37,532 bases of DNA from an uncultured beta proteobacterium. GTDB lineage: Bacteria; Pseudomonadota; Gammaproteobacteria; Burkholderiales; SG8-41. The notes below the pieces were generated by a model. It was not told where the DNA came from and did not search any database. It saw only the letters and a program-made list of their open reading frames with translations. Where the stretch lies: contig CAIVHG010000091.1 of the NCBI GenBank assembly GCA_903905655.1, positions 1-37,532 of the forward strand. Direction: 5' to 3'. Below, piece after piece: positions 1 through 37,532 of the stretch (positions are counted from its first letter, which is position 1; each line of letters begins with the position of its first letter). The translations under genes and the position numbers were made by a program.

Positions 1-1
1 C

Positions 2-160
2 GATCCGATGGTGTGGTGGTCGCTCGCTGCGGCATTCATATTCATGGTGACTCTGGTCTTGGCGGCGAATCTGTTTGCCGATGCAGTGCGCGATGCCTTC
101 GATCCGCGCGTGCGCACGCTGCGCCGGCCGGTGGCGCTGGCGGCGGGGGGCGGACGATGA
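2..160 (+). CDS. Peptide-type ABC transporter permease, C-terminal end (partial)
   Basis: This is the last 52 residues of a gene that enters from the left edge. The frame reads through a hydrophobic stretch (SLAAAFIFMVTLVLAANLF), the final membrane helix, and then ADAVRDAFDPR, the typical end of DppC/OppC/YejE-type inner-membrane permeases that import peptides or related solutes. Its TGA overlaps the ATG of the following ATPase gene (ATGA), so the two are translationally coupled and should belong to one transporter. The substrate cannot be judged from this fragment. Confidence 0.8.
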   Translation, partial: DPMVWWSLAAAFIFMVTLVLAANLFADAVRDAFDPRVRTLRRPVALAAGGGR

Positions 161-2028
161 GCGCGGACGGCGCCTTGCTGAAGATAGAGAATCTCACCAC
201 CTGGCTCGCCACGGAAGATGCAGTGGTGCGCGCGATCGACGGCCTGTCGCTGGAGATCGGGCGCGGCGAAACCTTAGCGCTGCTCGGGGAATCGGGATGC
301 GGAAAATCGATGACGGCGCTTTCCGTCATGCGCCTGCTGCCCGATGCCGGACAGATCATGGGCGGCAGTGTGGAATTCGCCGGGGTCGATCTGCTGCGCG
401 AGTCTGAGCTCGCAATGCGCGAGGTGCGCGGCCGGCGCGTCGCCATGATTTTTCAGGAACCGATGCTGAGCCTGAATCCCGTGATGACGGTAGGCGCGCA
501 GATTGCCGAGACGCTGCGGCGGCATACCGATCTCGCCGGTGCAGCGCTTGCTGCGCGGGTCACGGAATTGCTGACTGCCGTCGGCATGCCCGACCCGCAG
601 CGCCACAGCACGGAATATCCCTTTCAGCTGTCCGGCGGGATGAAGCAGCGCGTGATGATCGCCATCGCGCTCGCCTGCGATCCCGAGCTTTTGATCGCCG
701 ATGAGCCGACCACTGCGCTCGACGTCACGATCCAGGCGCAGATCCTCGAACTGCTGCGCGAGCTGCAGCGGAAAAGCGGCATGTCGGTGCTGCTGATCAC
801 GCATGATCTCGCGGTGGTCGCGGAGATGGCGCAGCGTGTCGCGGTGATGTATGCCGGCGAGATCGTGGAAATCGCGCCGGTCGACCAGTTTTTCAGTAAG
901 CCCGCGCATCCCTATGCACGCAAGCTCTTCGCCTCGCTGCCTACCAAACGCGCCGCCGGAGAGATGTTGGCCGTAATCCGCGGCAGCGTGCCGCCGCTGA
1001 CCGGGGTATTCAAGGGCTGTCGCTATGCCGAGCGTTGCGACCATGCCTGGCAGCTGTGCCATGAGGTGGCGCCGCCCTGGTATGCCGCCGCCGATCAGCA
1101 GCGGGCGCGCTGTCATCTGTGGGGAGCACCGGAGCGGCTTGCCGCAGCCGGCGTGCGCGAGGTTGCGTCGTCTGCGGCGGAGCAGTCCGCCGCACCGGCC
1201 CTCAGTGCGCCCTTGCTGCGCGTGGAAGACCTGCAGGTGCATTTCCCAATCCGCAGCGGAATCATGAAGCGCACCACCGGTTACGTCAAAGCGGTGGACG
1301 GCGTAACGTTCACCATAGGTTCCGGGCGCACACTGGGGCTGGTCGGAGAGTCGGGTTGTGGCAAGACCACGATCGGCAAGGCAATCCTGCGCCTGGTGGA
1401 GTCCACCGGCGGACGCGTGCTGTTCGCGGGCACGGACCTCGCAAGCCTCACGCGCGGTGAGCTGCGCGCAAAGCGCAGCGAACTGCAGATCATATTTCAG
1501 GATCCCTATTCCTCGCTCGATCCGCGCATGCGGGTGGCCGACATCATCGAGGAAGGCATGAGCGCCCTCGGCATCGGGCGCGATGCGCAGGAGCGCGCGC
1601 AGCGCATCGACGCCCTGCTCGCCGAAGTGGGACTGACGCCGGAGATGAAGTCGCGCTATCCGCATGAATTTTCGGGCGGTCAGCGCCAACGCATCGCGAT
1701 CGCCCGCGCGCTTTCCGTGGAGCCGCGCCTCATCGTGTGCGACGAGCCGACGAGCGCACTCGATGTGTCGGTGCAGGCGCAGATACTCAATCTGCTCAAG
1801 TCACTGCAGGCCAAAAAGGGCCTGTCATACCTTTTCATCACCCACAATATTTCGGTGGTCGAGTACATCGCGCACGAGATCGCGGTGATGTACCAGGGGC
1901 GCATCGTGGAGATGGGCGCAGCGGACGAGGTGCTGCGGGCGCCGCAACATCCTTATACGCGTGCGTTGTTGTCGGCGGTGCCGGTAATCGATCCCGCGGC
2001 GCGCCGCAGCCGTAAGGCACGGCGCTGA
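157..2028 (+). CDS. Double-ATPase ABC transporter protein, dipeptide/oligopeptide type (YejF/GsiA-like)
   Basis: A 623-residue cytoplasmic ATPase with two complete ABC domains, which powers a peptide-type importer. Domain 1 has Walker A GESGCGKS at residues 44-51, signature LSGGMKQR and Walker B LLIADEP. Domain 2 has Walker A GESGCGKT near residue 397, signature FSGGQRQR and Walker B LIVCDEP. After domain 1 comes the cysteine-containing oligopeptide-transporter C-terminal region ([15 protein letters not shown]). The fused architecture matches YejF and GsiA, where one polypeptide replaces the DppD/DppF pair. The ATG at 157 was chosen because it overlaps the permease stop and begins just before the first conserved strand; the open frame further upstream is the permease read in another frame. 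Substrate could be peptide, glutathione, opine or microcin-like. Confidence 0.93.
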
Positions 2029-2050
2029 CGTCGTACGTCCGGCGTAAATC

Positions 2051-3487
2051 TTAACGCAGCCGCGGTTTTGCGCTTTGTGCCAGCACCATTTTGCGGGGCG
2101 GCGGCGCATGCCGCGCGGCCAACTTGGTGGCGGGCTTGCGAACTGCGGTGCGCGCATGCGCGACCTTGGGTGCCCCGGTGCGCGGATTCGCACGAGCAAC
2201 TTTTGTATTCGCTGTTTTTGCGTGCGCGGTTTTTTTGGCCGGTGCTGGCGCTGCCACGATGTTAGGTGTCTCCAGCAGCGAGGCCGCGAGCACCGCGCCA
2301 CCCACGGCCGGGACGAGCAGCGTCGAACCTGAACCGACGCGCGTCTTGCCGGAGACGCCATTGACTTCCTTCAGGCGTGAAACGCTGATGCCGTGGCGCT
2401 GCGCGACGCGTTCCAGCGTTTCGCCCGCTTTGAGCTGATAGCCCTGCCAGGAGACGAGCGGCTCGCGCGGATTATTGAGATTGGAAAGGAAGGCATCGGC
2501 TTTGTCGGCGGGCACCAGCAGCGCGCGCGCGCCATCGACGCGGATCACCGGGCGGCTGTTGCCGGGATTGAGGGAGACGAACTCATCGAGCGGCACGCCG
2601 GCGAGCCTGGCCGCGACCTTCACGTCGATGTGGCGGCTGGCGGTGACGGCGACAAAATAGGGCTGGTTGGGCACCTCGGCGAGCGTGATGCCGTACTGCT
2701 CAGGATGAGCGATGATGTTCTTCACCGCCTGCAGCTTCGGCACGTAGTAGCGCGTTTCAGTCGGCAGGGTCAGGCTTTGATAATCGGTGGGCAGCCCCCG
2801 GGCAACGTTCTTGGCGATCGCCCGCGTCACCGCGCCTTCGCCCCAGTTATACGAAGCCAGCGCCAGATCCCAGCTGCCAAACATATCGTAAAGCTTTGCC
2901 AGATAGTCGAGAGCGGCGCGGGTGGCCTCCACCACATCGCGCCGTCCGTCATACCAGAAGTTCTGCTGCAGCCCATAGAGCTTGCCGGTGGAGGGGATGA
3001 ACTGCCAGATACCCGAGGCATGCGCGGTCGATAAGGCGACCGGGTTGTAAGCGCTCTCGATGATCGGCAGCAGCGCAATCTCGCTTGGCATGCCGCGCTT
3101 CTCGAGTTCATCGACAATGAAGTAGAGGTAGCGGCTGCTGCGCGCGATCGTGCGCTTCACATAATCGGGACGCTGCGCGTACCACTGCTCTTCCTCGCGC
3201 ACCAGCGGATTGGTCAGGTTCGGCAGGCCGAAGCCGTTGCGGATGCGCTGCCATATGCTGGCGGGCGGCTTCGTGAGGTCCAGCACGCTGGCGGAAACGG
3301 GATCGCCGGCGGGGGCTGCCGCTGCAGCATCCTGACCGGTTGCTGCTGATTCGTCGATTACTGTTCCCGTTGTCAGCGTGAGCGACATGCGCGGCCGAGC
3401 CGGCGCGTCGTCATCGGCATATAGCGGACTTGAACCGCAGAGGTAGGCGGCTGCGAGGAGCAGCGCTGTGCGGCTGAAATTGATCAA
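2051..3487 (-). CDS. mltD: Membrane-bound lytic murein transglycosylase D with LysM domain
   Basis: MltD cleaves the MurNAc-GlcNAc bond of peptidoglycan with formation of 1,6-anhydro-MurNAc, in the periplasm. With a TTG start at 3487 the product is 478 residues and opens with a clear signal peptide (hydrophobic LLLAAAYLCG, then a likely cleavage after YA). The SLT catalytic domain has the conserved LPIIESAYNP segment with catalytic Glu near residue 144, followed by GIWQFIPSTG and ASYNWGEGAV. One LysM domain (YQLKAGETLERVAQRHG) follows, then an Ala/Lys/Arg-rich tail. The TTG at 3487 has an AGGAAG upstream; a TTG 63 bases earlier (3550) lacks a Shine-Dalgarno and would add an acidic leader. It lies downstream of gloB on the same strand, as in E. 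coli. Confidence 0.9.
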   Translation of the reverse strand: MINFSRTALLLAAAYLCGSSPLYADDDAPARPRMSLTLTTGTVIDESAATGQDAAAAAPAGDPVSASVLDLTKPPASIWQRIRNGFGLPNLTNPLVREEEQWYAQRPDYVKRTIARSSRYLYFIVDELEKRGMPSEIALLPIIESAYNPVALSTAHASGIWQFIPSTGKLYGLQQNFWYDGRRDVVEATRAALDYLAKLYDMFGSWDLALASYNWGEGAVTRAIAKNVARGLPTDYQSLTLPTETRYYVPKLQAVKNIIAHPEQYGITLAEVPNQPYFVAVTASRHIDVKVAARLAGVPLDEFVSLNPGNSRPVIRVDGARALLVPADKADAFLSNLNNPREPLVSWQGYQLKAGETLERVAQRHGISVSRLKEVNGVSGKTRVGSGSTLLVPAVGGAVLAASLLETPNIVAAPAPAKKTAHAKTANTKVARANPRTGAPKVAHARTAVRKPATKLAARHAPPPRKMVLAQSAKPRLR

Positions 3488-3565
3488 CGGGGGAAGCTTC
3501 CTGTGAAGACGCCGCAATGGTAACCAAGCGTCTGCCGGGGCGTCAAGCAAGGATAGTGCGGGAAT

Positions 3566-4336
3566 TCACAGGCTGTTTTTCCATTCACGGATCTCCGCCA
3601 GCACTTCCACGGCGTCAGCGAGCGCATGGCCCGCATGTTTGGATGCGCTGCGCGCGATTGCCTGCTCGCTGCAGCGCAGGAAAGGGTTGGCGGCCTTTTC
3701 CCGTCCGATCGTGGACGGCACGGTGGGTTCATTGCGTGCGCGCTGGGCGGCAGCCTCGCGTTCCCACTCGGCAAGCAGCGGGTTTTCGGTATCGACGAGC
3801 TTTGCAAAGCGGATATTGGACAGCGTGTACTCGTGGCCGCAGTAAACGCGCGTCGCGTCGGGCAGGCGCGCCAGCTTGGCTAGCGAGTCGTGCATCTGCC
3901 GCGGCGTGCCTTCGAACAGCCGTCCGCATCCGCACGCGAACAGCGTGTCGCCGCAAAACAGCATGCCCGCGCCGTAGTAGGCGATGTGAGTGCGCGTGTG
4001 TCCGGGAATTTCGAGCACGGAGAATTCGATGCCCAGCGGCGCGATGGCGATGCGCTGCCCTTCGCCCACCCGCTGCGTGAGCGCGGGGATACGCGCGTCG
4101 TCGGGACCATAGACCGGCGCCGCACGCTCGGCTACGAGTTCGGCATTGCCGCCGACGTGATCAAGATGGTGATGAGTGTTCAATATGGCTGCGAGCTGCA
4201 GGCCCTCGGCGTGCAGGTGCTCGGCGACCGGGCGGGCATCGCCGGGATCGACCACAACTGCGCTCGCGCCGCGGCTCACCACCCACACGTAGTTGTCCTT
4301 GAAAGCGCAGACTGGAGTGATCCGGATATCATTCAT
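3566..4336 (-). CDS. gloB: Hydroxyacylglutathione hydrolase (glyoxalase II)
   Basis: A cytoplasmic binuclear metallohydrolase that converts S-D-lactoylglutathione to D-lactate and glutathione, completing methylglyoxal detoxification. The 256 residues match the family length. The metallo-beta-lactamase motif THHHLDH is at residues 54-60 (ligands H55, H57, D59, H60). Further ligands are visible in GHTRTH and in FCGDTLF, and CGHEYT belongs to the C-terminal glutathione-binding part. The start MNDIRITPVCAFKDNY is the usual GloB beginning. It is divergent from the methyltransferase gene and probably co-transcribed with mltD, the order seen in many proteobacteria. Confidence 0.96.
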   Translation of the reverse strand: MNDIRITPVCAFKDNYVWVVSRGASAVVVDPGDARPVAEHLHAEGLQLAAILNTHHHLDHVGGNAELVAERAAPVYGPDDARIPALTQRVGEGQRIAIAPLGIEFSVLEIPGHTRTHIAYYGAGMLFCGDTLFACGCGRLFEGTPRQMHDSLAKLARLPDATRVYCGHEYTLSNIRFAKLVDTENPLLAEWEREAAAQRARNEPTVPSTIGREKAANPFLRCSEQAIARSASKHAGHALADAVEVLAEIREWKNSL

Positions 4337-4351
4337 GGCGCGGGGCTGTAA

Positions 4352-4361
4352 CTGTGCACAG
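4352..4361. promoter_or_regulatory. Perfect 10-bp palindrome between gloB and the methyltransferase gene
   Basis: CTGTGCACAG lies in the 52-base divergent intergenic region. It could be an operator for one or both genes. The CTGT and ACAG halves are only two bases apart, so it does not fit a LexA box, which needs eight. No regulator is assigned. Confidence 0.25.
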
Positions 4362-4388
4362 GCAGCATCTTTGTTTTAAACTGTAGCA

Positions 4389-5183
4389 ATGTCAACTATG
4401 GATGCGCTGCACGGCGCCCGCGATTCTGCCATCGAGTGGTTTGCAACGGCGCTCGGCGGCTATCTGCTGCAATGCGAGCAGCGCTACATGGATCATGCGA
4501 TCGCCGACGTCTTCGGCTTCAACGCGTTGCAGCTCGGTCTTCCAGAGCACGATTTCCTGCGCGCCAGCCGCATTCCGCTCAAGTGCCGCGTCGCGCCCTG
4601 CGGAGCGGTGGAGCTGCGCGCCGAATTCCGCGATCTGCCGATCGCCACCAACAGCATCGATCTGCTGGTGTTGCCGCACGCCCTGGAATTCAGCGCCCAT
4701 CCGCATCAGGTGCTGCGCGAAGTGCAGCGCGTGCTGATGCCGGAAGGCCACGCCGTGATCTCGTGTTTCAATCCGTGGAGCCTGTGGGGGCTGCGGCGGC
4801 TGACCGCGCGCTCGCGCGGCGCCTATCCATGGGGCGGTCGCTTCATCAAGCTCACGCGGCTCAAGGACTGGCTCGCTTTGCTGGAGCTCGAAATCAGCGC
4901 CAGCCGCATGGGTTGCTATCTGCCGCCCTGCACGCAGGAGCGCTGGCTGCAGCGCCTGCGCTTCATGGAGGCCGCGGGCGACCGCTGGTGGCCGTTCGCC
5001 GGCGGCGTTTATTTTCTGCACGTCATCAAACGCGTGCGCGGCATGCGCGTCATCCTGCCGACCTGGCGCGAGCAGCTCGAGCGCAGGCGCGGACTCGCGG
5101 TGGTGCCCAAGGCGAGCGAGAGCGATGAGCCGGTGGCGGCGAATACCTCACTGAAAGCAGCATCATGGCCGAAGTCCCGGTAG
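4389..5183 (+). CDS. SAM-dependent methyltransferase, YafS-like
   Basis: A 264-residue class I methyltransferase-like protein. The visible core is the acidic/hydrophobic segment [47 protein letters not shown], typical of Methyltransf_11 proteins from motif II onward. The glycine-rich SAM motif I is not obvious in the N-terminal part. It occupies the position of yafS in the conserved block next to gloB, rnhA and dnaQ, so it is likely the orthologue; its methyl acceptor is unknown to me. The reading frame overlaps rnhA by 19 bases, which suggests coupling. No clear Shine-Dalgarno precedes the ATG at 4389; a second ATG at 4398 is possible. Confidence 0.82.
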
Positions 5184-5611
5184 TCGAGATTTACACGGAT
5201 GGCGCGTGCAAAGGCAATCCCGGAGCGGGCGGCTGGGGCGTGCTGCTCAAATTCGGCGAACACACGCGCGAGCTGTGCGGCGGCGAAGCGCACACGACCA
5301 ACAACCGCATGGAGCTGCTCGCCGTCATCCGCGCGCTCGAATCGCTGCAGCGCCGCTGCAGCGTGCGCCTCCACACCGATTCCAAGTACGTGCAGCAGGG
5401 CATCTCGGTGTGGATCCACGACTGGAAGAAGCGCGGCTGGAAAACTTCCGACAAGAAGCCGGTCAAGAACAAGGACCTGTGGGAGGAACTCGATCGCCTC
5501 GCCGCCATGCATGACATCGAGTGGCTGTGGGTGCGCGGACACGTCGGGCACGCGGGCAATGAGCGGGCGGACGAACTGGCGAACCGCGGCGTAGAGACGG
5601 TGCAGGCCTGA
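5165..5611 (+). CDS. rnhA: Ribonuclease HI
   Basis: This enzyme hydrolyses the RNA strand of RNA-DNA hybrids, removing R-loops and primers. The 148-residue product is of standard length. All catalytic residues are present: D12 in [13 protein letters not shown]50 in NNRMELLA, D72 in LHTDSKYV and D136 in NERADELA, with the loop histidine H126 in VRGHVGH. The basic handle region [20 protein letters not shown] is also intact. It overlaps the preceding methyltransferase gene and is followed by dnaQ, the same order as in E. coli and many beta- and gammaproteobacteria. Confidence 0.97.
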
Positions 5612-5660
5612 TGCTGCATCGTCGCACTGATTTTATTTACCAACTCCGGCGGATGTAGTC

Positions 5661-6410
5661 ATGCTGAGACAGATCGTGCTGGACACCGAAACCACGGGCC
5701 TCGATCCCAAGCTCGGGCACCGGGTGCTTGAAATCGCGGCCGTGGAAATCATGGACCGCCGGCTGACCGGACAGCATTTTCATCGCTATATCGATCCCGA
5801 GCGTGCGAGTGACGAGGGCGCGCTGCAGGTGCACGGCCTGACCCAGGATTTTTTGCGCGGCAAGCCAAAATTCGGCGATATCGTGCAGGAGCTTCTGGAC
5901 TTCATCAGCGGCGCCGAGCTGATCATACACAACGCGCCGTTCGACACGGGTTTTCTCAATCGCGAGCTCGACCTGCTCAATCTGAAACCCCTTGCCGAGT
6001 ACTGCCCGCAGGTGATCGACACGCTGGTGATGGCGCGCGAGCTGCACCCGGGCAAAAGGAACAGCCTGGACGCGCTGTGCGATCGTTACGGTGTCGACAA
6101 CACGGCGCGTACGCTGCACGGTGCGTTGCTGGACGCCAATCTGCTTGCAGAGGTGTATCTCGCGGTAACCCGCGGGCAGGAGAGCTTTCTCATGGAGCTC
6201 GAACACACGCCGCAGGCAGCGGCGGGCGCAAGCCGGTTCATCGCGGGCGACGTGGAGTTGACGGTGATTTCCGCCAGTGCGGAAGAGTTGGCTGCGCACG
6301 AGCGCCAGCTCGCCGCCATCGACAAGGCGAGCAAGGGCGCTTGCGTGTGGCGCAAGCTGGAGAGCGACGGTTCAGTAGATGCCGGCGCAGCGCCGTCTGG
6401 GGCCGCATAA
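5661..6410 (+). CDS. dnaQ: DNA polymerase III epsilon subunit (3'-5' proofreading exonuclease)
   Basis: The proofreading subunit of the replicative polymerase, 249 residues. The DEDDh exonuclease motifs are all visible: Exo I LDTETTGLDP with D8 and E10, Exo II HNAPFDTGFLNREL with D95, and Exo III HGALLDANLL with H153 and D158. The C-terminal part after about residue 180 is the less conserved alpha-binding segment. It follows rnhA on the same strand with a 49-base gap. The start at 5661 gives the characteristic MLRQIVLDTETTG beginning. Confidence 0.96.
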   Translation: MLRQIVLDTETTGLDPKLGHRVLEIAAVEIMDRRLTGQHFHRYIDPERASDEGALQVHGLTQDFLRGKPKFGDIVQELLDFISGAELIIHNAPFDTGFLNRELDLLNLKPLAEYCPQVIDTLVMARELHPGKRNSLDALCDRYGVDNTARTLHGALLDANLLAEVYLAVTRGQESFLMELEHTPQAAAGASRFIAGDVELTVISASAEELAAHERQLAAIDKASKGACVWRKLESDGSVDAGAAPSGAA

Positions 6411-6439
6411 GCTCGCGCGCTTCGAAGCGATAGAACGCG

Positions 6440-6451
6440 GCGCTTAAGCGC
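6440..6451. terminator. Palindrome between convergent dnaQ and hydrolase genes
   Basis: GCGCTTAAGCGC is a perfect 12-bp palindrome in the 41-base gap between the two convergent stop codons. It can fold as a 4-bp GC stem with a TTAA loop. There is no T tract, so any terminator function is weak or Rho-assisted. Confidence 0.25.
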
Positions 6452-7312
6452 TCATGCGCCGAGCAGGAAATCCTTGATCACTGAGATCTGATCGTCGGCC
6501 ATCAGCATCGGCGCATGACCGATGTCGGGGAATTCCACCAAATGCGCGCGCGGTCCGCGTCCCTGCATCGCCTGCGCTGTTTCCGCCAGCAGCAGATCCG
6601 ATTGGGCGCCGCGCAGTGCGAGCGTCGGACATGCGATCGCATCCCACTGCGTCCATAAGTCGACATCACTGATCAGCGCGGCGCTCAAGCCGATCGCGAT
6701 GCCGGGGTCGTAGCGCATGCCCCACGAGCCGTCGGCGTGCTGTTTGGATCCGTGCAGCGTCAGGTAGCGCCATTGCTCGTCGGTAAGCGGTCCGAACGAT
6801 GCGGAGACCATTCGCACATAGGCTTCGAGCTCTGCCAAGCTTGCGCAGCGCGCATCTTTGCCCACGTAGGCCGCGATGCGTGCCAGCGCCGTTTTGGGGA
6901 TGCGCGGACCGACATCGTTGACGACAAGCTTCGCGATCGGCGTATGGGGTAGGGCTGCGAGCAGCATTCCCAGGATGCCGCCCATCGACGTGCCCACCCA
7001 ATAGATGGAGCGCGGCGCAGCGGGGCGCGAAGTCGCCCGCGCGATCAGCGCATTCATGTCGGACAGATATTGATGAAAGTTGTAGGCGCTTTTGTCGGCG
7101 AGCCAGTCGCTGCGGCCGCGGCCCGCGACATCCGGGCACACGACACGGAAGTGCGGGGCGAGGGCGGCCGCGAGGGCATCGAAATCGCGGCAGTTGCGCG
7201 TGAGCCCGTGCACGCAAATCACCACGCGCTCGGCCACGGGATCGCCCCACTCGCAGTAATGAATGCGATGGAAGCCGCGGGCGCTCATGCCTAGGATGTG
7301 ATCACTGCGCAT
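6452..7312 (-). CDS. Alpha/beta hydrolase
   Basis: A 286-residue alpha/beta-hydrolase fold enzyme. Visible elements are the oxyanion region VVICVHGLTRNCRDFD, the nucleophile elbow GTSMGG, an acid candidate in the RGAQSDLLL segment and the histidine in FPDIGHAPML. These complete a Ser-Asp-His triad typical of esterases, lactonases and related carboxylic-ester hydrolases. There is no signal peptide, so it is cytoplasmic. It is convergent with dnaQ and has no obvious operon partner. A second ATG eight codons in (at 7288) is equally plausible as start. The substrate cannot be predicted. Confidence 0.88.
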   Translation of the reverse strand: MRSDHILGMSARGFHRIHYCEWGDPVAERVVICVHGLTRNCRDFDALAAALAPHFRVVCPDVAGRGRSDWLADKSAYNFHQYLSDMNALIARATSRPAAPRSIYWVGTSMGGILGMLLAALPHTPIAKLVVNDVGPRIPKTALARIAAYVGKDARCASLAELEAYVRMVSASFGPLTDEQWRYLTLHGSKQHADGSWGMRYDPGIAIGLSAALISDVDLWTQWDAIACPTLALRGAQSDLLLAETAQAMQGRGPRAHLVEFPDIGHAPMLMADDQISVIKDFLLGA

Positions 7313-7559
7313 CGATTGTGTATGCAGATGCCGTTACAGGCCTGAGGATATCAGGTCATGCATCATCGGTGGGGAGCTAGTGCCCGGCCTGCGGCCGGCT
7401 GGACTCAAGAAACTGCACCGCACAGACGTTATTGATTGCTATCAGTACTTCCTCGGAATGCGCCGCGATAAGTGTTGATTTGAACTGGCGAAATCGTTAA
7501 CCTTGATTGCTCAAGCCGGGCTCATGCGAGCGCGTTTTTAAATCGCGAGGAGATAGACC

Positions 7560-7871
7560 ATGGACAACGAGAACACTGTGACCACCGATAAGATCGTTCA
7601 GGATTTCAAGATCGTCCTGGCAGACGCCGAAGAGCTGCTGCGGGCGACGGCGAGCGAGGCCGGAGGCAAAGTTTCGGCTGCGCGCGAACGCGTCGAGGAA
7701 AGCCTGCGCCGCGCCAAGATGAAACTGGCAGATGCAGAGGATGCAGTCGTTTTCAAGGCCAAGCAGACCGCGCGCGCCGCCGACGAATACGTGCACGACA
7801 ATCCGTGGCGTGCGGTGGGCATCGCCGGTGCGGTCGGCCTGGTACTCGGCTTGCTGATCGGACGGCGTTAG
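7560..7871 (+). CDS. DUF883 family membrane-anchored protein (ElaB/YqjD-like)
   Basis: A 103-residue protein with a charged, helical, Ala/Glu/Arg-rich body and one C-terminal membrane segment (AVGIAGAVGLVLGLLIG) ending GRR. That is the DUF883 layout; E. coli YqjD and ElaB are stationary-phase inner-membrane proteins that bind ribosomes. A strong GAGGAGAT ribosome-binding site precedes the ATG at 7560. The 247-base upstream gap holds a small hairpin (CCGGCC-TGC-GGCCGG at 7384-7398) without a T tract. It is the first gene of a tight three-gene set with the YqjE-like and YqjK-like genes. Confidence 0.9.
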   Translation: MDNENTVTTDKIVQDFKIVLADAEELLRATASEAGGKVSAARERVEESLRRAKMKLADAEDAVVFKAKQTARAADEYVHDNPWRAVGIAGAVGLVLGLLIGRR

Positions 7872-7875
7872 GCGC

Positions 7876-8265
7876 ATGAGCGGCGCAGACGCTGACGACC
7901 GGAGCGCGGGCACGGCGCGGGGCACGCTCAAGGGGCTGGCGGCGACGTTCGTAGGGCTGGTCCATACGCGCCTCGAGCTGCTGGCGACGGAAGTCGAGGA
8001 AGAAGGACTGCGTCTGGCGCGCTTGTGGCTGCTCGCCACCTGCAGCGCATGCTTCTTCGCGCTGGCCGTGCTGCTCGCCACGCTGTTCATCATCGTATGG
8101 TGCTGGGACAGCTACCGGCTTGCGGCGATCGGCGGCTTCGCCGTGTTCTATCTTGTAATCGCAGTGATGCTGGCGCGGGCGCTGCGCACGCGCGCGGGCG
8201 CGCGCTCGGAATTGTTCCGCGGGAGCCTGGGCGAACTCAGCAAGGACCGCGAGCTGCTGTCGTGA
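7876..8265 (+). CDS. Phage holin-like/YqjE family membrane protein
   Basis: A 129-residue protein with two hydrophobic segments (LWLLATCSACFFALAVLLATLFIIVW and LAAIGGFAVFYLVIAVMLARAL) after an amphipathic start containing VGLVHTRLELLATEVEEE, characteristic of the PF07332 putative actinobacterial-holin-X/YqjE group. It begins four bases after the DUF883 stop codon and ends in a GTGA overlap with the next gene. The association DUF883-YqjE-YqjK is conserved in enterobacteria and betaproteobacteria. The role is probably in the inner membrane under stress or stationary phase; there is no evidence here of phage lysis. Confidence 0.88.
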   Translation: MSGADADDRSAGTARGTLKGLAATFVGLVHTRLELLATEVEEEGLRLARLWLLATCSACFFALAVLLATLFIIVWCWDSYRLAAIGGFAVFYLVIAVMLARALRTRAGARSELFRGSLGELSKDRELLS

Positions 8266-8540
8266 GCGATTCCGTCCATGCCAAGCTCGTGCGCAGGCGC
8301 CAGCAGTTGCTGGCGCGGTGCGACGCGCAGCGCGCACAGCTCGCGCTGGAACTCGAAGCGTGGGAACTGCCGCTACGGCTCGCTGACGGTGCGTTTACCG
8401 GCGTGCAGTTCCTGCGCCGGCATCCGCTGGTGATTGGCGTGCTGGCGTTGTTGGTGAGCGCAAAGCGGCGTGGCCTGTGGGGCTGGGCGCAGCGCGGGCT
8501 CATGCTGTGGCGGACTTATCGCGCCTGGCGCGGTTCCTGA
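8262..8540 (+). CDS. YqjK-like small protein
   Basis: A 92-residue protein started by a GTG that overlaps the previous gene's TGA (GTGA). The N-terminal half is highly charged and helical (KLVRRRQQLLARCDAQRAQLALELEAW). The C-terminal half has a short hydrophobic stretch (HPLVIGVLALLVSAK) followed by a basic end. Position, size and pattern match the third member of the yqjD-yqjE-yqjK cassette. The start is chosen from the overlap; the longer open frame upstream only shadows the YqjE-like gene. Confidence 0.8.
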   Translation: MSDSVHAKLVRRRQQLLARCDAQRAQLALELEAWELPLRLADGAFTGVQFLRRHPLVIGVLALLVSAKRRGLWGWAQRGLMLWRTYRAWRGS

Positions 8541-8576
8541 TACCCAGCTGACGACCGTTAGCGCGCATCGTACGCC

Positions 8577-8924
8577 ATGGCCAAGCTCAGTCGACCACGC
8601 GCTACATCCATGGCTGCAGCAGCACGCGCAGTGCGCTCGCTGCGAGCAAGCATCGTGCGCCAAAGGCGGCAGCTCCTGAATGAGATACTTTCAGTCAAAG
8701 GATTGATGCCGCTGCTGATGAAGCCGCGCAACCATGAGCGGTGGGACGCTGCAGACCGGCTGGCGCTGAAGGCGCATCTGTTGCGGCTCACCCGGATCAG
8801 CAGGTATCTCGCGCTGCTCGCGCTGCCGGGCGCGATCCTGTTGCTGCCGTTGCTGGCCTGGTGGATGGATCGCCGCCGCCATCGGCTGGCTGCGCTGCGT
8901 GCGGGGACTCCCGCCAAGCGCTAG
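8577..8924 (+). CDS. Small conserved membrane protein with LETM1-like segment
   Basis: A 115-residue protein whose central part, KGLMPLLMKPRNHERW followed by DRLALKAHLLRL, and hydrophobic LALLALPGAILLLPLLAWWMDRRR resemble the LETM1-related core found in small betaproteobacterial proteins. I recognise this from family memory; the similarity is short. One membrane segment is visible, followed by a basic cytoplasmic-type tail. It lies 36 bases after the YqjK-like gene on the same strand and may be co-transcribed. The function is unknown. Confidence 0.72.
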   Translation: MAKLSRPRATSMAAAARAVRSLRASIVRQRRQLLNEILSVKGLMPLLMKPRNHERWDAADRLALKAHLLRLTRISRYLALLALPGAILLLPLLAWWMDRRRHRLAALRAGTPAKR

Positions 8925-8991
8925 CGCGGTTGTGGTAGAACGCGGCTCGTGATGCAGCGCGCGTCAGCCATGCGAGGGGGAGGTGAGCGCA

Positions 8992-9564
8992 ATGTGGTAT
9001 CTGGTGGCATTGATTTGGCTTGCCCTGATCGCAGGCGTGATTTGGTTGTATCAGAAGCGGCGGCAGCGTTTTGCCGACGCGGCTGCTCAGCGCATGGAAG
9101 CGGTGCTCGCGGACCTGAAGCGTGCGGCGCTGGCGCTGGAGGCCGGGCACGCGCCCGCTGTTGCATCCGCAGCGCCTTTGTGCGCGAAGCGCGAGCGCCT
9201 GCTGGCGCCTGCACAGGCACTGCTCTATCTGGTCTTCAAGACTGGCCTGCCTGGGCACGAAATCTTTCCGAACCTCACGCTGACCGAGCTCGTGGAACTG
9301 GTCCCCGCGCGCCCCGCGGAGCAGGCTGCCCTTGCCAAACGTGCGGCACAGTATGGGTTCGACCTGGTGGTGTGCACCAGGCAGTTCGCGGTGGTCGCTG
9401 TCGTGGTGATCGAAAGTGCGGCGGCTGCGCAAGATGAGCAGGCGCGCTTTGCCGCGCGCTGCCTGGAAGCGGCGGGCATACGGCGGGTGGTGGTGGATCC
9501 GGCGCGGCTGCCCAAGCATCAAGAGGTGCATGCGCTGGTGTATGGATATCAGGATGCGCGCTGA
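8992..9564 (+). CDS. DUF2726-like protein with N-terminal membrane anchor
   Basis: A 190-residue protein. It begins with one membrane helix (WYLVALIWLALIAGVIWLYQKRR) and continues into a soluble domain starting KRERLLAPAQALLYLVFKTGLPGHEIFPNLTLTELVEL, with a later DLVVCTRQFAVVAVVVIE strand pair. This resembles DUF2726, a nuclease-fold (restriction-endonuclease-like) domain, although catalytic residues are not clear. The ATG at 8992 has a GGGGGAGG ribosome-binding site at good spacing; a GTG at 8983 is the alternative. It lies upstream of earP on the same strand with no evident functional link. Confidence 0.72.
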   Translation: MWYLVALIWLALIAGVIWLYQKRRQRFADAAAQRMEAVLADLKRAALALEAGHAPAVASAAPLCAKRERLLAPAQALLYLVFKTGLPGHEIFPNLTLTELVELVPARPAEQAALAKRAAQYGFDLVVCTRQFAVVAVVVIESAAAAQDEQARFAARCLEAAGIRRVVVDPARLPKHQEVHALVYGYQDAR

Positions 9565-9612
9565 CAGGATGGCGGCGTTGCAACGCGGCGCATGCGCGCG
9601 CCCGGCGCACCG

Positions 9613-10755
9613 ATGAAACGTAGCTGGGACATCTTCTGTTCCGTCGTCGACAACTACGGAGACGCCGGCGTGTGCTGGCGGTTCGCGCGCCAGCTGGCGA
9701 CCGAACTCGGCCAGGACGTGCGCCTGTGGGTGGACGATCTGGCAACGCTCCAGCGCATCCTGCCGGTGATCGATCCGGACCGCGAAGCGCAATGCGTTAG
9801 TGCCGTCGAAATCCGGCGCTGGAGTAAGGACTTTGCTGCGACGGAGATCGCAGATATCGTGATCGAGGCGTTCGGCGTGCGGCTACCGGAAGCCTACGTC
9901 GCTGCGATGGCGAAGCGGCGGCCGCAGCCGGCGTGGATCAATCTCGAATACCTGAGCGCCGAGCATTGGGTCGAAGGCTGCCACGGGCTGCCCTCTCCGC
10001 ATCCCGTGTTGCCGCTCACGAAGTACTTCTACTTTCCCGGTTTTACGCCGGCCACCGGCGGCTTGCTGATCGAAGATGGTCTCATGCATGCGCGTGCGGC
10101 GTACCAGGAGGATGTCGCGGCGATCCCGGCATTCTGGCGTGTGCAGAATATCGTGCCGCCCGACGACGGCGCGCTGCGCGTGTCGATGTTCTGCTATGGG
10201 CATGCGCCGCTCGCCTCGCTGGTCCATGCCTGGGCAACCGGAGACGCACCGGTGGCGTGCATCGCACCCGAGGGGGTGGCGCTTGCCGAGCTGTCGCGCA
10301 TCGTCGGTGAGCCGCTTGCCCCTGGCGCATGCGTGCGGCGCGGCCAGCTCGCGATCCATGCCGCCCCGTTCCTGGCACTCGATGCCTATGACCGGCTGCT
10401 GTGGTCGTGCGATATCAATTTCGTGCGCGGGGAAGATTCGTTCGTGCGCTCGCAGCTCGCAGCGCGCCCGCTGGTCTGGCACGCCTATCCGCAGGAAGGG
10501 GCGGCCGAGTTCCAGAAGATATCGGCCTTCCTGGAGCGCTACTCGCCCGCCTTGGAGCCAGCGGCGCAAAGCTCGCTCGCCGCATGCTTCGAGGCCTGGA
10601 ACCGCGGTTCCGGGGACATGGGGGAGCACTGGGGCGCGCTGCGCGGCGTGTGGCCGGCACTCTCAGAGCACGCGCATTCCTGGGCGCTGCAGCTGGCTGC
10701 CGGCGGGAACCTGGCGCGCAATCTGGCGGATTTCTGCGAAAACCGGTTAAAATAA
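9613..10755 (+). CDS. earP: EF-P arginine rhamnosyltransferase
   Basis: EarP transfers L-rhamnose from dTDP-rhamnose to an arginine of elongation factor P, allowing it to rescue ribosomes stalled at polyproline. The 380-residue product starts WDIFCSVVDNYGDAGVCWR, with D13 and D17 at the positions reported as catalytic for this family. The C-terminal Rossmann half has INFVRGEDSFVRSQ with the conserved Glu at residue 274, and WHAYPQE. The neighbour efp has arginine at the modification site, which fits perfectly. The ATG at 9613 gives the standard beginning; one at 9592 would add seven residues. The stop codon lies inside a terminator-like hairpin. Confidence 0.95.
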   Translation: MKRSWDIFCSVVDNYGDAGVCWRFARQLATELGQDVRLWVDDLATLQRILPVIDPDREAQCVSAVEIRRWSKDFAATEIADIVIEAFGVRLPEAYVAAMAKRRPQPAWINLEYLSAEHWVEGCHGLPSPHPVLPLTKYFYFPGFTPATGGLLIEDGLMHARAAYQEDVAAIPAFWRVQNIVPPDDGALRVSMFCYGHAPLASLVHAWATGDAPVACIAPEGVALAELSRIVGEPLAPGACVRRGQLAIHAAPFLALDAYDRLLWSCDINFVRGEDSFVRSQLAARPLVWHAYPQEGAAEFQKISAFLERYSPALEPAAQSSLAACFEAWNRGSGDMGEHWGALRGVWPALSEHAHSWALQLAAGGNLARNLADFCENRLK

Positions 10756-10766
10756 CCGGTTTTTTT
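10739..10766 (+). terminator. Intrinsic terminator-like hairpin across the earP stop codon
   Basis: AAAACCGGTTA (10739-10749) and TAACCGGTTTT (10753-10763) form a perfect 11-bp stem with an AAA loop, followed by T to 10766 (seven consecutive T). The earP TAA is the first three bases of the right arm. The hairpin ends 23 bases before the efp ATG, so it should limit read-through from earP into efp. Confidence 0.8.
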
Positions 10767-10789
10767 AACGCCAGATCTAGGAACGCATT

Positions 10790-11344
10790 ATGAAAATCGC
10801 ACAGGAAATCCGTGCCGGAAACGTCATTATGGTGGGCAACGACCCCATGGTGGTGCAGAAGGCGGACTTTTCGAAGTCCGGACGCAATGCGTCCGTAGTC
10901 AAGATGAAGATGCGCAACCTGCTGACCGGGACGCCGACCGAGAGCGTCTTTCGCGCGGACGACAAGTTCGACATGGTCATGCTCGAGCGCAAGGAAGTGA
11001 CTTACTCGTACTACGCCGACCCCATGTACGTGTTCATGGACGAAGAGTACAACCAGCACGAGATCGAGAAAGACAACATGGGCGAGGCGCTCAACTATCT
11101 CGAAGAAGGCATGGCGTGCGAGGTCGTGTTCTATAACGAAAAAGCGATTTCAGTCGAGATTCCTCAGTCCCTGGAGCGCGAGATCGAGTACACGGAGCCG
11201 GCGATCCGCGGCGACACTTCAGGCAAGGTCCTGAAGCCCGCCAAGCTGAAGACGGGATTCATCGTGCAGGTGCCGCTGTTCTGCGCCACCGGCGACAAAA
11301 TTGAGATCGACACCCGTACCGGCGAATACCGCCGCCGCGTTTAG
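10790..11344 (+). CDS. efp: Elongation factor P (arginine-type)
   Basis: EF-P enters the ribosomal E site and promotes peptide-bond formation at proline stretches. The 184-residue product has the three-domain EF-P length. The modification loop reads FSKSGRNAS with arginine at position 32, the target of EarP rhamnosylation, instead of the lysine of EpmAB-type EF-Ps. The C-terminal domain contains LPQ-like [19 protein letters not shown] and ends with the typical [11 protein letters not shown]. An AGGAA lies ahead of the ATG. The modifying enzyme gene is immediately upstream. Confidence 0.98.
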
Positions 11345-11372
11345 CTTTTAACCTGAATGCCGCGGCTGCCGT

Positions 11373-13355
11373 TCAGCAGCAGCGGTTGAACAGGCCCGGG
11401 TTTCCAGTCGTGAAGATCTGATTGCCAGGAGCCGCAGCCTCAGTTGACTGCGGCTCTGCGGTGTCGCTCCAGTCGATTTTCTCGAATTGCGGGCGCAGCT
11501 CGGCGCGTTTCGCAGCAGTCGCCGCGCGGTCCGCGACTTCGCTACCCTGCTGGAACACGATTCCGTAGCAGCCTTCCGCGCGCTCCCGCGAAATGTAGCC
11601 TTCGCGCAGGTCCGACTCGACCTGCTCGATCGGACGGTCGAGTGGAGAACCGTAGCCGCCGCCGCCGCCCGAGCGCAGGATGTAGGCTTCACCGGCATTG
11701 AGCTGGCGCGCCAGCACTTTGCCGCTCGGAAAGTGCTGGTCGGTTTGGTCGCCTGCCAGCCGTACGGCGACCTGGTTGCCCGCTCCCGGGTGGCCACCGA
11801 ACAGTCCCCACGGCCGGCAGTGCACGCGCTCGATCTGCACGTTGAACATGAATTCGCTCACCGCGCGCACTACCTTCTCGACGCCGAGTCCGCCCTGCCA
11901 GGTGCCCGCTCCACCCGAGTCCTCGCGCAGCGCATAGCGCTCGACCAGCATCGGGTACTTGACCTCGATCTGCTCGACGGGGCTGTTGTGCGTGTCGCCG
12001 TCGTTGATGCAGATGGTCGCGCTCGAACCGTCCTGGCCCTGGGTCGCGCCCCAGCCGCCGCCGATCAGTCCGCCTGAGACCAGGAAGATCCTGCCGCTGC
12101 CGGGCATGCGCCCGTTGATCATGCACGACATCAGGTCTGCATGGTGCGCGGCGATGACGCGGTCCGGAATTGCATTCGCGAGCGCCTTGAAGATGGTGTC
12201 GACGATGGTCATCGGAAAGGTCATCCACCAGCGCATCGGCGAAGGCCGCACCGCGCTCACCACGCGCCCGGGAGGAAGAATGATCTTGAGCGGACGAAAG
12301 CTGCCGTCGTTGATCGGTTTCTCCAGAGGGGAGGTCAGGCACTTGAACGCAACCTGGCAACAGGCGCGGCCGGTGGCTTCGCCCGAGTTATAGAATCCTT
12401 TCACCTGCTTCGATACGTCAGTTAGATCGATGGTCATCTCGTCGCCCTTGACGATCACCTTGACCTTGATCGGTATGCGCTCGCCCTTGTCGATGCCGTC
12501 GTCATCCATGAAGGACTCGGCTTCATAGACGCCGTCCGGAATGCTCAGGACCTGTTCGCGCGCGATCGCCTCGGTGTGATCCATGATGGCCGCCACCCCG
12601 TTGAGCACCGCATCGCGCCCGTAGCGTTCGATCAACTCGAGGAAGCAGCGCGCGCCCAGCCGCGTCGCCGCGACCTGGGCGTTGAAATCTCCCATCGCGC
12701 GATCCGGCAGCCGCACGTTCATGCGGATCACCGCGATGATGTCCTCATTGGGCTTGCCGCGCTGGTAGATCTTGACGATCGGCACCTGCAGGCCTTCGGA
12801 GTAGATGTCCTTGGTCATGCCATCGAGCGATCCGCCGATGTCCTGCCAGTGCGCCATGCAGGCGGAGAAGCCGACCAGCTTCTTCTCGTTGAAGATCGGC
12901 ACCGCAAACGTCAGGTGATTGAGGTGGCTGCCGGTGGTGTAGGCATCGTTGGTGAGCAGCACGTCTCCCGGCTCTATGTTGTCCGCGCCGAAGTGATCGA
13001 GCATCGCTTTCACGGTCTGGCTCATGCCGCGCACGAACATCGGCAGCCCGATGCCGATCGAGATGATCGCGCTCTGCGCATCGAACAGGCCCACCGTGAA
13101 GTCCTGCGCCTCATAGATGATCATGTTGCAGGCGGTGCGCATCAGGTTGGACTTCATCTGCTCGGTGATGGCAACCAGGCCGTTGCGGATGATTTCGGTG
13201 GTGACCGGATCGACCCTGACCGCTTTCTTGATGCGTTTCTTTGCCGCGCTCGCGCGCTGCTTGGCCGGCAGAGTTTTCTTTGCCGACATTGTTCCCCTCG
13301 CCGGCATGACTCTTTTCGCCGGCACGGCTTTCTTTGCTTTCTTCTTGGTCGGCAT
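11373..13355 (-). CDS. Hydantoinase B/oxoprolinase family protein with Lys/Ala-rich N-terminal extension
   Basis: The HyuB-type subunit of ATP-dependent amidohydrolases or carboxylases (N-methylhydantoinase, 5-oxoprolinase, acetone/acetophenone carboxylase, caprolactamase relatives), 660 residues. The domain begins at about residue 48 (VDPVTTEIIRNGLVAITEQM) and shows LLTNDAYTTGSHLNH, FVRGMSQT and the C-terminal glycine-rich RSGGGGGYGSPLDRP. The first 47 residues are unusual: repeated KKAKKA/PAKR/SAKK/PAKQ blocks resembling histone H1-like tails. The gene starts three bases after the hyuA stop codon, so the two are coupled and form the expected A/B complex. The chemistry cannot be told from the sequence. 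Confidence 0.92.
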   Translation of the reverse strand: MPTKKKAKKAVPAKRVMPARGTMSAKKTLPAKQRASAAKKRIKKAVRVDPVTTEIIRNGLVAITEQMKSNLMRTACNMIIYEAQDFTVGLFDAQSAIISIGIGLPMFVRGMSQTVKAMLDHFGADNIEPGDVLLTNDAYTTGSHLNHLTFAVPIFNEKKLVGFSACMAHWQDIGGSLDGMTKDIYSEGLQVPIVKIYQRGKPNEDIIAVIRMNVRLPDRAMGDFNAQVAATRLGARCFLELIERYGRDAVLNGVAAIMDHTEAIAREQVLSIPDGVYEAESFMDDDGIDKGERIPIKVKVIVKGDEMTIDLTDVSKQVKGFYNSGEATGRACCQVAFKCLTSPLEKPINDGSFRPLKIILPPGRVVSAVRPSPMRWWMTFPMTIVDTIFKALANAIPDRVIAAHHADLMSCMINGRMPGSGRIFLVSGGLIGGGWGATQGQDGSSATICINDGDTHNSPVEQIEVKYPMLVERYALREDSGGAGTWQGGLGVEKVVRAVSEFMFNVQIERVHCRPWGLFGGHPGAGNQVAVRLAGDQTDQHFPSGKVLARQLNAGEAYILRSGGGGGYGSPLDRPIEQVESDLREGYISRERAEGCYGIVFQQGSEVADRAATAAKRAELRPQFEKIDWSDTAEPQSTEAAAPGNQIFTTGNPGLFNRCC

Positions 13356-13358
13356 GGT

Positions 13359-15428
13359 TTATCTCCGGTCTATCTTGATGATCAGGTCGCCGTAAGTCCC
13401 GACTTCCAACTGGTCTCCGGGGAATACGACGGTGGTCGATGCATGCTCCTCGACCAACGCGGGACCGGTGGTCTTGAATCCCGCCGGCAGGTCCGGGCGC
13501 TGGTAGACCGGCGTGTTGACGAATCCGGCCTTCTCCGCGAAGTACACCTTGCGTCTATACACCGGCACTTTTTTGGCGGAGCGTTTGAGGCGGGCGGGCG
13601 CGGGCTTGGACAGGTGGCCCACGACCGAACTGTGCAGGCTGACGATCTCGGCCGGCTCCTGAGAATTGAATCCATACCGGAGCGCATGCACGGCGTCGAA
13701 CTGCTTCTTGATGCCCGCGCGGTCGTGCTTGGCGAAGAGCTTCATCGGCAGCTGCACGGTCACCGAATGCTCCTGGCCCGCGTAACGCAGGTCCGCAGCG
13801 CGGGTGACGATCAACTGGCCGCGGCCTTCGACGTCGCGTTCCAGCGCCTGCCGGCCCTCGGCTTCCAGGACCTTGTAGATTTCTTCCATCTCTTCGAAGC
13901 TGACCGTGTCCAGAGGATTGAACCAGGTGCGCACCGTGTCGCGGCGCAGGTCGGCCACCAGCATGCCGTAGGCGGAGAAGTGCCCGGGCGCCGGCGGTAT
14001 GATCACGGTCGGTATGCGCAGCTCGCGTGCCACCAGGCCGGCGTGCAGCGGGCCCGCGCCGCCATAGGCGACCATCGAGAAATCACCGGCGTCCAGGCCG
14101 CGCTCGGTGGTGACACGCGTCACCACGTTGGACATGGTAGTGGCGCCGATCAGGATGATGCCGTTGGCAGCTTCCAGCAGGTCGATGCCGAGCGGCTCCG
14201 CGATCTTGGTACTCAGAGCGTGCTGCGCAGCCTTCAGATCGAGCTTCATCTCGCCGCCCAGGAAGCGATCCGGCGCGAGCCGCCCGAGGATCAGGTTGGC
14301 ATCGGTGACGGTGGGCTCGGTGCCGCCGAGCCCGTAGCACACCGGTCCCGGGGAGGCGCCGGCGCTCTGCGGCCCCACCCGCAATCCGCCTCCGGTCTCG
14401 ATGCGCGCGATGCTGCCGCCGCCGGTGCCGACTTCCTGGATGTCGATCAGCGGAATCTGGATTGGCAAACCTTCGGCATAACCGCCGATCATGATATTGC
14501 CAGCCATGATTACTTCGCCGTTCAGCACCACGCCGGCCTTGGCAGTGGTGCCGCCCATGTCGAACGCGATGGCATCGGAAAGGCCGAGGCGTTTGCACAC
14601 CGAGTTGGCGCCGATCACACCGGCGGCCGGCCCCGATTCGAGCATCCTGATGCACTCGGTCTGCGCGTGCGCGACGTCGAACAGGCCGCCGCTCGACTGC
14701 ACGACCAGGAAGGTTCCCGGAAACTTCTCCTTCGCCAGCCGCGCGTCCACTTCTTGCAGGTAGGAGCGCACGCGCGGCCCGATGTAGGCATTGGCGGCGA
14801 CGGTCGAGGTGCGCTCGAATTCGCGGTATTCCTGAGACAGCTCATGCGAAGCCGTGACGAACATGCCGGGGCACTGCGCCTCGATGATGCGCTTGGCCCT
14901 GAGTTCGTGGTCGGGGTTCGAGTACGAGTGCAGAAACAGTATCGCCACGGCTTCGACCTTCATCGCCGTGAGCTGTTTCGCAATCGCGATCAGTTCCTGT
15001 TCGTCGAGTGGGATCAGCACTTCGCCGTGGGAATTCAGGCGCTCGGTGACCTCGATGCGCATTGCGCGCGGCACCAGCGGCCGGTGCTTGCGGAAGGACA
15101 GGTTGTACGCTTCGGGGCGGTTGATGCGCCCGATCTCGTAGACGTCGCGGAATCCCTTGGTGGTGAGCAGCGCAGTGTGGGCGCCGGTGCGCTCGATGAT
15201 GGTGTTGATGCCGATGGTGGTGCCATGCAGAAAGAGCCGTGTCTGATCAATCCGGGTGCCGGCCTTGTGCACACCGTTGATGATGCCGTCGACCAGATGT
15301 TCCGGGGTGGTCAGCGTCTTGCCGAAAGAGGATGCGCCGGTGACCTCATCGAAGGTTACGACATCGGTGAAGGTGCCGCCGACGTCGGTGGCCACTCTGC
15401 TGCGCGGCTTGTCGCTTGCTGACTGCAT
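13359..15428 (-). CDS. Hydantoinase A/oxoprolinase family protein (ATP-binding subunit)
   Basis: The HyuA-type subunit, 689 residues, an ASKHA-fold ATPase that phosphorylates the substrate in ATP-dependent hydantoin, oxoproline or ketone conversions. The phosphate-binding motifs are DVGGTFTDVV near residue 16 and AFDMGGTTAKAGV in the middle of the protein. The substrate-side motif LFLHGTTIGINTIIER and the loop LESGPAAGVIGA are typical. The C-terminal part has a basic linker (LKRSAKKVPVYRRKVYF). An AGGAGC ribosome-binding site precedes the ATG. It follows the double acyl-CoA dehydrogenase gene by 84 bases on the same strand. Possible roles are N-methylhydantoinase, lactamase or ketone carboxylase. 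Confidence 0.93.
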   Translation of the reverse strand: MQSASDKPRSRVATDVGGTFTDVVTFDEVTGASSFGKTLTTPEHLVDGIINGVHKAGTRIDQTRLFLHGTTIGINTIIERTGAHTALLTTKGFRDVYEIGRINRPEAYNLSFRKHRPLVPRAMRIEVTERLNSHGEVLIPLDEQELIAIAKQLTAMKVEAVAILFLHSYSNPDHELRAKRIIEAQCPGMFVTASHELSQEYREFERTSTVAANAYIGPRVRSYLQEVDARLAKEKFPGTFLVVQSSGGLFDVAHAQTECIRMLESGPAAGVIGANSVCKRLGLSDAIAFDMGGTTAKAGVVLNGEVIMAGNIMIGGYAEGLPIQIPLIDIQEVGTGGGSIARIETGGGLRVGPQSAGASPGPVCYGLGGTEPTVTDANLILGRLAPDRFLGGEMKLDLKAAQHALSTKIAEPLGIDLLEAANGIILIGATTMSNVVTRVTTERGLDAGDFSMVAYGGAGPLHAGLVARELRIPTVIIPPAPGHFSAYGMLVADLRRDTVRTWFNPLDTVSFEEMEEIYKVLEAEGRQALERDVEGRGQLIVTRAADLRYAGQEHSVTVQLPMKLFAKHDRAGIKKQFDAVHALRYGFNSQEPAEIVSLHSSVVGHLSKPAPARLKRSAKKVPVYRRKVYFAEKAGFVNTPVYQRPDLPAGFKTTGPALVEEHASTTVVFPGDQLEVGTYGDLIIKIDRR

Positions 15429-15512
15429 GGCTTACTGCTCCTGTATTGATCTGTTGACCGGCGTGCTGTCAATCCGATTGATGTTAGCCTGAAACCCGCA
15501 TCGCACTCAAGC

Positions 15513-17834
15513 TCATGGACGCGGAAAGCGCAGCACCGCCGCGGCGATGATGTTGCGCTGAATCTCGTTGGTCCCAGAATAGATCGTGGTGAGCATCGCA
15601 TTCATCAGCGGCGCCACGGCATTCACCACGAAGCCGGCGCTCGCCACCGCATGATCGCCGCCGTGCTCGGCGGCACTCTCATTGAGCAGCGCGCAGATGC
15701 GGCTGTAGGTCTCGGTGGCCCAGATCTTGAGCAGCGAAACGCTCGCCGGCAACTCTGTGCCGCGCTTGACGATGTCCGCGAAATGACCGTAGGCAGCGCT
15801 GAGATCCGCTACGTCGAGCTGTAGTTCGGCGTAGCGCGCCGCGAAGGCTGCATCCTCATAGAGCTTCAGCGTTCGTGCCAGGGTGTCGAGCTGCGCCAGC
15901 GCGTACTGGCAGGTCTTGGGACTGCCGACGAAGATGCGCTCGAATCCGAGCAGCGACTTGGCAATCGCCCAGCCGCGGTTGATGTCACCCACCAAGTTTG
16001 AGGCTGGCACGCGCACCGCGTCGAAAAACACTTCGCAGAACTCGGTGTCGCCCGCCATGTTGGGAATCGGGCGCACCTTCACGCCGGGCGACTTGATGTC
16101 CACCAATAGCAGGCTGATGCCTTCCTGCTTCTTGGCTGCCGGGTCGGTGCGCACCAGCACGTAGATGTGCGTCGCATCGTGGGCGAGCGTGGTCCAGATC
16201 TTTTGCCCGGTCACGACGAACTCGTCGCCCTCGCGCACTGCCGCCGTGCGCAGCGAGGCGAGGTCGGAGCCGGCATTGGGTTCCGAATAGCCCTGGCACC
16301 AGATGTGCTCTCCGGAAAGTATTTTCGGCAGATAGCGCGCGCGCTGCTCGGGCGTGCCGTAGCGGATCAGCACCGGGCCGATCATCAGCATGCCCTGATC
16401 GGGCATGCGTGCCACGCCGTACTGCTCGAACTCCTCAATGAATGCCAGCAGTTTCGCTGGAGGCAGCTCCATGCCGCCGTGGGCTTTGGGCCACGCCGGC
16501 ACCAGCCATCCCTGGCGCGACAGCGTCATGTACCACTCACGCAGCTCGTGCCACCGGAGCCGGCGCGCTGGAAAGCGCAGATCGTCGGGATAGTGCTTTC
16601 TTAGGAAGGAGCGCACGATGGCGCGGAATTGCGATTCCGGCATTGCCGCCCAGTCCGCGGTGCGCGGTATGTCCACCTGCTCGTCTGCGCTTGCTTCGGC
16701 ATCGGTGAGTCTGGGGCTAAGCTCAAAGTAGCGTGCACGGTGAGCCGTCGCGTTTCCCAGCCAGCTCGATAGCTGCAGCGCGCGCTTGGCATAGAGTCCG
16801 ATGTCGCATTCGTCGGTGATGCCGATCGCGCCATGAAACTGGATGGCGAGCCGAGTCACGAAGGCCGCGGCGTGTGCGCAGCGCGCCTTGACGCGGCTGG
16901 CGAGCGCAGCGAGCGCGCCGGCGTCCGCTTCATAGGCCTGCAGCGCATCGTTGAGGCAGGCGCTCGCGAGCTGCACCTGGATGTAAGCATCGACCATGCG
17001 GTGCTGCAACGCCTGGTTGGCTGCGATCGGGCGCCCGAACTGCACGCGCACGTTCATATAAGCGAATGTGAGGTCGAAGGCATGGCGCGCGAGGCCGAGC
17101 AGCTCCGCGCCTTGCGCAAACTGCGTGATCGCGAGCGCCTGCGCAAGCGCACTGAGCGTCGCTGCCCCCGACATCAGGCGCTGGCTCTCCGGCACCACCA
17201 CGTCGAACTGCAGCTCTGCCATGTACGAGCCGTCGACGCGGGCGCTGTCCACCACGCGCACGCCCTGAGTATCCGCGCGCACCCAATACAGCGCCGCTCC
17301 CTGAGATTCGCTCGCCGCGACCAGCCAGCCGTCGGCGCCGCTGCCTGGCGCGACCCAGCGCTTGCAGCCGGTGATGCGCACGCCGGCATCGCAGCGCGTG
17401 GCGACGGTCGCGAAAGCAGCGGGCGCCAGCTGCGCCAGCTGCTCCTGCCACGCGAGCCCGATGAGCGTTTCGCCGCTTATGAGCTTGGCGCTGAGCTCGG
17501 CCTTGAGCGGGCTCGCAGGCGCGCACGCAAGCGCAGCTGCCGGCAGCACCGCACCCGCCAGATAGGGTTCTGAGAGAGGATTGCGGCCGATCTCTTCGGC
17601 GATCGTGCAGGCGACGCGCAGGCCGAGCCCGAGGCCGCCATCCGCTTCCGGCACCAGGGCGCCGGTCCAGCCGGCCTCTGCGATATCCTTCCACATGCCA
17701 CGCTCGAATCCGGGCGCGGCAGCGCGCAGGCTGCGCAGGCGCGCGAGCGGCGCCCGCGCGCGCAGGAAATCGCGCACGCTATCGGCAAATGCCGCGCTCG
17801 AATCTTCAGGGTCTGCAAGCTCTGTGGCCGCCAT
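15513..17834 (-). CDS. Double-domain acyl-CoA dehydrogenase (fused ACAD)
   Basis: A 773-residue protein made of two acyl-CoA dehydrogenase units. The N-terminal unit, residues 1-375, is divergent (GWTGALVPEADGGLGLG, VRVQFGRPIAANQALQH). The C-terminal unit, from about residue 390, has the FAD/substrate motifs CQGYSEPNAGSDLASLRT and GQKIWTTLAHDATH. Near the end, the segment that carries the catalytic Glu in medium-chain enzymes (YEGT) reads IYSGTNEIQRN, with S753 in its place, so any base must come from elsewhere. The layout recalls mycobacterial FadE34 and the FadE28-FadE29 type heteromers used on bulky ring-bearing acyl-CoAs. It is divergent from the LysR gene and precedes hyuA. Confidence 0.92.
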   Translation of the reverse strand: MAATELADPEDSSAAFADSVRDFLRARAPLARLRSLRAAAPGFERGMWKDIAEAGWTGALVPEADGGLGLGLRVACTIAEEIGRNPLSEPYLAGAVLPAAALACAPASPLKAELSAKLISGETLIGLAWQEQLAQLAPAAFATVATRCDAGVRITGCKRWVAPGSGADGWLVAASESQGAALYWVRADTQGVRVVDSARVDGSYMAELQFDVVVPESQRLMSGAATLSALAQALAITQFAQGAELLGLARHAFDLTFAYMNVRVQFGRPIAANQALQHRMVDAYIQVQLASACLNDALQAYEADAGALAALASRVKARCAHAAAFVTRLAIQFHGAIGITDECDIGLYAKRALQLSSWLGNATAHRARYFELSPRLTDAEASADEQVDIPRTADWAAMPESQFRAIVRSFLRKHYPDDLRFPARRLRWHELREWYMTLSRQGWLVPAWPKAHGGMELPPAKLLAFIEEFEQYGVARMPDQGMLMIGPVLIRYGTPEQRARYLPKILSGEHIWCQGYSEPNAGSDLASLRTAAVREGDEFVVTGQKIWTTLAHDATHIYVLVRTDPAAKKQEGISLLLVDIKSPGVKVRPIPNMAGDTEFCEVFFDAVRVPASNLVGDINRGWAIAKSLLGFERIFVGSPKTCQYALAQLDTLARTLKLYEDAAFAARYAELQLDVADLSAAYGHFADIVKRGTELPASVSLLKIWATETYSRICALLNESAAEHGGDHAVASAGFVVNAVAPLMNAMLTTIYSGTNEIQRNIIAAAVLRFPRP

Positions 17835-17890
17835 CTCGCGAGTCCGCCGTGTGATTACTGGGGGTAGGAAGCGCCTAGCAGTCTAAGGTG

Positions 17891-17941
17891 CCGGACTCAA
17901 CCGGACTAGCCATGAGGCCCACAAAGCAGATATGCTTATCT
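17891..17941. promoter_or_regulatory. Candidate LysR binding region in the divergent ACAD/LysR gap
   Basis: The 111-base gap between the two divergent starts contains a direct repeat CCGGACT-CAA-CCGGACT (17891-17907). It also contains an inverted repeat AGATA-TGCT-TATCT (17928-17941) just before the LysR start. LysR proteins commonly bind between their own gene and a divergent target, so these are reasonable operator candidates. No consensus has been demonstrated. Confidence 0.35.
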
Positions 17942-17945
17942 AGGC

Positions 17946-18863
17946 ATGTCAAACGAACGCACCAGGAAGTGGGATCTGACGAAGCTCGAGCTCTTCGCGG
18001 CGGTGGCTGAGCTCGGCAGTCTGACCAAGGTGGCTGCCGCGCGCAGCGCGCGGCAGCCGGTGATCAGCCGTCAGATCGCGGCGCTGGAACGCGAATGCGG
18101 CGGGCATTTGTTCGCGCGCACCGGCCGCGGGATGGCGCTTACGGAATTGGGCGAGCGGCTGCTCCCGCGCATCCAGGCAACATTGGCGGAGGCGCGGCTG
18201 CTGTCTGAGGAAGTGGGCGCCGCCGGCGGGCGCGCCGTCGGCCATGTGCGCATCGGGGCGCTGCCCTCGCTCTACAAGCTGATTATCTGCCCGCTTTTCT
18301 ACGCGATGCTGGAACGCTTTCCCAAGGTGCAGCTGCACGTTTCCGAGGGCTCGGGCGGCCAGATCGACCAGTGGCTCGCGAACGGCACCATCGACATCGG
18401 TCTCACGTACCGTTTCGGCGCGAATCTGCCGAGTGATGCGCTGCAGTTGATCGCCGACGATTCCTACCTGATCGGGCCGGTCGGAGACCGGCTCACTGCA
18501 TCGGCCACAGTGGATTTCGTGCAGCTCGCCGGCAAGCCGCTGGTGCTCTCCGGCGCTCCGGGGATGGTGCGCACCATGCTCGATCAGCTCGCCAAGCGCA
18601 AGAAGATCGCGCTCAATATCGTGCTGGCGGCCGATTCGCTGCAGATACAGAAGGAAGTCGTGCTCAACGGGCACGGCTACACCATCCTGCCGCGCCACGC
18701 GGTGTCTACGGAAATCGAGTCTGGCACGCTACAGGCGGCGCGTATCGTCAACCCCGTCATCAAGCGTAGGGTTGCCCTGGTCACGACCTCGGTGCGGCCG
18801 CTGTCGCTGGCCGCGCGGGAGGTGGCGAAGTTGATCCGGCAGCTGGGGCAGGTTAAGAGCTAG
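17946..18863 (+). CDS. LysR-family transcriptional regulator
   Basis: A 305-residue regulator. The N-terminal winged helix-turn-helix covers residues 10-70 (LELFAAVAELGSLTKVAAARS, QPVISRQIAALERECGGHLFAR). It is followed by the linker helix and a two-lobed periplasmic-binding-like effector domain from about residue 95 (VRIGALPSLYKLIICPLFYAML). It is transcribed divergently from the double ACAD-hyuAB set and in the same direction as the CoA-transferase series, so it is the natural candidate regulator of both. The effector is probably a CoA thioester or free acid of the pathway. No Shine-Dalgarno is visible before the ATG. Confidence 0.94.
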   Translation: MSNERTRKWDLTKLELFAAVAELGSLTKVAAARSARQPVISRQIAALERECGGHLFARTGRGMALTELGERLLPRIQATLAEARLLSEEVGAAGGRAVGHVRIGALPSLYKLIICPLFYAMLERFPKVQLHVSEGSGGQIDQWLANGTIDIGLTYRFGANLPSDALQLIADDSYLIGPVGDRLTASATVDFVQLAGKPLVLSGAPGMVRTMLDQLAKRKKIALNIVLAADSLQIQKEVVLNGHGYTILPRHAVSTEIESGTLQAARIVNPVIKRRVALVTTSVRPLSLAAREVAKLIRQLGQVKS

Positions 18864-19028
18864 GATTCCCCGTCTCGATATTGCACGCCAGACATAGCTG
18901 CTTTGTCAGCTCGCGGACTGTCGCACGCTCTGCGAGGACGCTAGACTTGCACACGCCCGAAAGGATGTACTCGGAAAGCCGCTTCCGTTTCGGCAGTCTG
19001 AAATTTTCGATTTACTCAGGGAGCACGC

Positions 19029-20249
19029 TTGGCCGGACCGCTTTCTCATATCAAGGTGCTGGATCTCAGCCGCGTGCTCGCCGGCCCCTGGTCGTGCCAG
19101 ATACTTGCCGATCTGGGTGCCGAAGTGATCAAGGTCGAGCGCCCGGGCGCGGGTGACGATGCGCGCGCCTGGGGGCCGCCGTTCCTCAAGGACACCAACG
19201 GCGCCTATACCAAGGAGTCGGGCTATTTCCTCGCCGCCAACCGCGGCAAGCGCTCGATCACGCTCAATCTCGAGCTGCCCGAAGGGCAGGAGATCGTGCG
19301 CCAGCTGGCAGCGCGCTCTGATATCGTGGTTGAGAACTTCAAGGTCGGCACCATCGAGCGTTTCGGCCTCGGCTATGAGGCCTTAAGCGCCATCAATCCG
19401 CGGCTGATCTACTGCTCGATCACCGGGTTCGGCCAGAACGGACCCAAGAAATCACAGCCGGCTTATGATTTTCTGATTCAGGCGATGGGCGGCATGATGA
19501 GTATCACCGGGGAGCGCGACGATCATCCGGGCGGCGGGCCGCAGAAGGTCGGCATTCCCATCATTGATCTCATCACCGGTGTCTATGCTTCCGTTGCGGT
19601 GCTGGCGGCGCTCGCGGGGCGCGAAGTGTCGGGCAAGGGCGAGCGCATCGACATCGGCATGCTCGATGTGCAGGTGGGGCTGCTCGCCAACCAGGCGATG
19701 AACTACCTGGTCGCGGGCCGCACGCCCAAGCGCACCGGAAACGCGCATCCCAACATCCAGCCGCAGCAGGTGTTCGTGTGCAAGGACGGCGATATCGTGG
19801 TGGTGGTTGGCAACGACGGCCAGTTTCAGAAGTTGTGCGCACTGCTCGGCCGGCCGGATCTCGCAGCAGACGAGCGCTTCGCAACCAATGCCGAGCGCGT
19901 CAGGCACCAGGAGATACTGTTGCCGCAGATCGAGGCGGCATTTGCACGCGAGACGCGCAGCCATTGGGTCGAGCACCTGACGGAGGTGGGGGTGCCGTGC
20001 GGCCCGATCAACTCCATACCCGAAGTGTTCGCCGATCCACAGGTCCAGGCGCGCGAGATGCTGCGCTATCTGCCGCACCCCACGGCCGGCGTGGTGCCGC
20101 AGGTGATGAGCCCGTTCAAGTTTACCAATGCACGCCTCGAGATTGAGACGCCGCCGCCGCTCTTGGGTCAGCACACCGACGAGGTGCTGCACGAGCTCGG
20201 CATCGACGATGCGCGGATCTCAGAGTTGCGGGGGCGCGCAATTGTTTAA
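19029..20249 (+). CDS. Class III CoA-transferase (CaiB/BaiF family) 1
   Basis: A 406-residue CaiB/BaiF/formyl-CoA transferase family enzyme that moves CoA from a thioester donor to a carboxylic acid through aspartyl intermediates. It shows the family opening LSHIKVLDLSRVLAGPWSCQILADLGAEVIKVE, ANRGKRSITLNL, and the active aspartate D180 in GIPIIDLITG. The C-terminal part has GVPCGPINSIPEVFADPQVQAR. The TTG start at 19029 is supported by an AGGGAG seven bases upstream and by the standard N-terminus. It is the first enzyme after LysR on the plus strand (165-base gap) and precedes a paralogue. Donor and acceptor are unknown. Confidence 0.92.
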   Translation: MAGPLSHIKVLDLSRVLAGPWSCQILADLGAEVIKVERPGAGDDARAWGPPFLKDTNGAYTKESGYFLAANRGKRSITLNLELPEGQEIVRQLAARSDIVVENFKVGTIERFGLGYEALSAINPRLIYCSITGFGQNGPKKSQPAYDFLIQAMGGMMSITGERDDHPGGGPQKVGIPIIDLITGVYASVAVLAALAGREVSGKGERIDIGMLDVQVGLLANQAMNYLVAGRTPKRTGNAHPNIQPQQVFVCKDGDIVVVVGNDGQFQKLCALLGRPDLAADERFATNAERVRHQEILLPQIEAAFARETRSHWVEHLTEVGVPCGPINSIPEVFADPQVQAREMLRYLPHPTAGVVPQVMSPFKFTNARLEIETPPPLLGQHTDEVLHELGIDDARISELRGRAIV

Positions 20250-20338
20250 TGGTGCGCGTGGGCGCACGCCCCGCGCCGGATGCAAGCTAGCGCATCCGCT
20301 GACTCACATACGCATTACTTTGTTCAAGGAGACACCGC

Positions 20339-21571
20339 ATGCAGCCATCTGAAGATGGGATGAAGGCCGCTTTGGCAGGCGTCAAGATACTTGACCTCGC
20401 GCAGTTCGAAGCCGGCACCTCGTGCACGGAAACGCTGGCCTGGCTGGGCGCCGACGTCATCAAGGTGGAAGAGCCTACGCTCGGCGACCAGGGGCGCGGC
20501 GCTTCGACCGATCAGAAGGGCGTCGACTCCCACTACTTCATGCTGCTCAATGCCAACAAGCGCAGCGTCACCTGCAATCTCAAGCACGAGCAGGGCCGCG
20601 CGATGTTTCGCGGCCTGCTGGAGAAGGCGGACGTCGTCATCGAGAACTATGCGCTGGGGGTGATTGAGCGGCTGGGTTTCGGCTGGGAGGAGATCCACAA
20701 GATCAATCCGCGCATCATCTTCGCGCAGATCAAGGGCTTTGCGCCGGACGGTCCGTACGCCAAGTATCTGAGCTTCGACAACATCGCGCAGGCGGTGGGT
20801 GGGGGCCTGAGCATCACCGGCGAGCCGGACGGACGGCCCATGCGGCCGGGCATGACGATCGGCGACACCGGCACCGGGCTGCATTGCGCGCTCGGCATCC
20901 TGGCCGCGCTCTATCAGCGCAAGGTGACCGGCCGCGGCCAGCGCATCGAAGTGGCGATGCAGGACGCGGTCATCAATTTCTCGCGCATCGCCTATGCCGC
21001 CCAGGCGCTCACTGGCAAGGCTGCTCCGCGTGTCGGCAATCAGAGTATCCTCGGGACGAGCTCGCCGAGCGAGTGCTATCGCTGCAAGGGCGACGGTCCG
21101 AACGATTACTGCTATGTATACACGACGCGCGCCGGCAACCATCACTGGGAGCGATTGCTGAAAGTCATCGGCCGCGAGGATCTGCTGGCCGATGCGCGCT
21201 TTGCCACGCCCGAAATGCGCTGGCAACATCGGCAGGATGTTGATCAATTGATCAGCGCCTGGACTGCACAGCGCGACAAAGTCGAGGTCATGACCTTGTT
21301 GGGCGAGGCGGGGGTGCCGGCGGGCGCGGTGCTCGACACCAACGAGCTGCTGAACGACCCGCACCTCAGGAAGCGCGGCATGTTTGTGACCGTGAAGCAT
21401 CCGGTGCGCGGGGACTTTACGATGCCCGGCTTCCCGGTGAAGATGTCGGGGTCGAGCGTGCCGGTGACCGCATCTCCGCTGCTCGGCGAGCACAACACAG
21501 AGATCTACGGCGCATGGCTGGGCGCGACGCCGGAGCGGCTGGCGGAGCTGCGCAAGGATAAGGCAATCTGA
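20339..21571 (+). CDS. Class III CoA-transferase (CaiB/BaiF family) 2
   Basis: A 410-residue paralogue of the preceding enzyme. It has ILDLAQFEAGTSCTETLAWLGADVIKVEEP, NANKRSVTCNLKHEQGR, and the active aspartate D176 in IGDTGTGLH, a context very close to formyl-CoA:oxalate CoA-transferase. The C-terminal part has GVPAGAVLDTNELLNDPHLRKRGM. A clear AAGGAG precedes the ATG at 20339. It sits directly before a ThDP enzyme of the oxalyl-CoA decarboxylase superfamily, the arrangement frc-oxc, although the substrate need not be oxalate. Its stop codon lies within an imperfect tandem repeat. Confidence 0.93.
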   Translation: MQPSEDGMKAALAGVKILDLAQFEAGTSCTETLAWLGADVIKVEEPTLGDQGRGASTDQKGVDSHYFMLLNANKRSVTCNLKHEQGRAMFRGLLEKADVVIENYALGVIERLGFGWEEIHKINPRIIFAQIKGFAPDGPYAKYLSFDNIAQAVGGGLSITGEPDGRPMRPGMTIGDTGTGLHCALGILAALYQRKVTGRGQRIEVAMQDAVINFSRIAYAAQALTGKAAPRVGNQSILGTSSPSECYRCKGDGPNDYCYVYTTRAGNHHWERLLKVIGREDLLADARFATPEMRWQHRQDVDQLISAWTAQRDKVEVMTLLGEAGVPAGAVLDTNELLNDPHLRKRGMFVTVKHPVRGDFTMPGFPVKMSGSSVPVTASPLLGEHNTEIYGAWLGATPERLAELRKDKAI

Positions 21572-21625
21572 AAACCTACGATCTTGAAAGCGGCAATCTG
21601 ATAAGCAGCGATCTAAAGCGGCAGC
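21562..21625 (+). repeat. Imperfect tandem repeat at the 3' end of CoA-transferase 2
   Basis: A 30-base unit beginning GGCAATCTGA at 21562 is followed by a 28-base copy beginning the same way at 21592 and by a partial third copy (GGCAGC) at 21620. Both full units contain CGATCT and end in AAAGC. The first unit contains the stop codon of the CoA-transferase gene, so the copies look like slippage duplicates of its coding end. Confidence 0.6.
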
Positions 21626-21679
21626 GCGGGGACTGACTCTGCCTTTTGCACTTGCAACGAACATTGAATGGAGATGTAG

Positions 21680-23320
21680 ATGGCACAGGTGAACGGTTCG
21701 CAGATACTGGCTCGGGCCCTGAGGACCCACGGCGTGGACACCATGTTCTACATCATGGGCGGTCCCATGCTGGCCGCCGAGACCGCCTGCATAAACGAGG
21801 GCATACGCGCGATCGACGTGCGGCACGAGCAGGCCGCGGTGATGATGGCGCACGCGTGGGGCCGGCTGCTCAACCGCGTGGGCGTGTGCATGGCGGCGTC
21901 CGGTCCCGGGACCACCAATCTCGTGACCGGCGTGGTCAATGCCTGGGCCGACTGCGCGCCGTTGCTTGCGATCGGCGGTTCCGCGCCGGCGTCCACTGCC
22001 GGGCGCGGCCAGTTCCAGGAGATGGACCAGGTCGGCTTGTTCAAGCCGATCACCAAATGGGCGGAGCGTGTGCTGGATCCGCGGCGCGTACCGGAGATGG
22101 TTGCGACCGCGATGCGCCAGGCGGTGAGCGGGCGGCCCGGCCCGGTGTATCTGGACATGCCGGGCGATGTGCTCTATCAGGCGGTCGACGAGGCGCAGGT
22201 GGTCTATCCCGATGCTCTGCGCTCGCAGGCGCGTGTGCGGCCCGCCGGAAGTCCGGCGGCGGTGGCAGAGGCGATCGCGCTGTTAGAGCGCGCCGAGAAG
22301 CCGATTGTGATGAGCGGCAGCGGCATTATCTGGTCGCAGGCGTGGGACGAGCTGCGGCGTTTCGTGGAACTCGCGGGCATCCCCTTCTACACCACGCCGC
22401 AGGGCCGCGGCGTCATACCGGACGACCACGAGCTGAGCTTCTTGGCGGCGCGCTCCGCGGCATTCAGCGAGGCCGACCTGCTGCTGGTGGTGGGCACGCG
22501 CTCCAATTACATCAACGGTCATCTGACGGCGCCGCGCTTTCGCGCCGACGCCAAGGTGATCCAGGTAAATATCGAGCCCACCGACATCGGCGTGACGCGC
22601 GCCTGCGACTGCGCCATCGTCGGCGACGCGAAGACGGTGCTCGAGCAAATGTGCGCGGAAGCCAAGGGCCGCCTGAACCGCAAGCGTTACGCGGGCTGGG
22701 TGGAGTATTTGGGCGGGCTCAACAAACCGAAGATGGCCAAGGCCGAGGTGCAGATGAGCACCGTCCAGGTGCCGATCCATCCGCTGCGCCTGTGCAAAGA
22801 AATTCGCGACTTCCTCGATCGTGACGCGATCCTGGTGGTCGACGGCCAGGACATCCTGAACTACGGGCGCCAGTCTATTCCGACCTTTATGCCTGCACAT
22901 CGACTCAACTCCGGACCCTTCGGTACCATGGGCGTGGGCCTGCCCTTCGGCATCGGCGCCAAGGTCGCGTGTCCGGACAAACAGGTGCTGGTGCTGCACG
23001 GTGACGGCTCATTTGGGCTGAACGCGATGGAACTCGACACTGCGCTGCGCTTCAACATACCGGTGGTCACGGTGATCAGCTTGAACGGTGGCTGGACCGG
23101 CGATGCCAAGCGCGAGAAGCCGGGGCGTGAACTCGGCTACACGCGCTTCGACAAGATGGCCGCGGGCCTGGGTTGCCATGCCGAGTTCGTGGAAGATCCG
23201 GCGCAGATTCGTCCGGCGCTGGAGCGCGCATTCAAATCGGGTCTGCCCGCGGTGGTGAACGTGAAGACGGATTACCGGGCGCAAGCCACCACCGGCTCGT
23301 TTGCGATGTATACGACCTAA
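21680..23320 (+). CDS. ThDP-dependent enzyme, oxalyl-CoA decarboxylase/2-hydroxyacyl-CoA lyase/acetolactate synthase superfamily
   Basis: A 546-residue thiamine-diphosphate enzyme. The catalytic glutamate that activates the cofactor is E50 in VRHEQAAVMMA. It is followed by ASGPGTTNLVTGVVNAWADCAPLLAIGG, and the diphosphate/Mg motif runs from GDGS at 441-444 to N469 in SLNGGW. Next to two class III CoA-transferases, a carbon-carbon lyase or decarboxylase acting on an acyl-CoA is the most likely role. At the site equivalent to the oxalyl-CoA decarboxylase YEE triplet this protein reads FQE, as in hydroxyacyl-CoA lyases and acetolactate synthases, so true oxalyl-CoA decarboxylase is less likely. 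A GGAG precedes the start. Confidence 0.88.
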   Translation: MAQVNGSQILARALRTHGVDTMFYIMGGPMLAAETACINEGIRAIDVRHEQAAVMMAHAWGRLLNRVGVCMAASGPGTTNLVTGVVNAWADCAPLLAIGGSAPASTAGRGQFQEMDQVGLFKPITKWAERVLDPRRVPEMVATAMRQAVSGRPGPVYLDMPGDVLYQAVDEAQVVYPDALRSQARVRPAGSPAAVAEAIALLERAEKPIVMSGSGIIWSQAWDELRRFVELAGIPFYTTPQGRGVIPDDHELSFLAARSAAFSEADLLLVVGTRSNYINGHLTAPRFRADAKVIQVNIEPTDIGVTRACDCAIVGDAKTVLEQMCAEAKGRLNRKRYAGWVEYLGGLNKPKMAKAEVQMSTVQVPIHPLRLCKEIRDFLDRDAILVVDGQDILNYGRQSIPTFMPAHRLNSGPFGTMGVGLPFGIGAKVACPDKQVLVLHGDGSFGLNAMELDTALRFNIPVVTVISLNGGWTGDAKREKPGRELGYTRFDKMAAGLGCHAEFVEDPAQIRPALERAFKSGLPAVVNVKTDYRAQATTGSFAMYTT

Positions 23321-23413
23321 TCAGCTTGGCACGGCAGCGCGCAGCGCAACACCATAAAATTAATTGCGAGCCGGGAATCCCTGCCCGGCACAGCGACTCA
23401 GAGGAGATCCAAA

Positions 23414-24337
23414 GTGGAGCAGAAAGTCGAGTTTTACAGCAAAGGCGTCAAGGTACGTGGAGTGCTGCGCATGCCCGAAGGCAAAGGTCCGCATCCTCTG
23501 CTCGCGATGGCGGGCGGATGGTGTTACGTGAAAGAGATCGTGATGCCCACCTACGCTGAGGAACTCGCGGCGGTCGGCTGCGCCACGCTGCGCTTCGATT
23601 ACCGGTGCCTGGGCGACAGCGACGGCGAGCCGCGCCAGCACCTAGACCCGTGGGCGCAGATCGAGGATTACCGCAACTGCCTGAGTTACGCCGCGGGCCT
23701 GCCCGGCATCGACAAGGACCGTTTGGGCGCGTGGGGCATTTCGTATTCCGGCGGGCATGCGTTGATCCTGGCCGCCATCGATCCGCGCGTGAAGTGCGCG
23801 GTCGCCAACATCCCGGTGATCGACGGCTTCGAATCGATGCGGCTGGTGCACGGCTATGGCAAAGGGCGGCTGGCTTCGTTCTTCAAGCTGCTCGCGGAGG
23901 ACCGCGAGAAGCGCGCGCGCGGCGAAGCAGGGGGCATGATCCCGCACAACTCTTCGGACCCGGACAAGGAAATCTGCACCTGGCCGTTCACCACCTCGTA
24001 CGCGTACTTCTCGAACGCGACCAAGACTTTCGCGCCGAACTATCAGGGCAGGAGCACCATCGAGTCGACCGAGATGCTGTGCCAGTACACGGTCGATCCC
24101 TATCTGAAGCGCATCTACCACACGCCGGTGCAGATGCTGATCGTCGAAGGCGACGAGCACACGCCGTGGGATCTGCAGGTCGACGCCTTCAACCGCATTG
24201 CTTCGGTCCGCAAAGAGCTTGCGGTGATGAGCAAGGGCGCGACGCATATCGGCATGTACGCAAAGCTCGATTTCCAGGTGCGCGCGGCGAAGCGCAACGC
24301 GGAGTTCGTGCGCAAGCATCTGGTAGAGGCGGACTAG
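23414..24337 (+). CDS. Alpha/beta hydrolase (dienelactone hydrolase/S15-esterase-like)
   Basis: A 307-residue alpha/beta-hydrolase. The N-terminal strand pair EFYSKGVKVRGVLRMPEGKGPHPLLAMAGG is followed by DYRCLGDSDGEPR and the nucleophile elbow WGISYSGGHALI. The nucleophile is S110 or S112, since both serines fit the elbow pattern. The acid is probably in VEGDEHTPWD and the histidine in GATHIGMY. The GTG start at 23414 has a strong GAGGAGAT site upstream. It probably hydrolyses a lactone, ester or thioester intermediate or a diketone, since it sits between the ThDP enzyme and the DUF35-thiolase pair. The 93-base leader contains a GCCGGG/CCCGGC hairpin (23370-23389). Confidence 0.86.
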   Translation: MEQKVEFYSKGVKVRGVLRMPEGKGPHPLLAMAGGWCYVKEIVMPTYAEELAAVGCATLRFDYRCLGDSDGEPRQHLDPWAQIEDYRNCLSYAAGLPGIDKDRLGAWGISYSGGHALILAAIDPRVKCAVANIPVIDGFESMRLVHGYGKGRLASFFKLLAEDREKRARGEAGGMIPHNSSDPDKEICTWPFTTSYAYFSNATKTFAPNYQGRSTIESTEMLCQYTVDPYLKRIYHTPVQMLIVEGDEHTPWDLQVDAFNRIASVRKELAVMSKGATHIGMYAKLDFQVRAAKRNAEFVRKHLVEAD

Positions 24338-24339
24338 CG

Positions 24340-24798
24340 ATGGCCGCAGGCGCTATCGCGGCCGGCAAGCGCGTGCCCATACGCGAGGGGCTGCTCGCGG
24401 GCTCACTGCTCGAACTCGATCAGGTGCGGATCGCGGGCTCCAAGTGCACGAGCTGCGGTGAGACTTCTCTGGGCACCATGAGCGTATGCGCGAATTGCGG
24501 ACGCGATACGGTGCGCGCGGTTGCATTGAGCGATCGCGGTGTGCTATGGAGCTACACGGTGGTGCGCCACAAGCCGCCGGGCGATTACCGCGGGCCGGAT
24601 CCCTTTGTGCCCTTCGGGCTCGGGCTGGTGGAACTGCCGGACGGTTTGCGCGTGATGTCGCCGATCGAGTGCAATATCGACGAGTTGAAAATCGGGCTTG
24701 CGCTGCAGTTCAGGCCTTATGTGCGCATGGACGCGGACGGCCGCGAAGTGGTGGCGTTTACATTCGTGCCGGCCGCGAAAGGAGCGGGCCATGTCTGA
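24340..24798 (+). CDS. DUF35 Zn-ribbon/OB-fold protein (thiolase/aldolase partner)
   Basis: A 152-residue DUF35 protein. The rubredoxin-like zinc ribbon uses C36, C39, C50 and C53 (KCTSCGE and VCANCGRD). The OB-fold half follows (GVLWSYTVVRHKPP, PFVPFGLGLVELPDGLRVM). DUF35 proteins bind thiolase-fold enzymes and donate part of the acyl-CoA site, as ChsH2 does for the Ltp2 steroid aldolase and as archaeal HMG-CoA pathway complexes do for acetoacetyl-CoA thiolase. The gene starts two bases after the hydrolase stop and overlaps the thiolase start by eight bases, which strongly supports a complex with that protein. Confidence 0.93.
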   Translation: MAAGAIAAGKRVPIREGLLAGSLLELDQVRIAGSKCTSCGETSLGTMSVCANCGRDTVRAVALSDRGVLWSYTVVRHKPPGDYRGPDPFVPFGLGLVELPDGLRVMSPIECNIDELKIGLALQFRPYVRMDADGREVVAFTFVPAAKGAGHV

Positions 24799-25939
24799 TG
24801 TCGTGATACTCGGAACCGGCATGCATCCCTTCGGCCGCTTTGAAAAAAGCTACGAGGAAATCGGCGCGGTCGCGGCCGCGGCGGCGCTGCGCGATGCGGG
24901 CGTCGAGTGGAAGCAGATCCAGGCTGCTTATCTGTCGCGCATGTATCTGCCGGCGACTTCCGGTGCGCGCATCCTGCGCCGGCTGGGCGCCACCGACATT
25001 TCCATCATCGACATCGAGGCCGCCTGCGCGAGCGGCGGCGCCGCGCTGCGCCAAGCGGTGCTGGCGGTGCGCTCGGGCGAGGTCGATCTGGTGATGGTGC
25101 TGGGCTGCGAGAAGATGCCGCGCGGGTTCATGGACCCGTCGATGATCTACAGCCAGTGGCAGATCGAGCTTGGCATGTCGATGAATCCCGCCTACTGGTC
25201 GATGCGCGCGCAGCGTCACATGCACGACTACGGGACGACCGAGTTGCAGATCGCCAAGGTCGCGTATAAGAATCATAAGATGAGCGTGCACAATCCGTAC
25301 TCGATGTATCGCAAGGAATTCAGCCTGGACGAGATCATGAATTCCCCGTTCGTGTGCGACCCCATCCGCCGCCTCGAGATTTGCGCCCCGGACGACGGGG
25401 CCGCCGCGGTCATCGTGGCTTCCGAGAAGCGCGCGCGCGAACTCGGCGCCAGCGCCAAGGCGATCAACATCGCCTCCTGCTCTCATACCATCGCGCGCTA
25501 TTCGGCGGACTTCCGTTGTCCCGCCGACAGCATGAGCGCGACCGCGAACAATCCCGGACCCACCGAGGTGACGGCGCAGCAGGCGTACGAGCGCGCCGGC
25601 CTGGGCCCGCAGGACATCGATCTCTACGAAGTGCAGGACACCGATGCCTTCTGCGAAATCGAGATCTACGAAGGCCTGGGGCTGTGCGCACTCGGTGAAG
25701 GCGGCCGGCTGATCGACGAAGGCAAAACCGATCTCGGCGGAGCGAGTCCGGTCAACATGAGCGGCGGCCTCATCAGCAAGGGCGAGCCAGTCGGCGCCTC
25801 TCATCTGGCGCAGGTCGTGGAGATCGTCACTCAGCTGCGCGGAGAAGCCGGCCCGCGGCAGGTGGCCGGTGCCAAGGTGGGCCTCGGGCACGTGCTGGGC
25901 GCTGGGGGCAATTGCGCGGTTACCATCCTCACGCGCTAG
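24791..25939 (+). CDS. Thiolase-like/SCP2-type lipid-transfer acetyltransferase or aldolase
   Basis: A 382-residue thiolase-fold protein. The nucleophilic cysteine position is C79 in EAACASGGAALRQA. Classical thiolases carry histidine in a GHP motif; here the segment reads GGLISKGEPVGASHLAQ, with E332 in that place and H338 six residues on. The C-terminal GAGGNCAV lacks the classical CxG motif. These features belong to the non-classical SCP2-thiolase group that pairs with DUF35 proteins, some of which are retro-aldolases. Activity is therefore either thiolytic cleavage of a beta-ketoacyl-CoA or aldol cleavage. The ATG at 24791 overlaps the DUF35 gene. Confidence 0.9.
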   Translation: MSDVVILGTGMHPFGRFEKSYEEIGAVAAAAALRDAGVEWKQIQAAYLSRMYLPATSGARILRRLGATDISIIDIEAACASGGAALRQAVLAVRSGEVDLVMVLGCEKMPRGFMDPSMIYSQWQIELGMSMNPAYWSMRAQRHMHDYGTTELQIAKVAYKNHKMSVHNPYSMYRKEFSLDEIMNSPFVCDPIRRLEICAPDDGAAAVIVASEKRARELGASAKAINIASCSHTIARYSADFRCPADSMSATANNPGPTEVTAQQAYERAGLGPQDIDLYEVQDTDAFCEIEIYEGLGLCALGEGGRLIDEGKTDLGGASPVNMSGGLISKGEPVGASHLAQVVEIVTQLRGEAGPRQVAGAKVGLGHVLGAGGNCAVTILTR

Positions 25940-26072
25940 TTCGGCATTTCGTCAAAGAGATTGCCACAGCAGCCGTTCGGTTCTAACATTTGCCGTTTCC
26001 GTGCCGCGCATGACAGCGCAGGCGACACGGTTTGTATTGCATACGACCGATTTTTATAAAGGAATAACGGCC

Positions 26073-27056
26073 ATGGGATTTCCAGCGAGTCTTCTAAAAG
26101 CATCATTCCTGCTGACGGCAGCCGCGTTCGCTGCGTGCGCGATGGCGCAGTCGGACTATCCGACCAAGTCCATCAGGCTGGTGGTGCCGTTCGCGCCCGG
26201 AGGGTCTGCCGAGCAGGCAGGGCGAGTGCTCGCGCAGAAGCTCGGCGAGCAGATGGGCCATACGGTGATCGTCGACAACAAGCCCGGCGCCAACAGCGAT
26301 GTGGGCAACAATTTCGTGGCGCAGGCGCAGCCCGATGGCTATACCGTGCTCTACAACACCTCCAGCCTGGTGTTCAACATACACATCCAGAACAAGGTCA
26401 ACTACGACATATCCAAAGAATTTTCACCCATCGCGCTGACCGCAACCGTGCCGCAGATACTGGTGGTGCATCCTTCGGTCCCCGCCAGGAACCTGCAGGA
26501 ATTCATCAGCTACGTGCGCGCCAACAACGGCAAGCTCAACTATTGTTCGGTTGGCATCGGCAACATCGGCCACCTCACCACCGTGTTGTTTCTGAATGCG
26601 CACAACCTCAAGGCCGAGCACATTCCCTACAACGGTGGCAGCCAGTCGGCATATATCGATCTGATCGCCGGCCGCACGCAGTTCTATTTCGCGACCGTCT
26701 CCGGGGCGGTTCCATTCATAAAAGACAACCGCGTGCGCCCCATCGCAGTGACCAGCCTGCAGCGCACCAAGGCGCTGCCGGATGTGCCGACGATCGACGA
26801 GTCGGGAATGCCGAAGTTTGAGGCGACTGCCTGGCAGGGCATGCTGGTGCCGGCGAAGACGCCGGCTGCCATTGTCGCCAAGCTCAATGCAGAGGTGATG
26901 AAGGCGCTCAAGAATCCGGATTTGCTCAAGCAGTTCGACGTGCAGGGTACCATCGCGCTGGGATCGAACCCGGCAGAATACGGGGCTTATCTCAAGAACG
27001 AGAACGAGCGCTGGGGCAAGATCATCCGCGCCGAGCACATCAAGCCCGAGTCCTGA
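26073..27056 (+). CDS. Bug-family tripartite tricarboxylate transporter substrate-binding protein 1
   Basis: A 327-residue periplasmic solute-binding protein of the TctC/Bug family. It has a signal peptide (LLKASFLLTAAAFAACAMAQ) and the two Bug signature regions YPTKSIRLVVPFAPGGSAEQAGRV and QPDGYTVLYNTSS. Later come the binding-site and hinge regions IPYNGGSQS and LPDVPTIDESG. These proteins bind carboxylates or amides for TctAB-type carriers or signalling, but no tctA or tctB lies in the window. AAAGGA precedes the ATG at 26073. It is the last gene of the plus-strand series and probably recognises its substrate. Confidence 0.93.
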   Translation: MGFPASLLKASFLLTAAAFAACAMAQSDYPTKSIRLVVPFAPGGSAEQAGRVLAQKLGEQMGHTVIVDNKPGANSDVGNNFVAQAQPDGYTVLYNTSSLVFNIHIQNKVNYDISKEFSPIALTATVPQILVVHPSVPARNLQEFISYVRANNGKLNYCSVGIGNIGHLTTVLFLNAHNLKAEHIPYNGGSQSAYIDLIAGRTQFYFATVSGAVPFIKDNRVRPIAVTSLQRTKALPDVPTIDESGMPKFEATAWQGMLVPAKTPAAIVAKLNAEVMKALKNPDLLKQFDVQGTIALGSNPAEYGAYLKNENERWGKIIRAEHIKPES

Positions 27057-27092
27057 GATCCGTGCGGGGCGCAGCCCCCGCATGCAGCGCCG

Positions 27093-28172
27093 TTATGCCG
27101 GGATCGTTTTCTGAGCAGAGGTGAGGAAAGGCCACAAACCTTTCGCGCCGAGTTGCGCAACGACGCCGCCGATCCACGCCGACCATTCCGCTTCGGAACC
27201 GAATTCATCGCGCCACGACCACAGGCGCCGCGTGCTTCGGTGCAGCGGGTGCTCGTAGGTGAATCCCATCGCCGCATGCACCTGGTGCGCGATACCCGCT
27301 GCGATGCCGGCCGCTTCTCCGATGCGTGTCTTCGCGGCAGCGATTTCAAAACTCGCTTCACCGTTCGCGGCCGCCGCGATCACGGTGTCGGCCGCGGCGC
27401 TCGCCGCCGACAGCTGCGAGGCGAGGATCGCGATCTGATGCTGAATGGATTGAAACTTGCCGATCGTGCGCCCGAATTGCTCGCGCTCCTGCGCATAGCG
27501 CAGCGTCATGTTGAACACGCTCTTCATCGCCCCTGCCATGGCGACAGAGCGGAACAATGCGCCAAGCGCGATCAGGCGCGCTGCCGTCAGGCAGCCGCCG
27601 CCCACGGCGACCGCGTCCTGCGGCAGGCGCAGCGCTTTGAACTGCACGTTATCGCGCGGCTCGTTGGCGTAATTCATTCCCGGTTCGGTGATCGCAGGGC
27701 GCTCCACCACTGCCGTCGCCCACTCGCCATCAACCTGCGTCACGACAACCAGCGCGTGCGCATGCCGCGCCCACGGCACCCGATGCAACGTCCCTGAGAT
27801 CTCCCATTCTTTGCCGCGCCGGGCGAGGCTGAGCTTTTCGCCTTTGAGTACCGGTCCCACCGTCAGCGGTCCGCTGCGCGGTGGCAGTCCGGCCGCCGCC
27901 AGCAGCAGTTCAGCGAGCATGGTTTCAGCAAGCGGCGCCGGCAGGCAGGCGGCGCCCATTTCGCGTATCACCGCCAGCGCATCTCCGGGGTCCGCTCCCG
28001 CGCCGCCGCGCGCTTCGGAGACCGTCGCCTGCGGCAGCCCGGATGCATCGAGTTGCTCCCAAAGCTCCGATTGCCGCGCGCCTTTCTCGGCGCGCGCATG
28101 GACTTCATTCGTGCACAGATCGCCGAACAGGCGTGCTGCGGAATCGACCAGAATTTCTCTCATCGTGCTCAT
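27093..28172 (-). CDS. Acyl-CoA dehydrogenase, degenerate partner subunit
   Basis: A 359-residue ACAD-fold protein. The N-terminal helices (EQLDASGLPQATVSEARGGAGADPGDALAVIREMG) and C-terminal helices (AQEREQFGRTIGKFQSIQHQIA, AGIAHQVHAAMGFTYEHPLHRSTRRLWSWRDEFG) are recognisable. The usual SEP.xGSD flavin motif and the C-terminal xGTxxIQ motif are absent. Such short, divergent ACADs usually form alpha2beta2 heterotetramers with a full ACAD encoded next door. Here the complete partner lies upstream with a five-base gap. This subunit alone is unlikely to be active. Confidence 0.88.
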   Translation of the reverse strand: MSTMREILVDSAARLFGDLCTNEVHARAEKGARQSELWEQLDASGLPQATVSEARGGAGADPGDALAVIREMGAACLPAPLAETMLAELLLAAAGLPPRSGPLTVGPVLKGEKLSLARRGKEWEISGTLHRVPWARHAHALVVVTQVDGEWATAVVERPAITEPGMNYANEPRDNVQFKALRLPQDAVAVGGGCLTAARLIALGALFRSVAMAGAMKSVFNMTLRYAQEREQFGRTIGKFQSIQHQIAILASQLSAASAAADTVIAAAANGEASFEIAAAKTRIGEAAGIAAGIAHQVHAAMGFTYEHPLHRSTRRLWSWRDEFGSEAEWSAWIGGVVAQLGAKGLWPFLTSAQKTIPA

Positions 28173-28177
28173 GATGT

Positions 28178-29335
28178 TTACCTGAGTCCCAAGGCTCTTG
28201 CGATGGTGTTGCGCAGTATCTCGGTGGTACCGCCGCGGATCGTGACGGCCGGCGCGAACAGCAGGTTGTGGCGCAGCGATTCCTCGAACCTCTGATGGGC
28301 GGGATCACCGCGCATGTGCTCCGGCACCAGCGTGCGCGCGATTTGCGGAATCTCCTGGTCATAGCGCGTGCCCAGATCCTTGACGATGGACGCTTCGACA
28401 TTCGGGTTTGCGCCCGCCTCCAGCATGCCCGCGATCGACAGCGACATGTTCTGCAGCGTCCACAGGTGCGCGACCAGCCGTCCTAGCGCCTCGCTCTGTG
28501 CGATGTCGGGTTTCGGTCCCACGCGATCGATGGTCTGCAGCAGAAGATCGTGACACGCCAGCCAGCGGTCGGGAGCGCTCCTTTCATAGGCGAGATCCTT
28601 GCCCATCTGACTCCATGCCCCGCCCACTGCACCGACCACCATGTCGTCAGGCACGAACAGATCATCGAAGATGACTTCGTTGAAATCATGCTCGCCGGTC
28701 ATGTTGATGATCGGCCGCACTGTGATGCCCGGTGAGGACATGTCGACCAGGAAGCGGCTGACGCCGGCATGGCGGTTCTCGCCCTTGGGCTCGGTGCGCA
28801 CGAACAGCGACGTCACCTGCGCCCGGTGCGCGAGGCTCGTCCATATCTTGCGTCCTTCCACCCTCCAGCCGCCGTCGACCTTGGTTGCCTTGGTGCGGAT
28901 CGCCGCGAGGTCGGAACCCGAATCAGGCTCTGACAGACCGATCGCGACCAGGCAGCGGCCGGCGGCGATCTCAGGCAGATAACGCTGCCGCTGTTCCTCG
29001 CTGCCGAATTCCAGCAGCAGCGGCCCCAGTTGGCGGTCGGCCGCCCAGTGGCCGCGCATCGGCGCCCCGGCAACCAGCAGTTCTTCGATCACCACGTAGC
29101 GCTCCAGTGCGGTGCGCTCGTGTCCGCCGTATTTCTTGGGCCACGTCATGCCCAGCCAGCCGCGGGCGCCGAGGTGGCGGCTGAACTCGGGGTCGACGCG
29201 CGACCAGCCGGCGGCGCCCGGAGTAAAGTTGCCGGCCTTTTGCTCGGCGGCGAGAAATTCCCGCACCTCTGTGCGCAGCCGGCTGGCGCTCTCAGGAAGT
29301 TCTATGGGCGCGAAGCTGAAACTGGGCGTACTCAT
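28178..29335 (-). CDS. Acyl-CoA dehydrogenase, flavin-motif subunit
   Basis: A 385-residue ACAD that alpha,beta-desaturates an acyl-CoA using FAD. It carries IGLSEPDSGSDLAAIRTKA and GRKIWTSLAHRAQVT, the conserved flavin-site segments, and VIFDDLFVPDDMVVG. The C-terminal motif reads TIRGGTTEILRNTIARALG, with glycine (G368) where medium-chain enzymes have the catalytic Glu. That is common in FadE29-like enzymes, which act on bulky substrates with a different base. It is followed five bases later by a degenerate ACAD, so the pair likely forms a heterotetramer. It is downstream of the racemase-like gene. Confidence 0.93.
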   Translation of the reverse strand: MSTPSFSFAPIELPESASRLRTEVREFLAAEQKAGNFTPGAAGWSRVDPEFSRHLGARGWLGMTWPKKYGGHERTALERYVVIEELLVAGAPMRGHWAADRQLGPLLLEFGSEEQRQRYLPEIAAGRCLVAIGLSEPDSGSDLAAIRTKATKVDGGWRVEGRKIWTSLAHRAQVTSLFVRTEPKGENRHAGVSRFLVDMSSPGITVRPIINMTGEHDFNEVIFDDLFVPDDMVVGAVGGAWSQMGKDLAYERSAPDRWLACHDLLLQTIDRVGPKPDIAQSEALGRLVAHLWTLQNMSLSIAGMLEAGANPNVEASIVKDLGTRYDQEIPQIARTLVPEHMRGDPAHQRFEESLRHNLLFAPAVTIRGGTTEILRNTIARALGLR

Positions 29336-29414
29336 GATCGATCACCATGGTTCAGGATTGTGCAATACGGATGCGCAACTGCAATGTTCAAAGTCAAAGC
29401 GCGCTTGCAACATT

Positions 29415-30557
29415 TCATGCGATCACGCCGCTTTTCTTGAGGGCTGAGATCTCTGTCGCCGAGAAGCCCCACTCGGCAAGCGCAGACTCGGTGTGGGCGC
29501 CGGCGATCTCGGGACCGCTGCGGATTTCCGGCGGGGTGCGGCTCATGCGCGGCCCGGGTGCCGGATGAGTCACGCCTTCGAACTCTTGGAACATCCCGCG
29601 GGCGCGCACGTGCGGATGCTCGCGCAGCTCGCCAAGATCGAGCACCGGTGCGAAGCACACATCGGTACCCTCCAGCAGCGCCACCCACTGGTCGCGGGTC
29701 TTCTGTTTGAACACTTCGGCGAAGCGGCTGTGCAGCCGCGGCCATCCCGCGGCGTCATGCTGCTTGGGCAGGTCCTCCTTATCGAGTCCCAGTTTATTTA
29801 GCAACTCCGCATAGAAACGGCCTTCGATCGCGCCGATGGAAATCCATTTTCCGTCCCTGGTTTCATAAGCGCAGTACCAGGGCCGGCTGCCGTCGTTGGC
29901 GTTTTCTCCGCGTGCTTTGCCTATGCCGCCCGCCTCAAAGCGGCCGTGCATGGGCGTGAGCAGCGAAGTGACGCCATCGATGATCGCGCCGTCGACGACC
30001 TGTCCGAGCTCTGAGCGGCGCGCCTCGAGCAGCGCGCACACCATGCCGAACGCGAGCCACAAGCCGCCTCCGCCGTGATCGCCGACCAGTGCCAGCGGCG
30101 GCAGCGGTGCGCCGCCCTTGGGCCCGAGGTAGTGCAGAGCCCCGGCCAGCGCGATGTAGTTGATGTCGTGGCCCACGGTCTGTGCGAGCGGACCCTCCTG
30201 TCCCCAGCCGGTCATGCGGCCGTAAACGAGCTTGGGATTGGCAGCGAGACAGACGTCGGGCCCGAGGCCGAGCCGTTCCATGACGCCGGGGCGGAATCCT
30301 TCGATCAGGGCATCGGCGCTGGCGATCAGCCGCAGCGCAGCTTCCCGGCCTTCCTGGGCTTTGACGTCGAGACGGATGGAGGGACGATTGCGCCGGTTGA
30401 TCTCGTACCCGGGGTTGCGCTTGAGTCCGAGCTCCACTGCTTCGGTGCGATCGATGCGCACGATCTGCGCGCCCATGTCTGCGAGGAGCATGGCGCAGTA
30501 CGGCGTCGGGCCGATGCTTCCGAATTCGACGATCTTGTATCCCGTGAGTGGTCCCAT
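29415..30557 (-). CDS. Alpha-methylacyl-CoA racemase-like class III CoA-transferase family protein
   Basis: A 380-residue protein that fits alpha-methylacyl-CoA racemase better than transferases. It begins MGPLTGYKIVEFGSIGPTPYCAMLLADMG. It has H130 in VGHDINYIALAG and D160 in LVGDHGGGG, the same 30-residue spacing as the His-Asp pair (H126/D156) of the mycobacterial racemase. Racemases interconvert 2R- and 2S-methyl branches so that the ACAD, which is S-specific, can act. The adjacent downstream ACAD genes fit that role. The ATG at 30557 gives the typical N-terminus; an upstream in-frame start at 30614 would add a non-conserved leader. Confidence 0.88.
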   Translation of the reverse strand: MGPLTGYKIVEFGSIGPTPYCAMLLADMGAQIVRIDRTEAVELGLKRNPGYEINRRNRPSIRLDVKAQEGREAALRLIASADALIEGFRPGVMERLGLGPDVCLAANPKLVYGRMTGWGQEGPLAQTVGHDINYIALAGALHYLGPKGGAPLPPLALVGDHGGGGLWLAFGMVCALLEARRSELGQVVDGAIIDGVTSLLTPMHGRFEAGGIGKARGENANDGSRPWYCAYETRDGKWISIGAIEGRFYAELLNKLGLDKEDLPKQHDAAGWPRLHSRFAEVFKQKTRDQWVALLEGTDVCFAPVLDLGELREHPHVRARGMFQEFEGVTHPAPGPRMSRTPPEIRSGPEIAGAHTESALAEWGFSATEISALKKSGVIA

Positions 30558-30611
30558 AGTTTTTTCTAGAGTGATGGTGTGAAGAGTCAGAGTATATAGT
30601 GGCTGCATGCT

Positions 30612-30725
30612 CACGATCGTGGGCGATGGCAGTAGCGCGGATTCCGGATCGGGTTAGCGGGGGCGCACTCGAGGTGCGCACCGCGATAGTAGTAGAATGA
30701 TTAACTGGTAGCTTACAGGTCCTGT
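30612..30725. promoter_or_regulatory. Palindrome-rich divergent region between racemase-like and quinone oxidoreductase genes
   Basis: Within the 229-base divergent gap there are a CACGATCGTG palindrome (30612-30621), a GCGCAC-N5-GTGCGC inverted repeat (30663-30679) that overlaps the palindrome GGTGCGCACC (30673-30682), and ACAGG-T-CCTGT (30715-30725). On the minus strand TATACT at 30591-30596 could be the -10 of the racemase-like gene. The set suggests regulator binding for both flanking genes; no regulator is identified. Confidence 0.35.
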
Positions 30726-30786
30726 CGTCACTGTCAAGCGAACAGCTCAAGCCGCAGGCACTACCATCACTTCAGGAAAGCAACTC

Positions 30787-31761
30787 ATGCGCGCGCTGCT
30801 CTGCAAGGCTTATGGCCCACCGGAGGGCCTGGTGGTCGAGGATGTGCCGTCGCCGGTCCCAGGTTCCACTGATGTCGTGGTGAGCGTGAAGGCGGCTGGC
30901 ATCAATTTTCCCGACATACTGATCATTCAGGGCAAATATCATTTCAAGCCGCAGCCGCCGTTTTCGCCCGGCGCCGACATTGCGGGCATCATCAAGGAGG
31001 TCGGCGCGCAGGTGAGCGGCTTCAAGGCCGGAGATCCGATCCTCGCAAACCTGAGCTATGGCGGCTTTCGGGAAGAGGTGGTGGTGCCCGCCTCGCGCCT
31101 GGTCGTGCTGCCGCGCGAGCTGGATTTCAAGGCTGCCGCCGCGGTCTGCCTGCCGTACACCACGAGCTACCATGCGCTCAAAGATCTGGGGCAGTTGAAG
31201 CCCGGGGAGACACTGCTGGTGCTGGGCGCTTCCGGCGGGGTCGGCATCGCGGCCATTGAGCTGGGCAAGCTGATGGGCGCGCGGGTCATCGCCTGCGCCT
31301 CGTCCGCGGAAAAGCTGGCGGTGTGCAAACGCTGCGGCGCCGATGAGCTCATCGATTACGAGGCAACCGATTTTCGCGAGAGCATCAAGGCGCTCACCGG
31401 TGAGCGCGGCGTGGACGTAGTCTACGATCCGGTCGGCGGAAAATTTTCCGAGCCCGCGGTGCGCAGCATGGCGCGCAAGGGCCGCTTTCTGGTGGTGGGC
31501 TTCGCGGCCGGGACCATACCGAAGATCGCGCTCAATCTCATCCTGCTCAAGGGCTGCGCGGTGATCGGCGTGCGGCGCGGAGAATTCCTGATCCATGAGC
31601 CGGAGGCTTACCACGCGAACATGCGGCAGCTGATCGAGTGGCTCGCCGCGAAGAAGCTGCAGCCGTGGGTGAGTGCGACCTATCCGCTGGAGCGCGCCGC
31701 CGACGCATTCAATGCCGTCATGAGCCGCAAGGTGATCGGCAAGGTCGTGCTCGAGATGTGA
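30787..31761 (+). CDS. NADPH:quinone oxidoreductase-like, zinc-free MDR family
   Basis: A 324-residue medium-chain dehydrogenase/reductase without the structural zinc cysteines. It has FPDILIIQGKYHFKPQPPFSPGADIAG, the nucleotide motif GASGGVG at residues 147-153 followed by AAIELGKLMGARVIA, and DVVYDPVGG. Such proteins reduce quinones or the double bond of 2-enoyl or enone compounds with NADPH. In this setting an enoyl-CoA or enone reductase step is plausible. AGGAAA precedes the ATG. It is convergent with an ACAD gene across a perfect hairpin and divergent from the racemase-like gene. Confidence 0.92.
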   Translation: MRALLCKAYGPPEGLVVEDVPSPVPGSTDVVVSVKAAGINFPDILIIQGKYHFKPQPPFSPGADIAGIIKEVGAQVSGFKAGDPILANLSYGGFREEVVVPASRLVVLPRELDFKAAAAVCLPYTTSYHALKDLGQLKPGETLLVLGASGGVGIAAIELGKLMGARVIACASSAEKLAVCKRCGADELIDYEATDFRESIKALTGERGVDVVYDPVGGKFSEPAVRSMARKGRFLVVGFAAGTIPKIALNLILLKGCAVIGVRRGEFLIHEPEAYHANMRQLIEWLAAKKLQPWVSATYPLERAADAFNAVMSRKVIGKVVLEM

Positions 31762-31792
31762 CGCGCATCTCTGCAATCAGCAGAGATGCGCG
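31762..31792. terminator. Perfect 13-bp hairpin between convergent genes (bidirectional terminator candidate)
   Basis: CGCGCATCTCTGC (31762-31774) and GCAGAGATGCGCG (31780-31792) form a perfect 13-bp stem with an AATCA loop. It starts at the base after the quinone oxidoreductase stop codon and ends five bases before the convergent ACAD stop. No T tract follows on either strand, so it is an atypical terminator that could work both ways or protect mRNA ends. Confidence 0.55.
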
Positions 31793-31797
31793 CGCGC

Positions 31798-32970
31798 TTA
31801 CTCCGGTGCGGGCACCATGCGGCGCGGGCGGCCGAGCAGGTAGTTGCCGATGATGTTGCGCTGGATCTGGTTGGTGCCCTCGATAATCTGCGTGACTTTG
31901 GCGTCGCGCATGTAGCGGTTGATCGGGGCATCGTTGGAGATTCCGGTGGCGCCGAACAACTGCACCGCGTCGGTGGTGACCTTCATCGCGACATCGGTGG
32001 CGTAGCCCTTGGCCATGGCCGCGTAGGACGCCTGTTCCTCGCCGGTGGTGCCGCCATCAACCATGGCCGCCGCACGATACACCATCAGGCGCGCGGCCTC
32101 GGTCTGCATCGTCATGTCGGCGAGCATCCAGCGTATGCCCTGGTTGTCGCTCACGCGGGTGCCGAAGGTATAGCGGTTCTTGAGAAACTCGATCGCATGA
32201 TCGATCGCGCCCTGCGCAAGGCCCACGGCGCGCGCGCCCATCACCGGGCGTATCATGTTGAAGCCTTCCATGGTGGCTTTGAAGCCGCGGCCCTCCTCGC
32301 CGAGCAGATTGGTTTCGGGCACGAATACGTCGTCGAAATAGACAGGGCACGAGGGCAGTCCGCGCGCACCCATCTTGTCTTCCTTGGGCCCCACGCTGTA
32401 ACCCGGCATGTCCTTTTCCACGATGAACAGGTTGATGGCGCGGCGGCTGTTGTCGTCGCCTAACTTCGCGGCGACCACCACGAAATCCGCCACCGGGGAA
32501 TTGGTGCACCAGATCTTCGAGCCGTTGAGCTTGAAGCCGCCCGCCACCCGGCGCGCGCGCGTCCTGATCCCGGCGACATCGGAACCGCTCTGCGGTTCGG
32601 TGACCCCGATCGAGGCGCGTAGCTCGCCGGTCGCAAGTCCGGACAAATACTTTTTCTTCTGCGTCTCGTTGCCTCCGTGCAGAATCGCGCCGAACGGACC
32701 CCACTGCGCAATCATCACGTAGCAGGTGTTGTAGCATACGCGCGAAAGTTCTTCGGCCGCCACGCAGGCGGACAGGATGCTGCCGGTACCTCCGTACTCC
32801 TTGGGGAAGGGCAGTGTAAACAGTCCGAGCGACTTCAGCAGATCGAACATGTCCTGCGGATACTCTCCCGTGCGGTCGATATCGTTCGCGCGGGCGGCGA
32901 TCTTCTCGCGCGCCACCCGGCGTATGAGTTCCTGGATCTGGCGATGGTCGTCGTTCAGCGTAAACAACAC
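31798..32970 (-). CDS. Acyl-CoA dehydrogenase (canonical)
   Basis: A 390-residue acyl-CoA dehydrogenase of standard length, likely a homotetramer passing electrons to ETF. It has IGVTEPQSGSDVAGIRTRA and GSKIWCTNSPVADFVVV. Helix I reads TQIIEGTNQIQRN, with the catalytic glutamate E364 in the canonical position, unlike the other ACADs of this window. NRYTFGTRVSDNQGIRW marks the FAD/tetramer region. The GTG start at 32970 is chosen for its GAGGAG site seven bases upstream and because the N-terminus LFTLNDDHRQIQELIRRVA is typical; the open frame extends much further upstream without homology. Confidence 0.94.
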   Translation of the reverse strand: MLFTLNDDHRQIQELIRRVAREKIAARANDIDRTGEYPQDMFDLLKSLGLFTLPFPKEYGGTGSILSACVAAEELSRVCYNTCYVMIAQWGPFGAILHGGNETQKKKYLSGLATGELRASIGVTEPQSGSDVAGIRTRARRVAGGFKLNGSKIWCTNSPVADFVVVAAKLGDDNSRRAINLFIVEKDMPGYSVGPKEDKMGARGLPSCPVYFDDVFVPETNLLGEEGRGFKATMEGFNMIRPVMGARAVGLAQGAIDHAIEFLKNRYTFGTRVSDNQGIRWMLADMTMQTEAARLMVYRAAAMVDGGTTGEEQASYAAMAKGYATDVAMKVTTDAVQLFGATGISNDAPINRYMRDAKVTQIIEGTNQIQRNIIGNYLLGRPRRMVPAPE

Positions 32971-33326
32971 TTTAAGTCTCCTCGGGTAATTGATCCAGTC
33001 CAGTCCGCTTCGGCTCCCGGAGTCGCGCAGATCGCGACGGCTGGAGCAGCACACGGGGCCCGCGTCTGCAGGCGGGCTGCGCACAGACGAAATGGCGGGG
33101 CGCTGGTTGCAAATTATAGCAGCGCCGACATACCGGCGGTTGCACCCGGGTGCGCTGCCGGTGTATAAAGTATGGAAACAAGGTCGCTCCAGGCGCGCGG
33201 CGCGAGCGCATGCAATGTGCGCCGTAATGTCATAGCATTTGGGTTGGCGTTGATCCGTGGATCGGCGCAGCATTCGTCTTTGGTGTTTCCAGCCGTCCAT
33301 GCAGCAAGCGATAGGGAGGGAAAGTC
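32971..33326. other. 356-base divergent intergenic region, no gene found
   Basis: No supported coding frame was seen. The region separates the canonical ACAD gene from the second Bug gene and contains candidate promoters in both directions, described separately. GC-rich spacer surrounds them, including GC-rich inverted sequence near 33055-33085. Confidence 0.6.
33113..33169. promoter_or_regulatory. Back-to-back promoter candidates with a 12-bp palindrome
   Basis: On the plus strand TTGCAC (33140-33145) and TATAAA (33164-33169) are 18 bases apart, a good sigma-70 match facing the Bug gene. The perfect palindrome GCACCCGGGTGC (33142-33153) overlaps the -35 box and the spacer, a classic repressor position. 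On the minus strand TATAAT (33113-33118) could be the -10 for the ACAD gene, but no good -35 is seen there. If used, both transcripts have leaders of about 130-150 bases. Confidence 0.45.
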
Positions 33327-34331
33327 ATGAACAGACGTCATTTATCATCGGTGGCCTGGACTATATTAGCGGCGGCGCTGTGCGGCGGCACAGGTATCGC
33401 GCATGCACAGGGCACCTATCCGGAGCGCACGATCCGCATCGTGGTTCCGTTCGCGGCCGGGGGGTCGACGGATGCACACGCGCGGCTGCTCGCGAATCGC
33501 ATGACTCCGCTGCTCGGCCGCTCGGTGATCGTCGAGGCCAAGCCTGGCGCGAGCGGCATCATCGGCACTTCCGAGGTCGTGCACGCCCGGCCGGACGGCT
33601 ACACGCTGCTGCTTGCGACCTCATCGACGTTGATCATTGCGCCGGCGGCGGTGAAGACGCCGCCGTACAATGCAATGAAGGATCTGAACACCATCGCCAT
33701 CATCGGCGTGCAGCCGATCATGATCGTCGCGACCCCCAGCCTGCCGGCAAAGAACCTGCAGGAGTTGATCGGCTTGCTCAAAGCCAATCCCGGAAAATAC
33801 AACTACGCGTTGTCGGGCGGGCTCACGGTCAATACGTTGATGATGGAGATGTTCAAGAAGCAGGCCGGCAATCTCGACGTGACCGCCGTGCCGTACAAGG
33901 GCACCAATGAAGTGGCGCTGGCGCTGGTGGGCGGACACGTCGAGCTCGCCGCGCTGACGCCGGGTTCCGGCATGGAACTCTATCGCGCCAACAAGATCCG
34001 CGTGCTGGCGGTCGCTTCCGAAAGCCGACTCAAGGCCGCACCCGATTTTCCCACCACTGTCGAGCAGGGCCTGCCCGATCTCGTCGTGCTGACCTTCGAT
34101 GCGATCAGCATCCCTGCGGCCACGCCCAAGCCCATCACGGACCGCCTCACCCAGGTCATCGGCAGGATCATGGCCACGGACGCTTATCTGGAGGAACTCG
34201 ACCGCTTGGGCATGGAGGCATTTGCCGGCTCCACTTCGCCCGAAAGGGTGAATCAGTTCCTGAACGGGCTGATCAATCGCTGGTCGCCGACGATCAAGGA
34301 GTTGAGTGCGCGCGAAGGCGCGCAGCTCTGA
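33327..34331 (+). CDS. Bug-family tripartite tricarboxylate transporter substrate-binding protein 2
   Basis: A 334-residue periplasmic TctC/Bug protein. The signal peptide runs through SSVAWTILAAALCGGTGIAHA. The mature part begins QGTYPERTIRIVVPFAAGGSTDAHARLL, the family's first binding loop, with RPDGYTLLLATSS, VPYKGTNEVALALVGG and DFPTTVEQGLPD further on. AGGGAGGGAAA precedes the ATG. No TctA/TctB carrier genes are nearby, as is usual for the many orphan Bug proteins of Burkholderiales. It likely binds an organic acid handled by the surrounding genes, but the ligand is unknown. Confidence 0.94.
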   Translation: MNRRHLSSVAWTILAAALCGGTGIAHAQGTYPERTIRIVVPFAAGGSTDAHARLLANRMTPLLGRSVIVEAKPGASGIIGTSEVVHARPDGYTLLLATSSTLIIAPAAVKTPPYNAMKDLNTIAIIGVQPIMIVATPSLPAKNLQELIGLLKANPGKYNYALSGGLTVNTLMMEMFKKQAGNLDVTAVPYKGTNEVALALVGGHVELAALTPGSGMELYRANKIRVLAVASESRLKAAPDFPTTVEQGLPDLVVLTFDAISIPAATPKPITDRLTQVIGRIMATDAYLEELDRLGMEAFAGSTSPERVNQFLNGLINRWSPTIKELSAREGAQL

Positions 34332-34393
34332 GGATTCTACAGCGCTCTTACGCTGTCTGCGTCAAGTCGTTCTGCGGTGTCCACCAGGAGCCG

Positions 34394-34409
34394 CGGAAAG
34401 TAATTTCCG
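34394..34409. terminator. Small hairpin between convergent Bug and amidohydrolase genes
   Basis: CGGAAA-GTAA-TTTCCG is a perfect 6-bp stem with a four-base loop in the 147-base convergent gap. No T tract follows. It is a weak terminator candidate; nothing else is seen in this gap. Confidence 0.3.
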
Positions 34410-34478
34410 GTCGTCACCGACTTGGCGTCTACTGCGCGTGAGCTGAGTGTTAATAAAAAGCATCGAAGCGCGCCTCAG

Positions 34479-35363
34479 TTAATCGAAGGCATAGAGGCGC
34501 GCCGGATTATCGATCACGATCTTGTTGCGCAGCGCTGCATCGGGGACAGCTTCGAAAAACAGATCGACCAGCGCGCCGTCGTTCGGCATGTCCTGGGAAA
34601 TGTTCGGATGCGGCCAGTCGGTGCCCCACAGGATGCGGTCGGGCGCCGCTTCGACTAGCGCGCGTGCAAACGGCACGGCATCGCGAAACGGCCGCACGCC
34701 CGATACCCGCTCCGGCCCTGAGATCTTCACCCAGGCGAGCGGGTTCTCGCGCATCAGCGCCAGCAGCATCTGGAACGGTTTCTGGTTCAGGCCTGCAGAT
34801 GCCTTGGCGCGGCCCATGTGATCGATGACGAACGGGATTTCGATGCTGCGGATGAGCTCCGCCTGCTCGACTAAATCCTGCGCATCCAGGTGAAGCTCCA
34901 GATGCCAGCCGAGCGCGGCGATGCGCTTGGCCATGCGCGTGAGCACGGTGACGTCGGGCACGCCGCCCAAGTGCTTCACGAAATTGAAACGCAGCCCGCG
35001 CATGCCGCCAGCGTGCAACTCGGCGAGCGCGGCATCCGAGAGCTCGGCCTCGCCGTTGGCGACGCCGCGATAAGCGCCGCCGCTACGCGCGATGGCGTCC
35101 AGCGTCACGCGATGATCGATGCCGTGGCAGCTCGCGTGCACGATCACTGCGCGCGTAAAACCCAGATGCGCGTGCAGCGCGCGCAGCCGCTCGAAGGGCG
35201 CATCCTCGGGGGTGTAGCTGCGCCCCGCGGAGTAGGGGAATTTGGCTGCCGGCCCGAAGACGTGGCAATGGGCGTCCCACGCGCCGACGGGCAGGCGGTT
35301 AAGCGGCTTGCTGGGATTGGGATCCGGAGGCGGACAGGACTTCGCGGCGCTGGTCTGGGACAA
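34479..35363 (-). CDS. Amidohydrolase, 2-pyrone-4,6-dicarboxylate lactonase (LigI)-like
   Basis: A 294-residue TIM-barrel metal-type hydrolase of amidohydrolase family 2. The DxHxH motif is in GAWDAHCHVFGP. A later HLELHLDAQDL and IDHMGRAK follow, and the terminal aspartate is in ILWGTDWPHPN, all as in LigI, which opens the lactone ring of 2-pyrone-4,6-dicarboxylate. Many relatives act on other lactones, so the substrate is open. The TTG start at 35363 is preferred because a GAGGTAA lies upstream; an in-frame GTG at 35405 would add 14 residues without a ribosome-binding site. It is divergent from a truncated Bug gene. Confidence 0.87.
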   Translation of the reverse strand: MSQTSAAKSCPPPDPNPSKPLNRLPVGAWDAHCHVFGPAAKFPYSAGRSYTPEDAPFERLRALHAHLGFTRAVIVHASCHGIDHRVTLDAIARSGGAYRGVANGEAELSDAALAELHAGGMRGLRFNFVKHLGGVPDVTVLTRMAKRIAALGWHLELHLDAQDLVEQAELIRSIEIPFVIDHMGRAKASAGLNQKPFQMLLALMRENPLAWVKISGPERVSGVRPFRDAVPFARALVEAAPDRILWGTDWPHPNISQDMPNDGALVDLFFEAVPDAALRNKIVIDNPARLYAFD

Positions 35364-35481
35364 GTGCGTTACCTCGACAATGGGTTGGATATGGTGCGCA
35401 GGCACTAGTTTACCGGAACGCGGGTGCCCTGCAGTTGCCGGACGCGGACTGCCATGCGATCATGGGCGCCGACGCGAGTTC

Positions 35482-36063
35482 TCGGTGCCGGCGAAGACCG
35501 TAAAGGAATTCATCGAGTACGCCAAAGCGCGGCCCGGACAAGTCAACTACGGCTCGACCAGTCCCGGGAGCCTCGCGCGGCTGGGCATGGAAATCCTGGC
35601 GGGCAAGGCCGGCATCTCGCTGGTACACGTGCCCTACAAGGGCGCGGGCCCGGTCACCGTGGCGCTGCTGTCGGGGGAGGTGCAGGCTTCGTTTGTATCG
35701 CTCGCGCCGGTCATCACCAACATCAGGTCGGGGCAGTTAAGGGCGCTCGCTTCGCGCACGCGCCAGCGCGCGGAGCTGCTGCCGGACGTGCCTACGCTCA
35801 AGGAACTGGGATATCCGGAACTCACCGACTCCGCCTGGCAGGGCATGTACGTCGCGGCGGGCACGCCGTTGCCGATATTGAGAACGCTGCACGCGGCGAT
35901 CGGCAAGGTGATGACAGATCCGCGCGTGAACGAGAAGCTGAAAGTGGGCGGCGCCACCATCATCCGCAGCGGCTCGCTGGAGAACTGCGCCGCGTTCTCC
36001 AAGTCGGAGGTCGCCTTCTGGGGCAAGCTGGTGAAGCAGGTCGGGCTCGCGGGGATGCAGTAG
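35482..36063 (+). pseudogene. Truncated Bug-family substrate-binding protein gene (5' part missing)
   Basis: The C-terminal 193 residues of a TctC/Bug protein: SVPAKTVKEFIEYAKARPGQVNYG, VHVPYKGAGPVTVALLSGEVQ, LLPDVPTLKELGYPELTDSAWQGMYVAAGTP. Family members are about 325 residues long with a signal peptide, and the first 130 or so, including the signal peptide and the first binding loop, are missing. The homologous part begins near 35482 in frame with unrelated upstream sequence. A GTG at 35485 could start a short cytoplasmic remnant, which could not work as a periplasmic receptor. The deletion edge is 77 bases from the divergent amidohydrolase frame. Confidence 0.88.
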
Positions 36064-36195
36064 CTTTTTCATCGCGCCAGATCGCGCAGGGCATCACCGG
36101 TTCGCCTGGCCAGCCGGCGGTTGTGGAAAATCACACCGGGGCGCCCCGCTATCTGCGTCCGCTTTCCGAGTGCCGCCCGCGGATCGTTGCTGATA

Positions 36196-37329
36196 TCAAC
36201 GCTCTTTCGCGGGACGGCCGAGCACGCCGCCCGCCCAAAGTATCACCGCGTTGAGCCAGAAGATCGGAGGCAGCCCGAAGGCCGAGGCGATCACGCCGAA
36301 TGCCATCGGGCTCGCGACCTTGGTGATATTGTTGACGGTCATCTTCAGCCCCAGGGCTTCGCCGGAGCGGCCCTTGGCAGCGCTGCTGAACATGAGCATG
36401 TTGATGAGCGGCTGGCCGCAGCCGATGCCCAGCCCGAACACGAAGGACAGCAATCCGAGGACGAGGGCGCTTTCGAAGAACGGCACCAGCATCAGGCTCG
36501 CCGCCCCGATATAAAACGCATAGACCAGCACGGCTCGTTCCCGGAACCGCGCGACCAGGCGCGGCAGGGCGCCGCGCACGACGAACGCGGCCGCTGAGTT
36601 GGTCGCCATCACCATGCCGATCACCGAGGCCGACAATCCGACGGATTGTGCGTAGACCGGCATGTAGAACTGGTAGAGGGTGATGGTGGCGAGCAGGATG
36701 CTGCTGGTGGCGAGCGTCTTGCGCACGTCGCGGTCGCGCAACATCTCGCGCACGCCGCCGCTCGCCTGCGTTTCCGCGCTCTCGCCACCCGGCAGCATGC
36801 CGCCCCAGAGCGCCAGCAGCAGCGCCGGCGCCAGCATGATGAGCGCGATGTGCACGCACGCCGCGGCATAACCTGCGTGATCGGAGGAAAACCCCGCGAT
36901 CAGCGGCCCCAGCAGACTGCTGACGGACTGTATCAGGGCGTAGTTGCTGAAATTCTGCGTGCGGTTGGCCGGCACGCTGAGGATACCCACCAGGTTCTGG
37001 CAGGACACGTTCAGGAACGTGGTCGCCAGACCGGTGGCCACGGCTGCGATGAACACCGGCGCCAGGCCGGGCACGAAGTAGGGCAGCAGCATGCCGAGTC
37101 CGCTCAGCGTAGAGGTGGCGACCAGCAGCCAGCGCGCGCCCAAACGGTCGGCCATCTTGCCGGCCGTCACTGCGAGCAGCGCCGGCAGCAGGAAAAACAT
37201 CGCTGCCAGCACGCCGATGGCGGCCGGCGAGGCGCCGAGCTTCAGCGCATAGAGCACCAGCACGAGGTTGGAGGCGCGCACGCTGGTGCCGTTGATCAGC
37301 GACAGCGCGTAGATGAAATAAAGGGTCAC
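36196..37329 (-). CDS. Major facilitator superfamily (MFS) transporter
   Basis: A 377-residue polytopic inner-membrane protein with roughly twelve hydrophobic segments. It starts TLYFIYALSLINGTSVRASNLVLVLYALKLGASPAAIGVLAAMFFLLPALLAV, followed by the cytoplasmic loop GKMADRLGARWLL, an MFS motif A variant. A second repeat begins after a charged central loop (ESAETQASGGVREMLRDRDVRKTLA). The GTG at 37327-37329 starts the product directly before the first membrane segment. It is probably an exporter or uptake system, but the substrate cannot be assigned. It is convergent with the truncated Bug gene and adjacent to an IS end. Confidence 0.88.
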   Translation of the reverse strand: MTLYFIYALSLINGTSVRASNLVLVLYALKLGASPAAIGVLAAMFFLLPALLAVTAGKMADRLGARWLLVATSTLSGLGMLLPYFVPGLAPVFIAAVATGLATTFLNVSCQNLVGILSVPANRTQNFSNYALIQSVSSLLGPLIAGFSSDHAGYAAACVHIALIMLAPALLLALWGGMLPGGESAETQASGGVREMLRDRDVRKTLATSSILLATITLYQFYMPVYAQSVGLSASVIGMVMATNSAAAFVVRGALPRLVARFRERAVLVYAFYIGAASLMLVPFFESALVLGLLSFVFGLGIGCGQPLINMLMFSSAAKGRSGEALGLKMTVNNITKVASPMAFGVIASAFGLPPIFWLNAVILWAGGVLGRPAKER

Positions 37330-37392
37330 GGGCTGGAGTTTACACGGTGCTGTGGCGGCGAGAGTGCGGGCTGAGGGCGATGCAGTATGGTG

Positions 37393-37532
37393 CTAGTGCA
37401 GTGCTTCGTTCTGTTTGGAACTTAAACGGCTGTTGGCGCGGATGACCTTGGCAAGGATGTCATTGGCCTTGGCAGTCCAGACGAAAGGCTTGGGATCTTT
37501 ATTGTGCAAACTGATGTACTCTTTGATTGCAG
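37393..37532 (-). CDS. IS630-family transposase, C-terminal end (partial, runs off the window)
   Basis: Read on the minus strand, the last 46 codons give KEYISLHNKDPKPF, VWTAKANDILAKVIRA and a terminal SSKQNEALH before a TAG. The KPFxWTAxAxxIL pattern is the characteristic C-terminus of IS630-type DDE transposases. The rest of the element lies beyond the right edge, so whether it is intact is unknown. The short gap to the MFS start (37330-37392) must contain the element's end; no inverted repeat can be defined with only one end visible. Confidence 0.85.
   Translation of the reverse strand, partial: AIKEYISLHNKDPKPFVWTAKANDILAKVIRANSRLSSKQNEALH

Follow-up and report, generated by a model that had tools for sequence, protein, structure and literature searches.

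Probable local junction of a fused acyl-CoA dehydrogenase and a HyuAB pair with a variant metal site in a betaproteobacterial lineage

The adjacency of a fused acyl-CoA dehydrogenase (ACAD) gene and a hyuAB gene pair in the genome of an uncultured beta proteobacterium is best explained by two independent catabolic modules having been joined in one lineage, and not by a conserved three-gene operon, a reading to which a probability of roughly 0.65 is given. The window, the whole stretch of 37,532 nucleotides that was analysed, is one contig of a 2.55-Mb metagenome-assembled genome (MAG; 113 contigs, 69.7% complete). The presence of EarP, EF-P and numerous TctC-type binding proteins would fit a member of the Burkholderiales. 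The first module would consist of a LysR-type regulator and a fused PimDC-type ACAD, and the second of hyuA and hyuB, most likely two ordinary modules joined locally. The trio serves as a caution against inferring pathway order from adjacency in a single genome. More notable than the trio, and most worth following, is a variant of the HyuB metal site.

The preliminary description had placed a two-domain ACAD upstream of hyuA-hyuB and divergent from a LysR gene, and this arrangement is borne out by Pfam matches far above chance. The hyuB gene (11373-13355, minus strand) encodes 660 amino acids that match Hydantoinase_B (PF02538, 4e-159). The product of hyuA (13359-15428, minus; 689 aa) matches Hydantoinase_A (PF01968, 1e-92) and Hydant_A_N (PF05378, 4e-51), the fused ACAD (15513-17834, minus; 773 aa) contains two sets of Acyl-CoA_dh domains, and the divergent LysR-type regulator (17946-18863, plus; 305 aa) carries HTH_1 and LysR_substrate. 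The spacing is 3 bp between hyuA and hyuB, 84 bp between ACAD and hyuA, and 111 bp between ACAD and LysR. The 84-bp gap (15429-15512, no strand assigned) is the meeting point of the two modules. A simple scan detected no terminator-like site within it, so read-through is possible, and such a short distance could allow co-transcription; a simple scan of all of 11000-19200 found no sigma-70-like promoter. The CAGGAG motif is hyuA's own ribosome-binding site. Alignment of the divergent promoter region between ACAD and LysR (17835-17945, no strand assigned) with the congener G004 showed that the LysR-proximal part is kept as CTAGCCAT..GG.CCACAAA.CAG.TATGCTTATC. A 948-aa ORF on the plus strand (12576-15422), antisense over hyuAB, was taken as spurious.

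Both parts of the locus have close relatives within the genus, where they occur apart. Close copies of both ACAD and hyuAB are limited to G004 and G009, two of the 14 congeners, with identities to the window proteins of 74% and 77% for ACAD and 80% and 82% for HyuA, respectively. In both genomes the ACAD and hyuAB genes lie on different contigs with different neighbours, all assemblies compared being fragmented MAGs. Blastn synteny and alignment of the upstream regions showed that homology to the G009 hyuA locus stops at 15452 and that to the G009 ACAD locus at 15513, which places the break inside the 84-bp gap. The LysR-ACAD pair is kept in G004 (73%) with hyuAB elsewhere in that genome, and the G009 contig ends before LysR. 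The genes found near hyuAB in these congeners are not the fused ACAD, but orthologues of a CaiB CoA-transferase (CaiB3), an ACAD large and an ACAD small gene at 27093-30614 (minus strand) in the window, together with a zinc/quinone-type dehydrogenase (30787-31761, plus strand), the orthologue of which is the immediate upstream neighbour of hyuA in G009. No fused ACAD adjoining hyuA was found in 55 named loci or the other neighbourhoods read, and further genomes of the 74-member family held no close hyuA orthologue. The gene order LysR-ACAD-hyuAB was seen in the window only, and the trio was rejected as a conserved operon on the differing neighbourhoods in the congeners and at all other hyuA loci examined.

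The two parts are nonetheless distributed together. At identities above approximately 70–80%, cut-offs that were set after the data had been seen, orthologues of ACAD, of HyuA and of ACADlarge are each confined to two of the 14 congeners, the same pair every time; random placement would put ACAD and HyuA in the same congener pair once in 91. When 399 genomes from the order were compared, 14 passed a strict cut-off for each of the two genes, and three did so for both. A two-marker tree of EarP and EF-P did not group G004 and G009 with the window genome, its deeper forks being weak, and G009 sits with G003, G013 and G010. Simple vertical inheritance was rejected as the source of the co-occurrence, as this tree places G009 apart from the window genome. 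The 1-in-91 co-distribution in species that are ungrouped in the tree makes a functional or transfer link plausible, and suggests that a catabolic gene set was jointly inherited or transferred. It is possible that ACAD and hyuAB both belong to this set. The gene for elongation factor P (EF-P) comes after hyuB, and the region beyond it (window 11345 onwards) is not the same in all sub-groups of the genus, which makes this a variable site for the catabolic cluster. An integration hot spot behind the EF-P gene was considered, but the genes downstream vary across the genus and nothing firm emerged.

Elsewhere each part keeps its own company. The recurrent partners of the ACAD are LysR, CaiB and enoyl-CoA hydratase genes; in G206 the fused ACAD lies in a CaiB-enoyl-CoA hydratase-CaiB-ACAD operon (L164), which includes a 64% relative of the type III (CaiB) CoA-transferase (PF02515) encoded at 19029-20249 on the plus strand of the window. 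The recurrent partners of hyuAB are LysR, FAH-family hydrolases and TctC proteins. In Comamonadaceae OTU4NAUVB1 and Microvirga ossetica, pairs with the His-type metal site described below are accompanied by a divergent LysR, a FAH-family hydrolase, TctC-type binding proteins and small proteins; in Streptomyces NBC_01643 the companions are a FAH gene and a small protein. A FAH gene is located within 6 kb of hyuA at 10 of 37 His-type loci and at one of 40 others (Fisher p 0.003, uncorrected for kinship and truncated loci). In the window itself hyuAB has no FAH gene nearby; a single one was found in this incomplete genome, on a different contig. These FAH hydrolase and TctC partners point away from an obligate link between hyuAB and the acyl-CoA step of the window. 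A literature search found no published account of HyuAB together with FAH, ACAD and LysR.

The strongest rival is a true LysR-controlled operon for consecutive steps, in which HyuAB would open a lactam or imide ring, a CaiB transferase would make the CoA thioester and the ACAD would oxidise it, as in anaerobic indoleacetate degradation. It had been proposed from co-orientation beside the divergent LysR gene that the ACAD and HyuAB catalyse sequential steps. The genes are co-oriented across 84 bp with no predicted terminator, their parts are co-distributed in G000, G004 and G009, and LysR co-regulation of ACAD and hyuAB is possible. There is also a precedent for such a pathway. In the iaa operon of Aromatoleum aromaticum a HyuAB-type lactamase is found together with a CoA-transferase and an ACAD, and in indoleacetate degradation the lactamase IaaCE, the CoA-transferase IaaL and the dehydrogenase IaaF serve one pathway (PMC8360864, PMC8453981, PMC5214803; IaaCE in PMC8453981). 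The gene combination in the window is not wholly without precedent, although IaaF, a decarboxylating ACAD that is single-domain and homotetrameric (PMC8360864), differs from the fused ACAD. That difference also tells against the operon, as do the separate locations of ACAD and hyuAB in both congeners and the other partners of hyuAB in other genomes. No iaa-type mutase (iaaGH) or CoA ligase (iaaB) is present among the annotated window genes, which leaves the window short of an iaa-type cluster. The operon is considered unlikely, and the evidence gives no support to a reaction sequence that runs from the ACAD to HyuAB.

The fused ACAD is, judged from its sequence, both subunits of a PimD/PimC-type heteromeric ACAD in one chain. 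Residues 18-368 match NCBIfam pimD_small (4.4e-47) and residues 400-768 match pimC_large (1.5e-81), each below its equivalog cut-off (161 vs 653 bits and 274 vs 624 bits). In the PDB, the two halves match both partners of one heteromeric enzyme, Tcur3481/Tcur3483, as well as the chains of 4x28. Alignment revealed a Glu at the catalytic position in the PimC-like C half only, Glu632 (codon 15939-15941), which we take to be the catalytic base from what is generally known of isovaleryl-CoA-type and heteromeric ACADs. The PimD-like N half has no Glu at this position in the alignment and is predicted to be non-catalytic. The same distribution, with the Glu of the ER helix in the large-type part and not in the small-type part, is seen in the PimC/PimD pimeloyl-CoA dehydrogenase and in the α2β2 steroid ACADs Tcur3481/3483 and ChsE4-ChsE5, the latter a documented α2β2 enzyme (PMC6678751). 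In these systems one subunit corresponds to each half, but the subunits are separate where the window has one chain, and full-length identity is low. A paralogue in the same genome is encoded by two neighbouring genes whose order matches that of the fused halves, and fused and split forms are mixed among database relatives, so the fusion is ordinary.

HyuAB belongs to the hydantoinase/ketone carboxylase family, with one Hydantoinase_A and one Hydantoinase_B subunit. HyuA is the ATP-binding (ASKHA) subunit, and its phosphate-site aspartates D15 and D290 and its adenosine motif GASPGP are intact. The best PDB matches are 7hk5 (N-methylhydantoinase) and 6yra (caprolactamase) for both subunits, the latter through caprolactamase B in the case of HyuB, and additionally 5l9w for HyuA. 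By NCBIfam and PDB comparison, caprolactamase and N-methylhydantoinase are the nearest relatives of known function, well ahead of the carboxylases; the caprolactamase equivalog cut-off of 1000 bits is missed, with scores of 504 and 305. The caprolactamase CapAB of Pseudomonas jessenii shares the two-subunit organisation, the ATP-site aspartates and the GxxPGP motif with HyuAB, whereas N-methylhydantoinase, the top match, is one fused chain of 1288 amino acids. Weidenweber's criteria for the hydantoinase/oxoprolinase branch are two genes only, in the order A then B (PMC5214803), and this is the arrangement in the window, where no γ subunit accompanies them.

An alternative function for HyuAB would be that of an ATP-dependent carboxylase of the acetone or acetophenone carboxylase type, acting on a ketone or an acyl-CoA. 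These enzymes (5svb, 5l9w) share the superfamily and ATP motifs with HyuAB. Lys297 of HyuA aligns with Lys281 of the acetophenone carboxylase α′ subunit ApcA, where caprolactamase has CapA Asp302, and caprolactamase is itself bicarbonate-requiring (PMC8453981, also the source of the residue numbers of the known enzymes). However, this lysine is also present in relatives that have Asn or Asp in the metal site, HyuAB resembles caprolactamase and N-methylhydantoinase far more than it does the carboxylases, and its subunits are shorter and lack γ, α′ or ε partners. A motif scan of small ORFs found no four-Cys γ-subunit gene (acxC or apcB) near hyuAB in the window or at related loci, and the small ORFs upstream of hyuA at deltaproteobacterial and actinobacterial loci showed neither Pfam matches nor CxxC pairs. 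A carboxylase is thus improbable.

Gene content, residues, synteny and the tree are results of the analysis, whereas the metal binding, reactions and substrates of the two-module reading are inferred, and the reactions would proceed as follows. The CaiB CoA-transferase beside the fused ACAD probably makes an acyl-CoA. This would be desaturated in the ACAD C half, where Glu632 would remove the α proton and FAD would accept the hydride; the N half would act as a structural partner subunit. HyuA would use ATP to activate a carbonyl or amide group, and the activated intermediate would pass to the HyuB metal site, most likely for hydrolytic ring opening because the carboxylase γ subunit is missing. 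Both modules may contribute to one broad catabolic gene set and need not be consecutive steps.

That the ACAD/hyuA junction is an assembly artefact is very improbable: only this genome, a single MAG of many contigs, shows the order, but the closest relatives of both sides are in the same genus, there is no break in GC content at the junction, and CaiB3, ACADlarge and the dehydrogenase, the companions of hyuAB in the congeners, lie on the same contig.

The predicted metal site of HyuB departs from those of its characterised relatives. In CapB the metal tetrad is D41-H99-D102-H124, each residue being essential in mutants, with D102A inactive (PMC8453981). When mapped on an alignment with 95 relatives, the HyuB tetrad is D85-H144-H147-H169 (codons 13101-13103, 12924-12926, 12915-12917 and 12849-12851). 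Three of the four ligands are thus in common and the third, Asp102 in the Asp-His-Asp-His site of caprolactamase, is His147 in an Asp-His-His-His site; N-methylhydantoinase has Asp-His-Asp-Gln by alignment. The tetrad is not wholly fixed elsewhere, as the last His is missing in some relatives and is apparently Gln in N-methylhydantoinase. All aligned homologues with at least 51% identity have His at the third position; below 43%, the residue is nearly always Asp or Asn. In a quick tree built without bootstrap, the His-bearing sequences form a single clade (SH-aLRT 100), with Asn-bearing sequences nearest, that spans five phyla: Pseudomonadota, Chloroflexota, Myxococcota, Thermodesulfobacteriota and Actinomycetota. 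HyuB belongs to a branch that is widespread, apparently unstudied and altered at the metal-binding site. A substitution at a position that mutation proved essential in caprolactamase is kept across Pseudomonadota, Actinomycetota, Chloroflexota and deltaproteobacterial groups, and this permits a cheap test of how the family adjusts its metal site for hydrolysis or for carboxylation, and of which compounds the branch breaks down.

It is tentatively proposed, with more doubt than confidence, that the Asp-His-His-His branch may be a separate and unrecognised type within the hydantoinase/ketone-carboxylase family. Such enzymes would rely on another metal or another arrangement of ligands for ATP-driven ring opening or a related reaction in carboxylate catabolism, often beside a FAH hydrolase and in one sub-branch with a CxC small protein, and would have been recruited beside CoA-dependent β-oxidation genes in the window lineage. 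The CxC protein, approximately 110–140 aa long, has an invariant CxC as well as a DFE-like motif. It is encoded downstream of hyuB at L169 (7860-8231), L131, L154, L157, L159, L156, L161 and L170, is fused to a β-propeller at L156, and is a candidate accessory subunit; it is absent near hyuAB in the window. Another small protein (115–143 aa, with an H-R-C-G/S-like tail) precedes hyuA at the deltaproteobacterial and actinobacterial loci L044, L045, L047, L048, L069 and L171, and had no Pfam match in the four scanned. At L048, L046 and L047 a single hyuA is accompanied by two hyuB genes, which suggests alternative β subunits.

Two further gene pairs in the window deserve mention. A formyl-CoA-transferase-like CaiB gene (20339-21571) adjoins a gene for a thiamine-diphosphate enzyme (21680-23320), closest to oxalyl-CoA decarboxylase/2-hydroxyacyl-CoA lyase and below the curated family cut-offs. 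At 23605-25939, a ChsH2-type OB-fold domain protein is encoded beside an SCP2/Ltp2/BbsB-like thiolase, a pair that by analogy with steroid or benzylsuccinate degradation could form a retro-aldolase or thiolase complex.
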